Source: Exiguobacterium sp. s146 (GTDB lineage: Bacteria; Bacillota; Bacilli; Exiguobacteriales; Exiguobacteriaceae). From it: a stretch of DNA of 64,000 nt. The stretch covers positions 496,001 to 560,000 of the forward strand of contig NZ_JACSMA010000002.1 of NCBI RefSeq assembly GCF_018618415.1, read 5' to 3'. A model generated the notes under the pieces. The model ran no database searches, had not been told where the DNA came from, and saw nothing but the letters and a program-made list of their open reading frames with translations. Below are positions 1 through 64,000 of this stretch, in pieces. The translations under genes and the position numbers were made by a program. How positions within the stretch are numbered: position 1 is the stretch's first letter; each line of letters opens with the position of its first letter.

Positions 1-338
1 GGTAAAATCTCACCGAAAATCAAAATGATGACGGTCGTCGCGAACGTCGAGATGACGAGTCCGGTCCCGCCCGAGTAGATACTCGTGGCGATGGCCGTCG
101 AGACGGTCGCCGCCCCGATGTTGACGATGTTGTTCCCGACGAGAATCGTCGAGAGCGTATCGTCGAAGCGGTCGACGAGGTGAAGGACGCGCTTGGCGCC
201 CTTGTCCCCATCTTCCGACATGCGAATCATCCGGACACGGTTCACACTCGAGAGCGCGGTCTCGGCAGAAGAGAAAAAGGCTGACAACATAACTAAAGCT
301 ACATAAAGAATTAAACTAGACGAGGGCACAGGGTCCAC
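1..338 (-). CDS. DUF21 (CNNM/CorC/HlyC-type) membrane protein, N-terminal part
   Basis: Partial gene running off the left edge; only about 112 N-terminal residues are visible. The translation has a hydrophobic start, then a segment with the motif FFSSAETALSSVNRVRM, followed by the pattern LVGNNIVNIGAA and an IFGEILP motif. These are typical of the DUF21 transmembrane domain in CNNM/CorC-type putative magnesium or cobalt transporters (often mislabelled hemolysins). CBS and CorC-HlyC domains would be expected beyond the edge. The start is taken as the GTG at 338, with a GGAG 12 bases upstream; an in-frame ATG at 356 is the alternative. The gene begins 34 bases after the obg stop and may be cotranscribed with it. 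The family is clear, the substrate is not. Confidence 0.75.
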   Translation of the reverse strand, partial: MDPVPSSSLILYVALVMLSAFFSSAETALSSVNRVRMIRMSEDGDKGAKRVLHLVDRFDDTLSTILVGNNIVNIGAATVSTAIATSIYSGGTGLVISTFATTVIILIFGEIL

Positions 339-372
339 GTTTACTTCACACTCCATTTCCTAATTAAAAAGA

Positions 373-1662
373 TTATTCGACGAATTCGAATTCAAAGTCC
401 AAGATGGCGACGACGCTACCGTCTTCGGCACCTAACTTGCGAAGGTCGTCATCGACGCCCATTTGACGCATTTGACGCGCAAATCGTTTGATTGATTCGT
501 CGTGATCGAAGTTCGTCATCTTGAAGAGCTTCTCGATACGAGGGCCCGTGATCACGAAGCGATCGTAGTCATCAATATGAATCTGATACCCCTTCTCTTC
601 CTTCTCGTAACGATAGACGACACGTGGTGTGGCCGTCTTCTCTTCGAGCTCTTCGAGTGGGAACTCAGGTGTCGAGTCGACAAGGTTAGCTACTTCGATG
701 AGCAGGTTGCGAAGTCCGTCTTTGGCGAGTGCCGAGATCGGGAAGACTTTGACGTCGTCTCCGATTTTCTTCTGGAACTCTTCAAGCAATTCCGGCGCAT
801 CCGGCATGTCCATCTTGTTGGCGACGACGATTTGCGGACGCTCGAGGAGACGCAAGTTGTACGACTCGAGCTCGCGGTTGATCGTTGTGTAGTCTTCGAA
901 CGGGTCGCGCCCTTCCATGCCGCTCATATCGATCATGTGGACGATGACTTTCGTCCGCTCGATGTGACGCAAGAATTGGTGACCGAGGCCGACGCCTTGG
1001 CTCGCCCCTTCGATGAGTCCAGGAAGATCGGCCATGACGAAGTCACGGTCGTCTGCCGTCTTGACGACACCGAGGTTCGGTGTGATTGTCGTGAAGTGGT
1101 ACGCGCCGATTTTCGGACGTGCCGACGAGACGACTGACAAGAGTGTCGATTTCCCGACTGACGGGAATCCGACAAGACCGACGTCAGCGAGCAATTTCAA
1201 CTCAAGACGCAATTCGCGCTCTTGACCTGGCTCCCCGTTCTCGGCGATTTCTGGTGCCGGGTTGGCTGGCGTCGCGAAACGACAGTTCCCGCGGCCTCCA
1301 CGTCCACCTTTGGCGATCGTGGCCCGTTGGCCGTGCTCGGTAAGGTCGGCGATGACCGTATCTGTTTGTGCATCGAACACGATGGTGCCTGGTGGGACTT
1401 TGACGACGAGTGGCTTCGCTTTTCGTCCGTGCATGCCTTTCGACATCCCTTTTTCACCATCATGGGCGATGAATTTTTTCGAGAATCGGAAATCAACGAG
1501 TGTACGCAATCCCTCTTCTACTTCGAAGACGACGTCACCACCGTGACCTCCGTCTCCTCCTGCTGGTCCACCGTCTGGAACATACTTCTCGCGGCGGAAT
1601 GCGACCATCCCTTTACCGCCGTCTCCAGCTTTTACAAAAATATTAACCTGATCGACAAACAT
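373..1662 (-). CDS. obg: GTPase Obg (CgtA)
   Basis: Obg-family GTPase of 429 residues, involved in late 50S ribosome assembly and stress signalling. The glycine-rich Obg fold covers residues 1-158 (for example [17 protein letters not shown]). It is followed by the G domain, with the P-loop GFPSVGKST at 165-173, the switch motif DLPGLIEGA and the base-recognition motif NKMD. The last 100 or so residues match the OCT domain. The start is set by AAAGGAGG about 9 bases before the ATG. The ATG directly follows the stop of the Spo0B-like gene, so the two are very likely translated from one message, as in the spo0B-obg pair of Bacillus. Confidence 0.97.
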
Positions 1663-2103
1663 TTAATTCCCCTCCTTTATAACGAACGTAGAACATTCTA
1701 CTGTTTGCTCGTACACTTCATCTGACGTGAACACGTCTTCCGGCACATGACCGAAGACGCGGACCATCAGTCCGTCCGTGAACGTCACATGAATCGGTCC
1801 ATCCGTTCCTGACAGAAGACGGACAAGCTTGTCCGCCACGCGCGCGTCGTCTAGTGACACGCGGTCGGCCGATACCTTATAGGTCAACCTTCCTTCCCAG
1901 TTCGCTTGCATGAGGACGAGACTCGTCGTCGGCATGTCTAAGCGAATGAGCGCACTCTCCTCGTCGGCGTGCTGACGATATCGCTCGTACAGCTCCTCAA
2001 GTTTTTCAGGCTCGAGCGCCGCGTACAAGGAGATCATCTGAAGCCGATTCATCCATTCGTGACGGACGGTCGATAATAGTTTCAGTGCTGTCTGTGAGTT
2101 CAT
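1663..2103 (-). CDS. Spo0B-like phosphotransferase-domain protein
   Basis: 146-residue protein in the position of spo0B, immediately before obg. Residues 4-60 carry the SpoOB alpha-domain pattern RHEWMNRLQMI, which corresponds to the phospho-accepting helix of B. subtilis Spo0B (RHDWMNKLQ); the histidine (about residue 15) is retained. The rest resembles the small degenerate ATPase-like C-terminal half of Spo0B but is short. The stop codon abuts the obg start. Family assignment rests on the histidine motif and synteny. Since the neighbouring sporulation genes are missing, a sporulation role is doubtful. It may be a relic or serve another phosphorelay. Confidence 0.75.
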   Translation of the reverse strand: MNSQTALKLLSTVRHEWMNRLQMISLYAALEPEKLEELYERYRQHADEESALIRLDMPTTSLVLMQANWEGRLTYKVSADRVSLDDARVADKLVRLLSGTDGPIHVTFTDGLMVRVFGHVPEDVFTSDEVYEQTVECSTFVIKEGN

Positions 2104-2128
2104 GCAATCCTCTCCTAGTAAAACTAGT

Positions 2129-2165
2129 AAAAAAGACTCTAACCAAATAAGTGGCTAGAGTCTTC
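2129..2165 (-). terminator. Rho-independent terminator after rpmA
   Basis: On the minus strand AGACTCTA pairs with TAGAGTCT around a loop of about a dozen bases, followed by a run of six T. It lies shortly after the rpmA stop and closes the rplU-prp-rpmA operon. The Spo0B-like gene and obg must therefore use read-through or their own promoter. Confidence 0.85.
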
Positions 2166-2178
2166 TGCGTGGTTCTAC

Positions 2179-2460
2179 TTACGCAACTGGGTAAACGCTC
2201 ACTTGTTTCTTGTCGCGACCAAGACGCTCGAAGCGTACTACGCCGTCAACTTTTGCAAACAATGTGTCGTCGCCACCACGGCCGACGTTTTCACCTGGGT
2301 GAATTTTCGTACCGCGTTGACGGTAGAGAATCGATCCAGCTGAAACAGTCTGTCCGTCAGCGCGTTTAGCGCCGAGGCGTTTCGAAATCGAGTCACGACC
2401 GTTTTTAGTCGATCCTACTCCCTTTTTCGATGCGAAGAACTGAAGGTTCAATTGTAACAT
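2179..2460 (-). CDS. rpmA: 50S ribosomal protein L27
   Basis: Ribosomal protein L27 of the large subunit, near the peptidyl-transferase centre. The 93-residue product begins with [21 protein letters not shown]. This is the Bacillota-type form in which a short N-terminal extension ending in QFFA is removed by the protease Prp, encoded by the gene just upstream. The ATG at 2460 is chosen because AGGAGG lies 8 bases before it; an in-frame GTG at 2469 overlaps that ribosome-binding site and is unlikely to be used. Third gene of the rplU-prp-rpmA operon. Confidence 0.97.
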
Positions 2461-2472
2461 GAGGTCCACCTC

Positions 2473-2808
2473 CTATTGTTCAATTTGGATATAATCACCG
2501 TAACTATGGGCGATCGTGTCTAGTTGCACGAGCATCCCTTCTAATAACAGTTGGGTGCGAGTCATGTCCTCCGGTGATACGTCAGGATATGTCTCGACAT
2601 AAAAGTAGCCACCCTCTGTTTTGTCTGCCATTTCTACAAGAAGCGATTGACCGGCCAGTACCTCGACAGCGTTGTATGCCCCAAAGATGATGGCAGAAAC
2701 GCCGGCACAGACCAAATCAGAACCGGGTTCAGCAAAGTTGGCGTGACCTGTCACTTCAACGGAACGAATCGACTTCGTCTCGTCTCGTCTGACCATTACT
2801 CGAATCAT
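2473..2808 (-). CDS. prp: ribosomal-processing cysteine protease Prp
   Basis: 111-residue Prp (YsxB family), the cysteine protease that cleaves the N-terminal extension of L27. The catalytic pair is visible as GHANF (His22) and DLVCAGVS (Cys34), the same spacing as known for the Staphylococcus aureus enzyme. It is located between rplU and rpmA, a linkage shared with Bacillota whose L27 carries the cleavable extension, which is also present here. The start abuts the rplU stop within three bases. Confidence 0.95.
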   Translation of the reverse strand: MIRVMVRRDETKSIRSVEVTGHANFAEPGSDLVCAGVSAIIFGAYNAVEVLAGQSLLVEMADKTEGGYFYVETYPDVSPEDMTRTQLLLEGMLVQLDTIAHSYGDYIQIEQ

Positions 2809-2811
2809 AGC

Positions 2812-3120
2812 TTACGCTTCGATTTTCTCGATGCGAACTTTCGTGTAAGGCTGACGGTGACCTTGCTTACGACGGTAGTTTTTCTTAGCTTTCATTTTGA
2901 AGACAGTGATCTTCTTCGCGCGACCGTGTTTAACGACAGTTGCTACGACTTTAGCGCCCTCTACGAGTGGAGCTCCGACTTTAACATCGTCACCACCAAC
3001 GAAAAGAACTTCACCGAATTCTACAGTACCCTCGACATCAGCATCGAGTTTTTCGATGTAGATCTCTTGACCTGCTTCAACTTTGATTTGCTTACCACCA
3101 GTTTTGATGATTGCGTACAT
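2812..3120 (-). CDS. rplU: 50S ribosomal protein L21
   Basis: Ribosomal protein L21, 102 residues, starting [11 protein letters not shown] and ending with the basic segment [16 protein letters not shown] typical of the family. The open frame extends further upstream, but the ATG at 3120 has AGGAGG 9 bases before it and gives the normal family length. First gene of the rplU-prp-rpmA operon, behind a sigma-A promoter and a leader of about 110 bases. Confidence 0.97.
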
Positions 3121-3231
3121 ATACGTGCACCTCCTTATTAAACTCAGACTCGCCATCCAGGGCAGGGCGGAACCGTTTAAACCCGTTCTGTGCGGTTGTA
3201 GCCATTTGGGTGCTTCCAAACGAACTAACGT
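3121..3231 (-). promoter_or_regulatory. 5' leader of rplU (candidate L21 leader RNA)
   Basis: About 110 untranslated bases lie between the predicted rplU transcription start and its ribosome-binding site. They include a GAAC/GTTC inverted repeat around TTTAAA and could fold. L21 autoregulatory leaders occur at this place in Bacillota (Rfam L21_leader). The match here is by position and potential folding only. Confidence 0.5.
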
Positions 3232-3236
3232 TATAG

Positions 3237-3266
3237 ATAATACCACTGTCGCTCAAACATTGTCAA
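3237..3266 (-). promoter_or_regulatory. sigma-A promoter of the rplU operon
   Basis: A perfect TTGACA box (3261-3266) and a TATTAT box (3237-3242) are separated by 18 bases on the minus strand. The -35 box overlaps the last codons of rng, so the ribosomal operon starts independently of rng. Confidence 0.8.
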
Positions 3267-4588
3267 TGACGAGATACGAAATTCTGACATTCCTCGAGCG
3301 TCCCGTAGAACGCCACATCCGGCTCCCCTTCGATGAGGAGGACCGTACAGTCAAAACCGTCCGAGAACGCGTCATGCCATTTGCTCGGGAGCGTCACGAC
3401 GACCCCCTCAACTTGCGGTGCGAGCTCCATCAGACTCCGCTCGAGCCGTGAGAAGACGGCGAGCTTCGACGGGTTGCCGTTATAGGTCATCCGGTCTTGC
3501 ATCGAGCGTCCGGTCCGTTCCCGCGACAGCTCGAACAAGCCCATCCGCGTGAACCCGTACACTTCGACACGGCGCGGGTCGCGGGCCCCGAGTTCTTTCA
3601 TTTTCTTCAACAGCCGGGCCTGTCCATCTTTCGAACCTCTCAGGAAGTCGATGACGACCATACCGCCGATATTGCGCAACCGGAGCTGTTCCATCGTCGC
3701 GTAGAGCGCGGCCTCGTTGATTGTGTCGGCGGCGCGGCCCTTGTCCTTGACGGCGACGTTCTTGCCGCTGTTCACATCGATGACGGTCATCGTCTCGACC
3801 TGCTCAATCAAGACGTACGAACCGCCATCGAGCCAGACGACGCGTTGGCCGAGCTTCTCGATGGCCCCGTCGAGCCGGGCCGCTTCTTTCATCCGACCTT
3901 TGCCGACGTGGCGCTCGACGTTGACCTCGAGCCGCGTCAACCGGTCCTGCGCTTCCTTGTCGTTCAACATGACCGATTCGACCGCATGGCGTCGCACGAA
4001 CTGTTCGCACAACAATTCATCCTGTCCCCGGCGTTCCGTGATGACGTCCGCGGCCCGCGTCCGGAGCAAATCGAGCTCTTCTTGGAGGTCGGCCGGGCTC
4101 GCCTGCCCCGACTCGGTCCGGAACAACACCCCTTCCGATTCCTCGAGGTCAAACACTTTCGATAACCGGTCCTGCGTGACGAGGTCGAGCTTGCGGCTAT
4201 ACAGCTGGCGCCGTCCGTATGGGAAGTAGACGATATAGCGTCCGCCGAAGCGGATGTTCTCCGTCACTTTATGATGTTTGCCGTTGATGCCTTCTTTCGT
4301 CACTTGGACGAGCCGCTTCTCTCCGACGACGGCCGCCTGACCGATGGCCGGCACGTTCGGATATGCCTCGAGCGCTTTCAGCGTCTCGGCAATCGGCAAG
4401 AAGAACGTCGTCTCGCCGGTCGTCAAAAACGCGGCGCCGAGCGACGGGTGAATCCGTTCGATGGCGGCCTCGAGAATCGTCCCAATCGATAGTTGGTCGA
4501 TGAAACGTTCCTCGACTTCGAGCAGACGCTCCCCGTCAACGAGCATGGCCCGTTCGATGGACGGGGTCCGTTCATAGATCAATCGCAT
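3263..4588 (-). CDS. rng: ribonuclease E/G family protein
   Basis: 441-residue RNase E/G-type endoribonuclease, expected to process rRNA and mRNA. An S1-like domain spans roughly residues 35-125. The two metal-binding aspartates of the catalytic core are in VIDVNSGKN and MVVIDFLRG, as in E. coli RNase E (D303, D346). The region after LSRERTGRSMQ contains no cysteine, so the usual CPxCxG zinc-link is missing. The start at 4588 has AAAGGAG about 8 bases upstream; an earlier in-frame start is weaker. It occupies the place of spoIVFA/spoIVFB between minD and rplU in B. subtilis. A terminator hairpin lies between it and minD. Confidence 0.9.
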   Translation of the reverse strand: MRLIYERTPSIERAMLVDGERLLEVEERFIDQLSIGTILEAAIERIHPSLGAAFLTTGETTFFLPIAETLKALEAYPNVPAIGQAAVVGEKRLVQVTKEGINGKHHKVTENIRFGGRYIVYFPYGRRQLYSRKLDLVTQDRLSKVFDLEESEGVLFRTESGQASPADLQEELDLLRTRAADVITERRGQDELLCEQFVRRHAVESVMLNDKEAQDRLTRLEVNVERHVGKGRMKEAARLDGAIEKLGQRVVWLDGGSYVLIEQVETMTVIDVNSGKNVAVKDKGRAADTINEAALYATMEQLRLRNIGGMVVIDFLRGSKDGQARLLKKMKELGARDPRRVEVYGFTRMGLFELSRERTGRSMQDRMTYNGNPSKLAVFSRLERSLMELAPQVEGVVVTLPSKWHDAFSDGFDCTVLLIEGEPDVAFYGTLEECQNFVSRH

Positions 4589-4608
4589 ACGCGTCTCTCC
4601 TTTCGACA

Positions 4609-4634
4609 CAAAAAGGCAACTTTCGTTGCCTTAG
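4609..4634 (-). terminator. terminator hairpin overlapping the minD stop
   Basis: Minus-strand AAGGCAAC, a GAAA tetraloop, GTTGCCTT and then T residues form a compact hairpin that begins inside the minD stop region. The rng ribosome-binding site follows within about 15 bases. This leaves no room for a separate rng promoter after it, so partial read-through is likely. Confidence 0.75.
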
Positions 4635-5488
4635 GCTTTTTTCATTCCAAATTTCATCATGAGCCGCGTCCAGAAGCCGACCGGTTTTTGTTCGGTCTGA
4701 ATCGACATGAGCGGCACCGACTCACCGAGAATCCGGCGCGTGATGTTACGGTACGCTTGTCCGGCGTTGTTGTCCGGGTTCATCGTGACCGGTACCCCAC
4801 GGTTCGCAGCGGCGATGACTTCTTCATCGTCGACGACAACGCCGAGTAGGTCGATCGACAAGATGCGCATGATGTCATCGATGTCGAACATATCCCCTGA
4901 TTCGACGAGGTGGTTCTTGACACGGTTGACGATCAGTTTCGGCGCAGCGACATGTTCCGCTTGCTCGAGCATCCCGATGATGCGGTCCGCGTCCTGGACG
5001 GCCGCCTTCTCAGGCGTCGTCACGACGACGGCCTCATCGGCGCCAGCGATGGCGTTCATGAAGCCTTGCTCGATGCCGGCTGGGCAATCGATCAACACGA
5101 AATCATATTCCGTCTTCAGCTGGTCGATGATTTCTTTCACTTGCTCCGGTTGGACCGATGTCTTGTCTTTCGACTGGGCCGCAGGCAAGAGATACATCTC
5201 TTCGAACCGTTTGTCGCGGACGAGCGCCTGATGCAGTTTGCATTGGCCGTTGATGACGTCGACGAGGTTATAGATGCTGCGGTTGTCGAGTCCCAAGATG
5301 ATGTCGAGGTTACGAAGACCGATATCTGTATCGACGAGACAGACCGAGTGACCAGACAATGCGAGGCCGGTCCCGAGGTTCGCGGTCGTGGTCGTCTTCC
5401 CGACGCCACCTTTCCCCGACGTCACGACGATGGCCCGACCTTTCTTCACTTCTTTCGCTGTATGTACAGGCTCTACTACTTGCTCCAT
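4631..5488 (-). CDS. minD: septum site-determining ATPase MinD
   Basis: ParA/MinD-type ATPase of 285 residues that positions the division site together with MinC at the membrane. The deviant Walker A motif GKGGVGKTTTTANLG is followed by DTDIGLRNLD and the Walker B region VLIDCPAG. The C-terminal end FWTRLMMKFGMKK is an amphipathic membrane-targeting helix. The N-terminus is about 15 residues longer than usual, but the start is supported by AGAGGG 8 bases upstream. minC ends 5 bases before it, so the two form one unit with mreBCD. Confidence 0.97.
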   Translation of the reverse strand: MEQVVEPVHTAKEVKKGRAIVVTSGKGGVGKTTTTANLGTGLALSGHSVCLVDTDIGLRNLDIILGLDNRSIYNLVDVINGQCKLHQALVRDKRFEEMYLLPAAQSKDKTSVQPEQVKEIIDQLKTEYDFVLIDCPAGIEQGFMNAIAGADEAVVVTTPEKAAVQDADRIIGMLEQAEHVAAPKLIVNRVKNHLVESGDMFDIDDIMRILSIDLLGVVVDDEEVIAAANRGVPVTMNPDNNAGQAYRNITRRILGESVPLMSIQTEQKPVGFWTRLMMKFGMKKA

Positions 5489-5493
5489 CTAAC

Positions 5494-6165
5494 TCACCCT
5501 CTCTGTAATTCCATTGCATATGCGTCTTTCAGCCCAGTCATGACTTGACGGAGACGCGTCATTTCAATCCCTTGATTCGTCTGATATGCGCATCCCATCT
5601 CGATCTCCGGAAGCTCTTCGCCGTCGTCCGACGCGAGCACGTGTTCACCAATCGCTAAAAACTTCGGATGGAGCAGACTGGCGGTGATGACCGCTTCCTC
5701 CCATCCTTCGACACCGGCACGCACATTTCCTCGTATCGTCCCTAAACAATAGATACTTCCCGTTGCCCGAACCTCGGACCCCGGGTTGATGTCTCCGATA
5801 ATGAGCACCGAGCCATCAAAATCGAGCACTTGTCCGCTTCGAATCGTCCCGCTATGGTAGTGGAACGTCTTTTTGCCGTAGGTCGCTTTCGCTTCTTCGG
5901 TCAACATGACCTCGCTCGATAGCTCCTCGATATAAAAAACGCCATGACGAGCGACGACTTCACGAATTTGACGTGACAGCTCCTCGTCTACATAACGAGT
6001 ACCAGCGTGCAATTTGAGTGCAATCTTCCCAGAGGGCGGCTCCATTTCTTGTAACGTGGCCTCAAGCTCTCCGAGCACCTCATCGATGCCACTCCGTGGA
6101 TTGAAGTGGATTGCAATACCGTTGCGATGTCCTTTAATCGTAATATGTCGTTTACGCTCCATCAT
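5494..6165 (-). CDS. minC: septum site-determining protein MinC
   Basis: 223-residue inhibitor of FtsZ polymerisation, partner of MinD. The N-terminal domain begins with ITIKGHRNGIAIHF. The C-terminal beta-helical domain contains the conserved GSVLIIGDINPGSEVRATG segment, where MinC binds MinD and the septum. It starts 2 bases after the mreD stop, consistent with a continuous mreBCD-minCD operon. Confidence 0.95.
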   Translation of the reverse strand: MMERKRHITIKGHRNGIAIHFNPRSGIDEVLGELEATLQEMEPPSGKIALKLHAGTRYVDEELSRQIREVVARHGVFYIEELSSEVMLTEEAKATYGKKTFHYHSGTIRSGQVLDFDGSVLIIGDINPGSEVRATGSIYCLGTIRGNVRAGVEGWEEAVITASLLHPKFLAIGEHVLASDDGEELPEIEMGCAYQTNQGIEMTRLRQVMTGLKDAYAMELQRG

Positions 6166-6167
6166 GG

Positions 6168-6671
6168 CTACCCTCTTTTCGCTACAGGTCGCGGCGCCAC
6201 GTATCGTGTCATCGGCACGTATAACAGTGCGATGGCGACGGCGTTGGCGACGAGCGTCCCTGGAATCTGTTCAACTAATAGTGTTTGAATGGTCATGGTC
6301 GTCCCACCGACCGCCGTCATGACGCTAAAGATCCCTAAAGAAAACACGAGAATCATGAACGTGAACGTGATGACGACCGAGAAGAAGTTCTCACCTATAT
6401 ATTTTAACACGAAGCTGACTAAGAGAGGAATGAGTGAAAAAGTAAATAAGTAAATTCCGAGCAAGTCGGTGTAGACGATATCATACAACAGTCCAAAGAC
6501 GAGCCCGAATCCGAACGCCGCCTCGAAGCGACCATACAATCCGACGTACATCAAGCCGATCAATGTCAAATACAAGAACGGCGTCACATAGTGCCATGAG
6601 AAGATGGCGGCCCATGTCCCTTCAATAAGAAAGAGGAGGAACAGGGCGATGAACACTTTCATGTTACTCAC
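6168..6671 (-). CDS. mreD: rod-shape determining membrane protein MreD
   Basis: 167-residue, highly hydrophobic MreD protein with about five membrane segments and a family-typical FGLVFGLLYDIVYTDLLGIY stretch. Part of the elongasome with MreB and MreC. The first codons overlap the end of mreC by 8 bases, indicating translational coupling. Assigned by membrane topology, this motif and its place between mreC and minC. Confidence 0.93.
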   Translation of the reverse strand: MSNMKVFIALFLLFLIEGTWAAIFSWHYVTPFLYLTLIGLMYVGLYGRFEAAFGFGLVFGLLYDIVYTDLLGIYLFTFSLIPLLVSFVLKYIGENFFSVVITFTFMILVFSLGIFSVMTAVGGTTMTIQTLLVEQIPGTLVANAVAIALLYVPMTRYVAPRPVAKRG

Positions 6672-7554
6672 CCGCTGCTCCTCCTTCCTCGGGACCCGTC
6701 AAGAACGGTTCGTCGAGCGTTCGATTAATGACGAACATTTGCGAGAACTCATTGAAGTCCGCTTCTGGTTTGATGCGGGCGACTTGAGACACGCCATATT
6801 CGTCCGTCTCGATCGACTCGACCGTTCCGACGACAAGACCGGCCGGATAACGGCCACCGAGACCTGATGTCGATACGATCTCGCCTTCTTTCAACTTGAC
6901 GCTGTTCGAGACTTTCGTGAAAAAGAGCTCGTTCGTCTCGCTGTCGAAGCCGTCGATCGTCCCATATGTCGCTTTGCCGTCCTCGTCTTTGACGACGGCC
7001 GAGACGTTGTTCGTCCGGTTGTTGTCCGAGAGGAGTTGCACTTGCGACGTATAGGCGCTCGTTTGAATGACGCGACCGACCATACCGCCGGCGGCCGTGA
7101 CGGCCATGCCTTTCTCGACACCGCGCTCTTGCCCGACGTTAATCGTCACATAGCGCTGCCAGTCGTTCGGCGTGCGTCCGATCACTTCGGCGGGAATCAA
7201 ATCAAAGTCACGGAGCGACGTATCGGCCGCCTCGACCATTTGCCGCAATTCTTCGTTCTCACGGCGCAGGTCATCGGCTTCGACCGACACTTCCGCGTAT
7301 TTCGTCAAATGTTGTTTCAATTGACGGTTCTCTTCATAAATATCACGTACGTTCGAAATCGAGGACACGGTACTGTCCATCCAGCCGATCGGCACCGTGA
7401 ACACCCGTTGGAACGTTCCGACCACATCACGCGTGACGTCCTGGTACCAAGCGGATTCCGACCGTCCTCGAATCGAAACCCCTAAAATCACTACGAATAA
7501 GATGATACCGATCAGCGTGATGATGAGCTTTTTATTGCGTACGAACCGGCTCAT
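6664..7554 (-). CDS. mreC: rod-shape determining protein MreC
   Basis: 296-residue MreC, a bitopic scaffold of the lateral cell-wall synthesis complex. A single N-terminal membrane segment (residues 9-27) is followed by a coiled coil (roughly 70-110, rich in Glu, Leu and Arg) and the beta-barrel domain containing IGRTPNDWQRYVTINVG. The start lies 13 bases after mreB and the end overlaps mreD. Confidence 0.95.
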   Translation of the reverse strand: MSRFVRNKKLIITLIGIILFVVILGVSIRGRSESAWYQDVTRDVVGTFQRVFTVPIGWMDSTVSSISNVRDIYEENRQLKQHLTKYAEVSVEADDLRRENEELRQMVEAADTSLRDFDLIPAEVIGRTPNDWQRYVTINVGQERGVEKGMAVTAAGGMVGRVIQTSAYTSQVQLLSDNNRTNNVSAVVKDEDGKATYGTIDGFDSETNELFFTKVSNSVKLKEGEIVSTSGLGGRYPAGLVVGTVESIETDEYGVSQVARIKPEADFNEFSQMFVINRTLDEPFLTGPEEGGAAGE

Positions 7555-7567
7555 CGTGTGTCACCAC

Positions 7568-8605
7568 TCATCGACGCGACGAGATGCCTGATTTTGAACG
7601 GAGGACGTCCATCATTTCAAGAGATTTTCCAGTCCCGATCGCGACGCAATCGAGCGGCTCATCCGCGACGAGTGTCGGGATGTGTGTCTCATCCGAGATG
7701 ACGTCATCCAAGTTTTTAAGGAGTGCGCCGCCGCCTGTGAGGACGATACCGCGGTCCATGACGTCAGCCGCAAGTTCCGGTGGCGTCTGCTCGAGCGTTT
7801 GTTTCACACCTGCGAGAATCGCTTCAACTGTATCCGAGAGTGCTTCACACACTTCAGCAGCCGAGACTTCGATTTGTTTTGGAAGACCTGTCACGAGATC
7901 GCGACCACGGATTTCCATCTTCTCTTCTTCGTTCGAAGCATCGATGCGAGCCGAACCGACTTCCATCTTGAGCGTCTCAGACGTCCGCTCCCCGATCATG
8001 AGGTTGTATTTGTTTTTGATGTAACGAATAATGGCGTCATCCATTTCGTCACCACCGACACGAATCGATTGGCTCGTCACGATGCCGCCGAGTGAAATCA
8101 CTGCGACTTCGGTCGTCCCGCCACCGATATCGACGACCATCGAGCCTGTCGGTTCCCAAACCGGGAGACCGGCACCGATTGCTGCCGCGAACGGTTCTTC
8201 AATCGTGTACGCTTCACGCGCGCCCGCTTGCTTGGCTGCGTCTTCGACGGCACGTTTTTCAACTGACGTGATGCCGCTTGGCACACAGATCATGACGTTC
8301 GTCTTCGATGAGAACAAGCCGCTCTTCGACTTCTGTGCTTGCTCCATGAAGTATTTGATCATCGTCGCTGTCGTTTCGAAGTCGGCGATAACCCCATCTT
8401 TCATCGGACGGCGTGCCGTGACGTTACCCGGCGTACGTCCAATCATATCCTTGGCCTGGTTACCCACGGCCTCAATTCTACCTGTATCTGTACGGAACGC
8501 CACTACCGACGGTTCACGAACAACGATGCCTTGACCTTTTACATAAACGAGCGTATTTGCCGTTCCAAGGTCGATTCCGATTTCTCGGTTAAAACTACGA
8601 AACAT
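7568..8605 (-). CDS. mreB: actin-like cell shape protein MreB
   Basis: 345-residue bacterial actin that organises lateral wall synthesis. The phosphate-1 motif [15 protein letters not shown] is at the N-terminus, with the phosphate-2 segment [19 protein letters not shown] and the adenosine motif [12 protein letters not shown] further on. The ATG at 8605 is chosen because GAGGAG lies 8 bases upstream and the product has the normal length; 23 extra upstream codons are open but unlikely. First gene of the mreBCD-minCD operon. Confidence 0.97.
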
Positions 8606-8639
8606 ACGTGCTGCTCCTCTCTTGGTTACACTATTTTTT

Positions 8640-8667
8640 ATTATAACGGAAAAATCATGTTTGAAAA
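8640..8667 (-). promoter_or_regulatory. proximal promoter of mreB
   Basis: Perfect TATAAT box (8640-8645) with a TTTTCA box 16 bases upstream (8662-8667), about 35 bases before the mreB start codon. Confidence 0.6.
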
Positions 8668-8721
8668 CGTTCATTCGATTACAGGTTATTTACAATAACG
8701 TTCATCTCAGTCCTGTCTCAC

Positions 8722-8750
8722 CGTATATTAGTGTGCCTTCTTTTTGACAA
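8722..8750 (-). promoter_or_regulatory. possible distal promoter of mreB
   Basis: TTGTCA (8745-8750) and TATACG (8722-8727) at 17-base spacing, located between the terminator of the preceding gene and mreB. The -35 box is good, the -10 box moderate. Confidence 0.45.
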
Positions 8751-8760
8751 AAACGCAAAT

Positions 8761-8795
8761 CAAAAAAGCAAGCGCGTGTAAGCGCCTGCTTAGAC
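8761..8795 (-). terminator. terminator after the DUF2785 gene
   Basis: Minus-strand AGCAGGCGC pairs with GCGCTTGCT around a six-base loop and is followed by a T run. It isolates mreB transcription from the upstream genes. Confidence 0.85.
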
Positions 8796-8799
8796 CTCG

Positions 8800-9636
8800 T
8801 CACATCTGCTTCAACGTTTCAGACACGGCGGTTTGAAGCATCGGTCGATTCGTTTCACTCAATTTCACGAAAAAGCTCTTCAGAAACGTTTTCACGTTAT
8901 GGACGACGTGCCAATACTGTTCGGGCTCAAGTTGCTGTTTTTGGGTGCTCAATCGGGTAGGCAAGTCTTCTAACAGGACGATGAGCTCATGTTCGTCCAT
9001 CCCGCGCTCGAGCAAGGCGAAGATGGGATTCAACAACCGCTCATCCTCGTCATGCACGTATAGGCTTGGAATCATCACCTTGTCCCACAGCGCCTCGAGC
9101 ATCTCGCCGAACTCTGTCTCGTCGAGGTGCGGATGCAGGACGAGCTCATCGAACGTATCGGCGACATGGGCGATGGAATGGGCCCACCCTTTTCCGGGCA
9201 CGTACCCTCTCGTGTCGATTTCACAATCGAGATAGGCCAAAAGCTTCGCCTTCAACATGTCGATGTCCGTCTCCGATAAAAATCTTTGCTGGCGGTCTTG
9301 ATAGACAATCAACGCGATCAACAGTGTCGAGAACGACCGTGTGAAGACGGTGTCCGATTCCGTCTCTCCGATGCCGTGGAACAAGTGATATTTGAGTGTC
9401 GTCTGAAAGATTTCCGTCAACTGTTCGTTCGTCAGTTGCTCGTCTTCGATGATAAAGCGATAGAAGAGTGTATAAATCAATTGATCCCGAAGCTCCGCAT
9501 CCGTCGAGCCGATGTGATGGAGCATCGATTGGATGACCCGCTCCTTGTCCAAATCGTACAATCGAACTGTCCCGTCCTTGATGTCCGACAATATCACCTT
9601 CAAATCCTGTTCTTGATAGATAGTTTCCTCGTTCAT
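8800..9636 (-). CDS. DUF2785 family protein
   Basis: 278-residue soluble, alpha-helical protein. The central motif DTRGYVPGKGWAHSIAHVAD (about residues 140-160), rich in conserved His, Gly and Trp, is the signature of DUF2785. The biochemical function of the family is unknown. No signal peptide or membrane segment is seen. The ribosome-binding site is weak: GAGGG lies 13 bases before the ATG. It sits between the mreB terminator and a small membrane protein gene, so it interrupts the usual radC-mreB linkage. Confidence 0.75.
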   Translation of the reverse strand: MNEETIYQEQDLKVILSDIKDGTVRLYDLDKERVIQSMLHHIGSTDAELRDQLIYTLFYRFIIEDEQLTNEQLTEIFQTTLKYHLFHGIGETESDTVFTRSFSTLLIALIVYQDRQQRFLSETDIDMLKAKLLAYLDCEIDTRGYVPGKGWAHSIAHVADTFDELVLHPHLDETEFGEMLEALWDKVMIPSLYVHDEDERLLNPIFALLERGMDEHELIVLLEDLPTRLSTQKQQLEPEQYWHVVHNVKTFLKSFFVKLSETNRPMLQTAVSETLKQM

Positions 9637-9720
9637 GTCTGATCACATTCCCTCTTCGTAGGTCGTATGTAAACGTATACACTCGGTGTTCGACACCACA
9701 TCGGATGACTCCTTCAAACG

Positions 9721-9752
9721 AAAAAAAGCAGGCATCAGTTGAGCCTGCTTCG
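9721..9752 (-). terminator. terminator after the four-helix membrane protein gene
   Basis: Minus-strand AAGCAGGC, a nine-base loop, GCCTGCTT and a T run, located just past the stop of the gene at 9765. Confidence 0.85.
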
Positions 9753-9764
9753 TACGTATAAACA

Positions 9765-10208
9765 TTAAAGACCGGGTTGGAGCGGGAGTAAGAGCATCGC
9801 CCCATAAAAGAATACAGTAAAAATCAATACCGGACGAAAGAAACGTGACGGTTTTTGTCGCGTCGCCCCTGCCATAAAACTCGCCGTTGTCATAACGAAC
9901 AAATACACACCCATGTACATGAAAACAAGTTGCGGGATGACCTGCCAGACTTGAGAATCGTTTGACGAGTTGAACCAGGCAACGAACACCCCGGCGTACA
10001 CGATGAAAGCAACGATACCGATGCCGACACCGACAAGCGGTGAGACGCGGTCGAGCCAATGATCATCACGTTGGAACCGTTGAAACAGCGACACACTGAT
10101 GAAGACAAACAACCCGAATACGAGAAGCGACAACACGAGTGGCTCGAGCGGGACGAAACTGGCGACAGTTGCAACAGCAAACATCAATACCCAAATTAAT
10201 TTTTCCAA
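9765..10208 (-). CDS. hypothetical four-helix membrane protein
   Basis: 147-residue protein with about four membrane segments. It matches no family I recognise. The TTG at 10208 is taken as the start because GAGGTG stands 6 bases upstream; the frame is open for 22 more codons without another good ribosome-binding site. An extended -10 element TGTTATACT lies about 25 bases upstream, so it probably has its own promoter downstream of radC. A strong terminator follows. Confidence 0.65.
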   Translation of the reverse strand: MEKLIWVLMFAVATVASFVPLEPLVLSLLVFGLFVFISVSLFQRFQRDDHWLDRVSPLVGVGIGIVAFIVYAGVFVAWFNSSNDSQVWQVIPQLVFMYMGVYLFVMTTASFMAGATRQKPSRFFRPVLIFTVFFYGAMLLLPLQPGL

Positions 10209-10270
10209 TGTAAACACCTCGTCTGTCAGTATAACAAACTGATGTCTCATTTGGAGAATAAATCCCAGTC

Positions 10271-10894
10271 TCACCCGTTCATATACCCTCGCTGCTTCAT
10301 GCTGACGTAATGGTCCTCCCCGATGATCACGTGGTCGAGACAGGCGATCCCGACGATATGGCCGGCCTCGACGAGACGTTCCGACACCTCGATGTCTTCC
10401 CGGCTCGGCGTCGCGTCCCCGCTCGGATGGTTATGGACGGCAATGAAGCATGCCGCCGACAGCTTTAGCGCCTCGCGGAACACATCGCGCGGATGGACGA
10501 TTGACGAATTGAGTCCGCCGACGAACAGCGTCTTCCGGGCGATAAGCTGATTCTTCGTATTCAAATACAGACAGATGAAGTGCTCCTGATTCAACAGCCT
10601 CAGCTCATCACGGAGCAGTTCATAGGCGTCCTGCGGCGAACGGATTGTCGGCGTCTCCACTTTCGGCTCCTCGACGTAACGGAGACCGATCGTGAACGCC
10701 GCGAGCAACTGCTCGGCTTTCTTTTTCGTCATGCCTTCAATCTGACAGAGGTCGCTCACGGTCGCCTGCGACAGCGCCCGGAGCGTCGGATACACGTCGG
10801 ACAGCCGTCGGGCCGTCTCATGTGGGTCGCCACCCCTGCCCCCGATTTGGAGCAGCCGGGCGATTGCGGATTCAACACTTCGGTCGAGCACCAT
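10271..10894 (-). CDS. radC: RadC-family JAMM/MPN domain protein
   Basis: RadC family (YsxA), 207 residues from the chosen start. A helix-hairpin-helix-like N-terminal region (IEGMTKKKAEQLLAAF) is followed by an MPN domain with the metal-binding JAMM signature HNHPSGDATPSREDIEVSE. The historic DNA-repair role is not established. The ATG at 10894 has AAGGA 6 bases upstream; a GTG at 10927 that overlaps the maf stop in a GTGA junction is an alternative. Cotranscribed with maf. Confidence 0.93.
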   Translation of the reverse strand: MVLDRSVESAIARLLQIGGRGGDPHETARRLSDVYPTLRALSQATVSDLCQIEGMTKKKAEQLLAAFTIGLRYVEEPKVETPTIRSPQDAYELLRDELRLLNQEHFICLYLNTKNQLIARKTLFVGGLNSSIVHPRDVFREALKLSAACFIAVHNHPSGDATPSREDIEVSERLVEAGHIVGIACLDHVIIGEDHYVSMKQRGYMNG

Positions 10895-10923
10895 GGTCAT
10901 TCCTTCACCAACTTTCGCTTCAA

Positions 10924-11511
10924 TCACAGAAAGCGCGGCGATACCCCGTGTCGCTCGAGCGTCTCGACGAGCGGACGAATCGGCAGACCGACGACGTTAT
11001 AAAAGTCCCCTTCGAGCCGTTCGACGAACAGACCGCCCGACCCTTGAATCCCATAGGCACCGGCCTTATCATATGGCTCCGTCGAATCGAGATAGCCGTC
11101 GAGCCAAGCGTCCGGGATGTCGATGAACGTGACGTGCGTCGTCGTGACGAACAAGTCTTGGCGCTCGGGTCCGATGATGCTGACGCCGGTGAGCACTTCA
11201 TGTGTCGCCCCGGATAGGCGCTGCAACATGTTCCGTGCGTCTTCCCGGTCTTTCGGCTTCTCTAAAATCGTCCCGTCTAAGACGACGACCGTATCTGAGC
11301 CGATGACGACGGCGTCACGGTTGGTTCGAGCGACGTCCATCGCCTTCTCACGCGCGAGGCGGCCGACATACTCGTCCGGGTGTTCCCGTCCGTTCGTCCC
11401 TTCGACGACGTTCGATGGGATGACCTCATGGGTGATCCCGGCCTGGGTCAACAGTTCGGTCCGCCGCGGCGACATCGAGGCGAGGATGACACGTTTCTGT
11501 GTTGGTTTCAT
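10924..11511 (-). CDS. maf: Maf family nucleotide pyrophosphatase
   Basis: 195-residue Maf protein, a nucleoside triphosphate pyrophosphatase linked to septum formation and nucleotide-pool cleaning. Conserved elements are ILASMSPRRTELL at the N-terminus, VIGSDTVVVLDG and the C-terminal VEGDFYNVVGLP-like segment (EGDFYNVVGLP). The start at 11511 is set by AAGGAG 8 bases upstream. A clear sigma-A promoter precedes it and radC follows with overlapping codons. Confidence 0.95.
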   Translation of the reverse strand: MKPTQKRVILASMSPRRTELLTQAGITHEVIPSNVVEGTNGREHPDEYVGRLAREKAMDVARTNRDAVVIGSDTVVVLDGTILEKPKDREDARNMLQRLSGATHEVLTGVSIIGPERQDLFVTTTHVTFIDIPDAWLDGYLDSTEPYDKAGAYGIQGSGGLFVERLEGDFYNVVGLPIRPLVETLERHGVSPRFL

Positions 11512-11572
11512 TGTAGCGACTCCTTCCATATGTGCGTAACGGGCTTCTTTCCCGTATCACACTTCACTGTTG

Positions 11573-11601
11573 ATTGTAGGCAAACGGGCACGTGTTTACA
11601 A
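11573..11601 (-). promoter_or_regulatory. sigma-A promoter of maf-radC
   Basis: TTGTAA (11596-11601) and TACAAT (11573-11578) are separated by 17 bases. They lie between the pilus operon terminator and maf. Confidence 0.75.
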
Positions 11602-11613
11602 TCCGCGACGCCT

Positions 11614-11647
11614 CAAAAAAACGTCCCTTCATTTCGAAGGGACGTGC
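11614..11647 (-). terminator. terminator of the pilus operon
   Basis: Minus-strand ACGTCCCTTC pairs with GAAGGGACGT around a short loop, followed by seven T. It lies right after the pilO stop and closes the pil gene block. Confidence 0.9.
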
Positions 11648-11649
11648 GG

Positions 11650-12357
11650 TCACGGTGTCGTATAGTCGTACACCGGGATGTCTTTCGGGGTGAACGTCTG
11701 CGCCGGTACGTAGCGGTCCTCGACAAGTTGATCGAGGTCCGGGCGATAGAACGCATCGAGTTCGACCGTGAAGTCGAGCGGCTCGGCCGTCTCGGTCGTG
11801 TTCGGTCCCGTCTCCGTCGGTCCGGTGAATTGGACCGTGCGCAAGATGTGAATCCGGTTCATCGACTCGACTGACTCGAGGAATAAGACGAGTGACTCGT
11901 ACGTGTCCGCTTGGAGCGAGACCGTCGAGCGGACCGATGAGGCGTTGACCGGCGTAATTTCGACTGGTTCGGCCGGTTCAGCCGTCGCGCTCACATCGTT
12001 CGGTTCCGGTTCGTCGATGTCTTCCGGCACTTCCGATTCGGCGATGATACCGTCGGCGAAGGCGATGCTCGTCACGCGGACGTCCGATAGTTGGCTCGCT
12101 TGGGACAACGTCTCGACGACCGTATCGAGCGCCGCTTCGGTCGGGACGCGCGTCTGTAGCCGCTGTGAGTCGGCGACGTCGACGACTTCCCCTTCTTGGC
12201 GCAACAGTTCGAGCTTCGTCTGTTCGAGCGACAGTTCGCGTTCGAGCGACTTCACGTTGCCTTGGTGGATGAAGTATTGGTAACCAAAATAAGACGGTAC
12301 GGCGATGGCCGCGAACAAACAGATTGTGAAAATCAAATAAATCGTCGAGCGCTTCAT
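11650..12357 (-). CDS. pilO: PilO-like type IV pilus alignment protein
   Basis: 235-residue bitopic protein: one N-terminal membrane segment (about residues 6-27), a coiled-coil stretch (about 33-60), and a C-terminal domain with the pattern STVSLQADTYESLVLFLESVESMNRI. This is the PilO/GspM-like ferredoxin fold that forms the alignment subcomplex with PilN. An acidic Pro/Glu linker sits near the middle. The start overlaps the pilM-pilN gene by 4 bases. Sequence similarity is weak by eye, so the call leans on topology and operon context. Confidence 0.75.
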   Translation of the reverse strand: MKRSTIYLIFTICLFAAIAVPSYFGYQYFIHQGNVKSLERELSLEQTKLELLRQEGEVVDVADSQRLQTRVPTEAALDTVVETLSQASQLSDVRVTSIAFADGIIAESEVPEDIDEPEPNDVSATAEPAEPVEITPVNASSVRSTVSLQADTYESLVLFLESVESMNRIHILRTVQFTGPTETGPNTTETAEPLDFTVELDAFYRPDLDQLVEDRYVPAQTFTPKDIPVYDYTTP

Positions 12358-13997
12358 TCGCTCACCACCTCCTCATCGGTCGTCTCTTCCGTCTCGCCTT
12401 CCGGTGTCTCACCCTCTGGGGTTTCCCCTTCCGGCGTCTCCGGTTCGGCATCGATGAACGTGAAGGTGAATTCGCCGATATAGCGTGGGAGCGGTTCGTC
12501 TGTCGAGTCGAGCACGCTCGGCGACAGCGTCGAATCCGTGTCGGTGTCCGTCTCTTCTTGTTCCGTCTCCGCTTTCGTCTCGGTCGTTACGCCGAGTAGT
12601 TTGACGTTCTCAAACCGCACGTCGTTCAAGAGCGAGCGTTGGAACGCGTTCAAATCGGCGAGCGTCTCGAACTGGGTGCGCACGCTCATGAGCGAACCGT
12701 CGGCGTAGTTATACGTCAACACGTAGCCCGTCGGCGGCAATTGTTCCGTCAAGGCCCGCAGTGCTGGCACGGCCAACTTCTCTTCGGCCGTGAGCGCCGT
12801 CACCGTTTGGTCGAGTGACAGGACTTGCTGCCCCTTCGAGTTCACTTGCTCGGTCTGGTAGATGCGGACGAGCTGCAACTGTTCTTCAAGCTGCGCCTCT
12901 TTCTGCTTCATCTCGTTCACTTCATAGAACAAGTACCCGGTCGCTCCGCCGCCGATCAACAGCGCGAGCAAACTCGCGATAATCGGCCACCGGAGCGTCA
13001 CATCGGTCGAGTTGATGAAGTTGGCGTCGTGCTCCTTGTCGAGCGTCGCCATGCCAAGGAGCGGCAACATCTGATGCGACAAGGGTGTCGCGTGCGAGAG
13101 CGGGAGCGGGTCAGCGATTCGTTTGACCGGCACCATCGCCTCACTTTCAATCGTCTGGACGAGGTCATCCAGGTTCGGAATTGTCCCTGAGACGAGCAAC
13201 TCGTCAATCGGACGACCGTCCGTCCGGAGCGAGTAGCGATAAAAGTCGAGGAAGCGAGCGAGTTCGTTCAACCACTCGTCCGTCTGTGTGGCGAGGGTCT
13301 CTTTCGAGCCGCTATATGTATACGTAATGATTCCGTCCGTCGTTTCGGCACGGTACGGGAGATCCGTCTCGATGGCCCGGATAAACCGGACTTGCCCTTC
13401 CTCAAGGACGAGCAACTGGTGCGCGAACGGTGTCACGTGCCAGAGGAGCGTCGATTTGAGCGGGTCGAGCGTCTCGATACGAGCCACCCCGTTCGCGATG
13501 GCGACCGGACGCGGAACGATTTTCTTTAAGACGAACCCTCGCTTTTTCATATAAGTGCGAATGGCTTTCGTCAACTCAACCGAGACGGCATGGAGCATGA
13601 CTTCGGTCTTCGTCTCCGTCTCGCCGAGCACCTCATAGTCGAAGGCGACGTCGTCGAACGGCAAGATGATTGAGCTGCCGATTTCCATGAACAGATAGCC
13701 GCGAATCTCATCTTTCGGGATCGTCGATGGAATCTCGACTTTACGGGACAACACCTCGGTCTCGGCCATATCGACGGCACAGACCATCCCTTTTCGTACT
13801 TTCAGTTTACGGCACAGTTCATCGAAGGCGAGACCGAATGCGTTCTCGTCTTCGATGCGTCCCCCCGTATAGGCGCCTTTCGCCAATTGGACGGAGGCGC
13901 TGCGCTTGAACACGCCTTGTTTGATCACGGCCCCGTGGATGCTGAGTGCATCGAACGAGAAATACGCGACCGTTCCTTTCTCTATAGACCGGCTCAT
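12354..13997 (-). CDS. PilM-PilN fusion, type IV pilus inner-membrane platform protein
   Basis: 547-residue protein combining two normally separate pilus components. Residues 1-320 resemble the actin-like PilM (SFDALSIHGAVI at the phosphate loop, VDMAETEVLSRKVEIP, and the IEIG-like segment LFMEIGSSIILPFDD). A membrane segment at about 337-358 and a coiled coil at 360-390 then give a PilN-like part with the QLPPTGYVLTYNY region. The C-terminus is acidic and contains three ETPEG repeats. In most species PilM is cytoplasmic and PilN membrane-bound, so the fusion would tether both. It begins 12 bases after pilD and overlaps pilO. Confidence 0.75.
   Translation of the reverse strand: MSRSIEKGTVAYFSFDALSIHGAVIKQGVFKRSASVQLAKGAYTGGRIEDENAFGLAFDELCRKLKVRKGMVCAVDMAETEVLSRKVEIPSTIPKDEIRGYLFMEIGSSIILPFDDVAFDYEVLGETETKTEVMLHAVSVELTKAIRTYMKKRGFVLKKIVPRPVAIANGVARIETLDPLKSTLLWHVTPFAHQLLVLEEGQVRFIRAIETDLPYRAETTDGIITYTYSGSKETLATQTDEWLNELARFLDFYRYSLRTDGRPIDELLVSGTIPNLDDLVQTIESEAMVPVKRIADPLPLSHATPLSHQMLPLLGMATLDKEHDANFINSTDVTLRWPIIASLLALLIGGGATGYLFYEVNEMKQKEAQLEEQLQLVRIYQTEQVNSKGQQVLSLDQTVTALTAEEKLAVPALRALTEQLPPTGYVLTYNYADGSLMSVRTQFETLADLNAFQRSLLNDVRFENVKLLGVTTETKAETEQEETDTDTDSTLSPSVLDSTDEPLPRYIGEFTFTFIDAEPETPEGETPEGETPEGETEETTDEEVVSE
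12396..12440 (-). repeat. 3 x 15-bp tandem repeat encoding ETPEG
   Basis: Three consecutive 15-base units encode Glu-Thr-Pro-Glu-Gly near the C-terminus of the PilM-PilN fusion. The copies differ at several silent positions, so the array is not a recent perfect duplication. Confidence 0.85.
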
Positions 13998-14009
13998 GCT
14001 GGTTTCCCC

Positions 14010-14762
14010 CTACATCAAATCAAAATACCATTCAAAGAAGCGTTCGCTGAACCAAAACGTCAGCATCGTGCCGAGTGCGATTGACGGCACGAACGGAATC
14101 GGCTGTTTGCGATCTATCCGTTTCAAGCCAATCAGCGTCAATCCGACGATCGCGCCGATTAAGCTCGATAAAAAGAGTGCGACGAGTACGTCGCGTGGCC
14201 CGAGGACGAGCCCGATTACTGTAAAGAGTTTGACATCGCCGGCCCCAAGTCCCCCCTTGGAGACGAAAAAAACGGTGGCGAGGACGGAAAAACCGAGCGC
14301 CGCTCCGGCAAGCGGGCTCCACCAGGCCATACCCGCGCTATACGCGAGCAAGAGGAGGACCGGTGCCGTGAACAACAAGATGACGTTCGGCACGAGCATC
14401 GTCGATAAATCTGACATCGCCAAAGCGAGGAGCGTCGACAAGAAGACGAAGGCGAGGAGCGTCGTGAGGCTGAAGCCATACAGCCAGAAGCTATAGGCGT
14501 AACCGACCGCTCCGAGCAGTTCGAAGAGCGGATACGTCGGCGCGATCCGCCCGCCACAGCCGCGACATTTCCCGCGCAGGAACACGTAACCGAAGACCGG
14601 AATCAGTTCCCAAGCGGAGAGGACGTGTCCGCATGACGGACAGTGCGAGCGCGGCGTGACGATGGACTGTTTACGTGGCACGCGGAGCCCGACGACGTTC
14701 GTGAATGACGTGATGACAGCCCCAAGGACGAGGCTATAAATGAGTCCGATGAGTTCAACCAA
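14010..14762 (-). CDS. pilD: prepilin peptidase PilD/ComC
   Basis: 250-residue type IV prepilin peptidase and N-methyltransferase in the membrane. The N-terminal zinc-type cytoplasmic loop has four cysteines (C41, C44, C66, C69). The two catalytic aspartates are in MSDLSTMLVPN (D118) and GLGAGDVKLF (D176). About seven to eight membrane segments follow. It should cleave the four prepilin-like proteins of this island after glycine. B. subtilis has comC, the same enzyme family, at this syntenic position between folC and maf, so it may also serve competence pilins. Confidence 0.93.
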   Translation of the reverse strand: MVELIGLIYSLVLGAVITSFTNVVGLRVPRKQSIVTPRSHCPSCGHVLSAWELIPVFGYVFLRGKCRGCGGRIAPTYPLFELLGAVGYAYSFWLYGFSLTTLLAFVFLSTLLALAMSDLSTMLVPNVILLFTAPVLLLLAYSAGMAWWSPLAGAALGFSVLATVFFVSKGGLGAGDVKLFTVIGLVLGPRDVLVALFLSSLIGAIVGLTLIGLKRIDRKQPIPFVPSIALGTMLTFWFSERFFEWYFDLM

Positions 14763-14798
14763 TCAAGGTCACTTCCTTACTTGTAAGTATATGCCAAA

Positions 14799-14844
14799 AA
14801 CAGAAAACCGGCTAGGCTGAGCGAGTGCCCAGCGCCAGCCGGAA
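14799..14844 (-). terminator. terminator after the pilin gene
   Basis: Minus-strand CCGGCTGGCGCTGGGC and a complementary GCTCAGCCTAGCCGG arm form an imperfect hairpin, followed by a T-rich tract. It lies between the major pilin gene and pilD. It would reduce expression of pilD and the downstream genes relative to the pilin. Confidence 0.75.
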
Positions 14845-14847
14845 GAA

Positions 14848-15330
14848 TTATTCTACAGCATCTTTATTGATAGTTTTTTCACTTTCATATGCTGCAGATG
14901 TACCGATTGACTTTTCACCATTCAAAAATACTGAATAAGAATAACTATCATCGCTACCAACAGTTACTTTAACTAGTGCATTTTTATATTCTCCATCGCT
15001 ATACGGATCTTTCATGGCATCGATGTACGAACTAGCGTCAGTTCCAGTAGCTGTAGCACCTTCCGCTGTTGCTTCTTTAAATCTAAGTGTTGTATCAGAA
15101 GTAACTGGGTTTGACGCCACATAAAGTTTTGCAGCATTAACCATCTGCTTCGCGTCTGATACCATCGCGTCTTTACGTGAGTTCTCGATGATTCCACCAA
15201 TCGCGACAACCGCGATCGCTGCGATAATCCCTAAGATGACGACGACGACGAGCAACTCGACGAGTGTGAGTCCACGCTCATCTTTCAATTGTTTGGCATC
15301 TTGCCAAATCATTTTCATTTTCTCTAACAT
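14848..15330 (-). CDS. type IV major pilin (prepilin)
   Basis: 160-residue prepilin. A charged leader of about 19 residues ends in DERG, followed by the class III cleavage site G/LTLVELL and a hydrophobic helix (VVVVILGIIAAIAVVAIGG); the essential Glu at +5 of the mature protein is present. The C-terminal half is polar, with Ala/Thr/Ser-rich stretches and no cysteine pair. Downstream codons are clearly more AT-rich than in the flanking genes. It has its own likely promoter and a terminator, as expected for an abundant major subunit. A ComGC-like origin is possible. Confidence 0.92.
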   Translation of the reverse strand: MLEKMKMIWQDAKQLKDERGLTLVELLVVVVILGIIAAIAVVAIGGIIENSRKDAMVSDAKQMVNAAKLYVASNPVTSDTTLRFKEATAEGATATGTDASSYIDAMKDPYSDGEYKNALVKVTVGSDDSYSYSVFLNGEKSIGTSAAYESEKTINKDAVE

Positions 15331-15392
15331 GATTCATTCTCCCCTTTTGTGTGTTGTGCTGTGTTGTGTGCTGCATGCATTACCTTCGACCT

Positions 15393-15430
15393 AATAACAA
15401 GTAGAACAATTTTACTATACATTCAAAAAA
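15393..15430 (-). promoter_or_regulatory. probable promoter of the major pilin gene
   Basis: AT-rich region upstream of the pilin gene, with a TTTTCA-like -35 and a TATAGT -10 spaced 17 bases apart, on the minus strand. Box positions are approximate. It is located between the pilC stop and the pilin start, and the long leader contains a CA-rich repeat. Confidence 0.4.
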
Positions 15431-15472
15431 TAGGATTGAAAAGATACAAATCTGCAAATAAATAAAAACTTT

Positions 15473-16690
15473 CTACTGATTTTGGATATCGCCATAAATT
15501 TGGAACATCGGGACGACAATCGCGATGACGATGACGCCAACGATGCTCGCCAAGACGACAATCAACAGCGGCTCGATAATCGACTTCAGCCGGTCCGTCG
15601 TCGTCTCGACCTCGGTCTCATAAAACTCCGCGACCTCGTTCAACATCGAGTCCAAATCCCCGCTCTCCTCGCCGACGGCAATCATTTGCGTCATGAGCGG
15701 CGGGAAGCTATCGTTCCGTTCGAGTGGTTCATGGAGCGGAATGCCTTGTGCCATCATCTTGCGTGCTTGGCCAAGCCCTTTCCGGATGACCCGGTTCGAA
15801 ACGATTTTCTCGGTAATCTCAATCGCCGATAAAATCGGGACCGCCGCTTGGAGCAAAACGGCCAAACTGCGCGTCAATAACGCGATTTGTGACTTTAGGA
15901 TGATTGGCCCGAAAATCGGCATCTTCAACAGCAAGCCATCGATGATGTACCGCTCTTTGTCACGCTTCAACATCCATGTGAAGACGAGCAGTGCGACGAG
16001 GGCCCCGCCGAAGATGAGCCACCAATAGGCGGCGACGAAGTCCGAGACGGCAACGACGATGCGTGTGATGAGCGGGAGTTCCCCGCCGAGCTGTCCGAAG
16101 ATGCTCGCGAACGTCGGGACGACGTTGACCATCAGGAACGCGACGACGCCGATGGCGACGATCGAGACGACGAGCGGATACGTCAACGCCGAGATGACTT
16201 TCCGTTTGACGTCATACTGTTTTTGGAGCTGGAGCCCGATTTGGTCGAGCGCCTCCTCCAAGTTACCGCTCGCCTCACCCGCAAGTGCCATCGAGCTGAA
16301 GAAGTTCGAGAACACGCGTGGATGCTTCTTGATTGCTTCCGAGAAGGCAATCCCTTCACGTAAATCGTCCTCGACTTGGCTGAGCGTCTTCTTCAACACT
16401 TTCGATTCGGTCTGGACGCGCAAGATCGACGTCGCCCGGACGATTGGCACACCGGCCCGGATGAGCGTCGCGAACTGGCGGACGTACATAATCAAATGCT
16501 CAATCTTGACCCGCTCGGGTAGCAGGTTGACTTCTTTGTTCAATCCCGTCGACTCGAGTTCAGCGAGCTCGGTAACAAGAATCGATTCTTGGCGCAGCTT
16601 TTCTTTCGCCTCCCGGAGCGAGACGGCGGTGACCCGCCCCTTCTTCCGCTTTCCGTTCAGCAGTTTACCTTCATATTGGAAGATGGCCAT
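15473..16690 (-). CDS. pilC: type IV pilus inner-membrane platform protein PilC
   Basis: 405-residue GspF/PilC-type platform protein with two tandem cytoplasmic domains and three membrane segments. The second-half motif FPPLMTQMIAVGEESGDLDSMLNEVA and the first-half EVF-like segment (RVFSNFFSSMALAGEASGNLEEALDQIG) are characteristic. It connects the ATPases PilB and PilT to the pilus base. It lies 4 bases downstream of pilT. Confidence 0.96.
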   Translation of the reverse strand: MAIFQYEGKLLNGKRKKGRVTAVSLREAKEKLRQESILVTELAELESTGLNKEVNLLPERVKIEHLIMYVRQFATLIRAGVPIVRATSILRVQTESKVLKKTLSQVEDDLREGIAFSEAIKKHPRVFSNFFSSMALAGEASGNLEEALDQIGLQLQKQYDVKRKVISALTYPLVVSIVAIGVVAFLMVNVVPTFASIFGQLGGELPLITRIVVAVSDFVAAYWWLIFGGALVALLVFTWMLKRDKERYIIDGLLLKMPIFGPIILKSQIALLTRSLAVLLQAAVPILSAIEITEKIVSNRVIRKGLGQARKMMAQGIPLHEPLERNDSFPPLMTQMIAVGEESGDLDSMLNEVAEFYETEVETTTDRLKSIIEPLLIVVLASIVGVIVIAIVVPMFQIYGDIQNQ

Positions 16691-16694
16691 TCAG

Positions 16695-17729
16695 TCACCT
16701 CTCTTCATTTGGTACGGCGTTCGGGTTGATGATGCCTTGGCGGACGAGCTGTTCGATCGCCATGTCCATCGTCTGCATCCCGTTCTGCCGGTTCGTCTGG
16801 ATGACGGTCGGAAGTTGGAACTCCTTCTCGTTCCGAATCAAGTTGGCGACGGCCGGATTGCCAATCATAATCTCCATCGCGGCGACACGCCCTTTCGGCA
16901 CGTCGACACGCGGGAATAAGCGCTGACTGACGACACCGAGCAAGACGTTGGCGAGCTGGGTCCGAATCTGGTCCTGTTGCTCGGCCGGGAACGCGTCGAT
17001 GACCCGACTGACGGTCGACATCGCGCTCGACGTGTGGAGCGTCGCCATGACGAGATGGCCCGTCTCGGCGGCCGTCATCGCCGTCGAGATTGTCTCTAGG
17101 TCACGCATCTCCCCGAGCAAGATGACGTCCGGGTCTTGCCGGAGCGCGGCCCGAAGCCCGTCGACGAACTTCATGACGTCCGATCCGATCTCGCGCTGGT
17201 CGACGATGCTCTGATCGTGCGAGTGCAAATACTCGATCGGGTCCTCGAGCGTGATGATCCGTTTTCGCTGCGTCCGGTTAATCTCATGGATCATCGCGGC
17301 GAGCGTCGTCGACTTTCCCGACCCCGTCGGTCCCGTGACGAGGATGAGCCCGTACGGCTTCTCGATCAATCGCTTTAACACTTGCGGCAAATCGAGCTCA
17401 TTCATCGTCGGGATTTCCCCGGAAATGGACCGGAACGCAATGGCGACCGTGCCCCGTTGGTAATAGGCGTTGACCCGGAATCGCGACACGCGGGGGACTC
17501 CGAACGAGAAATCGAGGTCGCGTTGCATCTCCAGCCGGCCCCGCATCTCCTCGGTCATAATCTCTTTCAAATAACTTTCAATATGGAGCGGCAACACTTT
17601 CTCGTCACCCATCGTGATCAGACTGCCGTCGACCCGGATAATCGGCGGTGAGCCGGCGGTCAAATGGATGTCCGAGGCGCGTTGTTCGACTGCTTTCGTT
17701 AAAATCACTTCAATCGACTGATGGATCAT
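16695..17729 (-). CDS. pilT: type IV pilus retraction ATPase PilT
   Basis: 344-residue PilT-type hexameric ATPase that depolymerises pili and drives twitching. Walker A is GPTGSGKSTTLAAM and Walker B is VILLGEMRD. The His box ATLHTSSA and the C-terminal AIRNLIR-like segment (PAVANLIRNEKEF) distinguish PilT from PilB. The normal PilT length supports the call. It sits in the order pilB-pilT-pilC with 4-base gaps. Presence of a retraction ATPase separates this system from the ComG competence pilus. Confidence 0.95.
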   Translation of the reverse strand: MIHQSIEVILTKAVEQRASDIHLTAGSPPIIRVDGSLITMGDEKVLPLHIESYLKEIMTEEMRGRLEMQRDLDFSFGVPRVSRFRVNAYYQRGTVAIAFRSISGEIPTMNELDLPQVLKRLIEKPYGLILVTGPTGSGKSTTLAAMIHEINRTQRKRIITLEDPIEYLHSHDQSIVDQREIGSDVMKFVDGLRAALRQDPDVILLGEMRDLETISTAMTAAETGHLVMATLHTSSAMSTVSRVIDAFPAEQQDQIRTQLANVLLGVVSQRLFPRVDVPKGRVAAMEIMIGNPAVANLIRNEKEFQLPTVIQTNRQNGMQTMDMAIEQLVRQGIINPNAVPNEER

Positions 17730-17733
17730 AGGC

Positions 17734-19392
17734 TCACTCCGTTATCACTGTTCTCAATATCTCTTCGGTGTTCGTCAGCCCGAGTGCGACTTTCTCGAGT
17801 CCATCGGCGAGGAGGAAGCGGACGCCTTGTGCTTTCGCATAGGCGACCATCTCGGCCTCCGTCGCCTGGTTCATAATCAACCGGCGCAATCCTTCATCGA
17901 TCGGCACGACCTCATGGATGGCGAGCCGGCCACGGTACCCCGTGAAGTTACACGAGGCGCAGCCGTTGCCGCGCATGATCCGTTCGACCGGGACGCCCTC
18001 AGCCGCAAACAGTTCCTGTTCCCGTTTCGAGACCGGCTGTTCGTGCCCGCAGTCCCGACAGACACGACGGACGAGCCGCTGGGCGACAAGCCCGGACGTC
18101 GAAGCGGCGACGAGGAACGGTTCGACCCCCATGTCAATCAAGCGGGTGATTGAGCTGATGGCCGAGTTCGTATGTAGTGTCGATAGCACCAAGTGACCGG
18201 TCAATGACGCCCGGATGGCAATCTCGGCCGTCTCGGTGTCCCGGATTTCCCCGACCATGACAATGTTCGGGTCTTGTCGCAAAATCGAGCGCAGACCCGA
18301 CGCGAACGTCAAGCCGACCTTGGCGTTGACTTGGACTTGGTTGATCCCGTCAAGCTGATACTCGACCGGATCCTCGACGGTGATGATGTTCTTCGATTCA
18401 TCATTCAGTTCACGTAGCGACGCATAGAGCGTCGACGACTTCCCTGACCCGGTCGGCCCGGTGATGAGAATAATCCCGTTCGGCCGTTTCAGCATGTCAC
18501 GGTACACCGCCTCGTTCTGGTCGCCGAAGTCGAGTTTCGTCAAATCGGTCAACCCTTCCGAGGAGTCGAGCACCCGGATGACGATTTTCTCGCCATACAT
18601 CGTCGGGAGCGTCGAGACGCGGAAGTCGTACGGGCGGCCGCGGAGCGTATATTTGATACGCCCGTCCTGCGGCAAACGGCTCTCGGTAATGTCCAAGTTA
18701 CTCATGACCTTGAGCCGTGTCAGCATGACGCTTTGAATCTTTCTCGGATAAATCGCCTCGGTCCGGAGGTCGCCGTCGACCCGAAAGCGGACGTACAACT
18801 GTTTCTCGTGCGGGTCGAAGTGGATATCCGAGGCGCGTTGGTCGATCGCGCTCAAGAAGAGCTGATTGACGAGCCGGATGACCGGCGCGTCGTCTCGCGA
18901 CGCCGTCTCTTCGCGTTCGAGTTCCGGTGCCTCTTCTTTTAAAATCTCGATGAGTGACGCATCCATCTCGTAATAGCGGCCAATCGTCTTGCGAATCTGT
19001 TCGCGAGTGGCGATGCCGACCTCGATGTTCATCCCTGTCTGGAGCCGGACGTCATCGATGGCAATCAAGTCGAGCGGGTCCGCCGTCGCGATGAACAGCG
19101 TGTTCCCTTGGAGCGAGATCGGCATGATGTCGTGTTTTTGGGCGATGACTTTCGGGACGAGTTTCGTCACGGTCACGTTGATGTCTTCTGAATATAAGGA
19201 AATGACCGGTACGTTCAACTGTTCGTGCAACACTTGAATCAATTGGGTCTCGGTCAAATAGTTCAATCGCATGAGCGCATCCCCGAGCTTTTCCCCGGTC
19301 CGCTTTTGGGCGAGCGCCTCGTCGAGCTGGGCTTGCGTGATGATACCGGCCTCGAGGAGCATCTCGCCGAGGCGTTTCTTCGTTCGTCTCAA
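17734..19392 (-). CDS. pilB: type IV pilus assembly ATPase PilB
   Basis: 552-residue GspE/PilB extension ATPase. The N-terminal MshEN-type domain (RLGEMLLEAGIITQAQLDEAL, then a repeat with MPISL) could bind c-di-GMP, though this is inference. The core has Walker A GPTGSGKSSTLYASL, an Asp box and Walker B IVMVGEIRD. The zinc tetracysteine motif appears as CRDCG and CASC about 30 residues later. The full-length architecture indicates pilus polymerisation, and pilT follows directly. Confidence 0.96.
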   Translation of the reverse strand: MRRTKKRLGEMLLEAGIITQAQLDEALAQKRTGEKLGDALMRLNYLTETQLIQVLHEQLNVPVISLYSEDINVTVTKLVPKVIAQKHDIMPISLQGNTLFIATADPLDLIAIDDVRLQTGMNIEVGIATREQIRKTIGRYYEMDASLIEILKEEAPELEREETASRDDAPVIRLVNQLFLSAIDQRASDIHFDPHEKQLYVRFRVDGDLRTEAIYPRKIQSVMLTRLKVMSNLDITESRLPQDGRIKYTLRGRPYDFRVSTLPTMYGEKIVIRVLDSSEGLTDLTKLDFGDQNEAVYRDMLKRPNGIILITGPTGSGKSSTLYASLRELNDESKNIITVEDPVEYQLDGINQVQVNAKVGLTFASGLRSILRQDPNIVMVGEIRDTETAEIAIRASLTGHLVLSTLHTNSAISSITRLIDMGVEPFLVAASTSGLVAQRLVRRVCRDCGHEQPVSKREQELFAAEGVPVERIMRGNGCASCNFTGYRGRLAIHEVVPIDEGLRRLIMNQATEAEMVAYAKAQGVRFLLADGLEKVALGLTNTEEILRTVITE

Positions 19393-19393
19393 C

Positions 19394-19675
19394 TTACTTC
19401 ACCATCCTCTGTGGTACCTCCTGTGCGACGTCTCGCTGTTCGATGAACGCACTGAGTGCCGCACCGCCGGCCAAACCGAGGGCGAGGAGAACCCACGCCC
19501 ACCACGTCCGCTCGAGCCCTTCGACATACAGGCTGTAAACGCCGAGCGAGAGCACGGCGACGAGCAACGCGATGACGCCTTTCGTCTCACGTTTCCGAAT
19601 GTACGGAATCGACAAGGCGAACACGGTCAATGTGGCGAGTACCCAAAAGGCGACCAAAATCAAATATCCGATCAT
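19394..19675 (-). CDS. small three-helix membrane protein in the pilus operon
   Basis: 93-residue membrane protein with three predicted segments (roughly residues 3-25, 33-52 and 60-78) and a short polar tail. I recognise no family. Its ATG overlaps the stop of the VanW-like gene (ATGA) and it ends one base before pilB, so it is tightly embedded in the pilus operon. A pilus-assembly role is inferred from position only. Confidence 0.7.
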   Translation of the reverse strand: MIGYLILVAFWVLATLTVFALSIPYIRKRETKGVIALLVAVLSLGVYSLYVEGLERTWWAWVLLALGLAGGAALSAFIEQRDVAQEVPQRMVK

Positions 19676-20907
19676 CCGACTGCCCCCTCACTTGGTACCG
19701 GGTCAGTGTCATGAACCGGTGGTTGTTCTGGCTGTTCGTCAAACTGATTCAATCCGTCATCCTCTACATCGTCATCAAACGGGTCATCTTCCAGTGTTTC
19801 ATCTGGGAAAGTTGGGATGACCGGTTCGACCGGCTCTGGAGGCGGGAGCGGGACGGAACTTTTCGTCACGATCTCCGGAATCGGCTCGTAAAAATCAAAT
19901 CCAAGCAACTCAAGCGACTCGCCCGTATCCGTGATGCGGACACGGTACAGCTTGCCCGACTCGCCGGTCTGTCCGGATTGGGTCACAGACGAGCTGCCAG
20001 CCGTGAGCGATGGCGAGAAGCGGACGATGTTTTGGTACGGGACGCTCGTCACGTCCTCGACGCGTGATTCGTAGGCGCCGACAAACATTTTGCCGAGCAA
20101 TTGGACCGTCATCGCGTTCCCCTCTTCAAGCACGATGAGCGCGTACGGCGTCTGTTCCGTATTCTGGACGGCGAAGTTCGAGCGCTCGTCGACTTTGACG
20201 TCGTAGCCGAGCTCGATGCCGGTCGGGAGCGTCTCATGTTGCACCCGTTCAAGGATTTGGAACGGTGTCGCTGCGAACAATTGATACATCGATGACCCGA
20301 GCGTGCTGAGCGCGTCAAAATCTTCCCCGAACGCTTTCAGGCTGAAAATGTCCCCGGCTTCCATCTCGAAGCCGTTCATCCGCTCGAGTGCCGAACGCAT
20401 CGCTGGTGTCGGACTGACCGTGATCGAGGCGACGACTTCACTCTCCGTCGCCGTCATCTCGAGGACGACGTCCGAGTTCAAGTTCGAGGCCGCTTCGACG
20501 AGCGGTGGTGTCACCATCGAGAGCGTCACCGGCTGATTCTGTAAGTATGGCGTCAACCGCTCTTCGTCGACCGTCGTGACGAGCGGATATGTACCCGGTT
20601 CAGAAGCCGTCTTGAGCGTCGCATCGACGTTGAATGAGACGACGTCCTTGCCGACTTCGAGCGCCGTTCCATCGACGAGCGTCACTGTGAACGGCGTGTT
20701 GTTGAAGTCTTTGATGGCGTTATCGAGCCGGACGACCGCCTCTTCCTTCGTCATCCCCGACACATCGATGCCGGCCACGGTCGTCTCTTTATATGTAGCA
20801 CTCGTCTTTGCCGAGGCGTCGAGATAGTTCACGAGCCCGATTGTCGGCAATGACACGAGCAGGACGAGTCCTGCTAGGATGAACACATGCATCCCATATC
20901 GCTTCAT
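19672..20907 (-). CDS. VanW-like / PG-binding_4 membrane protein heading the pilus operon
   Basis: 411-residue protein with an N-terminal membrane anchor (residues 8-28). A YoaR/PG_binding_4-type domain follows (VAGIDVSGMTKEEAVVRL at about residue 45), then a VanW-like region recognisable by ILERVQHETLPTGIELGYDVKV and NTEQTPYALIV. The usual GGGVCQVSST-type segment is replaced by LSTLGSSMYQLF, without cysteine. The last 60 residues form a Pro/Glu/Asp-rich tail. It is the first gene of the minus-strand pil operon. It may anchor the machine to peptidoglycan, which is inference. Confidence 0.75.
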   Translation of the reverse strand: MKRYGMHVFILAGLVLLVSLPTIGLVNYLDASAKTSATYKETTVAGIDVSGMTKEEAVVRLDNAIKDFNNTPFTVTLVDGTALEVGKDVVSFNVDATLKTASEPGTYPLVTTVDEERLTPYLQNQPVTLSMVTPPLVEAASNLNSDVVLEMTATESEVVASITVSPTPAMRSALERMNGFEMEAGDIFSLKAFGEDFDALSTLGSSMYQLFAATPFQILERVQHETLPTGIELGYDVKVDERSNFAVQNTEQTPYALIVLEEGNAMTVQLLGKMFVGAYESRVEDVTSVPYQNIVRFSPSLTAGSSSVTQSGQTGESGKLYRVRITDTGESLELLGFDFYEPIPEIVTKSSVPLPPPEPVEPVIPTFPDETLEDDPFDDDVEDDGLNQFDEQPEQPPVHDTDPVPSEGAVG

Positions 20908-21070
20908 TCCATTTCCCCCTCTATTTCAAGTCAAATGAGACTTTTGAATTACTATCCGTTCCCACTGTAACTTTAGTATAATATGCATTGTACAGAAAAT
21001 AACAATTATTTCAGATGAAAAGTCTCTTTTTTCCTATCTTTAAATCAATTTTGAAAAGGTGGTCAATTCG
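20908..21070. promoter_or_regulatory. divergent promoter region of the two pilus operons
   Basis: 163 non-coding, AT-rich bases separate the minus-strand VanW-like/pil operon from the plus-strand minor-pilin operon. A perfect TATAAT is visible on the plus strand at about 20977-20982. A TATACT box with a TTATTT box 16 bases upstream is visible on the minus strand. Both directions could be controlled together. Confidence 0.5.
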
Positions 21071-21520
21071 TTGAACCGTTCCGAACAAGGTTTCACTCTC
21101 GTCGAAGTACTCGTCTCGATCGTCGTCGTCTCGATCCTGGCATTATCGCTTATGAATATCTTCTCCCAAAGCTTGCGAATCACCTCCTCGGATCTCGACC
21201 GGACCGTGGCGAACCAAGTCGCCCAAAACACGCTCAACACGTTGAAACGCCGGGCAGCCGAGACGCGGGACCCGATCGATATCGCGGCGCTCCAACAGAC
21301 ACCGGCCAACGTCTGCGATTTATGTGACGTCACGATTAACGGGCGCGCCTTCGATGTGACCATCCTCTCTCCGGACAACGAACCGACCGCCGACCTCGTC
21401 AACATCGAGATCACCGTCGCCTCGGAGACGTTGCTCCAACCGATTACATTGAAAGGAGTGGTGACGAATGCGACGCTTCAAGATAAATTCCCTGAGACGG
21501 ACGTTCCAGAGCTTCCGTGA
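21071..21520 (+). CDS. PilV-like minor pilin
   Basis: 149-residue prepilin-like protein with a very short leader (MNRSEQG) before the cleavage site G/FTLVEVLVSIVVVSILAL; Glu +5 is present. The mature part has a CDLCD cysteine pair, typical of minor pilins. The TTG at 21071 is preferred because AGGTGG lies 8 bases upstream, better placed than for the GTG at 21059. First gene of the plus-strand minor-pilin operon; its end overlaps the next gene by about 50 bases. Confidence 0.88.
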   Translation: MNRSEQGFTLVEVLVSIVVVSILALSLMNIFSQSLRITSSDLDRTVANQVAQNTLNTLKRRAAETRDPIDIAALQQTPANVCDLCDVTINGRAFDVTILSPDNEPTADLVNIEITVASETLLQPITLKGVVTNATLQDKFPETDVPELP

Positions 21521-22031
21521 CCGTGAGGACGGCGTCACGCTCGTCGAGCTGTTGCTCGCGCTCGTCATCTCGGCCATCTTCGCTGGGATCGTCATCACCG
21601 TTTTCTTGACCGGCTCGCTCGGTTTCCGATTGACGAACGATACGAGCTCACTTCGAAACGAGGCCGACTATTTAATCACGAGTGTTCTTCAGGATATCAA
21701 CCGGACCGAGTTCGACGCCTTGACCGTCAACGGGGATACATATTCGTTCCACCGTCTCCATACCCCGCGCATCTCGACGGAAGGCATCTTGTACCGTCAA
21801 GGCGATTACATGGAGAACGCTGTGCTCGAGCTCGCCCCGTCAAGTTTCGTGACGAACAATCCCGACGTCATCGTCCAGGCCGTCGACATTGACCTTCGCG
21901 ACGAAGTGACCGACCCGAGACGCGGACGTGAGGCGTACATCACCTCTGGATTGATTGAAATTCAAGTGACACTCGCCTCGCGTGAAGATTCAACGCTCGT
22001 CAAAACGTTCACGAGCACCATCCCGTTATGA
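21468..22031 (+). CDS. PilW-like minor pilin
   Basis: 187-residue prepilin-like protein with a basic leader of 22 residues, cleavage site G/VTLVELLLALVISAIFAG and Glu +5. The following region resembles PilW/ComGF-type minor pilins (SLRNEADYLITSVLQDIN). It overlaps the previous gene by 53 bases and the next by an ATGA junction, so the three are translationally coupled. Confidence 0.88.
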   Translation: MRRFKINSLRRTFQSFRDREDGVTLVELLLALVISAIFAGIVITVFLTGSLGFRLTNDTSSLRNEADYLITSVLQDINRTEFDALTVNGDTYSFHRLHTPRISTEGILYRQGDYMENAVLELAPSSFVTNNPDVIVQAVDIDLRDEVTDPRRGREAYITSGLIEIQVTLASREDSTLVKTFTSTIPL

Positions 22032-22045
22032 AAAGAGGGAGTCCG

Positions 22046-23707
22046 ATGAAACAAGATGAACGAGGCTATGTCCTCATCCTCGTCCTCGTGACGATGGCGG
22101 CACTCGCCGTCCTCTCGCTCGCGGCGATTCAAGTCAACTTGGCGACGAACAAGCAGACGAATTTCCGTGTCGACGAGACGCAACTCGATACCGACGTCAA
22201 AGGCGTGCTCGATGTGCTCGTCGCCGATCTCCGAGCGACGTTCCCGCTCCACGATGCGAACGTCGTCCAACCGTATATGGAGAACGAGCAGCTGTTCCAG
22301 GCGAAGGTCGACACTGTTCTCAAACAAAATACGTTGTATGCGGGGACACGCCAATCAGGCGACAACGATATCCGTTATACAATCGCGCGTTCGACAGCCG
22401 ATCAGGCGAACGCCCCGTTCACGACGGTGCTCACGTTGACGGCGACCGGGACGACAAAATCGAAAGCGGATCAGCCGATGCAGACGAGCTCGTATAGTCA
22501 AGAAGTGTACGTGACGGCTCTCCCGTCGTTCCTCTATTACGTCCTTGGTTCGGATGAGACGTTGACAATCAACGGTCCTCCGAAGATTGAAGGGAACTTG
22601 TTTGCCGGTACGGAGCTCACACTCGACCCCGATGCGAAGTATCAACTGAAAGATCAAATCAACACACTGAACAACAGTGCCTCGAGCCGGTTTTATCTCG
22701 ACGGTCGCATCGACCTCGGGAACGGTGCGACTTGCGACGGCTGCGAGACACCGAACTACTTCACGAATTCGACTACGCCGGGTGTGAACCATGAACCTGA
22801 GATTGGTCCGGTCGAGAGTACGTTTTCTCGCTTTAACTTGAATTACTCGGTCATCCAGTTCGCGAACCGACACCGAGGCACCGCCGGTAAATTACCTTAT
22901 ACGAATTCACCGAAGCAGACACTGTTTCAATCGACATTGATTCCAACATCGACGATTTCACCTTTCCTCAAGCAAACGTACGTCGTCGATGGAGAAACAA
23001 CGCCACGTGAGCGACCGACCGAGTTTATCGATTCCAGTCAGCTCAACTCGATTCAAACGTTACAAGTCGTCAATCTACCAGCTGGTGTAACAGGTCCGAT
23101 AGTCATCACCAAATCGATTGCGAACAGCTCCGTCCCGCTTCTTTTAAACGGAGACGTCACGATTGACGCTTTAGACACCATCACCATTAGCCGCCCACTA
23201 ATTATTAATGGAGATTTGACGATTCGTGGGAAAGTCGCGTTCAATACGACCGTATATGCATTGGGCGATGCCTTCATCGACCGTGCCGATGTATTGCCAG
23301 TCGCTTCTGGTGCGAATGATAGTTCTCTTGTCTTGCTCGCCGAAGGAAAGATTTTATTGAACCGAATCAATGAATTCCAGGATCGTTCTTCGACGCTACA
23401 AGCGTTCATGTATAGTGCCTCGACTGAACCGACTCGACTCTATTCTGTCGGCTCCATCGTCAACATGAAAGGTGGTTTGTATAGTAAAGGACCACTCGAA
23501 ATAAATACATTCCGCGGTTCTTTCAAATCATTACCGCAGCAAGCAAATAAACAAGCTTACTTCGCCCCTGGGAATGTGATTGCCTCTCCAGACGTCGACG
23601 ATTCACGTCTCATCATGGAATATAACGAGGGTGTGTTCCGTCAAATCGATACGCTCCCGGTCACGAACCAGCTCCAACTGTTCGTCGGTCAACAACTGAA
23701 GAACTAA
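22046..23707 (+). CDS. PilX-like pilus-associated protein
   Basis: 553-residue protein with a short leader (MKQDERG) and a hydrophobic helix YVLILVLVTMAALAVLSLAAIQ, as in PilX or GspK-like minor pilins. There is no Glu at position +5, which is also known for GspK-type subunits. The large C-terminal part contains beta-rich repeats with many Asn, Thr and Ile residues and a CDGC pair at about 228-231, so it may be the tip or adhesive subunit. The ATG at 22046 has GAGGGAG just upstream; an ATG at 22028 overlaps the previous stop. A bidirectional terminator follows. Confidence 0.8.
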   Translation: MKQDERGYVLILVLVTMAALAVLSLAAIQVNLATNKQTNFRVDETQLDTDVKGVLDVLVADLRATFPLHDANVVQPYMENEQLFQAKVDTVLKQNTLYAGTRQSGDNDIRYTIARSTADQANAPFTTVLTLTATGTTKSKADQPMQTSSYSQEVYVTALPSFLYYVLGSDETLTINGPPKIEGNLFAGTELTLDPDAKYQLKDQINTLNNSASSRFYLDGRIDLGNGATCDGCETPNYFTNSTTPGVNHEPEIGPVESTFSRFNLNYSVIQFANRHRGTAGKLPYTNSPKQTLFQSTLIPTSTISPFLKQTYVVDGETTPRERPTEFIDSSQLNSIQTLQVVNLPAGVTGPIVITKSIANSSVPLLLNGDVTIDALDTITISRPLIINGDLTIRGKVAFNTTVYALGDAFIDRADVLPVASGANDSSLVLLAEGKILLNRINEFQDRSSTLQAFMYSASTEPTRLYSVGSIVNMKGGLYSKGPLEINTFRGSFKSLPQQANKQAYFAPGNVIASPDVDDSRLIMEYNEGVFRQIDTLPVTNQLQLFVGQQLKN

Positions 23708-23708
23708 C

Positions 23709-23744
23709 AAAAAGAGGCTGCTCTCACGAGTAGCCTCTTTTCTG
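23709..23744. terminator. bidirectional terminator between the minor-pilin operon and the secreted-protein gene
   Basis: AAAGAGGCTGCT pairs with AGTAGCCTCTTT around a short loop. A-rich and T-rich flanks on the two sides make it functional in both directions. It lies between two convergent genes. Confidence 0.88.
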
Positions 23745-23753
23745 TAATGGAAA

Positions 23754-25322
23754 TTAATAGAAATCGCCAGACGGATCTTCGGTTCCTGGGTTCGGATCCG
23801 TGCCCGCTTTGACACGGACGTAGAACGTTTGGCTAATCACTTTTGGTCCTTCTCCTGCTTTAAATGATGCACTGACGTCCTCTGTGACCAGACCGATTTT
23901 CGCGATACCCGGCTTCAAGAGTGTCAATACGTCATCTTTTGCTGTCATGACATCCGTCCCTTCAAGGACAGTCAGGCCGTACCCTGTCACGTTTGCCGTC
24001 TCAGGCCAGAATTTGACCGGATAGCTGTATGGGCTGTCTGTCATGTAGAGGATGACGTTCGGTGTCGAGACTTTTTGTGGATACTCTTTGACGTTAATCA
24101 AGACAGGCATCGTCTGTCCGATATAATCTTTCAACTTCGCAACGACAGAGATGTTGCTCGTACTCCCATGCTCGGCTTGTACGGTAGCAGATGTGTTTTG
24201 ACTTGAGAGAAGTTTTAAGGCGGTCGAATCAACGTTCCACGTTACAGCAAGTGGATTGGCCAGTGCTTGTTTATCTTCCACCAATTGCTGCAGTGTCACC
24301 AAAGTCTGTTGTTTCACTAACGTGCCTGCTTCGTTTTTATATACCCATAACTCTTTGTCATTCGTACTTAATGATAAGTCAGGTAGTTTGACCACAACCT
24401 TCATATCATTTGATTTCACTTTTTGACCATTCGCGTATTCGTAGACAGCTTTCACAGTCGTCTCACCCGGATCCAACGCTTTTAACGTAACGCTTTGATT
24501 CGTTTGATTTGTCTGACTCACAAAACTAGCTTTATCAAGTTCCCAAGTAAGTTTTGCATTCTGCGGAATCGCCGCTTTCGCAGTCGATAAGTTAGCTGCT
24601 ACCGTTTTTGAATTCCCTAAATAAATCGTCGCTTCATTTGGAACATTGATGTTCAGTTCTTCGACCGTCACTGTCGTTTTGGTAAAGCCGCTTCCCGCAT
24701 CAGTAAACGAACGATCGTGTTTTTTTGCACCGCTCCCGTTTCCTGAATGATCAGCCTCCAACGAATAAGCGTATCTTCCAGAATCAAACGTATAGCTACC
24801 CGGCTTGTCTGCAATCAATTTGACTGTGATGAGATCAGAGAATGCTGCATTCTTATATTCATTACAAGATTCAAGACCCGTATTTTTCTTACCACACATA
24901 ATGTTAATTGTTCCTGTTAAACGACGTGTAGTAGAATCAAAATTTAAATTGTATTTATCTATGGTGCTTTTTACTACAGTCAAGCCTACAGGAATTGTTT
25001 CTTCAACCTTGACGGCCCACTCCACATATTTATAGGAGTTGATGTTCGGTCCTTTTTCAAAATCAAGGATGTTATTCAATGATAAGTCATACGTTAAGTC
25101 AAAACTGTCTCCAATGAGTACAGCTTCTGGCGTGATAGTTCGAATCGCCTCATCCTCAATCGTTGTTTGGAAAACAATGCCTTGGTTGTTCCCATTGCTA
25201 CCGCCATTGCCTTTCCCATTGCCCCTACCATTATTCGCGAACGTCGATGTATACGCGAACAACAACAAGACCATCCCTATTACTATGAGGAACCCGTACT
25301 TGGATCTTAGCTGCCTCTTCAT
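23754..25322 (-). CDS. secreted Ig-like (Big/DUF11-type) protein, candidate adhesin
   Basis: 522-residue exported protein. A signal peptide (about residues 1-29) is followed by a Gly/Asn low-complexity segment (about 30-48). A beta-rich domain then resembles conserved-repeat DUF11 or collagen-binding-like modules (TIPVGLTVVKS; LTGTINIMCG), and later segments look like bacterial Ig-like repeats (LSLSTNDKELWVYKN, GETTVKAVYEY). No LPXTG motif or C-terminal anchor is seen. The start has GGAGG 7 bases upstream. It is more AT-rich than its neighbours. Convergent with the minor-pilin operon, so a surface role linked to pili is possible but unproven. Confidence 0.65.
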   Translation of the reverse strand: MKRQLRSKYGFLIVIGMVLLLFAYTSTFANNGRGNGKGNGGSNGNNQGIVFQTTIEDEAIRTITPEAVLIGDSFDLTYDLSLNNILDFEKGPNINSYKYVEWAVKVEETIPVGLTVVKSTIDKYNLNFDSTTRRLTGTINIMCGKKNTGLESCNEYKNAAFSDLITVKLIADKPGSYTFDSGRYAYSLEADHSGNGSGAKKHDRSFTDAGSGFTKTTVTVEELNINVPNEATIYLGNSKTVAANLSTAKAAIPQNAKLTWELDKASFVSQTNQTNQSVTLKALDPGETTVKAVYEYANGQKVKSNDMKVVVKLPDLSLSTNDKELWVYKNEAGTLVKQQTLVTLQQLVEDKQALANPLAVTWNVDSTALKLLSSQNTSATVQAEHGSTSNISVVAKLKDYIGQTMPVLINVKEYPQKVSTPNVILYMTDSPYSYPVKFWPETANVTGYGLTVLEGTDVMTAKDDVLTLLKPGIAKIGLVTEDVSASFKAGEGPKVISQTFYVRVKAGTDPNPGTEDPSGDFY

Positions 25323-25366
25323 CGTTGTGCCTCCAGTCGGTTTGTCATCACACTTCTTCAGTTAAT

Positions 25367-26611
25367 TCATACCCCTTTTTCTTCCTGTTCACAAGCGATT
25401 TTTTTCAAACTTTGGAAATAGGTTCTGACTTCACTGATAAAGTAGAGCGACCCCGTCACGACGAGCGTCTCGGATTTCTGTGTTTCGAGCCAAGCGGCCA
25501 ACCAATCTTGCCAGTCCACGTAACAAGCCCCATCGGCAATCAGACTGTCCTTCGTCCGGGTGCGCGGGAAATCGAACGTCGTCTCATAAACGTTCGCGAC
25601 CGTCTGAAGTGACGCAATCATCGCTGCCCGGTCCTTATCGGCGAGAATGGCAGCGAGGACGGTCACGTCACGTTCAAGTTTCAGCTGTTCGACGAGTGCA
25701 GCGACACCTTCCGCGTTATGCGCCCCATCGAGTATGATACGAGGCTGTCTCGAGATGAGCTCATAGCGTCCCGGATGTTGCGCCGACTCTAGTCCTGCTT
25801 GAATCGCTTCTGTTTTCCAGCCGAGATGGTGTGCGACGGCGACGGCACATGCCCCGTTGTACGCTTGATGGTGTCCGGTCAATCCGAGTGTCACCGGCGG
25901 CATCCCCTCATACGTGACGACTGTGTCAGCCCCGTCCTCTACAGATGTGACGAGTGGCGTGACGTCTTGTACCGGCGCATCCATCTCTTGCCCTTGTTGG
26001 TCGAGCAAGGCAATCAACCGCTCCTCCGTCAAACTATGGAACATCGGCACGCCCGGTTTCATGATTCCGAACTTCTCGAGCGCAATCTCTTCGAGCGTAT
26101 CGCCAAGGATGCCTTGATGGTCGTGCCCGATCGACGTCACGACGGTCGCGAACGGATGCTGCAACACGTTCGTCGAGTCGAGGCGGCCGCCGAGCCCGAC
26201 TTCCCAGATGACGAGGTCGGGCTGTTGTTCATGAAAATAGAGCCACGCCATGACCGTCAGCAGCTCGAACTCCGTCAATGTCTCCGGCGATTTGGCGGCG
26301 CAGTCGCGGACCCGGTTGGCGATATGGACGAGATCGTCTTCTCGAATCGGTTCCCCGTTCAACATGATCCGTTCCTCGAACTGAATGATGTACGGCGAGA
26401 TGAACGTCCCGACGTTCAAGCCTTGTTTCATCGCCATCGCCCGCAAGAACGCGACCGTCGACCCTTTCCCGTTCGTCCCCGCCACATGAATCGACGGCAA
26501 CTCCTCGACTTGTAGCGCGTCCAGCATCCACCTGATCCGCTTCATCCCCGGCTTAATCCCGAACCGCAACTGTCCATGTAGCCAATCAAATACATCTTGT
26601 CTCGTCTCCAT
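25367..26611 (-). CDS. folC: bifunctional folylpolyglutamate synthase / dihydrofolate synthase
   Basis: 414-residue Mur-ligase-like enzyme that adds glutamate to dihydropteroate and folates. The ATP loop is HVAGTNGKGSTVAFL, followed by TFISPYIIQFEERI, IWEVGLGGRLDSTN and ILDGAHNAEGV. In B. subtilis folC directly follows valS; here several genes separate the two. The short space before the divergent selO gene holds an extended -10 type promoter. Confidence 0.96.
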   Translation of the reverse strand: METRQDVFDWLHGQLRFGIKPGMKRIRWMLDALQVEELPSIHVAGTNGKGSTVAFLRAMAMKQGLNVGTFISPYIIQFEERIMLNGEPIREDDLVHIANRVRDCAAKSPETLTEFELLTVMAWLYFHEQQPDLVIWEVGLGGRLDSTNVLQHPFATVVTSIGHDHQGILGDTLEEIALEKFGIMKPGVPMFHSLTEERLIALLDQQGQEMDAPVQDVTPLVTSVEDGADTVVTYEGMPPVTLGLTGHHQAYNGACAVAVAHHLGWKTEAIQAGLESAQHPGRYELISRQPRIILDGAHNAEGVAALVEQLKLERDVTVLAAILADKDRAAMIASLQTVANVYETTFDFPRTRTKDSLIADGACYVDWQDWLAAWLETQKSETLVVTGSLYFISEVRTYFQSLKKIACEQEEKGV

Positions 26612-26644
26612 CTTCCTTCACTCCCGTTTTCACAATTCCCTCTC

Positions 26645-26653
26645 ATCTTACCA
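26645..26653 (-). promoter_or_regulatory. extended -10 promoter candidate of folC
   Basis: TGGTAAGAT on the minus strand about 35 bases before the folC start, identical to the element upstream of racE (49245-49253). Confidence 0.4.
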
Positions 26654-26686
26654 AAATTCGCGAAGCCCGATATAGTGAATCGGCTG

Positions 26687-26695
26687 TGCTATACT
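26687..26695 (+). promoter_or_regulatory. extended -10 promoter candidate of selO
   Basis: TGCTATACT lies about 25 bases before the selO start codon. No good -35 box is seen. Confidence 0.45.
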
Positions 26696-26719
26696 CGAGG
26701 CGAAGAAGGGGGAATCACC

Positions 26720-28156
26720 ATGACAACCAATTGGAACTTTGAGGCGACCTACCTCGATCTCCGTGATATCTTTTACGACCGGGGACCCGTCCATCCGGTC
26801 GACAAGCCAGAACTCGTGCTTTGGAACGATGCCCTTGCGGAGACGCTCGGACTCGATGTCGAGGCGCACCAAGATGTTGCGCTCTACGCCGGAAATCGTC
26901 AGACCGAGACGTCGTTCTCGCAAGCGTATGCCGGGCATCAGTTCGGCCATTTCACGATGCTCGGGGACGGACGGGCGCTCTTGCTCGGGGAACACGTCGC
27001 CCCGAACGGAAAACGCGTCGACGTTCAATTGAAAGGTTCAGGTCCGACCGAGTATTCACGAGGCGGCGATGGACGGGCCGCCGTCGGCCCGATGGTGCGT
27101 GAATTCCTGATCAGCGAGGCGATGCACGCCCTTGGCATCCCGACGAACCGCGCCCTCGCCGTCGTCACGACCGGTGAGCCAATCATGCGTCAAGGGCCGA
27201 AGCATGGTGCCGTCTTGACGCGCGTGGCGGCGAGCCACTTACGCGTCGGCACGTTCCAGTATGCCGCAGCTTCCGGCTCGATCGATGACGTCATCGCCCT
27301 TGCCGACTACGCGATTCAGCGTCACGACCAGGACCTTGCAGGACAGTCGGACCGCTATGAACAGTTCCTCGGCCGAGTCATCACCCGGCAGGCGAAACTC
27401 ATCGCGGAATGGCAACTCGTTGGATTCATCCACGGCGTCATGAACACTGACAACACGTTCATCAGCGGTGAAGGACTCGACTATGGTCCGTGCGCCTTCA
27501 TGGACACGTATCACCCGAACACCGTCTTCAGCTCGATTGACCGCGAGGGCCGTTACGCTTATGCAAACCAACCGTATATCGGATCGTGGAACTTGGCTCG
27601 CCTCGCCGAGACGCTGTTGCCGCTCCTCGCTGACACGCAAGAGGCCGCCGTCGACATCGCCAATAAGCTATTGAACGATTACACAGAAACATATAAAGAG
27701 GCGTACTTCACAGGGCTCGCCCATAAAATCGGGCTCTACGTCCGAAAAGACGGGGACGACGTACTGACGGACGAACTGCTCCGGCTCATGATGGAGACCG
27801 AGGCCGACTTCACGAACACGTTCCGTGCCCTCACGCTCGGTGAGTTCGATTCGCTCGCCTTCGCTGCACGAGAAGACGGCAAGACATGGCTGTCCGCTTG
27901 GCGGAAACGTCTTAGTGAGCAAGGTCTACCGGATGGGGATGTGACGCGGCTCATGCGTCAGCATAATCCGGCCGTCATCCCGCGCAACCATCATGTCGAA
28001 GCAGCAATTCAAGCGGCCGAGCGTGGTGACTTTAGTCCGACCTATGCGCTACTCGACGTGTTGCGGAAGCCATACGATTATGAAGCTGATCTCGGACGCT
28101 ACGTCTCACCTGGACCACCGCGGACGTATCCGTATCAGACGTTTTGTGGCACATGA
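26720..28156 (+). CDS. selO: SelO/YdiU family protein AMPylase
   Basis: 478-residue SelO pseudokinase, known in other bacteria to AMPylate proteins in redox stress. Conserved motifs are GHQFGHFTMLGDGRALLLGE, LKGSGPTEYSRGGDGRAAVG, GVMNTDNTFISGEGLDYGP and the C-terminal YQTFCGT ending with a conserved Cys. The ATG at 26720 has GGGGGA about 8 bases upstream; a longer frame beginning upstream is not supported. A strong terminator overlaps the stop. Divergent from folC. Confidence 0.96.
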   Translation: MTTNWNFEATYLDLRDIFYDRGPVHPVDKPELVLWNDALAETLGLDVEAHQDVALYAGNRQTETSFSQAYAGHQFGHFTMLGDGRALLLGEHVAPNGKRVDVQLKGSGPTEYSRGGDGRAAVGPMVREFLISEAMHALGIPTNRALAVVTTGEPIMRQGPKHGAVLTRVAASHLRVGTFQYAAASGSIDDVIALADYAIQRHDQDLAGQSDRYEQFLGRVITRQAKLIAEWQLVGFIHGVMNTDNTFISGEGLDYGPCAFMDTYHPNTVFSSIDREGRYAYANQPYIGSWNLARLAETLLPLLADTQEAAVDIANKLLNDYTETYKEAYFTGLAHKIGLYVRKDGDDVLTDELLRLMMETEADFTNTFRALTLGEFDSLAFAAREDGKTWLSAWRKRLSEQGLPDGDVTRLMRQHNPAVIPRNHHVEAAIQAAERGDFSPTYALLDVLRKPYDYEADLGRYVSPGPPRTYPYQTFCGT

Positions 28157-28186
28157 CCATCTCGCTTTTGCGAGATGGTTTTTTTG
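28156..28186 (+). terminator. terminator of selO
   Basis: ACCATCTCGC pairs perfectly with GCGAGATGGT around TTTT, followed by seven T. The hairpin starts at the selO stop. Confidence 0.95.
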
Positions 28187-28242
28187 GAACCTTTTTTATA
28201 TTTGAACGTAAAATAGATAACGTCACTTTTAGGGGGTTCCAC

Positions 28243-28419
28243 ATGCTTCTACTCACTTCGCTTATTGCGTTAGGTTTTGCCTGTTTGATGTCAATCGAAC
28301 TCTTGCAAGGACCTTACATAAATGACTGGGCATGGCTCATGCCCGCCTTTTTCTTAGCGGTTTCATTTTCGACTTTCATGAGATATTTGAATGACTTCGA
28401 CTGGAGTAAATTCAAATGA
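28243..28419 (+). CDS. small membrane protein (58 residues)
   Basis: 58-residue protein with two predicted hydrophobic segments (residues 3-17 and 30-45) and a charged C-terminus. AGGGGG lies 6 bases before the ATG at 28243. Its stop TGA overlaps the start of the next small gene in ATGA, so the two form a coupled pair. No family is recognised. The good ribosome-binding site, the coupling and the terminator after the pair support it being real. Confidence 0.6.
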   Translation: MLLLTSLIALGFACLMSIELLQGPYINDWAWLMPAFFLAVSFSTFMRYLNDFDWSKFK

Positions 28420-28592
28420 GAATCATTTATTTCACAGCCATGCTCCTCGCGGGATTTCTTTATACCGTATACCTCGTTCATTTGTATCGTATCGGACTGA
28501 CCGATTCTCTTTATACTCATCTCCTTTGGATTACCGGGATTGGACTGTATCTAGTATGGCTAAAGAGAAGAACCCCCAAACGCCATAATTGA
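28416..28592 (+). CDS. small membrane protein (58 residues)
   Basis: 58-residue product beginning MRIIYFTAMLLAGFLYTVYL with two hydrophobic segments and a basic tail ending KRRTPKRHN. It starts in an ATGA overlap with the preceding small gene, and its stop lies inside the 3' terminator hairpin. Function unknown. Confidence 0.6.
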   Translation: MRIIYFTAMLLAGFLYTVYLVHLYRIGLTDSLYTHLLWITGIGLYLVWLKRRTPKRHN

Positions 28593-28616
28593 CGCTGGGG
28601 GCTTCTCTTTTTTGAC
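28562..28616. terminator. terminator after the small-protein pair
   Basis: AAGAGAAG and CCCCC on one arm pair with GGGGG and CTTCTCTT on the other, followed by T residues. The hairpin overlaps the 3' end of the second small gene and lies just before the stop of the convergent gene at 28617. It could serve both directions. Confidence 0.8.
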
Positions 28617-28964
28617 TTAGAGACCAAAATGGATCATGTCCTTCTGTTCGACTTGGGCTTGTGTGATTTTAGCAAGGAGTTGATTCAGTTGTTCCGACTC
28701 ATGCGTGTACATCATCGCTTTGACGACTTGATAAAATAATGCCAGTGACTCATATGGAATGAGCGTGACCCCACATTCTTCTAATCCGAATCCGGGACGG
28801 TCATAGGAGTGGGAATACGTACGCATCTGGTTCAACTCATCGATAAATTCATCTACCCACTCCCCATCCACGGAGACACAGTCATATCGTTCCGGTTCAT
28901 ACTCGTCATATGACGAGTGACGAATCGTGGCATCTAATACACCGAATTCATGTGTGTAAGGCAT
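28617..28964 (-). CDS. hypothetical protein (115 residues)
   Basis: 115-residue acidic soluble protein beginning MPYTHEFGVLD, with the conserved-looking stretch RTYSHSYDRPGFGLEECGVTLIPYESL. No signal peptide or membrane segment. GAGGAGG lies 7 bases before the ATG. I do not recognise the family. The aromatic/Gly-Pro rich core resembles small uncharacterised or immunity-type proteins in Bacilli, which is only a resemblance. Confidence 0.7.
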   Translation of the reverse strand: MPYTHEFGVLDATIRHSSYDEYEPERYDCVSVDGEWVDEFIDELNQMRTYSHSYDRPGFGLEECGVTLIPYESLALFYQVVKAMMYTHESEQLNQLLAKITQAQVEQKDMIHFGL

Positions 28965-28999
28965 GTCCTTCCTCCTCTGTAATGAAACTTAAAGCGTAC

Positions 29000-29791
29000 T
29001 CACTTCATAGGAAAATCAGCTGACCACGCCTCCGGCAACGAGTCCGAGAGGTCGAGCAACACGTCTTCCGACACATTCCCGGTCACGACAATGAGTTTGC
29101 CTTGATCCACATAATACAAGCCGTTCCCTTCTGGCTGATTCAAGCGATACCGTTCGTTTGAAACGTCTCGCCGCTCAATCACTTCTCCGTCGGCCACACT
29201 GAACGCATCGGTCACTAAAATCGTGATGCATTGCGTTTCATCATACAACGTCCACATCTCTACCGGCCGCTCGAGCTGACTCATCTCGAAGTTTGTGACA
29301 TAGAGCTCCTCGACGGGAAAATCCAACCCATGACGGACTTTTCCGGCCGTATCAGGAACCGTAAAGTGTTGGATGCCATGCAGAGCCCATTCCTTGTCCC
29401 GAGAATAGTTGAACACGCCGAACGAATCGTCGCGGTTTGGCAACTTGATGGCGATGAGCCCGAGGTCATCGATGACCGTTTCATAAATCACACCGTCTTT
29501 CGAAGGTCGTTCGGACGTGCCATCTGTATATTGAATCGTATATTGGGACGTGACCGCATCGACGAGGCGGGTGGTCCCTTTCGGCACGTCTTCAATCATG
29601 GAGCCGAACACTTCTTTGTCCGTCGATACGGGAATATCCTCGGAAGACGTCTCTTCTGCACGTTCATTAATTGTCACTCCTGATTCCGTCGGTTCGATCG
29701 GTTCAGCTCGTTCCGTCACACACCCACCCAATCCCATCACAGCCAGACCCAACACCATCCCGATTCGTCTCATGTCACTCCACCTTTGCAT
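29000..29791 (-). CDS. putative lipoprotein
   Basis: 263-residue secreted lipoprotein. A positively charged N-terminus and hydrophobic stretch end in the lipobox MGLGGC, followed by a Glu/Thr/Ser-rich spacer and then a beta-rich domain with no recognised family. The start at 29791 is chosen for AGGAGA 7 bases upstream; the ATG at 29773 is an alternative that also leaves the signal intact. Located downstream of the valS terminator. Confidence 0.75.
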   Translation of the reverse strand: MQRWSDMRRIGMVLGLAVMGLGGCVTERAEPIEPTESGVTINERAEETSSEDIPVSTDKEVFGSMIEDVPKGTTRLVDAVTSQYTIQYTDGTSERPSKDGVIYETVIDDLGLIAIKLPNRDDSFGVFNYSRDKEWALHGIQHFTVPDTAGKVRHGLDFPVEELYVTNFEMSQLERPVEMWTLYDETQCITILVTDAFSVADGEVIERRDVSNERYRLNQPEGNGLYYVDQGKLIVVTGNVSEDVLLDLSDSLPEAWSADFPMK

Positions 29792-29820
29792 CGTCTTCTC
29801 TCCTAAATTCCACCAAACGA

Positions 29821-29862
29821 CAAAAAAACCTTCTTCGGAGAACAAGTCTCCAAAGAAGGTGG
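29821..29862 (-). terminator. terminator of valS
   Basis: Minus-strand ACCTTCTTTGGAGA pairs with TCTCCGAAGAAGGT around a short loop, followed by seven T, just after the valS stop. Confidence 0.93.
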
Positions 29863-29867
29863 TTGTC

Positions 29868-32519
29868 TTACTTACGCAACTCTTCCAAACGGGCGCGGAC
29901 CGCGTCACGTTTGTCGAGGTAATCTTTCTCTTTCGCCTTCTCTTCGTCGATGACGTGAGCCGGGGCCTTGCCAGTGAAGCCTGGGTTGCCGAGTTTCTTC
30001 TGAACGCGCTCGACTTCCTTCTCATACTTCGCCACTTCTTTCTCAAGACGGGCGATCTCTTCTTCGAAGTTGATGAGGTCGGCGAGCGGGATGAACAGCT
30101 CCGCACCCGTCATGATGGCCGACATCGACTTATCAGGAGCCGTCAAGCCACGTCCGATTTCGAGCTCGGTCGCGTTCGTGAACTTGCCGATTGTCGCTTC
30201 GTTCGCACTCAAGTAACCTTGTGTCGCTTCATCCGATGTTGAGATGAAGAGCTGAATCGGTTTCGACATCGGGGCGTTCACTTCCGAACGGATGTTACGG
30301 ACCGAACGGATGACGTTCATGACCGCTTCAAACGCTGGTACCGAGTCCGCGAAGTGGAGCTCGTCACGGCGTGTCGGGTAGCTCGCACGGACGATTGAGT
30401 CGCCTTCGTGCGGCAAGTGCTGCCAGATTTCCTCTGTGAGGAACGGCATGAACGGGTGCATGAGACGCATGATCGAGTCGAGCGTGTACGCGAGCACCGA
30501 ACGTGTCGTCGCTTTCGCCGCTTCGTCCTCACCGTAGAGCGTGAGTTTCGCCATCTCGATGTACCAGTTACAGAACTCTTCCCAGATGAAGTTGTACAAG
30601 TAACGGCCGGCTTCGCCGAACTCGTACTTGTCGACAAGACGCGTCACTTGGTCGATCGTGTCGTTCAAGCGTGTGAGGATCCACTTGTCGGCGAGCGTCT
30701 TCTCACCTGACAGGTCGATATCCTCGTACTTCATGCCGTCCATGTTCATGAGAGCGAAACGGCTCGCGTTCCAAATCTTGTTCGCGAAGTTCCATGTCGA
30801 CTCAATCTTCTCCCAATAGAAGCGAAGATCGTTCCCTGGTGTCGATCCTGTGAGGAGGAACCAGCGGAGCGAGTCAGCACCGTATTGGTCGATGACTTCC
30901 ATCGGGTCGACGCCGTTACCGAGCGACTTCGACATCTTGCGGCCTTCCGAGTCGCGGATGAGACCGTGGATGAGCACGTCGTTGAACGGCTGCTTCCCAG
31001 TGAACTCGAGCGATTGGAAAATCATGCGCGATACCCAGAAGAAGATGATGTCGTAACCCGTGACGAGCGCGCTCGTCGGGAAGTAACGTTTGAAGTCGGC
31101 CGAGTCCGTGTCCGGCCAGCCCATCGTCGAGAACGGCCAGAGCGCTGACGAGAACCACGTGTCGAGCACGTCTTCGTCTTGGTGCCAGTTCTCACTGTCA
31201 GCCGGCGCTTCTTTGCCGACATATACTTCACCTGTCTCGTTATGGTACCAAGCCGGGATGCGGTGGCCCCACCAGAGTTGACGGCTGATACACCAATCGC
31301 GGATGTTCTCCATCCAGCGGAGGTATGTGCCTTCGAACCGCTCTGGGACGAAGTTGACTTTCGTATCATCATGTCCTTGCGCTTCGAGCGCTGCTTTCGC
31401 AAGCGGCTCCATGTCGACGAACCACTGTTTCGAAAGATACGGCTCGATGACCGCGCCTGAACGTTCCGAGTGGCCGACCGAGTGCGTGTGCGGCTCGATT
31501 TTGACGAGTGTGCCGTCCGCTTCGAGGTCTTTGACGAGTTGCTTGCGGCATTCGAAGCGGTCGAGCCCTTCGTATTTGCCTGCGTTCTCGTTCATCTTGC
31601 CGCCTTCGTCCATGACAAGGATACGTGGAAGCTCGTGACGGTTTCCGATTTCAAAGTCGTTCGGGTCGTGGGCCGGTGTGATCTTGACGCAACCTGTACC
31701 GAACTCCATGTCGACGTAGTCATCGGCGACGATTGGGATCTCACGGTTCATAACCGGGAGCATGATCGTCTTGCCGACGAGATGCGCGTAACGCTCATCT
31801 TTCGGGTTGACGGCAACGGCCGTATCGCCGAGCATCGTTTCCGGACGTGTCGTCGCGATCTCGATGTGGCCTGAGCCATCAGCGAGCGGGTACTTCATGT
31901 GGTAGAATGCGCCTTCGACTTCTTGATAGATGACTTCGATATCCGAGACGGCCGTCTTTTGCGCCGGGTCCCAGTTGACGATATACTCACCGCGGTAAAT
32001 CAAGCCTTTCTCATAGAGGCGGACGAACACTTCTTGAACCGCCTTCGAGAGACCTTCGTCGAGCGTGAAGCGCTCACGTGAGTAATCGAGACCGAGGCCA
32101 AGTTTTGACCATTGGGCCCGAATCGTGTCCGCGTACTCGTCTTTCCATTCCCACGTCTTCTCGAGGAACTTCTCGCGTCCGAGGTCGTAACGCATGATGC
32201 CGTCCTCACGGAGCTTCTGTTCGACTTTCGCCTGTGTCGCGATGCCGGCGTGGTCCATCCCTGGGAGCCAGAGGACGTCATAGCCTTGCATGCGCTTCAA
32301 GCGTGTCAACAAGTCTTGAAGCGTCGTGTCCCACGCATGTCCGAGGTGAAGTTTCCCCGTGACGTTCGGTGGCGGGATGACGATTGTGTACGGTTGTTTC
32401 GAATCGTCCTCGTCTGCTTTGAATACGTCGTTCTCTAACCAGTAGTCATACCATTTTGCTTCTGTCGCACTTGGATCGTACTTCGTCGGCATGGTGATTT
32501 CGTTTGTCTCGTTGGCCAT
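29868..32519 (-). CDS. valS: valyl-tRNA synthetase
   Basis: 883-residue class I aminoacyl-tRNA synthetase charging tRNA-Val. The HIGH motif appears as [15 protein letters not shown] and the KMSKS motif as [14 protein letters not shown]. The C-terminal part has the anticodon-binding domain and the coiled-coil arm ([25 protein letters not shown]). Preceded by a T-box leader, so expression should rise when uncharged tRNA-Val accumulates. Confidence 0.98.
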
Positions 32520-32545
32520 ATGCGCAACCTCCTCTAATCATGTGG

Positions 32546-32805
32546 ACAAAAAAACGGCTACTCTCGTCCTTAACGCTAAGGACGAAAGAAGCCGTATCTT
32601 CCGCGGTACCACCTTAGTTCGCCAACGTGTGGCGCCCTCAAAATCGAATAACGGTCGATGGACCGGACCTCCCTACTTCGTTCAAAAGGTCAGCTCCGAG
32701 GCGACTTCTGCCCCACCCCTCGCGGCCTCGCACCAAGCGGCCGCGTCTCTGAAAAAGGATGTTGTTGGCGTACTATTCCTCATCGTAGCTTTTAATCGTA
32801 TCTGT
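32546..32805 (-). promoter_or_regulatory. T-box leader of valS
   Basis: About 260 transcribed bases between the promoter and valS. The minus strand carries the 14-base T-box core AAGGTGGTACCGCGG at about 32603-32617, then a terminator hairpin ending in a T run (32548-32597) that could be replaced by an antiterminator using the T-box. A GTC valine codon in AGAAGTCGC (32703-32705) could be the specifier. T-box plus position upstream of valS make the identity firm; the specifier is inferred. Confidence 0.93.
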
Positions 32806-32811
32806 TAAACA

Positions 32812-32840
32812 ATTGTAGCGACAGAAGATGGTTCCGTCAA
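32812..32840 (-). promoter_or_regulatory. sigma-A promoter of valS
   Basis: TTGACG (32835-32840) and TACAAT (32812-32817) are separated by exactly 17 bases. They lie just past the hemL stop and feed the T-box leader. Confidence 0.8.
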
Positions 32841-32842
32841 GA

Positions 32843-34147
32843 TTACAGTGAAAACTCTTCTTGTAGCTCTTTGAACGTCGCCTCGACCGCTGCGAGCGTC
32901 TGGTCGATATCCTCATCCGTGTGCACGGTCGAAAGGAACAACCCTTCGAACTGTGACGGTGGCAAGAACACGCCGCGCGCCGCCATCTTCTGATAGTATG
33001 AACGGAACATCTCGAGGTTGGCCGATTTCGCCTTCTCGAAGTTCGTCACTTTCTCGTTCGTGAAGAAGAAACCGAACATCGAGCCGGCCCGGTTCGTGTC
33101 GTGCGGGATGTTATACTTCTCGCCCGCTTTCGTGAAGCCTTCGGCGAGACGGTCCGCTTTGCGCTCGAACTCTTTGTAATGCTCAGGCTTGAGTTGCGAG
33201 AGCGTCGTGTAACCGGCGATCATCGCGAGCGGGTTACCTGAGAGCGTCCCCGCCTGGTAGATCGGTCCTTGCGGCGCGATTTGTTCCATAATCTCACGTT
33301 TCCCGCCGTAGGCACCGACCGGAAGGCCGCCGCCGATGACTTTGCCGAGGCACGTCAAGTCCGGCGTCACGCCGAAGTAGCCTTGGGCACAGTTATAGCC
33401 GACGCGGAAGCCGGTCATGACCTCGTCAAAGATGAGGAGCGCGCCGTACTGTTCCGTGATCTCGCGGAGTCCTTCGAGGAAGCCAGGCTGCGGCGGGACG
33501 AAGCCCATGTTGCCGGCTGCCGGTTCGACAATGACGCCGGCGAGGTCGTCGCCGTACTTTTCAAAGACGAGACGAACCGCTTCTAGGTCATTATATGGCA
33601 CCGTGAGCGTGTGGCTCGCGAGCTCTTTCGGCACGCCCGGTGAGTCCGGGAGCCCGAGCGTCGCGACGCCCGAACCGGCCTTGATGAGGAGCGAGTCGCC
33701 GTGGCCGTGGTAACAGCCTTCGAACTTCAAGATTTTCGTCTTGCCCGTGTAACCGCGTGCGAGGCGGAGAGCCGCCATTGTCGCTTCCGTACCCGAGTTG
33801 ACCATGCGCACCATCTCGATCGATGGGACGCGCTCGATGACGAGCTCGGCCATTTTCGTTTCGAGCTCGGTCGGTGTCCCGAACGTCCAGCCTTTCTCAG
33901 CTTGCTCTTGAATCGCCTTCGTGACGACAGGGTCACGGTGGCCGAGGATGAGTGGTCCCCACGAGAGGACGTAGTCGATATATTCGTTGCCATCGATATC
34001 ATAGACGCGTGAACCTTCACCGCGTTCAGCGAAGATTGGCGTCATGCCGACTGATTTATAGGCACGGACCGGGCTGTTCACCCCGCCCGGCATGAGCGGA
34101 CGTGCTTGTTCGAACGCCGCTTCTGAACGTGTTTGTTTGTAGGTCAT
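32843..34147 (-). CDS. hemL: glutamate-1-semialdehyde 2,1-aminomutase
   Basis: 434-residue PLP enzyme converting glutamate-1-semialdehyde to 5-aminolevulinate in C5 heme synthesis. The PLP lysine is K269 in [18 protein letters not shown]. The N-terminal [18 protein letters not shown] stretch is diagnostic. The ATG overlaps the hemB stop in ATGA, with AAGGAG upstream. Last gene of the hemACDBL operon. Confidence 0.97.
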
Positions 34148-35124
34148 GTGTAGTCTCCTTCCAAATAGCGACAGACGTCTTTTGCGAAATACGTGACGAT
34201 GAGGTCCGCACCGGCCCGTTTGAAGCCGACCATCGTCTCCATGACGATGCGCTCTTCATCGACCCAATCGTTCAAAGCAGCCGCTTTGACCATGGCATAC
34301 TCTCCGCTCACGTTATACGCCACGATCGGCATATTGAGCGAGTCGCGCATGTCACGGATGATGTCCATGAACGCGAGCGCCGGTTTCACGATCATGAAAT
34401 CGGCGCCTTGCTCAACGTCCGATTGTGATTCCCGGAACGCTTCACGGCGGTTGGCCGGGTCCATCTGATAGCCTTTGCGGTCGCCTTCACCAGGTGCCGA
34501 TTGAGCCGCATCACGGAACGGTCCGTAATACGCCGATGCGTACTTGACGCCGTAACTCATAATTGGGATATGGTTGAACCCGTTTTGGTCGAGCCCTTCG
34601 CGGATGGCGGCGACGAAGCCGTCCATCATCGAGCTCGGCGCGATGATGTCAGCGCCGGCTTTCGCTTGCGTAATCGCCGTCTGGACGTGAAGCGGTAGCG
34701 ACGCGTCGTTATCGACGTCACCGTTCTTCACGATGCCGCAGTGTCCCGTCGACGTATATTCACACAGGCACGTATCGGCGATGACCGTGAGCTGCGGCGC
34801 CCACTCTTTCACTTTGCGAATCGCTTCTTGGACGATACCGTGGTCATGGTATGCCTCGCTGCCTTCCGGGTCTTTATGTTCCGGCACGCCGAACAAGAGC
34901 ACCGATTGAATGCCGAGGTCGACGATCTCCTTGATTTCGTCCTCGAGACGGTCAAGCGAGAAGTTGAAGACGCCCGGCATCGAGCTGACCTCACGTTTAA
35001 TGTCTGTCCCTTCGATGATGAAGAGCGGGTAAATCAAATCTTCTTTCCGAACATGATTTTCACGTACGAGTGCACGCATCGACTTCGATGAACGAAGGCG
35101 GCGGTGACGGTCAAACTGGTTCAT
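34144..35124 (-). CDS. hemB: porphobilinogen synthase (5-aminolevulinate dehydratase)
   Basis: 326-residue enzyme condensing two 5-aminolevulinates to porphobilinogen. The zinc-type cysteine cluster is visible in [15 protein letters not shown]. The Schiff-base lysine regions are [18 protein letters not shown] and [11 protein letters not shown]. The start at 35124 has AGGGGAGGA 6 bases upstream and overlaps the hemD stop (ATGA). Confidence 0.97.
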
Positions 35125-35786
35125 GAAAAATCCTCCCCTATACACTGTATTAATGCATCCATAGTATAACACTCAGGCACTCGGACCGGTAACGTCGACA
35201 CTTCCCGGACGGCACGCTCGGTCACTTCACCAATGGCGTACCATGTCCCGTGGAAATGGTCGAGGTACGGCGTGAGCGCATGGACGGCGGATGGGCTGAG
35301 GACGAGGAGCGCCTCAATTCCTTCGAGCGCCTCGACTTCCGGCTCCGTCAGTTCACGGCCGATCGTCTCATAGACGACCCAGTCGTGAACGTTCTCAAGT
35401 TGTGCCATATGCGCCGTGTTCGCTAAGTCGCCCCGGGCGAACAGGACGACCTCGTCTGCCTGGACGACGCCCGCGAGGTCGCGGAACAGCGCCTCACCCG
35501 TAAATGTCGCCGGCATGAGCGTGACGGTGAATCCGACGGCCTCGAGTGCTTGTTTCGTCTTCTCGCCGACCGCCGCGACCCGGACGTCACGAGGGACGTC
35601 ACAGAGCGCCGGCACCGCCGTCTGACTCGTCACGACGAGCCAATCGAACCGGTTGATCGGCATCTGGTTATGCGTCAATCTCGTCTCGATGAGCGGGACG
35701 TGATGAACGGAAAGACCGCTCGCGGTGAGCCGGGCTCGCTGCGAAGCGGTCAGTCGTTTTGTCCCTGTGTACCAGACGTCACGCAT
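35121..35786 (-). CDS. hemD: uroporphyrinogen-III synthase
   Basis: 221-residue HemD-family enzyme that cyclises hydroxymethylbilane. Sequence is poorly conserved in the family; supporting features are the two-lobe length, the N-terminal YTGTKRL segment, the [11 protein letters not shown] motif and the C-terminal [14 protein letters not shown]. It overlaps hemC by 8 bases and hemB by 4. Confidence 0.9.
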
Positions 35787-36696
35787 TGACCGAGGCGAGA
35801 ATTTCGCGCCCGCCGCGTCCGAGCAGGTCGTCTGCTACGTCTTTCCCGAGTGCGACCGCGTCTGACGACGTCTTCGTCACGCGGAGCACTTCTTTGCCGT
35901 CGACCGAGGCGATGAGACCTGTGAGTGTCACGTCATCCCCGTCGACCGTCGCATAACCGCCGACCGGTACGTGGCAACTGCCTTCGATTGCCTTAAGGAA
36001 CGTCCGCTCGGCCGTCGCGGCTTTCGCCGTCACGTCATCGTGCAACAGTTGCAAGATGGCCGTCACTTCGGCGTCGTCTTTCCGGCTCTCGATGGCGAGG
36101 ACACCTTGTCCGACGGCCGGGACCATCATGTCGGCGTCAAGCGCTTCGAAGTCGACGCGATCCGTCCATCCCATCCGTTCGAGCCCGGCTTTGGCGAGCA
36201 AGATGGCGTTGAAGTGTTCCGTCTCAAGTTTTTTGAGGCGCGTATCGATGTTTCCGCGAATCCATTGAATGTCGAAATCTGGGCGCGCGGCAAGCATCTG
36301 GGCCCCGCGACGAAGCGAGCTCGTCCCGATGACGGCACCTTCCGGGAGCGTCTCGAGCGTATAGCCCTTCTCGCAGATGAGCACGTCTCGGGCGTCGACG
36401 CGTTTCGGCATGCAGCTGATATAGAGCTCTTCCGGCAACTCGGCCGGGACGTCTTTCATGCTGTGGACGGCGAAATCGATGTCGCCAGCAATCATCTGTT
36501 GTTGAATCTCTTTGACGAACAAGCCTTTGCCGCCGACTTTTGATAGTTGCACGTCGACGATTTGGTCGCCTTTCGTCACGATCTCTTTGATTTCGAACTC
36601 GTTTTGAGCTCCGGCTTTCTTCAATTGGTCGATGACCCATTTCGTCTGTGTCATCGCAAGTTGTGAGCGGCGTGAGCCGACGATAATTTTACGCAT
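35779..36696 (-). CDS. hemC: hydroxymethylbilane synthase (porphobilinogen deaminase)
   Basis: 305-residue enzyme that polymerises porphobilinogen. The dipyrromethane cofactor cysteine is C241 in EGSCHVPVGGYA. The N-terminal IIVGSRRSQLAMTQT and GTSSLRRGAQ motifs bind substrate. The start at 36696 has AAGGGGA 8 bases upstream. It follows hemA directly; B. subtilis has hemX in between. Confidence 0.97.
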   Translation of the reverse strand: MRKIIVGSRRSQLAMTQTKWVIDQLKKAGAQNEFEIKEIVTKGDQIVDVQLSKVGGKGLFVKEIQQQMIAGDIDFAVHSMKDVPAELPEELYISCMPKRVDARDVLICEKGYTLETLPEGAVIGTSSLRRGAQMLAARPDFDIQWIRGNIDTRLKKLETEHFNAILLAKAGLERMGWTDRVDFEALDADMMVPAVGQGVLAIESRKDDAEVTAILQLLHDDVTAKAATAERTFLKAIEGSCHVPVGGYATVDGDDVTLTGLIASVDGKEVLRVTKTSSDAVALGKDVADDLLGRGGREILASVNA

Positions 36697-36714
36697 GATC
36701 GGTATCCCCTTCAT

Positions 36715-36748
36715 CAAAAAAGGCGACGAGAGTCGCCGCCTTTTTGGT
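36715..36748 (-). terminator. terminator-like hairpin between hemA and hemC
   Basis: Minus-strand GGCGACTCTCGTCGCC, an almost perfect short hairpin followed by six T. Only about 20 bases separate it from the hemC start, so it acts as a partial terminator or processing site inside the operon. Confidence 0.7.
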
Positions 36749-36754
36749 TTTGTA

Positions 36755-38098
36755 TTAGCGCATCAAGGCGCGAAGTGGTGCTTTGGCTGACGTCGCTTCG
36801 GCTTCTTCCGTTTCCGGTTCGGCGTCAGGGACGTCGACATCCAGACCGAACGTCTCCACGAACTGATTGATGCGTGTGTTCGCATCGGGTTGCGCGGCGG
36901 CGTCTTTAATGTAGTCAATTGGTTCACGAAGCATCTGGTTGATGATTGACTTCATGTGCTTGCCGATGACTTTTTTATCGCGGTCCGATAAATGGTCAAG
37001 CTTGCGCTCGAGGCTTTCCATCGTCTCTTCTTGAATGTTGAGTGCACGGGCGCGCAATTCATTCATGATTGGCACGACACCGAGCGTGATGAGCCACGTT
37101 TGGAACTCTTGAATCGCCTCATCGATTTTGATTTCAATCTTTTCAGCTTCGACGAGACGGGCCGCCAAGTTTTTATTGACGATGCCGTTCAAGTCATCCA
37201 CATCGAACAAGTGGACGCCTGGAAGCGCCCGGACCGCTGGATCGATATCTCGCGGCACGGCAATGTCGATTAATAACAGCGGACGTTCCCGGCGGAGCAG
37301 TTGTGCTGCAGCGACGTCATCATAGGCGATGACCGCTTCTTTCGCACCGGTCGAGCTGATTAAAATATCGGCGTCGAGCAAGCCGCAGGCAATCTCACGA
37401 ATCGAGTGGGCCCGGCCTTTGAACTTGTCAGCGACCGCTTTCGCTTTGCTCTCGGTCCGGTTAAAGACGGCAATCTGTTTCGCACCGGCCTCGAACAAGT
37501 TGAGCGTCGTCAACTCGCCTGTCTCCCCCGCACCGACGACGACGACTTGTTTGTCATCGAGCGACGTATACATCTCTTGGGCAAGCGTGACCGCTGCCGC
37601 GCTGACCGATACCGACATTTCCCCAATTTGCGTGTCAGTATGGGCACGTTTGGCAAGCGTCACGGCTTCTTTGAACAGTTTGTTGAATACCGTTCCCGTC
37701 GTCCCATTCTCTTGGGCGCGGAAGAAGCTCGATTTTACTTGCCCTAAAATCTGTGTTTCCCCAATGATCATCGAATCGAGTCCAGACGTGACACGGAACA
37801 AGTGGCGGATCGCCTCTTCTCCTTCACGAATCGACAAATACGGTGTAAATTGGTCCATCTCTAAATCGAACCAGTTCGCTAAGAAACGTTTTGTATAATA
37901 GCGTCCTGTATGGAGCTGGTCTGTGACGACGTATAGCTCCGTCCGGTTACAAGTTGACAAAATAACCGATTCAAATATGCTTTTCTCTTCGCGAAGTGCA
38001 ATCATCGCATCCACGATTTCTTGCTCCCCAAACGAGAACTGCTCCCGAATCGCGACAGGGGCTGTCTTGTTATTTAGTCCAACGACGACAATATGCAT
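36755..38098 (-). CDS. hemA: glutamyl-tRNA reductase
   Basis: 447-residue NADPH-dependent enzyme, the first committed step of C5 tetrapyrrole synthesis. The nucleophilic cysteine is C50 in ILSTCNRTELY. NADP binding is in VVVGAGETGELTT. The start at 38098 has GAGGGG 9 bases upstream. The C-terminal end (after about residue 415) is Glu-rich and less conserved. First gene of the hem operon. Confidence 0.97.
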   Translation of the reverse strand: MHIVVVGLNNKTAPVAIREQFSFGEQEIVDAMIALREEKSIFESVILSTCNRTELYVVTDQLHTGRYYTKRFLANWFDLEMDQFTPYLSIREGEEAIRHLFRVTSGLDSMIIGETQILGQVKSSFFRAQENGTTGTVFNKLFKEAVTLAKRAHTDTQIGEMSVSVSAAAVTLAQEMYTSLDDKQVVVVGAGETGELTTLNLFEAGAKQIAVFNRTESKAKAVADKFKGRAHSIREIACGLLDADILISSTGAKEAVIAYDDVAAAQLLRRERPLLLIDIAVPRDIDPAVRALPGVHLFDVDDLNGIVNKNLAARLVEAEKIEIKIDEAIQEFQTWLITLGVVPIMNELRARALNIQEETMESLERKLDHLSDRDKKVIGKHMKSIINQMLREPIDYIKDAAAQPDANTRINQFVETFGLDVDVPDAEPETEEAEATSAKAPLRALMR

Positions 38099-38162
38099 GT
38101 ATCTCTTCCCCTCATCCAAAATCCACCGACGGTTGTCTTTTCTATTTCAATCTCTACCGTAC

Positions 38163-38171
38163 ATTATAACA
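38163..38171 (-). promoter_or_regulatory. extended -10 promoter of the hem operon
   Basis: TGTTATAAT, a perfect extended -10 box, about 65 bases before the hemA start. The -35 region is poor. Confidence 0.55.
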
Positions 38172-38237
38172 GTTCTTATCTGGTAACTATAATCTTCTGT
38201 TTGATTTTCCTGAAATAAAATAAGAACTTTTTGTGAC

Positions 38238-38280
38238 GAAAAAAAGTAGAAACGGACATAGAGACCATTTCTACTTGATT
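38238..38280 (-). terminator. terminator of the AI-2E family gene
   Basis: Minus-strand AAGTAGAAATGG pairs with CCGTTTCTACTT around a loop, followed by seven T. Confidence 0.9.
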
Positions 38281-38282
38281 CC

Positions 38283-39461
38283 TCATTTTAGAGAGGATGG
38301 ATCGGTGATGATTGTACTTTCTTGTACCTTGTCTTCCTCTTCCGCTTCGAGGTAATGCTTCCGTTCCCTCAGCTTGTAAATGCGGACGATATTTTTCACG
38401 ACGACTTTCGCCACCGCATAGAATGGAACCGCGATGAGCATCCCGATAATCCCGGCCAAGTTCCCGGCGACGAGCAAGACGATGATAATCGTCAGCGGGT
38501 GTACTTTGAGCGACTTGCCTTGGATGAGCGGCGAGATGACGTTCGATTCGATCTGTTGAACGATGATGATGACGACGATGACCCAGAGCACTTTAATCGG
38601 ATCTTGGATGAAGGCGACGACAACGGCCGGTGCCGCACCGAGGAACGGTCCGACATACGGGATGATGTTCGTCACCATCATGAAGAGTGCGAGCAAGATC
38701 GCATAATCGAGTCCGATAATCCACAATCCGATGAGCGACGTGATTCCGACGAAGAACGCCACGATCAACTGGGCATGGACGTAGTTCTTCACCGTCGTAT
38801 GCATGTCATGCAAGATGTTGCGTGTCTCACGCTCATAGCTCGACGGCAACAACTTCACGATTGAGTCTGGAAGTCGTTTCCCGTCTAACAGCATATAAAG
38901 CAACATGAACGGAATAACGACAATCGTGATGACGGCCGACGTGATGAAGCCGACGAGACGACCGACGGATGAGGCGATATTCCCAAAGACGTCTCCGAGA
39001 TACGACGTCACGTTGTTCGTGAAGTCGGTGAACATGTCGTCATTCTCGGCGATGAAGCGTGACAAGAACTCGTTTTGCATGAGCGAGTCACGAACGGCGA
39101 ACGCCTGTTGCTGTAATTCCTTGGCAATGCTCGGCATCGCGTTGACGAGCGATGTCACCTGTTCCGCGAGCACCGGTCCGAGGATGCTGAAGACGAGCGT
39201 GAACACGAGGACGAGTCCTCCAAGCGTGATGCCGACAGCGAGCGGCCGCTTGCCGCCCATCCGTTTCTCTAAGAAATCGACAATCCCGACTAAGAAATAA
39301 TAAAAAAGTCCGGCAATGATGAGCGGTACCGTGACGAGCGCCAAAATGACTTGGATTGGTTGGAACACGAAAGAAATTTCCGTCCCGACCCAGATGACCA
39401 AGAAAATCGTCAGCGTCCAAAATAAAAAGCGGTACCATTTGTTCTGAAACATGATTTGCAT
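38283..39461 (-). CDS. AI-2E transporter family (PerM/YtvI-like) permease
   Basis: 392-residue membrane protein of the AI-2E/UPF0118 exporter family. About seven to eight membrane segments surround the conserved VIPFMLLYMLLDGKRL and the C-terminal VTNIIPYVGPFLGAAPAVVVAF and VHPLTIIIVLLVAG stretches. The family includes efflux proteins of uncertain substrate, so the physiological role is not deduced. It sits between hemA and engB, an insertion relative to B. subtilis. Confidence 0.88.
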   Translation of the reverse strand: MQIMFQNKWYRFLFWTLTIFLVIWVGTEISFVFQPIQVILALVTVPLIIAGLFYYFLVGIVDFLEKRMGGKRPLAVGITLGGLVLVFTLVFSILGPVLAEQVTSLVNAMPSIAKELQQQAFAVRDSLMQNEFLSRFIAENDDMFTDFTNNVTSYLGDVFGNIASSVGRLVGFITSAVITIVVIPFMLLYMLLDGKRLPDSIVKLLPSSYERETRNILHDMHTTVKNYVHAQLIVAFFVGITSLIGLWIIGLDYAILLALFMMVTNIIPYVGPFLGAAPAVVVAFIQDPIKVLWVIVVIIIVQQIESNVISPLIQGKSLKVHPLTIIIVLLVAGNLAGIIGMLIAVPFYAVAKVVVKNIVRIYKLRERKHYLEAEEEDKVQESTIITDPSSLK

Positions 39462-39506
39462 CTTTCCACCTCATTAACTATTCTCTTGTCTTATGTAATT
39501 AGGACA

Positions 39507-39512
39507 ATTATA
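39507..39512 (-). promoter_or_regulatory. -10 box upstream of the AI-2E family gene
   Basis: Perfect TATAAT about 45 bases upstream of the ATG at 39461; no convincing -35 box. Confidence 0.4.
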
Positions 39513-39542
39513 CGATACTTACCCGCTCTCGTAACCCTAAAA

Positions 39543-39573
39543 ACAAAAAAGACGAGGGGCTGCCCTCGTCTTC
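39543..39573 (-). terminator. terminator of the lon-engB operon
   Basis: Minus-strand GACGAGGG, loop CAG, CCCCTCGTC, then six T, just after the engB stop. Confidence 0.92.
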
Positions 39574-39575
39574 GG

Positions 39576-40172
39576 TCAATCTTCTTCGCGTGTCAATAAA
39601 TCGTAAATCGCTTTCCATGCCTCGTCTTTTCCTTCTGCCGTCTCCGCCGAGAATGCGACGAACCGGTCCGACGGGTCAAACTGAAGCTTGCGTTTTACCG
39701 CCGCCTCATGCTTTTGACGTTGCGCCTTCTTGATTTTATCGAGCTTCGTCGCCACGACGATGACCGGAATCTCGTAATGCTTCAAGAAGTTGTACATCGT
39801 CACGTCGTCACCTGTCGGCTCATGACGGATATCGACCAACAGGACGACGCCACGAAGCGCGCTCTGTGACGTCAAATATTGCTCCATCATGACGCCCCAC
39901 TTCTCACGCTCCGTCTTCGAGACTTTTGCGTAGCCGTAGCCCGGGACGTCGACGAACATGATTTCATCGTTGATGTTGAAGAAGTTCAGCGTCTGTGTCT
40001 TCCCTGGTTTCGAAGACGTCCGTGCGAGTGCTTTGCGCTGACAAATCTTGTTGATGAACGATGATTTCCCGACGTTCGAACGTCCGGCGAGTGCGACTTC
40101 CGGCAACTCATGAATTGGGTAATGGTCCGGTGCGACAGCACTCGTGACGAATTCTGCTTTAGTGATTTTCAT
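39576..40172 (-). CDS. engB: ribosome biogenesis GTPase EngB (YsxC/YihA)
   Basis: 198-residue TRAFAC GTPase needed for 50S subunit maturation. G1 is [13 protein letters not shown], the switch I region is [12 protein letters not shown]3 is DVPGYGYA and G4 is ATKLDK. It starts 3 bases after the lon stop and is followed by a terminator, so lon-engB form an operon, the same order as in B. subtilis. Confidence 0.97.
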
Positions 40173-40175
40173 TAT

Positions 40176-42476
40176 TTAATTTCCTCCAAATGCTACTTCT
40201 AATACTTGATCGAGCGTCGTGACCGGGACGAACGTCAGTTTCTCACGGACGGTGTCTTGAATGTCATCGATGTCACGCTCATTGTCTTTCGGAATGACGA
40301 TCGTCGTCAAGCCGGCGCGGTGCGCGGCGAGCGCTTTCTCTTTCAACCCGCCGATTGGCAGGACGCGGCCGCGGAGCGTGATTTCCCCGGTCATCCCGAT
40401 GTCGCGGCGGACTTTTTTACCGGTCAATGCCGAGATGAGCGCCGTTGCGATGGTAATGCCGGCCGATGGACCGTCTTTCGGGACGGCACCTTCCGGGACG
40501 TGGATATGCACGTCTTGGCGCTCGTAGAACGTCGGGTCAATCCCGAACCGCTCTGCGTTCGAACGGACGTAGCTATACGCCGTCTGCGCCGACTCTTGCA
40601 TGACGTCACCAAGTTTCCCCGTCAACTGGAGCTTGCCTTTACCAGGTGCGAGCGCGACCTCGATCGTGAGCGTATCGCCCCCGAACGCCGTGTAGGCGAG
40701 TCCGGTGACGGCGCCGATCGAGTCTTCCGTCTCCCCTTTGCCGTAGCGATACTTCGGTTTCCCGAGGTAGTCGCCGAGACTCTTCAACGAGACGGTGACG
40801 CGTTTCTTCTCACCGATGGCGATTTGCTTCGCCGCTTTCCGGCAGAGAGAACCGATGACGCGTTCCAAGTTCCGGACACCGGCCTCACGCGTGTAACGGC
40901 GGACGACTTCATACAAGGCGTCCTCTTTAATCGTGAGTTGGCTCTTCTTCAAGCCGTGCTCTTTATATTGCTTCGGTACCAAGTGACGCTTGGCGATCTC
41001 GACTTTCTCGAGTTCCGTGTAGCCGCCGATTTGGATGAGTTCCATCCGATCGAGGAGCGGCGCCGGAATTTGCGAGACGTCGTTCGCCGTCGCGATGAAG
41101 AGTACGTTCGACAAGTCGAACGGTTCCTCGATATAGTGGTCCGAGAACGAGACGTTCTGTTCCGGGTCGAGTACTTCGAGCATGGCCGACGCCGGGTCGC
41201 CCCGGAAATCGGACGCCATCTTGTCGATCTCGTCGAGCAAGAACACCGGGTTCTTGCTTTCGGCCTGTTTCAAGCCACGAATGATGCGGCCTGGCATCGC
41301 CCCGATGTACGTACGGCGGTGCCCACGAATCTCAGCCTCGTCCCGTACCCCACCGAGCGAGACGCGGACGAAGTGACGTTCGAGCGCCGACGCGATCGAG
41401 CGGGCGAGCGACGTCTTCCCGACCCCTGGAGGTCCGGCAAGACAAAGAATCGGTCCGCGGAGCGAGTTCGTCAATTGACGGACCGCCAAATATTCGAGGA
41501 TGCGGTCTTTCACCGATTCGAGCCCGTAATGGTCGTCATCGAGCACATCGGCCGCGTGCTTGACGTCAAGTTTGTCTTCCGTCTCGATGCCCCACGGCAG
41601 CGAAGCAATCCAGTCGAGGTAGTTGCGGATGACGGCATACTCGGGTGACGTCGCCGGGACGACGTTCAACCGCTCGGCTTCCCGCATGACGTTCTTCCGT
41701 GTCGTCTCCGGCAAATCGAGCGCCTCGAGCTTCTCACGGAGACGGTTCGGTTCAGACTCTTGCGACTGGTCGCCGAGCTCTTGCTGAATCGTCTTCATCT
41801 GTTCGCGCAAATAATATTCCTTTTGCGCCTGTTCGATTGTCTTTTTCGTCCGTTCGCGCAACTCTTGCTCGAGCTCGATGATTTCGACCTCATGCGTCAT
41901 AATCTCGAGCAGCTCCAAGCCGCGTTTGACCGCGTCCGGTTCTTCGAGCATCGCTTGGCGGATGTCGACGTCGACGTCGAGCTTCGACGCGATATAGTCG
42001 GTCAACGACTCGAGCCGCTCATACATCTCGAAACGACGGCGCTCGTCCGGTGACAAGCCTTTGATGGACCCGACGAGTTTGCCGAACTGTTCTTTCAATA
42101 GGCGTACGAGTGCCGTCCGCTCGACTTCTTCCCCTTCGACGAGTTCGAGCGGTTCGACGTCCGCGAACCAGCCTTCCTTCGTCTCTTCGATAGAGTTGAT
42201 CTTGACGCGCTCTTTCCCGACCAAGCGGACGCGGACCGTCTCATTCGACAGCTCGCTCATCTTGGCGATATGGACGCGTGTCCCGATCGCGTACAAGTCT
42301 TCCGGTTCAGGTGATTCTTTCCCCGTCTCTTTTTGTGTCACAACAATCAAATCTGTCTCGTGTTCCTTTGCGGCAAGGAGTGCCCGTAGGGAGAGCGGAC
42401 GCCCCACGTCGATTGTCACTCCGATGAGCGGATACACCACGACTCCACGCAAAGGAAGGATTGGTAATTGTTCCAT
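40176..42476 (-). CDS. lon: ATP-dependent protease Lon
   Basis: 766-residue LonA protease degrading misfolded and regulatory proteins. N-terminal substrate-binding domain ([13 protein letters not shown]), then the AAA module with Walker [14 protein letters not shown] and Walker [11 protein letters not shown], then the serine protease domain with the Ser-Lys dyad in [12 protein letters not shown] and the later KEKALAAHR. The ATG at 42476 has AGGAGG upstream. A terminator hairpin sits between clpX and lon; lonB is absent. Confidence 0.97.
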
Positions 42477-42493
42477 TACAACGCCTCCTGTGC

Positions 42494-42540
42494 AAAAAGG
42501 CCCAAAACTCGGATGTGCCGAGTGTTTGAGCCTTCTTCGT
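42494..42540 (-). terminator. terminator between clpX and lon
   Basis: Minus-strand GAAGGCTCAAACACTCGG pairs imperfectly with CCGAGTTTTGGGCCTT, followed by T residues. The lon ribosome-binding site begins about 10 bases later. Confidence 0.8.
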
Positions 42541-42546
42541 TCAAAA

Positions 42547-43815
42547 TTATGCTGTCTCTTTATTGTCGCCTGTCTGTTCGACAGTACCATCGCGAAGGAC
42601 GTATTTCGGACCGGCAAGACCCGTAATCGTTTCATCCGTGATGATGACTTTCTCGATATCGTCGCGCGATGGGACAGTGAACATCACATCGAGCATCATT
42701 TCTTCGATAATCGAGCGGAGACCGCGTGCGCCTGTCTTACGTTTGATGGCAAGTTTGGCAATTTCAATCAATGCCTCGTCGGTGAACGAGAGTTCGACAT
42801 CGTCGAGTTCGAGCATTTTCTCGTACTGACGAACGAGGGCGTTCTTCGGCTTCGTCAAGATCTCGACGAGTGCTTCCTCGTCAAGCGTCGTGAGCGTCGC
42901 CATGACCGGTAAACGACCGATGAATTCAGGAATCAATCCGAATTTCTGAAGGTCTTCCGGAAGTGCGCGGGCGAGCAAGTCTTCTTGCGTCAACTCGCGG
43001 TTCTCTTGGTCGTTCCCAAAGCCGATGACTTTCTTCCCGATGCGGCGTTTGACGACCGCTTCGATGCCAGCGAACGCGCCGCCGACGATGAACAAGATGT
43101 TCGTCGTATCGATTTGGATGAACTCTTGATGCGGATGCTTACGTCCACCTTGCGGCGGTACGCTTGCGACCGTACCTTCCAAGATTTTAAGAAGTGCCTG
43201 CTGAACACCTTCACCCGATACGTCACGCGTAATCGATGGGTTTTCCGACTTGCGGGCAATCTTATCGATTTCATCGATATAGATAATCCCTTTTTCAGCC
43301 TTCTCGACATCATAGTCAGCCGATTGAATCAACTTGAGCAAGATGTTCTCGACGTCTTCCCCGACGTAACCGGCTTCCGTCAAGCTCGTCGCGTCCGCGA
43401 TTGCGAACGGGACGTTCAAGACGCGAGCCATCGTCTGAGCGAGAAGCGTCTTACCGCTACCAGTTGGTCCAATCATGACGATGTTCGACTTCGAAAGCTC
43501 GACATCATCCGAACGGCCACCGGCGTTGATACGTTTATAGTGGTTATAGACGGCTACTGAAAGCGCACGTTTGGCGCGGTCTTGACCAATAACATAATCG
43601 TCTAGGATGTTACGAATCTCTTGTGGTTTTGGAATGTCTTTAAATTCGACTTCTTCCTCCACACCTAGCTCTTCCTCAACGATTTCATTGCAAAGTTCGA
43701 TACATTCGTCACAAATGTATACGCCAGGACCGGCGACTAATTTACGGACTTGTTCTTGCGATTTTCCGCAAAACGAGCACTTGAGTTGCCCCTTTTCCTC
43801 GTTAAATTTGAACAT
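42547..43815 (-). CDS. clpX: ATP-dependent Clp protease ATP-binding subunit ClpX
   Basis: 422-residue AAA+ unfoldase working with ClpP. The N-terminal zinc domain has four cysteines (CSFCG and CDECIELC). The ATPase core has [13 protein letters not shown] and [15 protein letters not shown]. The ClpP-binding loop (IGFG) lies in [11 protein letters not shown]. The start at 43815 has AAGGGG 8 bases upstream. A separate sigma-A promoter precedes it. Confidence 0.98.
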
Positions 43816-43925
43816 TCGGTACACCCCTTCTAAATGAAAATGGATGTAAGTGCGATAAATCGCCTATTTGTATTCCCAGGTGCACATGCACCGTGAAAAG
43901 ACATTTACATCTCTGCGTTGCAATA

Positions 43926-43954
43926 ATTGTAGCATGAACAAATCACTTCATCAA
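43926..43954 (-). promoter_or_regulatory. sigma-A promoter of clpX
   Basis: TTGATG (43949-43954) and TACAAT (43926-43931) at 17-base spacing, with TGC just before the -10 box. It lies downstream of the tig terminator. Confidence 0.75.
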
Positions 43955-43981
43955 AGATAAACACATGCAAAGTGTCGTGAC

Positions 43982-44020
43982 GAAAAAAAGGACGACTGCT
44001 GAGCAGCCGTCCTTCTGTCA
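43982..44020 (-). terminator. terminator of tig
   Basis: Minus-strand AAGGACGGCTGCT pairs with AGCAGTCGTCCTT, followed by seven T, just after the tig stop. Confidence 0.93.
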
Positions 44021-44025
44021 TCCGA

Positions 44026-45318
44026 TTACTTCGCTTTCCCGTTTTCAACGAGAACGTCGATCGCTTTACGGAATTTGAGGTCACCTTTAAGTGTCTCGAT
44101 TCCGCCTTGTGGCGCGAGCATCGTGCGGAGTTGATCCGGCGCGATGTTGTAAAGTTTAGACATTTCTTCGAGTTCTTTCTCAGCATCTTCGTCAGACACT
44201 TCGATCGCTTCTTTCTCAGCGATTGCTTTCAAGACGAGACGAGCTTTAACGCGCTCTTCAGCTTGCTCTTTCATCTCTTCGCGCATCGCTTCTTCAGTCG
44301 TTCCAGTGAGCTGGAAGTACATGTCGAGGTCGATTCCTTGTGAAGAAACACGTGTGCCGAACTCTTGAACCATGCGGTCTACTTCTTGGTCAACGAGTAC
44401 TGCAGGTACGTCGATTGTTGCGTTAGCTGTTGCTTGCTCGACGAGTTGGTCGCGCATTGTGCCTTCCGCTTCTTGTTTCTTCGCAGTTTCTAAACGCTCA
44501 CGGATTTTCGCTTTCAACTCGTCGAGTGATGAGACTGACTCGTCGATGTCTTTTGCGAACTCGTCGTCGAGCTCAGGAACTTGCTTCGCTTTGACTTCGT
44601 GAAGTTTGACTTTGAATGTCGCTGGTTTACCCGCCAAGTTTTCAGCGTGGTACTCTTCAGGGAATGTTACTTCAACGTCTTTTTCTTCGCCAGCCGTCAA
44701 GCCGACCATTTGCTCTTCGAATCCAGGGATGAATTGGCCTGAACCGATTTCGAGCGTGTAGTTCTCAGCTGTGCCGCCTTCGAATTGCTCTCCGTCAGCG
44801 AAACCTGCGAAATCAAAGACAGCTGTATCGCCGTTTTCGATTGCGCCTTCTTTGACAGCAAGCTCTGCGCCTTGCTGTTGAAGCGCGTCAAGTTCAGCTG
44901 CAACTTCTTCGTCAGTGACTGTTGTTTCAACAGCTTCGTACTCGAGACCTTTGTATTCGCCAAGCTCAGCTTCTGGCTCAACAACGAACGTTACTTTGAA
45001 CGTTACTGGTTTGCCTTTTTCGAGCGTGCCGTCTACATCGATGTTTTCGAGAGCGATTGGTTCGAAACCAGCTTCTTCGACCGCACCTTGGACTGTGTCA
45101 CGGTAGAGGATATCGAGCGCATCTTGATAGAGCGCTTCTTCTCCGTACATTTTGTTGAACATTGGGCGTGGCAATTTCCCTTTACGGAAGCCAGGCACGT
45201 TCAAAGTTTTGACGACATCTTTAAATGCGGCGTCGACTGCTTTATCAAAAGCTTCTGCAGGTGCTTCGTACGTGAGTACGCCTTGGCTACCTGATGTTTT
45301 TTCCCATTTTGCTGTCAT
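44026..45318 (-). CDS. tig: trigger factor, ribosome-associated chaperone
   Basis: 430-residue trigger factor that receives nascent chains at the ribosome exit. The ribosome-binding signature is in FRKGKLPRPMF near the N-terminus. The FKBP-type prolyl isomerase domain follows (GDTAVFDFAGFADGEQFEGG, SGQFIPGFEEQMVG), then the helical chaperone arms. The start at 45318 has GGAGGG 7 bases upstream. Confidence 0.97.
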   Translation of the reverse strand: MTAKWEKTSGSQGVLTYEAPAEAFDKAVDAAFKDVVKTLNVPGFRKGKLPRPMFNKMYGEEALYQDALDILYRDTVQGAVEEAGFEPIALENIDVDGTLEKGKPVTFKVTFVVEPEAELGEYKGLEYEAVETTVTDEEVAAELDALQQQGAELAVKEGAIENGDTAVFDFAGFADGEQFEGGTAENYTLEIGSGQFIPGFEEQMVGLTAGEEKDVEVTFPEEYHAENLAGKPATFKVKLHEVKAKQVPELDDEFAKDIDESVSSLDELKAKIRERLETAKKQEAEGTMRDQLVEQATANATIDVPAVLVDQEVDRMVQEFGTRVSSQGIDLDMYFQLTGTTEEAMREEMKEQAEERVKARLVLKAIAEKEAIEVSDEDAEKELEEMSKLYNIAPDQLRTMLAPQGGIETLKGDLKFRKAIDVLVENGKAK

Positions 45319-45371
45319 GCTAAGTCCCTCCAACAATTCATTTATACGTACAAGAATGTACAACAATCCGT

Positions 45372-45380
45372 ATTATAGCA
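45372..45380 (-). promoter_or_regulatory. extended -10 promoter of tig
   Basis: TGCTATAAT, a perfect -10 with the TG extension, about 55 bases before the tig start; the -35 is weak. Confidence 0.6.
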
Positions 45381-45406
45381 TAAATCCGACGACTGCACAC
45401 AAGGAT

Positions 45407-46312
45407 TTAGTCTAGAAACGCCTCGGTGAAACGCATGTCCGCCTCAAGGATTTCCGCGGCCAGGCCGTCTGTTTCCTCGTGTTGCAAGATGGCCGTTTTT
45501 GCCTGCCCGATTGCCGCCTCCACGTCAGACGCGTCTTGCGGTGTGAACGGGTAATGCGTATACATGTAGTTCATGAGCAGCTGTGTCGCGATCTCATCGC
45601 CATAGACGACACGCTGCAATTGATTCGTCATCGCTTCCCACGCTTGCGTGTGCACGGTCGCCTCATCTTGCGTCAACCGGTGCCGCGTCCCGAGGTCCGT
45701 CCATTCGATGACCGGCAACTCGTCAAACGCTTTTTGGAGCACGATCAACTTCATCAACTTCGGACGTTCGGCGACGAGGAGCTCTTTCAAGACGTTGTCG
45801 AGGACGTCATCGATATTGAAATGGACGTGTTCGAGCGTCTCGATTTGTTCGCCGATTCCGCCACGATGAAGGATTCGCTTCACTTTGGCGATTGCGGCCG
45901 GAAATTCGGTCAACTTCAACACTTGCAACACTTGATGTGCTTGCGTGTTGACGTGGTCGGCCTTCTCTTGCCATTCGAGATAGCGATTGATCCAATGGGC
46001 CGCCTCGAACGGTTGGTCACGCATGATGTAATACTGGGCGATTTGAAGCCCTCCGGCTGCAGGTTCTTCTGCCACCGTCATCTGAGTCGTGACGAGTTCT
46101 TCGAGTTTCTCGAGCGTCTCCGGTTCTTCCGGTCGTTCCATCAGACATTGGAACAGCTCCATGAAAATAAAGGGATCACCGGGCACTGCCTCATACCAAT
46201 CCCATAGAATCGGTTCGACCCGTTGCCGTTCGCCAGCCGTGTCCGCTTCTTGAATCATCTTCTGAAGCCGCGACCAGTTCCCAGGAAACGGGTACGCTTT
46301 CTCTTTTGCCAT
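45407..46312 (-). CDS. helical-repeat (TPR-like) protein upstream of tig
   Basis: 301-residue acidic all-alpha protein beginning MAKEKAYPFPGNW. Repeating helix pairs (for example FIFMELFQCLMERPEEPETLEKLEEL and EAAHWINRYLEWQEKADHV) suggest a TPR-like fold. B. subtilis has ysoA, a TPR protein, at the same place upstream of tig; homology is inferred from position and fold. The start at 46312 is set by AAGGG 9 bases upstream. Confidence 0.65.
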   Translation of the reverse strand: MAKEKAYPFPGNWSRLQKMIQEADTAGERQRVEPILWDWYEAVPGDPFIFMELFQCLMERPEEPETLEKLEELVTTQMTVAEEPAAGGLQIAQYYIMRDQPFEAAHWINRYLEWQEKADHVNTQAHQVLQVLKLTEFPAAIAKVKRILHRGGIGEQIETLEHVHFNIDDVLDNVLKELLVAERPKLMKLIVLQKAFDELPVIEWTDLGTRHRLTQDEATVHTQAWEAMTNQLQRVVYGDEIATQLLMNYMYTHYPFTPQDASDVEAAIGQAKTAILQHEETDGLAAEILEADMRFTEAFLD

Positions 46313-46385
46313 CTCTCCACACCCTTTCCATTCATCTCCATCTTCCGTTAGGAATCGATTCGTTGTCAATCAATACCCCGAAAAA

Positions 46386-46423
46386 CGAAAAAAGAGACAA
46401 CCTCCGTGGAGGCTATCTCTATT
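46386..46423 (-). terminator. terminator of tRNA-Arg
   Basis: Minus-strand AGAGATAGCCTCC pairs with GGAGGTTGTCTCT, followed by six T, directly after the tRNA gene. Confidence 0.9.
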
Positions 46424-46434
46424 TTAAATGGAAG

Positions 46435-46508
<74 letters not shown>

Positions 46509-46520
46509 ATTGACAAGAAA

Positions 46521-46549
46521 ACTATAATAGAAAAATGGTTTGCTGTCAA
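46521..46549 (-). promoter_or_regulatory. sigma-A promoter of tRNA-Arg
   Basis: TTGACA (46544-46549) and TATAGT (46521-46526) at exactly 17-base spacing, a near-consensus strong promoter 12 bases before the tRNA. Confidence 0.9.
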
Positions 46550-46567
46550 TTCCTTCTTTTCATTCCG

Positions 46568-47080
46568 TCACAGCTTTCCGCTCACATCGAGATCCTTGAC
46601 GGCCGAACCGTCCTCGGACCGATAAAAGCGGACGTTCGCCTGTCCGTTCTCGAGATCCATCAGTACATACGTCTTGTCACTCCGTCCACGCGGCATCCGA
46701 ATCGAGCCCGGGTTCACGTAGAGCACCCCGTCCTCAATTAACGCCCCGGCGACGTGCGAGTGGCCGAACAAGACGACGTTCGCCCCGACCTCTTCCGCCC
46801 GGTAACGCAACCGGTTCAAGTCGTACTTCACGTCGTGGTGATGGCCATGAACGATGAGAATTGTCCCTTCGGCCGTCTCCTCGATTCGTTCGAGCGGCAA
46901 GTCGCCGCCGAAGTCGCAATTGCCGCGCACCGTGTGATACGGGAGCAGATGCTCGTCGACGAGCGCGAGTTGCGAGTCGCCGCAATGATACGCGTCATCA
47001 ATTTCTTGTTCGTGCCGATTGAAGATGATCGATAGTTCTTCTGTCAATCCGTGACTGTCACTGACTACGAGAAAACGCAT
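46568..47080 (-). CDS. ysnB: YfcE/YsnB-type metallophosphoesterase
   Basis: 170-residue calcineurin-like phosphoesterase. Metal-binding motifs are VVSDSHG, HCGDSQ, VRGNCD, VHGHHHD and FGHSHVAG, the complete set for a two-metal site. The substrate is unknown (the family includes phosphodiesterases). The start at 47080 has AAGGG 8 bases upstream. It is the last gene of the racE-rph-rdgB-ysnB operon, the same order as in B. subtilis minus gerM. Confidence 0.93.
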   Translation of the reverse strand: MRFLVVSDSHGLTEELSIIFNRHEQEIDDAYHCGDSQLALVDEHLLPYHTVRGNCDFGGDLPLERIEETAEGTILIVHGHHHDVKYDLNRLRYRAEEVGANVVLFGHSHVAGALIEDGVLYVNPGSIRMPRGRSDKTYVLMDLENGQANVRFYRSEDGSAVKDLDVSGKL

Positions 47081-47085
47081 ACGGG

Positions 47086-47676
47086 TCACCCTTTCATGAA
47101 CGGAATGATTTCTGCCTCTAACTTTCGTAGTGCTTGACCGCGGTGACTGACCGCCGCCTTTTCGTCGCGTTCGAGTTCGGCTGCCGTCTTATGGAGCGAC
47201 GGGACGATGAAGAGCGGGTCATAACCGAAACCGTTCTCCCCGTGAGGCGCGTAGCCGATCGTCCCTTCGATCGTACCGCGTACCGTCAACGTCTCTCCCG
47301 TCGGTTTGGCCAGGCAGAGGGCACAGATAAAGCGTGCCGTCCGGTCCGTCGCGCCGTTCAACTTCTCGAGCAAGAGCGCGTTGTTCGCCTCGTCCGATTT
47401 CTCAGGTCCGGCGAAGCGAGCCGAATGGACACCCGGTGCCCCGTCGAGCGCGTCGACTTCAAGCCCCGAGTCGTCAGCGAGAACGGCATGGCCGAAGTAG
47501 CGAGCCGCTTCCGTCGCCTTCAGTTCGGCGTTCGCCTCGAACGTCGTGCCCGTCTCGTCCGTCTCCGGTGCGTCCGGATAGTCGAGCAATGATTCGACCT
47601 CAAAGCCGAGCGGCGTGAGCATGCCTTCGATTTCTACGACTTTCCCTTTATTGCGTGTTGCGACGATGAGTTTCAT
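47086..47676 (-). CDS. rdgB: XTP/dITP diphosphatase (RdgB/Ham1)
   Basis: 196-residue enzyme removing non-canonical purine nucleoside triphosphates. Motifs are [12 protein letters not shown] at the N-terminus, [25 protein letters not shown] and [11 protein letters not shown] with SHRGQAL near the C-terminus. The start at 47676 has GGAGGAG upstream and overlaps the rph stop (ATGA). Confidence 0.97.
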
Positions 47677-48428
47677 GTTGTCTCCTCCAATTGTTCCCCG
47701 ACATACCACCATGAGGCACCGAGCGCGTCTTCGGCCGCTTTGAACAGCGTCTCGATCCCGCTCTGGGCCATCTGGAGCATCTCGTTCATCTCGAGCAACG
47801 TGAATGTTGCTTCTTCCCCCGTCCCTTGCACTTCGACGAAGCGTCCGCTCGCCGTCATGACGACGTTCATGTCGACCTCGGCCGCGGCATCTTCTTCGTA
47901 GTTCAAGTCGAGGAGAAGTTCATCGGTCCGTCCGACCGAGATGGCCGCGACACCTTCTTTAATCGGCGTGTCGTCGAGCTTGCCTTGACGGATGAGCGCG
48001 TCGACCGCGAGGACGAGGGCGCAGAAACCACCGGTGATTGAGGCCGTGCGCGTGCCTCCGTCCGCTTGGATGACGTCACAGTCAATCCAAATCGTCCGTT
48101 CGCCGAGCCGTTCTAAATCGACGACCGAGCGGAGTGAACGCGAAATCAGACGCTGAATCTCCATCGTCCGGCCTGACTGTTTCCCGCGGACCGATTCACG
48201 GACCGTGCGGTTGCCGGTCGCGCGCGGGAGCATGGCGTACTCGGCGTTGATCCAGCCTGACTTCTTGCCGCGCAAAAAATTCGGGACGCGTTCTTCGACC
48301 GTCGCCGTACAGATGACTTTCGTGTCCCCGATTGAGATGAGGACCGATCCTTCCGCATGCTTGCTCACATGGGGAACGATTTCGACGGGCCGAAGCTCGT
48401 CTTGCTTTCTTTCGTTACGCATCGACAC
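47673..48428 (-). CDS. rph: ribonuclease PH
   Basis: 251-residue phosphorolytic 3'-5' exonuclease trimming tRNA 3' ends. The phosphate-binding [21 protein letters not shown] region and [17 protein letters not shown] segment are diagnostic. The start is either the GTG at 48428 (AGAGG 6 bases upstream) or the ATG at 48422. Both overlap the racE stop. Confidence 0.97.
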
Positions 48429-49221
48429 CGGACACCTCTACTTTCTCCGCTCTCACGGGCTGACCGAGCCACTCTGTCGCGAGTCGGTCAAAGATAACGA
48501 CGTCCCCCGTCGCATAAAACTGGTGCGCCGGGACCGTGTCGAGGTCGTTCTCGAGCTCTTTGAAGTCCAAGATGGCCGCCACTTCGAGCGCCGTCTCATC
48601 ACCGGATGAGATCAAGTGGACGTCCGGTCCGACGACGTCTTGAATGACCGGGGCGAGAAGTGGATAGTGCGTGCATCCGAGGATGAGCGTATCCATTTCA
48701 GAAGACTGGAGCGGCCGAATCGTCTCGGCGACGATCGTACGGACGCGTTCCCCGTCGAGTTCGCCGGCTTCGACGAGCGGGACGAACGGCGGACAGGCGA
48801 GCGAATACACATCAATCTCGCCGGCCACGTGCCGGAGTGCCGTCTCGTACGAGTTACTCTCAATCGTCATCTTCGTGCCGATGACGCCGATATGTTTATT
48901 GCGCGTGCCTTTGACGGCCGCCCGGGCTCCCGGGTCGATGACACCGATGACCGGGATGTTGAGGCGTTTGCGCGCTTCTTTCAAGACGACCGCTGTCGCC
49001 GTGTTACAGGCGATGACGATCATCTTCACGTTCTTGCTTAACAGGAACTCGATCAGTTCCCACGTATAGGCTTCAATCTCATCGTGCGGGCGCGGGCCAT
49101 ACGGGCACCGTTCCGTGTCGCCGATATAGATAATTTCTTCTTTTGGGAGTTGGCGCATCAGTTCTTTGACCACCGTCAAGCCGCCAACTCCTGAATCGAG
49201 TACTCCAATCGCTCGTTTCAT
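48415..49221 (-). CDS. racE: glutamate racemase
   Basis: 268-residue cofactor-independent racemase making D-glutamate for peptidoglycan. N-terminal [12 protein letters not shown]; two catalytic cysteines in VIACNTATA and LGCTHYPLL. The start at 49221 is chosen for normal length, with GGAAG upstream. It begins the racE-rph-rdgB-ysnB operon after the ptsH terminator. Confidence 0.96.
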
Positions 49222-49244
49222 GATCATCACTTCCATTCCCATCT

Positions 49245-49253
49245 ATCTTACCA
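49245..49253 (-). promoter_or_regulatory. extended -10 promoter candidate of racE
   Basis: TGGTAAGAT about 25 bases before the racE start, with a TTTTCA-like -35 about 16 bases upstream. The same element occurs before folC. Confidence 0.4.
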
Positions 49254-49297
49254 AAAAAGCCGATTCTGAAAAAGAAACGGTCTCGTGACAAACAAAA

Positions 49298-49332
49298 AAG
49301 ACGAGGTAGCCGATTGGCCGCCTCGTCCGTCG
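49298..49332 (-). terminator. terminator of ptsH
   Basis: Minus-strand GACGAGGCGGCC pairs with GGCTACCTCGTC, followed by six T, right after the ptsH stop. Confidence 0.9.
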
Positions 49333-49337
49333 CTCAA

Positions 49338-49601
49338 TTACTGAGCAAGACCTTCGCTTGTGAGCATGTCAGAAAGCGTGTTAACCGCTTCTTCTGCATC
49401 GTCACCAGCTGCAGTGATTTTGATTGTAGAATCTTTAGCGATTCCGAGTGAAAGAACACCCATGATTGACTTGAGGTTTACTGTTTTACCGTTGTACTCA
49501 AGGTTGATATCTGATTGGAACTTAGAAGCTGTGTTAACCAACTGTGTAGCTGGACGAGCGTGAATTCCTGAATCTGCAACGACTGTGAACGTTTTTTCCA
49601 T
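49338..49601 (-). CDS. ptsH: phosphocarrier protein HPr
   Basis: 87-residue HPr of the sugar phosphotransferase system. The catalytic histidine is in [11 protein letters not shown] (His14 here) and the regulatory serine in [13 protein letters not shown] (Ser45), so it can be both PTS carrier and CcpA co-repressor. The histidine excludes the paralogue Crh. The ATG at 49601 has GGGAG 11 bases upstream. No ptsI follows; the gene stands alone with its own promoter and terminator. Confidence 0.96.
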
Positions 49602-49647
49602 GACGTGATAGTCTCCCTTCAAATTTCAATTCTACAGGCGGACCTGC

Positions 49648-49676
49648 AAAATAATTGTTTGTGAACTCATTATCAA
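49648..49676 (-). promoter_or_regulatory. sigma-A promoter of ptsH
   Basis: TTGATA (49671-49676) and TATTTT (49648-49653) at 17-base spacing; the -35 box overlaps the stop codon of ysmA. Confidence 0.65.
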
Positions 49677-50113
49677 ATGATAGCGGATTCGCAAAAATTC
49701 TGCAAGCGATTTTTATATTCTGGAGTCCATTCGGTCGGACGACCGGATTTCGACAAGTGCACGAGGCTCGTGCGCCCCGCGAACATGAGCTGGTCCCCAT
49801 CATATGCCCCGTAATGAATATCACATGAAGTGTTTCCGACCGTCAAGACATTGGCATACACCTTGATCGATTGGCGCGGCATCACTTGGCGGACGTAGTC
49901 GCACTGAGCGTCCGCCACGACGACGAACCCATCTTTCAACGAGAACCCAGTCGCTTCAAGCAACTCGATTCGCGCATCCTCGAAATAGATGAACGGAATC
50001 GTGTTATTCATATGGCCGTACGGGTCGCACTCCGAGAATCGGACTTTGACGTCTAGCGCGACCCCTGCTCTGACACGTGTTTCCCAATCGGCTTCCCGGA
50101 AGTACTTCGTCAT
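49673..50113 (-). CDS. ysmA: acyl-CoA thioesterase (4HBT/YbgC-like hotdog)
   Basis: 146-residue hotdog-fold thioesterase. The signature VRFSECDPYGHMNNTIPFIYFEDARIE-like stretch with Asp in FSECDPYGHMNN is typical of the 4-hydroxybenzoyl-CoA thioesterase family. The substrate is unknown. It lies 9 bases after sdhB, as ysmA does in B. subtilis. Confidence 0.9.
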   Translation of the reverse strand: MTKYFREADWETRVRAGVALDVKVRFSECDPYGHMNNTIPFIYFEDARIELLEATGFSLKDGFVVVADAQCDYVRQVMPRQSIKVYANVLTVGNTSCDIHYGAYDGDQLMFAGRTSLVHLSKSGRPTEWTPEYKNRLQNFCESAII

Positions 50114-50122
50114 CCGTACCCC

Positions 50123-50923
50123 TTACGCCTCGACCGCAGAACCGGTGCGGCCTTTGTCGCTACCGAAGAACGATTTGAACGAGTGGAGCGTCGTCTGACG
50201 GTTCATCGCAGCGATTGACGTCGTGAGCGGAATGCCTTTCGGACAAACTTCGACACAGTTTTGTGCGTTTCCGCACTGTGCGAGGCCACCGTCTTCCATG
50301 AGCGCTTCCAAACGTTCTTCCGAATGGAAGGCGCCGGTCGGGTGCGAGTTGAAGAGACGGACTTGCGAGATAGCGGCCGGTCCGATGAAGTTCGATTTGT
50401 CGTTCACGTTCGGGCATGCCTCGAGGCAGACACCGCACGTCATACATTTTGATAGTTCATACGCCCATTGGCGCTTGTTCTCTGGCATCCGTGGTCCTGG
50501 TCCGAGATCGTACGTTCCGTCAATCGGAACCCACGCCTTCACTTTTTTCAACGCGTCGAACATGCGCTGACGGTCGACTTGAAGGTCACGGACGACCGGG
50601 AACGTCTTCATCGGTGACAGACGGATCGGCTGCTCGAGTTTATCGACGAGTGCCGTACACGATTGGCGCGGCTTGCCGTTGATAATCATCGAACAAGCAC
50701 CGCACACTTCCTCGAGACAGTTCATGTCCCAGTTGATCGGTGTCGTCTTGTCCCCGTTCGCATTGACCGGGTTCCGGCGGATTTCCATCAGCGCCGAGAT
50801 GACGTTCATATTCGGACGGTACGGGACGGTGAACTCTTCTGTATAGGTCGGTTGATCCGGCCCGTCCTGGCGTTCAATGATAAAACGAATGTCTTTTTGG
50901 TCTGCTTGCATCGGCGTCGTCAT
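50123..50923 (-). CDS. sdhB: succinate dehydrogenase iron-sulfur subunit
   Basis: 266-residue subunit with three clusters. [2Fe-2S] ligands are in CLEEVCGACSMIINGKPRQSC. The other cysteines are in CMTCGVCLEACP and CGNAQNCVEVCPKG. It passes electrons from SdhA to cytochrome b558 (SdhC). The ATG overlaps the sdhA stop (ATGA). Confidence 0.98.
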   Translation of the reverse strand: MTTPMQADQKDIRFIIERQDGPDQPTYTEEFTVPYRPNMNVISALMEIRRNPVNANGDKTTPINWDMNCLEEVCGACSMIINGKPRQSCTALVDKLEQPIRLSPMKTFPVVRDLQVDRQRMFDALKKVKAWVPIDGTYDLGPGPRMPENKRQWAYELSKCMTCGVCLEACPNVNDKSNFIGPAAISQVRLFNSHPTGAFHSEERLEALMEDGGLAQCGNAQNCVEVCPKGIPLTTSIAAMNRQTTLHSFKSFFGSDKGRTGSAVEA

Positions 50924-52677
50924 TTCGTCTTCGCCCCTTTCTTCGAGTAATCCCGTTTACGTGGCGGGATTAACGAAACGTCGATCTCTTCAAACGAGAT
51001 ATCGACTTCCCCATTGTCGTAACGTGCCATCGTCGTCTTCATGAAGCTCTCGTCATCACGTTCCGGGAAGTCCGGTTTGTAATGCGCGCCACGGCTCTCG
51101 TCGCGTTTCAATGCGCCGAGCGTGATGACGCGTGCGAGGTCGAGCATGTGGTCGAGCTGTCGGATGAACGAGGCCCCTTGGTTGCTCCAGCGTGCCGTAT
51201 CGGTCGCGGAGATGTTGTTGTAACGTTCGCGAAGCTCACGGAGTTTGAGGTCCGTCGCTTCAAGTTTGTCGTTGTAACGAACGACCGTGACGTTGTCGGT
51301 CATAAGTTCACCGAGCTCACGGTGGATTTGATACGCGTTTTCCGTACCGTCCATCGCGAGGATATCGTTGAACCGCTCGATTTCTTCACGTTCGTTGAAG
51401 TTGAAGAGCGCTTCTGGCACGCTCTCTGTCGCTTGGTCGAGACCGCGCATGTACTGAACGGCAGCCGGACCGGCTTCCATTCCGCCATATACGGCCGAGA
51501 GGAGCGAGTTGGCACCGAGACGGTTCGCACCGTGCATCGAGTAATCGCACTCCCCAGCTGCGAACAAGCCTGGGATGTTCGTCATCTGGTCGTAATCGAC
51601 CCATAGTCCGCCCATCGAATAGTGAACGGCCGGGAAGATTTTCATCGGGACCTTACGTGGATCGTCACCGACGAACTTCTCGTAAATCTCGAGGATACCG
51701 CCGAGTTTGATGTCGAGCTCTTTCGAGTCTTTATGCGACAAGTCGAGGTACACCATGTTCTCGCCGTTTACGCCGAGCTTCTGGTTGACACAGACGTCGA
51801 AAATCTCACGCGTCGCGATATCACGCGGCACGAGGTTTCCGTAGGCCGGATACTTCTCTTCAAGGAAGTACCATGGCTTGCCATCTTTATATGTCCAAAC
51901 GCGTCCGCCTTCACCGCGTGCCGACTCACTCATGAGACGAAGCTTGTCGTCCCCCGGGATTGCCGTCGGGTGGATTTGGATGAACTCGCCGTTCGCGTAG
52001 ACCGCGCCTTGACGGTAGACCGCTCCAGCCGCTTGGCCGGTGTTGATGACCGAGTTCGTCGATTTACCGAAGATGACACCTGGGCCGCCGGTCGCGAGGA
52101 TGACCGCATCCGATGGGAACGCTTTAATTTCCATCGAGCGTAAATCCTGACAGACCGCACCACGGCAGACGCCTGCTTCGTCGATGATGGCCCGGAGGAA
52201 TTCCCAGCCTTCATATTTCTCGACGAGACCTTGCGCCTCATAGCGACGAACCTGCTCGTCTAGCGCGTAGAGGAGCTGTTGCCCTGTCGTCGCACCGGCG
52301 TAAGCCGTGCGGTGATGGAGCGTGCCGCCGAAGCGACGGAAGTCGAGAAGACCTTCTGGCGTCCGGTTGAACATGACTCCCATCCGGTCGAACATGTGGA
52401 TGATTTTCGGTGCCGCTTCCGCCATCTTTTGGACCGGCGGTTGGTTGGCAAGGAAATCGCCCCCATAGACCGTATCATCGAAGTGTTGCCAAGGAGAATC
52501 CCCTTCCCCTTTCGTGTTGACGGCACCGTTGATGCCGCCTTGTGCACAAACTGAATGTGAACGCTTGACCGGTACAAGCGAGAATAGTTTTACCGGAACA
52601 CCCATCTCAGCCGACTTGATTGTCGCCATGAGTCCAGCCAGACCGCCACCGATGACGATCAAACTTTGATTTGCCAT
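50920..52677 (-). CDS. sdhA: succinate dehydrogenase flavoprotein subunit
   Basis: 585-residue FAD subunit oxidising succinate. The FAD-binding GGGLAGLMATIKSAEMG is at the N-terminus; the covalent flavin site is expected at the histidine region (VCAQGGINGAVNT). The catalytic arginine lies in GANRLGANSLLSAVYGG (capping). It starts 15 bases after sdhC. Confidence 0.98.
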   Translation of the reverse strand: MANQSLIVIGGGLAGLMATIKSAEMGVPVKLFSLVPVKRSHSVCAQGGINGAVNTKGEGDSPWQHFDDTVYGGDFLANQPPVQKMAEAAPKIIHMFDRMGVMFNRTPEGLLDFRRFGGTLHHRTAYAGATTGQQLLYALDEQVRRYEAQGLVEKYEGWEFLRAIIDEAGVCRGAVCQDLRSMEIKAFPSDAVILATGGPGVIFGKSTNSVINTGQAAGAVYRQGAVYANGEFIQIHPTAIPGDDKLRLMSESARGEGGRVWTYKDGKPWYFLEEKYPAYGNLVPRDIATREIFDVCVNQKLGVNGENMVYLDLSHKDSKELDIKLGGILEIYEKFVGDDPRKVPMKIFPAVHYSMGGLWVDYDQMTNIPGLFAAGECDYSMHGANRLGANSLLSAVYGGMEAGPAAVQYMRGLDQATESVPEALFNFNEREEIERFNDILAMDGTENAYQIHRELGELMTDNVTVVRYNDKLEATDLKLRELRERYNNISATDTARWSNQGASFIRQLDHMLDLARVITLGALKRDESRGAHYKPDFPERDDESFMKTTMARYDNGEVDISFEEIDVSLIPPRKRDYSKKGAKTK

Positions 52678-52692
52678 GAACTTTTCCCCCTA

Positions 52693-53310
52693 TTACAAGA
52701 TGCCCGCGAACGTCAAGATTGAACGGATGCCGACAAAAGATAGTGCCAAGAAGACGGCGCCTGAGACGTAGCTCATGAAGCGCTGTGAACGAGGCGACTG
52801 TGTGATCCCCCACGTGATGGCAAACGACCAGAGACCGTTCGCGAAGTGGAACGTAGCCGAGAGGATCCCGACTATGTAGAAGATGAGCATGAGCGGATTG
52901 TCGACGATGTTTTGCATCATCTCCGCATTCACTTCAACGCCACGCAATTTCGCCAAGCGCGTTTCCCAAACGTGCCATGCGATGAAGATGACGAGGAAGA
53001 CGCCCGTGAAGCGTTGGAGCATGTACATCCAGTTACGGGCGTATGAGTAACGGTTCGTGTTGATCGAACCGAGGAACGCGTAATACACGCCATACACGCC
53101 GTGGAAAATCATCGGCAATGCGATGATGGTGACTTCAAGGAAGTACAAGTACGGTAAGCTCTCCATGAATTTTGCTGCCTTGTTAAACGACTCCACCCCA
53201 TCGACGATATAGTAGTTGACCGACAAGTGGACGATCAAAAACAGGCCGATTGGGATGACCCCAAGTAGCGAATGGACTTTACGACTGAAATAGTCACGCT
53301 GCGAAGCCAT
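52693..53310 (-). CDS. sdhC: succinate dehydrogenase cytochrome b558 subunit
   Basis: 205-residue five-helix membrane anchor binding two hemes and menaquinone. Histidines that can ligate heme lie in membrane helices (VHLSVNYY, FHGVYGVYYA, AWHVWETR, FHFANGLWSF). The start at 53310 has AAGGGGG 8 bases upstream; the frame extends further but without a better site. First gene of sdhCAB. Confidence 0.95.
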   Translation of the reverse strand: MASQRDYFSRKVHSLLGVIPIGLFLIVHLSVNYYIVDGVESFNKAAKFMESLPYLYFLEVTIIALPMIFHGVYGVYYAFLGSINTNRYSYARNWMYMLQRFTGVFLVIFIAWHVWETRLAKLRGVEVNAEMMQNIVDNPLMLIFYIVGILSATFHFANGLWSFAITWGITQSPRSQRFMSYVSGAVFLALSFVGIRSILTFAGIL

Positions 53311-53327
53311 TCTAGTTCCCCCTTTGT

Positions 53328-53347
53328 ACGAGCCCTTGGCTCGTTTT
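53328..53347 (-). other. hairpin in the 5' leader of sdhC
   Basis: ACGAGCC and GGCTCGT form a 7-base-pair stem with a three-base loop, ending a few bases before the sdhC ribosome-binding site. No T run follows, so it is not a terminator. It may affect mRNA stability or translation. Confidence 0.6.
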
Positions 53348-53352
53348 GTAAA

Positions 53353-53366
53353 TAAAAGCGTTTTCA
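53353..53366 (-). promoter_or_regulatory. candidate CcpA binding site (cre) of sdhCAB
   Basis: TGAAAACGCTTTTA matches the catabolite-responsive element consensus TGWNANCGNTNWCA with one mismatch. It lies about 20-33 bases downstream of the predicted transcription start, where CcpA could block elongation. Confidence 0.55.
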
Positions 53367-53392
53367 AATGTAAATATAGCTTTCTGTCTCCT

Positions 53393-53421
53393 ATTCTACT
53401 CTTGTGAATTTTGTATGACAA
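53393..53421 (-). promoter_or_regulatory. sigma-A promoter of sdhCAB
   Basis: TTGTCA (53416-53421) and TAGAAT (53393-53398) at 17-base spacing, one mismatch each. Confidence 0.8.
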
Positions 53422-53465
53422 GACAACCCGACCGATTTGTGCCACATTCTTTTGCAAAATACCCG

Positions 53466-53494
53466 GTGACCAAATGTCGTTTCGTCGTTATAAT
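53466..53494 (+). promoter_or_regulatory. sigma-A promoter of yslB
   Basis: GTGACC (53466-53471) and a perfect TATAAT (53489-53494) at 17-base spacing, about 30 bases before yslB, divergent from sdhC. Confidence 0.7.
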
Positions 53495-53524
53495 GGTATA
53501 GAGAGATTGGAGTGATGGAAGAAG

Positions 53525-53926
53525 ATGGAAACGATGAGCCAACCCACTTTCGCGATTGAACTGTTGCGCGATTATGTGTTGACGGATTTGCTTGGGGATG
53601 ATTACGCCCAAGTCATCTATTGGTCGGGTAAACGGGTCGCACGCAAGTTCCCGGTCATGCCCAATGAAGAACTGAGCGCCTTCTTTAGCGAGGCAGGCTG
53701 GGGAGATTTGACGCTGTTGAAAGAAAAAGGAAATAAATTCTTGTTCGAGCTCACGCCCCCGCCCGCGACCCAAGAAAAGGCAACGGGCTACTTCCAGCTC
53801 GAGGCTGGATTTTTAGCCGAACAGATTGCGGGTCGTTTCCAATGCGTCGCCGAAGGATACGCCGACGTGACGCGTAAGGCCGTCCACATCACCGTCCAAC
53901 TAGACCGAAAAGATACGTATGAATGA
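53525..53926 (+). CDS. yslB: YslB family protein (DUF2507)
   Basis: 133-residue protein of the YslB/DUF2507 family, a V4R-like fold of unknown function. Recognised by the opening FAIELLRDYVLTDLLGDD, the later GKRVARKFPV and the YFQLEAGFLAEQIA region. It lies divergent from sdhC, as in B. subtilis. The ATG at 53534 is an alternative start. Confidence 0.88.
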   Translation: METMSQPTFAIELLRDYVLTDLLGDDYAQVIYWSGKRVARKFPVMPNEELSAFFSEAGWGDLTLLKEKGNKFLFELTPPPATQEKATGYFQLEAGFLAEQIAGRFQCVAEGYADVTRKAVHITVQLDRKDTYE

Positions 53927-53930
53927 CGAA

Positions 53931-53970
53931 GAGCCGATGCGATTTGATTCGCATCGGCCCTTTCTTTTTG
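53931..53970 (+). terminator. terminator of yslB
   Basis: GCCGATGCG pairs with CGCATCGGC around an eight-base loop, followed by CCTTTCTTTTT. Confidence 0.88.
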
Positions 53971-53972
53971 CG

Positions 53973-54779
53973 TCAATCCTCCGACTCATCCGTGTCTTCA
54001 TACTGGAAGAGACGCTCATTGGCGAAGATATAAAAGTCGATGAGTTCCGACCTTGAGAACGTGCTGTCTTCGCCTGCATACGCCGCTGCCGCTTTTTGAA
54101 TGACGTGCAGAAGATCAGACGGAATCGGTTGTCGCTTCGCCCACTCGAGCACTTCTCGTTTGGCGAGAACACGTCCGTCCGTCTCGTACGCTATCACTCG
54201 CACAAGGTTCAATACGCTATACACGGGGTGGTTATCAAGCGAGCTCAAGCAATCCAACGCGTCGTCCTTGATCGCTTCGCGGTAGTGTTCATCCTCAAAG
54301 CCGACCACCAACTCATTCATCGGGGCCCCGAATAAGACACGGCCCCGCTCCATGATGACTTTGAGGTGGGCGGCCAGATCCGGATCCGTCATCCCGCGTT
54401 GCTCATGGAGCAGCTCGTCAATCGATGTTTTTTCCAACCGCATGCGCCACTGCTCACTATAATGAAACTCGAACGGACTCGGATGGACCCATTCTTGTAA
54501 CGCTTGTTCCGTCAGCACGGTCAACTCGAGCGGATACGGCTGCGTCGATGTCGCCAGGCACAGTCGCATCAAACCGAGCCGTTCCTCGTCCGATAGGTCT
54601 CGGTCGCTCACGAACAGTAAATCGACGTCACTCTGTCGCGGATGAAACCCTCCCATCGTCACAGATCCGTGCACGTATGCATGTCGAATCGCGTCAGTCA
54701 CGTTCGCCAAGTCACGCACGAACTGTTCAATAAAAGGTGATGTCTCGTCTGGAAAATTGGCTAGCGCGTCTCGGTTCAT
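53973..54779 (-). CDS. AadA/ANT-like nucleotidyltransferase
   Basis: 268-residue protein with an N-terminal nucleotidyltransferase motif HAYVHGSVTMGGFHPRQSDVDLLF (GS-x9-11-DxD), then an aminoglycoside adenylyltransferase-type C-terminal domain (NPVYSVLNLVRV-like segment NHPVYSVLNLVRVIAYE and LAKREVLEWAKRQ). This matches chromosomal aminoglycoside 9-/3''-adenylyltransferase (AadA/DUF4111) relatives. Whether it modifies antibiotics cannot be read from sequence. The ATG region precedes the stop of uvrC with a 4-base overlap, so it is cotranscribed with uvrC. Confidence 0.85.
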   Translation of the reverse strand: MNRDALANFPDETSPFIEQFVRDLANVTDAIRHAYVHGSVTMGGFHPRQSDVDLLFVSDRDLSDEERLGLMRLCLATSTQPYPLELTVLTEQALQEWVHPSPFEFHYSEQWRMRLEKTSIDELLHEQRGMTDPDLAAHLKVIMERGRVLFGAPMNELVVGFEDEHYREAIKDDALDCLSSLDNHPVYSVLNLVRVIAYETDGRVLAKREVLEWAKRQPIPSDLLHVIQKAAAAYAGEDSTFSRSELIDFYIFANERLFQYEDTDESED

Positions 54780-56560
54780 TCATCGGTCTCCTCATGGACG
54801 TATTGGATGACGGTCTCGGCCAACTTCTCCGGTAGTCCCGCTTCTTTCAACTGTTCGAGCGAGGCGAGACGAATCTGCTTCATCGACCCGAAATGGCGAA
54901 TCAACTGCTGGCGCCGTTTCGGTCCGACGCCCGGGATGTCGTCGAGCACCGACTTCGTCATCTTCTTCGTCCGCAGGCTGCGGTGGAACGTGATGGCGAA
55001 GCGGTGGACCTCGTCTTGCATGCGCTGGAGCAAATAGAACGCGCTCGAGCGTGAGTTCAATTCGATGACTCCTCCGCCTTCCCCGAACAAGAGCTGGCTC
55101 GTCCGGTGACGGTCATCTTTCTTCAACGAGCCGACGGGCAAGTCGAGCCCGAACTCGTTTTGCAGGACGTCGAGGGCGGCGTTCAATTGCCCGATGCCCC
55201 CATCAATCAACAGCAAGTCCGGCAGACGTTTCTCTTCCGTCAACAGACGGCGGAATCGACGGCGGACGACCTCTCGCATCGTCTCGTAGTCGTCCGGTCC
55301 TTGGACAGTACGAATCTTGTATTTGCGGTATTCCTTCTTGAGTGGCTTGCCGTCCTCGAAGACGACGAGCGCCGAGACGGCGTCCGCTCCTTGGATATTG
55401 GCGTTGTCGATGATATCGACACGCGACAAGTTCGGGATGCCGATCGCTTCGCCGAGTTCCCGCATCGCCATGAGCGTCCGCTCCTCGTCGCGGGCGAGCA
55501 ATTCGAACTTCTCGTTCAAGGCGATGCCTGCATTTTTCGTCGCCAAGTCGAGCAGTTGCCGTTTCGCGCCCCGTTTCGGTTGCATCACTTTCGTGCCGAT
55601 CGCCTCGTTCAACAAGTCGATACGGACGATCTCTGGGACGAGCACTTCCTTCGGCACGACGTTCTGCTCATAAAACTGGACGATGAAACTCTCGAGCTCC
55701 TCGGACGGTTCCCCGTGAAGCGGAAACAACGACACGTCGCGTTCGATCATCTTACCGCCCCGCATATAGAACACTTGGACACACATCCAGCCCCGGTCAA
55801 TCGTATAGCCGAAGACGTCGCGCGCCGTTGGGTCGGCCGTAATCATGTTCTGTTTGTTCATAATCGATTCGACGGCCCGGATTTGGTCCCGGAGTTCGGC
55901 CGCCCGTTCGAATTGCATCTCCTCGGCCGCCTTGCCCATGTCGACCTGGAGCTTGGCGAGCGTCTCACTCGTCTCCCCGTTCAGAAAGCGTCGAATCTCT
56001 TGGACGATGTTCTTTTGCTCGTCCGTGTCGATGGCAATCTCACACGGCCCGAGGCACTGCCCGATGTGGTAATACAGACAGAGCTTGCGCGGCATCGGTT
56101 GGCATTTCCGGAGCGGATACAGCTTGTCGAGCAACCGCTTCGTCTCATTGGCCGCATAGGCGTTCGGATACGGCCCGAAATAGAAGCCGCCGTCCCGCTT
56201 CAACTTCCGCGTCGTGAGCAGCCGCGGGTACGGCTCGTTCGTGATTTTGATGTACGGGTACGACTTGTCATCCTTCAAGCGGATGTTGTATTTCGGATCG
56301 TGCTTTTTGATGAGCGTCATCTCGAGCAGCAGTGCCTCGAGTTCGCTCGCCGTGACGATATATTCGAAGTCGCGAATCTCGGCCACGAGCCGCATCGTCT
56401 TGATGTCGTGCGCCCCGGTGAAATACGACCGGACCCGATTCTTCAGATTTTTCGCTTTCCCGACGTAAATGATTTCCCCGTACTCGTTCTTATGCAAGTA
56501 ACAGCCGGGCTCGTCCGGGAGCAGCGCCAATTTATGTTTAATGTGGTCAGAATGACTCAA
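54776..56560 (-). CDS. uvrC: excinuclease ABC subunit UvrC
   Basis: 594-residue nucleotide-excision repair endonuclease. The N-terminal GIY-YIG domain has PGCYLHKNEYGEIIYVGKA, followed by a UvrB-interacting UVR segment (MGKAAEEMQFERAAELRDQI), the RNase H-like endonuclease region and C-terminal helix-hairpin-helix motifs (LDDIPGVGPKRRQQLIRHF). The TTG at 56560 is preferred because GAGGTG lies 7 bases upstream; a TTG at 56566 is too close to it. Confidence 0.96.
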   Translation of the reverse strand: MSHSDHIKHKLALLPDEPGCYLHKNEYGEIIYVGKAKNLKNRVRSYFTGAHDIKTMRLVAEIRDFEYIVTASELEALLLEMTLIKKHDPKYNIRLKDDKSYPYIKITNEPYPRLLTTRKLKRDGGFYFGPYPNAYAANETKRLLDKLYPLRKCQPMPRKLCLYYHIGQCLGPCEIAIDTDEQKNIVQEIRRFLNGETSETLAKLQVDMGKAAEEMQFERAAELRDQIRAVESIMNKQNMITADPTARDVFGYTIDRGWMCVQVFYMRGGKMIERDVSLFPLHGEPSEELESFIVQFYEQNVVPKEVLVPEIVRIDLLNEAIGTKVMQPKRGAKRQLLDLATKNAGIALNEKFELLARDEERTLMAMRELGEAIGIPNLSRVDIIDNANIQGADAVSALVVFEDGKPLKKEYRKYKIRTVQGPDDYETMREVVRRRFRRLLTEEKRLPDLLLIDGGIGQLNAALDVLQNEFGLDLPVGSLKKDDRHRTSQLLFGEGGGVIELNSRSSAFYLLQRMQDEVHRFAITFHRSLRTKKMTKSVLDDIPGVGPKRRQQLIRHFGSMKQIRLASLEQLKEAGLPEKLAETVIQYVHEETDE

Positions 56561-56632
56561 ATTCAATCACCTCAGTTTAGGTTCCTTCCAGACGGGAAAA
56601 AATTGATGAAGTCTCAGAGGGAGGGTTTTGTA

Positions 56633-57946
56633 ATGAAACGGTACGATGTCATCATCATCGGCAGCGGCTCGGCAGCGAACCAGGCCGCCAGCGTATTACG
56701 TAACGCCGGTAAACAAATTGCGATTGTCGAGAATTGGACGTTCGGCGGGACGTGCCCGCAGCGCGGGTGTGACCCGAAAAAGATGCTCGCGGAAGGAGCC
56801 GAGCTGATTGCCCGGGCGGAGCGGATGAAGCCGCTCGGTGTGACCGGGGAGCTGACGCTCGATTGGCACGCCTTCAAACGTCGCGTCGACGAGTACCGCT
56901 TTGCCGTCCCGACGACGAAGATGCATCATTGGAAAAAACATGGCATCGACCTGTTCGAAGGCGAGCCGCACTTCATCGATGAAGATTCAATCGTCATCGA
57001 AGGACATGAAATCTCGGCGCATCAGTTCTTGATCGCATCGGGCCAAATCCCGCGTCCGCTCGATATTCCCGGTGGAGATCAGGCCATCACGAGCGACGAC
57101 GTCTTCGACCTCGACACGTTGCCGCAACACGTCATCATCGTCGGTGCCGGCTATATCGCCTTCGAGTTCGCTCATATCCTGCGCCGGTTCAGATGTGACG
57201 TGACGCTCCTCGTCCGGTCACGGGCACTTAAACCATTCGACCGCAAAGTCGTCAAGCGACTCGTCGATGAGACGATGCACATTGGGATCGATGTCCGCTA
57301 CGGCATCGAGCCGATCGACATCAATGGCGACGTCGTGACGTTATCAGATGACTCTACCCTAGAAGGGCTCGTGCTTAACGCCACCGGACGGATTCCGAGC
57401 ATCGAGCGGTTGCGTTTGGACGCAGCCGGTATCGACTCCGACCATGGCGGTATTGTGGTCAACGAGTACTTGCAGACGACGAATCCGAACGTCTATGCGG
57501 CCGGTGACGTCGCCAAGAGCCGCAACCCGGCCCTCACCCCATTCGCCGGTCAGGAAGGACGCATCGCCGCGCTCAACCTGCTCCGCAACAATACGCGTCC
57601 GTTGCCCGAGCGTCCGGCCCCGACGGTCGTCTTCACGACACCGCCCATCGCCAAAGTCGGGCTGACGGTCGATGAGGCCAGAGCGCAAGGCATCGATTAT
57701 GAATGTAAAGACAACGACTTGTCCCATTTCCTCACGTATGAGCGTATCAACGACACGACCGCATTCTCCCGCATCTTGCTCAGCAAGGACGGTCATGTGC
57801 TCGGTGCCCACTTGATTGGGCAACACGCGCCGGAACTGATCAACTTGTTCTCATTCATTATACAAAACAATATGACCCATCAACAGGTCAAACACTTGGA
57901 GTTCGCGTATCCGACGTCCGCGTCCGATGTCTCCTATCTCATCTAA
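56633..57946 (+). CDS. pyridine nucleotide-disulfide oxidoreductase (glutathione reductase-like)
   Basis: 437-residue FAD/NAD(P)H oxidoreductase. FAD motif IIIGSGSAANQAA, redox cysteines in GGTCPQRGCDPKK, NAD(P) motif VIIVGAGYIAFEFA and FAD motif NVYAAGDVAKS. The C-terminal catalytic His-Glu pair of classical members is replaced by FAYPTSASDVSYL. This puts it in the uncharacterised Bacilli branch and not true glutathione reductase. The ATG at 56633 follows GAGGGAGGG; the reading frame is open far upstream across uvrC but that is a shadow. Confidence 0.9.
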   Translation: MKRYDVIIIGSGSAANQAASVLRNAGKQIAIVENWTFGGTCPQRGCDPKKMLAEGAELIARAERMKPLGVTGELTLDWHAFKRRVDEYRFAVPTTKMHHWKKHGIDLFEGEPHFIDEDSIVIEGHEISAHQFLIASGQIPRPLDIPGGDQAITSDDVFDLDTLPQHVIIVGAGYIAFEFAHILRRFRCDVTLLVRSRALKPFDRKVVKRLVDETMHIGIDVRYGIEPIDINGDVVTLSDDSTLEGLVLNATGRIPSIERLRLDAAGIDSDHGGIVVNEYLQTTNPNVYAAGDVAKSRNPALTPFAGQEGRIAALNLLRNNTRPLPERPAPTVVFTTPPIAKVGLTVDEARAQGIDYECKDNDLSHFLTYERINDTTAFSRILLSKDGHVLGAHLIGQHAPELINLFSFIIQNNMTHQQVKHLEFAYPTSASDVSYLI

Positions 57947-57984
57947 AAAAGGCTCTTCCATCACCCGATGGAAGAGCCTTTCGT
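57947..57984. terminator. bidirectional terminator between the oxidoreductase gene and mrpG
   Basis: AAAGGCTCTTCCATC pairs with GATGGAAGAGCCTTT around ACCC. A runs on one side and T residues on the other let it stop both convergent transcripts. Confidence 0.92.
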
Positions 57985-58343
57985 CATTCGATTCCTTTAT
58001 CTTTATCTTCTTGCAACGCGTCCTGGAGCGATTTGTCCCAGAGCTTGACGCCTTGGGCGTGAGCTGCCCGGGCGATCAAGTGCCCGCCGACCGGAGCCGT
58101 CAAGAGGACGAAGAACAGGCCGAGCAGGAGCCGTGCGTCAAAGACACGCTGGTCGACCCAGACGTGCAGGAGCGCCGCGAACAAGACGAACATGACGCCG
58201 AGCGTCGCGCTCTTCGAGGCCGCATGGGCCCGTGAGTAGATGTCCGGCAGCCGGATGAGACCGATGGCCGCGACGACGGTGAAGAATACCCCGATGATCG
58301 TGAAGACACCGGTCAAGATGTCATAAATCATTGTTGCGGTCAT
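57984..58343 (-). CDS. mrpG: Mrp Na+/H+ antiporter subunit G
   Basis: 119-residue three-helix MrpG subunit. The family motif GLIRLPDIYSRAHAASKSATLGV is present. The start at 58343 gives the usual length, with GGAGAG about 10 bases upstream; it overlaps the end of mrpF. Last gene of mrpABCDEFG. Confidence 0.93.
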   Translation of the reverse strand: MTATMIYDILTGVFTIIGVFFTVVAAIGLIRLPDIYSRAHAASKSATLGVMFVLFAALLHVWVDQRVFDARLLLGLFFVLLTAPVGGHLIARAAHAQGVKLWDKSLQDALQEDKDKGIE

Positions 58344-58611
58344 GTTGGATGATCTCTCCTCTCTCAAGGAATTTCGAGAACGCCACCGTTCCGATAAAGG
58401 CTAAAATCCCGAGCAAGAGGATGACTTCGAAGAACATCGTCGTGTCGAGCAGAATCGACAACAGCGAGACGACGGAAATCAAGCCGATTCCGATCGAGTC
58501 GAGCGCGATGACACGGTCTGCCGTCGTCGGTCCTTTAACGACCCGATACAACATACCGAGCATGGCGAGCACGAGGATGGCGAGCGCCACGTAAATGATG
58601 ATATCTAACAT
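58321..58611 (-). CDS. mrpF: Mrp Na+/H+ antiporter subunit F
   Basis: 96-residue three-helix MrpF with the motif VVKGPTTADRVIALDSIG. GGAGG lies 10 bases upstream of the ATG, which overlaps the mrpE stop by one base. Confidence 0.94.
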   Translation of the reverse strand: MLDIIIYVALAILVLAMLGMLYRVVKGPTTADRVIALDSIGIGLISVVSLLSILLDTTMFFEVILLLGILAFIGTVAFSKFLERGEIIQHDRNNDL

Positions 58612-59090
58612 TAGCTGGTCGCCTCCTTAATCTTCGTCTCAAAGTTATCGTAAATACCTTGCTTGAGCGACTCTTTATCCGGCATATGGAGCGCGTGGAT
58701 ATAGAGCGTCTTATTGTCGTCCGACACTTGGACAACGAGCGTCCCTGGTGTCAGCGTGATGAGCATCGACAGCCAACTAACCTTCCACCCTGAATCGAGC
58801 TCGGTATGGTACCGGAAGATGCCGGGTTGGATTTTCAGTTTCGGGCTGAGGACGAGCCGGAGCACCTCGACGTTGGCGAGGACGAGCTCGCGGCAGAAAA
58901 TCAAGAACAGTTTAAACAGTTTCAAGACGCGGATGAAATAGAAATCCGTGTTCTTGAAGAAGCGGCGCATCATGAAGATGACGAGTAATCCGAGCAAATA
59001 GCCGATGATGAATCCGCTCGTCGTGAACGTACCCGTGAAGAACATCCAAATGAACGCCAGGAAAAAGTTGATGAGTAGTTGGTAAGCCAT
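58611..59090 (-). CDS. mrpE: Mrp Na+/H+ antiporter subunit E
   Basis: 159-residue MrpE with N-terminal membrane helices, RVLKLFKLFLIFCRELVLANVEVLRLVL and SMLITLTPGTLVVQVSDD, the family signature. AAGGAG stands upstream; it starts 7 bases after mrpD. Confidence 0.95.
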   Translation of the reverse strand: MAYQLLINFFLAFIWMFFTGTFTTSGFIIGYLLGLLVIFMMRRFFKNTDFYFIRVLKLFKLFLIFCRELVLANVEVLRLVLSPKLKIQPGIFRYHTELDSGWKVSWLSMLITLTPGTLVVQVSDDNKTLYIHALHMPDKESLKQGIYDNFETKIKEATS

Positions 59091-59097
59091 CTCTAAA

Positions 59098-60579
59098 TCA
59101 CTCCTTAATCACGGCATCGATATAGATTTCGGGTTGCACGAGCGGTTCAATTGCCTGGGTAATGAACGGGTGCATCGCCTCGGCGCCGAACCCGTAGGCC
59201 ACGGCGACGGCGACGAGCAAGAACGTCGGCACGATGAGTTTCTTCATGTGCGGCACGAGCGGGCCGTCATAGGCACGCTTCTCTTCGCCCCAGAATCCGT
59301 ACAAGAAGATTTTGATGACAGAGAAGAGAACGAACAAACTCGACAGCAAGATGAGGAGCGGTCCGAACAGGCTGCCCTCGGCGATTCCCCCTTGAACGAT
59401 CAACAGTTTCCCGAAGAATCCGCTGAGCGGAGGGATCCCGGCGAGCGACAAGGCGGCGATGAAGAACGTCCAGCCGAACAGCGGGAAGCGGGTGATCAAA
59501 CCACCCATGTCGCGCAACTGCCCGGACTTGGTGATGCCGATCATCATCCCGACGAGCATGAACAAGGCGGCCTTAATCAGCATGTCATGAATCAAGTAGT
59601 AGAGCGCCCCTTCGAGCGACGTCTGCGTATCGAGCGCGATTCCGTACAGAATGACGCCGACCGCGATCATGATGTTGTAGATGATAATCAATTTGACGTC
59701 ATTGTAGGCGATGGCGCCGATCATCCCGATGACGATCGTCAACACTGCGAGGACGATCAAGAAGGTCTGGGTAAACGCCCCGCCGTCAAACAAGAGCGTA
59801 TACGTCCGTAAAATCGAGTACACCCCGACTTTCGTCAAGAGCGCGCCGAACATGGCGAGAATCGGCGTCGGTGCCACGACATACGAGCCCGGGAGCCAGT
59901 AATGAAGCGGGACGAGTGCCCCTTTCAACCCGAAGACGATGACGAACAGCACACCGATGACGACGATGACAGATTGATTCTCGACGAGCGGAATCTTTTG
60001 TGCCAGGTCGGCCAAGCTGAGCGTGCCGACTGTTCCGTACAGCAACGCGACGGCCATGACGAACAGGGCCGAGGCGATAACGTTGACGAGCAAGTACTTG
60101 ATCGACTCGCGAAGTTGGACCCCTTTCCCACCGAGGACGATGAGCACGTACGACGAGATGAGGAACACTTCGAAGAAGACGAACAAGTTGAAAATATCGC
60201 CTGTCGTGAAGGCACCGTTCACCCCGACGAGGAGGAACAGCATCGCGACGTAGACGTAATTCGATTCATACGCGTCCGAGAAGTAATGGGTCGCGAACCA
60301 GACGATGAAGAAGACAATCAATGTCGCCGTGGCGACGAGCAATGCCGACAGCATGTCCGAGACGAGCGTGATCCCGAACGGTGCCGGCCAGTTTCCTAAG
60401 TTGACGGTCAAGATGCCGTCTTGTGAGACGGTGAAGATGAGTACCACCGTCATCGCAAACGTTACAAGTAAAGCCCCGAGTGCCACTCCGCGTTGCAGAC
60501 GAATCTGCTTTGGCGCGAAGAGGAGAATGATGGCCGCAAGCGCCGGGATGACAATCGGAAAGATCGGTAAGTTAATCAT
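59098..60579 (-). CDS. mrpD: Mrp Na+/H+ antiporter subunit D
   Basis: 493-residue NuoN/MrpD-like subunit with about 14 membrane helices. The proton-pathway lysines and glutamates of the family are in GDIFNLFVFFEVFLISSYVL and GLKGALVPLHYWLPGSYV. Overlaps mrpC by 8 bases. Confidence 0.96.
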   Translation of the reverse strand: MINLPIFPIVIPALAAIILLFAPKQIRLQRGVALGALLVTFAMTVVLIFTVSQDGILTVNLGNWPAPFGITLVSDMLSALLVATATLIVFFIVWFATHYFSDAYESNYVYVAMLFLLVGVNGAFTTGDIFNLFVFFEVFLISSYVLIVLGGKGVQLRESIKYLLVNVIASALFVMAVALLYGTVGTLSLADLAQKIPLVENQSVIVVIGVLFVIVFGLKGALVPLHYWLPGSYVVAPTPILAMFGALLTKVGVYSILRTYTLLFDGGAFTQTFLIVLAVLTIVIGMIGAIAYNDVKLIIIYNIMIAVGVILYGIALDTQTSLEGALYYLIHDMLIKAALFMLVGMMIGITKSGQLRDMGGLITRFPLFGWTFFIAALSLAGIPPLSGFFGKLLIVQGGIAEGSLFGPLLILLSSLFVLFSVIKIFLYGFWGEEKRAYDGPLVPHMKKLIVPTFLLVAVAVAYGFGAEAMHPFITQAIEPLVQPEIYIDAVIKE

Positions 60580-60913
60580 TCGATTCCGTTCCTTTCATTT
60601 CCTCAATATTATCCGTATTCAGTTCTTGATAGGCCCGATACGCGAGCACTAGGAAGAACGCGGTCACCCCGAAGCTGATGACGATGGCCGTCAAGACGAG
60701 CGCTTGCGGGAGCGGATCGGTATATTCCGTCACCCCGTCGACGAGGACTGGTGCCGCTCCGGTCTTCAGCCCACCCATCGTCAAGACGAGCAAGTGGGCG
60801 GCATGACTGAGCAGGCCGGTGCCGATGATGATGCGCAACAAACTCTTTGAGAGAATCATATAGACAGCGCTCATCGTCAAGACACCGATGATGATGCTAA
60901 CGAAGATTTCCAT
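60572..60913 (-). CDS. mrpC: Mrp Na+/H+ antiporter subunit C
   Basis: 113-residue NuoK-like three-helix subunit with IGTGLLSHAAHLLVLTMG and DPLPQALVLTAIVISFGVTAF, both typical of MrpC. The ATG overlaps the mrpB stop by one base. Confidence 0.95.
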   Translation of the reverse strand: MEIFVSIIIGVLTMSAVYMILSKSLLRIIIGTGLLSHAAHLLVLTMGGLKTGAAPVLVDGVTEYTDPLPQALVLTAIVISFGVTAFFLVLAYRAYQELNTDNIEEMKGTESND

Positions 60914-61350
60914 TATTCACTCTCTCCAATCGTTTGAATGATCGTCATCGTCACACCGATGACCACAAGGTAGACGCCAAGGTCGAAGGCGATCGCCGTG
61001 TGAAGCGTCTGTTCGCCTAGAAGCGGCAAGTCGAACTTGTCGTAAGCATGCGTCAGGAACGGACGGCCCCAGAAGATGCTGTGAAGCGACGTCAGTAACG
61101 CGATAGCGAGACCGAGCGCCGTCATCTTGCGATAATCGAACGGGAGCACGTTGGCGAGCGTCTTCGAATCGAAGGCGAGCAACAGCAACACGAGCGCCGC
61201 GGCCGTCATCAAACCACCGATGAACCCTCCGCCTGGCGAGTAGTGCCCGGCGAAGAAGAGGTTGATTGAGAACACGATGATGATGAAGAAGATGATCACC
61301 GCGGCCGTCTGTAAGATGACGTCATTGACTTGATCATTTTTTCGGTTCAT
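60913..61350 (-). CDS. mrpB: Mrp Na+/H+ antiporter subunit B
   Basis: 145-residue MrpB with four membrane helices and the glycine-rich motif GHYSPGGGFIGGLMTAAALVL. The ATG at 61350 has AAAGGAG 9 bases upstream; a GTG at 61356 lies too close to that site. Overlaps mrpA by 17 bases. Confidence 0.94.
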   Translation of the reverse strand: MNRKNDQVNDVILQTAAVIIFFIIIVFSINLFFAGHYSPGGGFIGGLMTAAALVLLLLAFDSKTLANVLPFDYRKMTALGLAIALLTSLHSIFWGRPFLTHAYDKFDLPLLGEQTLHTAIAFDLGVYLVVIGVTMTIIQTIGESE

Positions 61351-63763
61351 GTTCACGTGCTCCTTTCGTACGTTCTGTCGTTCTGAATTTGATCATCGTG
61401 TAAATCCCGATGGCCGCGATGGCAAGGACGACGATCTCGAACAACGTATCAAAGCCACGGAAGTCGACAAGGACGACGTTGACCATGTTTTTCCCGGCTG
61501 CCAAATCATAGACGTTTTCTTTATAGTACTCTGAGATTGACGACAGGGAACGGTTCGATAACGCCATGAAGCTGAGGAGCATGACCGTCACCCCGACGAT
61601 AATCGAGACGATTGCATTCTCGATTTTGAATTTGACGCGTACTTCTTTCTTGCTGATCTCCGGCATATGGTAGAAGACGAGCAAGAACAAAGCGACCGAT
61701 ACCGTCTCGATGACGAGCTGTGTCAACGCGAGGTCCGGTGCATTGAAGAAGACGAAGAACAATGCGACCGAATACCCGACGACACCGAGCAAGATGATCG
61801 ACGGCAGACGCGAGCGCATGAACGTGATCGCGAGCGCCGCCAAGATGATGACGGCCCCGAGGACGTATTCATACGGCGCGACCGGTTCCATCTCGCCGAA
61901 CGAGAAGTTGAACAAATCGAACCAATACATCGAGAACAACATCATGCCTGACAAGAACAAGAAGATGTAAACCAAGTACGAGCGGATGAAGCCCGTCATA
62001 TAGTTATCTTTGAAGCGGTACGCCGCCTTGTTCGACCAGACGAGCGTCCCGTCATACATGCCGTTCAGCGTCAAGCGGTGCGGGATCCGGTTATAGATGC
62101 CCATCCACTTGTTGATTGTGTAGAACATGAGCGTCCCGAGCAAGATGACACCGATCGTCATGAACAGTTCAGGCGTCAATCCGTGCCAGAAGTAGATGTC
62201 GACTTTGACGTCTTGTCCGCTTGCGACGAGCGTCGGATAAATCGATTCGACGGCCGGTTTGATGAGCGAGTTCGATAAGACGTTCGGCACGAAACCGAGC
62301 ACGACGACGAGGATGGCAAGAATCATTGGCGGGATGAGCATCCCGATTGGTGCCTCGTGCGGCTGTTTCGGCAACTTGTCGAACTGGGCTTTGCCCATGA
62401 ACGTCCGAGTGAAAATGATCAAGCTGTAGATGAACGTGAACACGCTCGCGATGAACGCGACGACCGGAATCAAGATACCGATCGTATCGAGCGCGAAGAA
62501 GTCCATCGAGAACACTTTCGTCGTCGCCTTCAAGAACATCTCTTTACTGAGGAAGCCGTTGAACGGCGGTAACCCAGCCATCGACAACGAACCGATGACG
62601 GCGATCGTGAACGTGATCGGCATGACGGTCATGAGACCGCCGAGTTTGCGGATGTCACGCGTCCCCGTCTCGTGGTCGACGATCCCGACCATCATGAACA
62701 GCGAGCCTTTGAACGTCGCATGGTTAATCAAATGGAAGATCGCGGCGATCGTCGCGACCATATAGATGTTGTCATCCATGCCGTCATAATGTAGCGCCGC
62801 GGCACCGAGGCCGAGGAGCGACATAATCAGACCGAGCTGACTGACCGTCGAGAAGGCGAGAATCCCTTTCAAATCGGTCTGTTTGACCGCGTTGAACGAG
62901 CCCCAGAACAAGGTGAACGTCCCGACCGCGGCGATTGTCCAGAGCCAAATCGGTGACTCTTGGAACACCGGGCTCATCCGTGCGACGAGATAGAGACCGG
63001 CCTTGACCATCGTCGCCGAGTGGAGGTACGCACTGACCGGGGTCGGTGCTTCCATCGCGTCCGGCAACCAGATGTGGAACGGGAATTGCGCCGACTTCGT
63101 GAAGGCGCCGAGCAAGATGAGAATCATCGCCGCGATAAAGAACGGGCTCTCCGCAATCACCGCCTGATTGGAAACCATCTCGCGGATGCTGAACGAGCCG
63201 ACAATCGACTCGAGAATCACAATCCCCCCGAGCATCGACAGCCCACCGAACACGGTGATCAACATCGATTTACGCGCCCCGTAGCGCGAGCGCTCTTTTT
63301 CGTACCAGTACCCGATCAAGAGGAACGACGAAATCGACGTGAGTTCCCAGAACATGTACATGACGACCATGTTGTCCGAGAGGACGACACCGAGCATCGC
63401 GCCCATGAACAAGAGCAGATACACATAAAAATGACCGAGCGACTCTTTGTCTTTATTCAAGTAATAAATCGAATACAAGACGACGAGCGCCCCAATCCCT
63501 GTAATCAGGAGGGCAAACAATAGTCCGAGCCCGTCCACGTAGGCCGTGAAGTTGATGCCGAGCGATGGCATCCATTCGACCGTTTCCGTCACCACGTCCC
63601 CCGCACTCGTGATTCCGATGAAGCGGAAGAAGTACACGAATAGGACGACCGGAACGATTAACACGAACCAACCCGTATGGATTCGTTTCAGCGCCCGGAA
63701 CAAGAACGGGATGAACGGTGCCGCGAGAAGCGGCAATAAGATAGCTAAATGTAACACCGACAA
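61334..63763 (-). CDS. mrpA: Mrp Na+/H+ antiporter subunit A
   Basis: 809-residue NuoL-like MrpA with about 21 membrane helices and a C-terminal MbeH-like extension. Conserved elements are MFWELTSISSFLLIGYWYE, AFTKSAQFPFHIWLPDAMEAPTPVSAYLHSATMVKAG and HLINHATFKGSLFM. TTG start at 63763 with AGGAGG 7 bases upstream. It begins the seven-gene operon that gives Na+ and alkali resistance. Confidence 0.97.
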   Translation of the reverse strand: MSVLHLAILLPLLAAPFIPFLFRALKRIHTGWFVLIVPVVLFVYFFRFIGITSAGDVVTETVEWMPSLGINFTAYVDGLGLLFALLITGIGALVVLYSIYYLNKDKESLGHFYVYLLLFMGAMLGVVLSDNMVVMYMFWELTSISSFLLIGYWYEKERSRYGARKSMLITVFGGLSMLGGIVILESIVGSFSIREMVSNQAVIAESPFFIAAMILILLGAFTKSAQFPFHIWLPDAMEAPTPVSAYLHSATMVKAGLYLVARMSPVFQESPIWLWTIAAVGTFTLFWGSFNAVKQTDLKGILAFSTVSQLGLIMSLLGLGAAALHYDGMDDNIYMVATIAAIFHLINHATFKGSLFMMVGIVDHETGTRDIRKLGGLMTVMPITFTIAVIGSLSMAGLPPFNGFLSKEMFLKATTKVFSMDFFALDTIGILIPVVAFIASVFTFIYSLIIFTRTFMGKAQFDKLPKQPHEAPIGMLIPPMILAILVVVLGFVPNVLSNSLIKPAVESIYPTLVASGQDVKVDIYFWHGLTPELFMTIGVILLGTLMFYTINKWMGIYNRIPHRLTLNGMYDGTLVWSNKAAYRFKDNYMTGFIRSYLVYIFLFLSGMMLFSMYWFDLFNFSFGEMEPVAPYEYVLGAVIILAALAITFMRSRLPSIILLGVVGYSVALFFVFFNAPDLALTQLVIETVSVALFLLVFYHMPEISKKEVRVKFKIENAIVSIIVGVTVMLLSFMALSNRSLSSISEYYKENVYDLAAGKNMVNVVLVDFRGFDTLFEIVVLAIAAIGIYTMIKFRTTERTKGAREHEPKK

Positions 63764-64000
63764 GAAAATTCCTCCTTCGAACAGAGTCTTACATACGATG
63801 GGTCAATTATTAAGGTCACTTGACGCCATCATGTCTTCTTCATGAGTATAGCGTAAATTTTCAGTCTGTTTCCATGATAAAACCTTGCCGCATTTTCCGG
63901 TCTCTTCAAAAATTCCCAAACTGTTAAATATGAAGGGAGTCGACAAAAAGCGACGAAAAAAAGTTAGAATCGCAGTTTATATGTATGCGTTTTCAGCTAG
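63764..64000. promoter_or_regulatory. upstream region of the mrp operon
   Basis: About 240 bases without a convincing gene. On the minus strand a TATACT box lies in TTACGCTATACTC (around 63844-63852) with a weak -35, and is the best mrp promoter candidate. At 63930 an ATG with about 23 codons (MKGVDKKRRKKVRIAVYMYAF) runs off the right edge on the plus strand; it has no good ribosome-binding site. Confidence 0.35.

Follow-up and report, generated by a model that had tools for sequence, protein, structure and literature searches.

In this study, the interval between maf and folC of Exiguobacterium sp. s146 was observed to hold a complete monoderm type IVa pilus locus, known from its genes alone through open reading frames and profile and motif searches of a 64,000-nucleotide stretch of DNA (the window). 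It is highly probable that this locus is a monoderm type IVa pilus machine which is chromosomally inherited in Bacillales and not newly acquired. The basis obtained here consists of gene content, gene order, conservation, the presence of a single peptidase and a rooted tree. The gene set comprises PilB, PilT, PilC, a major pilin, PilD, a PilM-PilN fusion, PilO and three divergent minor or tip pilins (Table 1), with maf, radC, mreBCD and minCD on one side and folC and valS on the other. The original prediction had described a pilus machine that includes the retraction ATPase PilT and occupies the comC-spoIIB site, and our data agree with it and place comG elsewhere in the genome; all the genes it listed are intact in the ORF list, with families supported by profile searches and by motifs, though its list overlooked the VanW/G5 gene and the gene of a small membrane protein.

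Table 1. Features of the maf-folC interval, with positions in the window
Feature	Position	Strand	Length and features	Evidence
maf	10924..11529	-	flanking gene	PF02545 208 bits
Putative intrinsic terminator	11621..11645	-	11-pair hairpin and T tract, after pilO, between pil operon and maf	consensus scan only
PilO-like assembly subcomplex protein	11650..12357	-	235 aa	PF04350 16.4 bits (below cut-off 22)
PilM-PilN fusion	12354..13997	-	547 aa; actin-like PilM domain followed by TM and PilN-like part	PF11104 (PilM_2) 39 bits (cut-off 27)
PilD prepilin peptidase	14010..14762	-	250 aa; TTG start	PF06750 (A24_N) 109 bits; PF01478 (Peptidase_A24) 67 bits
Major type IV pilin	14848..15330	-	160 aa; leader cut G/LTLVE	PF07963, TIGR02532
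Promoter-like site	15414..15442	-	TTTTCA-17-TATAGT, upstream of pilin gene	consensus match only
PilC platform protein	15473..16690	-	405 aa	PF00482 (T2SSF) 205 bits
PilT retraction ATPase	16695..17729	-	344 aa	TIGR01420 466 bits (cut-off 319)
PilB extension ATPase	17734..19392	-	552 aa; N-terminal MshEN c-di-GMP-binding domain (predicted)	PF00437 (T2SSE) 458 bits; PF05157 72 bits; NF053729 63 bits (cut-off 38)
Small hydrophobic membrane protein	19394..19675	-	93 aa; head of operon	ORF
Membrane-anchored VanW/G5-domain protein	19672..20907	-	411 aa; first operon gene	PF07501 25.0 bits (cut-off 23); PF04294 24.5 bits (cut-off 27)
Minor pilin 1	21059..21520	+	153 aa; leader G/FTLVE	PF07963 34.5 bits
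Minor pilin 2	21468..22031	+	187 aa; leader G/VTLVE	PF07963 27.2 bits
Large pilin-like protein, candidate tip subunit	22028..23707	+	559 aa; leader G/YVLIL	AlphaFold2 pLDDT 88.6, pTM 0.83
Secreted Ig-like protein	23754..25322	-	522 aa; convergent with tip pilin gene; C-terminus ...GDFY	ORF
folC	25367..26611	-	flanking gene	Mur ligase domains

Components of the pilus machine

With regard to the parts that characterize type IVa pili, we observed an extension ATPase PilB with the GspE/PilB core, a retraction ATPase PilT with the C-terminal AVANLIRN motif, a PilM, PilN and PilO subcomplex, and class III-leader pilins with Glu5 together with the PilD peptidase. The Walker A motif is intact in both ATPases, as are the tetra-cysteine motif of PilB and the CxxC...CxxC and GAGD motifs of PilD. 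The best NCBIfam match of PilB is TIGR02538 (619 bits, under the equivalog cut-off of 676), and its N-terminal MshEN domain, predicted to bind c-di-GMP, carries the c-di-GMP motif. In the subcomplex, PilM exceeds its Pfam cut-off, the PilN part of the fusion was identified by homology to stand-alone pilN genes and by position, and PilO was assigned by its position, which together with its order is kept in 79 of the 80 named loci compared below. The PilO profile score lies under the Pfam cut-off, a point which counts against the main explanation. The fusion is a single ORF in all 38 Exiguobacteriaceae sampled, and pilM and pilN are separate in nearly all the other named Bacillales loci.

The N_methyl domain scored above cut-off for the major pilin and for minor pilins 1 and 2, all three of which harbor intact class III leaders. 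The candidate tip subunit lacks Glu5, and its AlphaFold2 model displays a 61-residue helix with a beta-rich head; relatives of it were noticed in 38 of the 80 named loci, and structure comparison gave no significant solved relatives. Its beta-helix matches were weak, the strongest (E 0.0066) being an ice-binding protein, and were not used. The putative regulatory sites from the consensus scan were in total about as many as chance would give, and the hairpin after pilO has the longest stem.

Two further proteins are less explored. The VanW/G5 gene is present in 79 of the 80 named genomes, and the AlphaFold2 model of its product (pLDDT 88) matches solved G5 domains in the C-terminal part, the match being limited to that part, with no solved relatives for the N-terminal two thirds. 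In the literature available for searching, nothing specific joined G5 domains and type IV pili. These results point to an uncharacterised, nearly universal component of these loci, relevant to how such pili cross the thick cell wall. The 93-aa membrane protein next to it was found in five of six named Exiguobacterium loci. Positional counterparts of the Ig-like protein occur in many Bacillales, mostly ending in Trp or Tyr, which points to secreted Ig-like proteins convergent with the tip pilin gene as partners with a conserved C-terminal end.

Comparatively, the type IVa pili of Streptococcus sanguinis and Clostridium perfringens share with this locus a single cluster of PilB, PilT, PilC, PilD, PilM, PilN, PilO, a long-leader major pilin and several minor pilins, with no secretin (PMC6916266), whereas the Exiguobacterium locus has PilM fused to PilN, an operon headed by the VanW/G5 membrane protein, an intact MshEN domain in PilB, and a site between maf and folC.

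Distribution and inheritance in Bacillales

The pil system was detected in all genomes of the genus (19/19) and of the sampled Exiguobacteriaceae (38/38), and PilT was above cut-off in 221 of the 399 sampled genomes of the class. The loci were compared in those 80 named genomes whose PilC is the closest; PilT is kept in every one of them, and maf and radC lie downstream in 75. The order folC-minor pilins-G5-pilB-pilT-pilC-pilin-pilD-pilM-pilN-pilO-spoIIB-maf-radC-mreB is conserved in many families and in 75 of the 80 named loci, and the same site and order recur in most of the 80 named Bacillales, including Anoxybacillus, Neobacillus, Metabacillus, Planococcus, Sporosarcina, Halobacillus and others. 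Some pil loci of the class lie outside the folC-maf interval, a point against the main explanation. The belief that Bacillales have the competence pilus only was shaped by B. subtilis, and the view of the original prediction, that this is normally so, is not supported by these counts of PilT and by the shared site and order. B. subtilis has the same chromosomal neighbourhood, a ComC that corresponds to PilD, and, like Exiguobacterium, a comG operon; however, the control genome of B. subtilis recorded no PilT above cut-off, whereas in Exiguobacterium spoIIB is missing from the locus and the pil operon is retained in full.

The locus is not an unusual island, since it is widespread in Exiguobacteriaceae and Bacillales. 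A recent island acquisition is rejected by the presence of the system in all sampled genomes of the family and by the conserved site. A horizontal island should be absent in close relatives, occupy other positions and give a discordant tree; here the position is the same across families and the tree is broadly congruent, with the deep split of the PilB, PilT and PilC tree also seen in that of FolC, Maf, RadC and MreB. Our data point to a widespread locus for retractable type IVa pili in Bacillales, where it is probably ancestral. A pil operon in E. sibiricum 255-15, of the same genus, and in Geobacillus was published in 2011 (Imam et al., PMC3244431, Table 4), each genome having a single pil and a single com operon, and with pilT noted in Gram-positive pil operons; in that paper, as read here, neither the comC site nor the relic reading given below nor the VanW/G5 protein is taken up.

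Proposed function and competing explanations

From the gene content, we infer a c-di-GMP-tuned, PilT-retracted pilus that would serve attachment or twitching. In its assembly, PilD would trim the prepilins, both major and minor, and PilB, under the control of c-di-GMP via MshEN, would power extension by way of PilC. The assembly complex would be held by PilO and the PilM-PilN fusion, and PilT would power retraction. The divergent minor pilins and the large Glu5-less subunit may cap the fibre, and the membrane-anchored VanW/G5 protein may guide or anchor it through the peptidoglycan. The genome harbors 22 GGDEF domains, suggesting that c-di-GMP is likely made. It has only one prepilin peptidase gene, the pilD of this locus, no second one being found in an own-genome search, and a separate, complete-looking comG operon was found elsewhere. 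With this single peptidase and a separate comG, PilD presumably serves both systems, and would be the sole peptidase available for maturing the ComG competence pilins.

A type II-like pseudopilus that secretes proteins, with the convergent Ig-like protein as its cargo, is unlikely. The layout of the PilM-PilN fusion is similar to that of GspL, and there is a genetic coupling to the Ig-like protein, whose end is conserved; nevertheless, PilT is never missing from the 80 loci compared, the Ig-like protein carries a Sec-type N-terminus of its own, and no outer membrane has to be crossed. A system dedicated to DNA uptake alone is likewise unlikely. Though diderms take up DNA by PilT-driven type IVa pili, and the genome contains ComEC and two ComK-like genes, the ComG pilus, the DNA-uptake filament of monoderms (PMC6916266), is encoded separately, and a platform, motors, tip pilins and a secreted partner of its own are found in the pil locus. 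A ComG competence pilus would have ComGA, ComGB and ComGC with neither PilT nor PilMNO, both of which are present here.

comC as a probable remnant of the pil operon

Several PilT-lacking genomes display folC-comC-spoIIB-maf-radC-mreB (L157, L158, L159, L167), and L164-L166 are reduced to folC-comC-radC; their pilus-bearing counterparts have folC-[pil genes]-spoIIB-maf-radC-mreB. In an outgroup-rooted PilD/ComC tree, in which the long ComC branches of L159, L165 and L166 are poorly placed, ComC branches from within PilD at about three points, and the ComC of L158 has as its sister the PilD of L109, a locus of its own family (support 100/98); the AU test rejects ComC as one clade (p=0.0016). 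Elsewhere in the phylum, other classes already have pilD within the order pilB-pilT-pilC-pilin-pilD, and among 20 loci of these classes the folC-maf position was not seen, the internal order alone being common to them. The nesting, the lack of a single ComC clade and the pilD order in other classes together suggest that the lone comC is a relic left after repeated pil losses and that the pilus set is the older form. In other Bacilli that lost the pilus, pilD would have been kept for competence and named comC, which suggests B. subtilis as the reduced case, where comC survives because competence still needs the peptidase. Nothing specific that joins spoIIB, comC and pili came up in the literature available for searching.

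The original prediction had taken PilD at the comC site as a sign that a lone ancestral peptidase gene was the nucleation point at which the pil genes were inserted, and this, the least probable of the explanations, is largely refuted: comC-only loci do sit at exactly the same site and L125 resembles a transfer into it, but the nested ComC and the place of pilD in classes without the folC-maf flank contradict it, and repeated insertion would not yield so complex an order, VanW/G5 and the divergent minor pilins included, in one family after another. Taking the relic reading further, it is possible, though doubtful as a whole, that comC was repeatedly made a relic, that VanW/G5 is a dedicated wall-passage component of monoderms, and that the Ig-like protein docks the large tip pilin via its extreme C-terminal Trp/Tyr. 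Also against the main explanation, in L125 (family f18) the pil genes group apart from the ComC of their own family, and there pil genes were probably transferred into the folC-maf site at least once.

Gene content and recurrence of the pil locus

The type IVa pilus (pil) genes lie between maf and folC in a genome of 2.85 Mb. On the minus strand, in order of transcription, we found the genes of a VanW/G5-domain protein and a 93-aa membrane protein, followed by pilB, pilT, pilC, the major pilin gene, pilD, a pilM-pilN fusion and pilO; the plus strand carries two minor pilin genes and that of a 559-aa pilin-like protein, with which the gene of a secreted 522-aa Ig-like protein converges. ORFs and family matches bore out every pil gene of the original prediction, which had overlooked the VanW/G5 and 93-aa genes, and the catalytic and structural motifs of the pil proteins were intact. 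A G+C-rich inverted repeat and a promoter-like site were also noticed around the pilin gene, and could raise pilin expression above the rest of the operon.

Features of the pil locus and of compared loci (unprefixed positions are those of the window; G000, its genome; other G, C and L codes, compared genomes, contigs and loci)
Feature	Position	Strand	Remark
maf	10924-11529		one flank of pil locus
Inverted repeat	within 14762-14847		between pilin gene and pilD
Promoter-like site	within 15330-15472		ahead of pilin gene
VanW/G5 gene	20907-19672	-	first in transcription order
559-aa protein gene	22028-23707	+	candidate tip subunit
Ig-like protein gene	23754-25322		also L188-L190, L192-L196, L201, L209, L212, L213, L217, L221, L228, L229, L235, L242
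folC	25367-26611		opposite flank
ComK-like genes	G000:C1:621128-621571; G000:C2:685899-686333		
Ankyrin-repeat-like gene	L189:2293-2955; L192:1974-2663; L193:2314-2955		also L104, L214, L225, L241, L259
Discordant pil locus (L125)	G097:C87:19700-39600		

With reference to the literature, one pil and one com operon were described in E. sibiricum 255-15, together with pil operons in Geobacillus and pilT in Gram-positive operons (Imam et al. 2011, PMC3244431), and type IV pili genes were listed in Exiguobacterium in 2017 (PMC5521131). A limited search, which is not proof of absence, found no paper that treats comC as a remnant of pil genes or describes a G5 protein in pilus loci.

All 19 genomes sampled within the genus had PilT adjoining PilB, the PilM-PilN fusion was present in all 38 of the family, and PilT exceeded its curated cut-off in 221 of 399 genomes sampled evenly from the class. 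Genome contigs were also scanned with a PilC alignment, and the best 80 matches, all named loci and a choice biased to close relatives, comprised 6 from Exiguobacterium, nearly all the others being from other Bacillales. Among these 80, maf and radC lay downstream of the pil genes in 75, with a SpoIIB-like gene in between in 61, a VanW/G5 gene headed the operon in 79, and folC was seen upstream in 38, the remainder being limited by the 10-kb flank. The view that Bacillales normally have only the ComG pilus is not supported, because PilT recurs across the class and the pil gene order in most of the named loci. Exiguobacterium lacks spoIIB at the pil site, in line with its description as non-spore-forming (PMC5521131).

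Direction of change at the comC site

In PilT-lacking genomes, 7 of 14 sampled prepilin peptidase loci keep this neighbourhood, either as folC-comC-spoIIB-maf-radC-mreB (L157, L158, L159, L167) or as folC-comC-radC (L164-L166); the remaining 7 have either a peptidase gene at another place or flanks of insufficient length. B. subtilis, which lacks PilT by the curated cut-off, has comC and spoIIB at the corresponding site. Pilus-bearing members of the same families hold a full pil operon at the comC site (L109 against L158, L120 against L159). Outside the class, 20 loci of the same phylum also share the order pilB-pilT-pilC-pilin-pilD, none with folC or maf next to the operon, indicating that pilD belonged to the operon before it sat between folC and maf.

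In a PilD/ComC tree rooted with sequences from those 20 loci, ComC proteins fell in about three places inside the PilD of the class, some placements being unsure owing to long ComC branches, and the ComC of L158 was sister to the PilD of L109 (support 100/98). Forcing four ComC rows together was rejected (p-AU 0.0016). Prepilin peptidase trees are poorly supported across the superfamily (Denise et al. 2019, PMC6668835), which calls for caution. The concatenated PilB+PilT+PilC tree showed the same main split as the FolC+Maf+RadC+MreB tree, with several weak nodes. From these sequence comparisons we conclude that comC is probably what remains of pil operons that were lost repeatedly; the older operon, the repeated nesting and the rejected joint grouping speak against PilD as the nucleation point of an island, as originally proposed. 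The history at the site seems mostly, not purely, vertical, because the pil genes of L125 branch apart from the ComC of their own family while spoIIB and maf still adjoin, which suggests a candidate transfer into, or replacement at, the site.

Proposed working of the pilus and shared peptidase

The component set matches that reviewed for monoderm type IVa pili, in which PilD matures pilins, PilB extends and PilT retracts the pilus, PilC is the platform and PilM-N-O the assembly complex (PMC6916266), and each part would act likewise here. The PilB MshEN domain scored above the curated c-di-GMP cut-off and the genome holds 22 GGDEF domains, so that control of extension by c-di-GMP may reasonably be supposed. 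In the PilM-PilN fusion, which has a layout like that of GspL, a covalent link would take the place of the PilN-PilM docking usual elsewhere. A large membrane protein gene with a GGDEF-like end was seen between folC and the pil genes in several Bacillales (L113, L115, L120, L237, L248), and may tie the pilus to c-di-GMP.

The genome has one comG operon, on a different contig, one ComEC gene and two ComK-like genes. Our search for a second prepilin peptidase, which would have spoken against the original prediction, detected in this genome only the PilD of the pil locus, which thus likely processes both the pil and comG pilins.

Accessory and tip proteins

At its N-terminus the 411-aa VanW/G5 protein carries a membrane helix, and its AlphaFold2 model reached a mean pLDDT of 88; in structure comparison its C-terminal part matched solved G5 domains and the remainder no solved structure, and we hypothesize a role in the cell wall. 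The 559-aa protein, which lacks Glu5 and has a 61-residue N-terminal helix and a large beta-rich predicted head, is a candidate tip subunit. A gene for an ankyrin-repeat-like membrane protein or lipoprotein (190-280 aa), absent from the window, adjoins the large tip pilin gene in several loci of Exiguobacterium and Bacillaceae.

The Ig-like protein has positional counterparts in many Bacillales. A Trp or Tyr end, preceded by a linker that is mostly acidic or rich in Gly, was recorded in 23 of 27 such proteins, a set chosen after the pattern was noticed, with many related members and hence given without a p-value, against 3.7% (69/1842) of other annotated ORFs in the same loci. As a lead, this aromatic end is possibly a C-terminal docking signal. 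The ends observed include GDFY, DDRY, GRW, GKW and GDKY.
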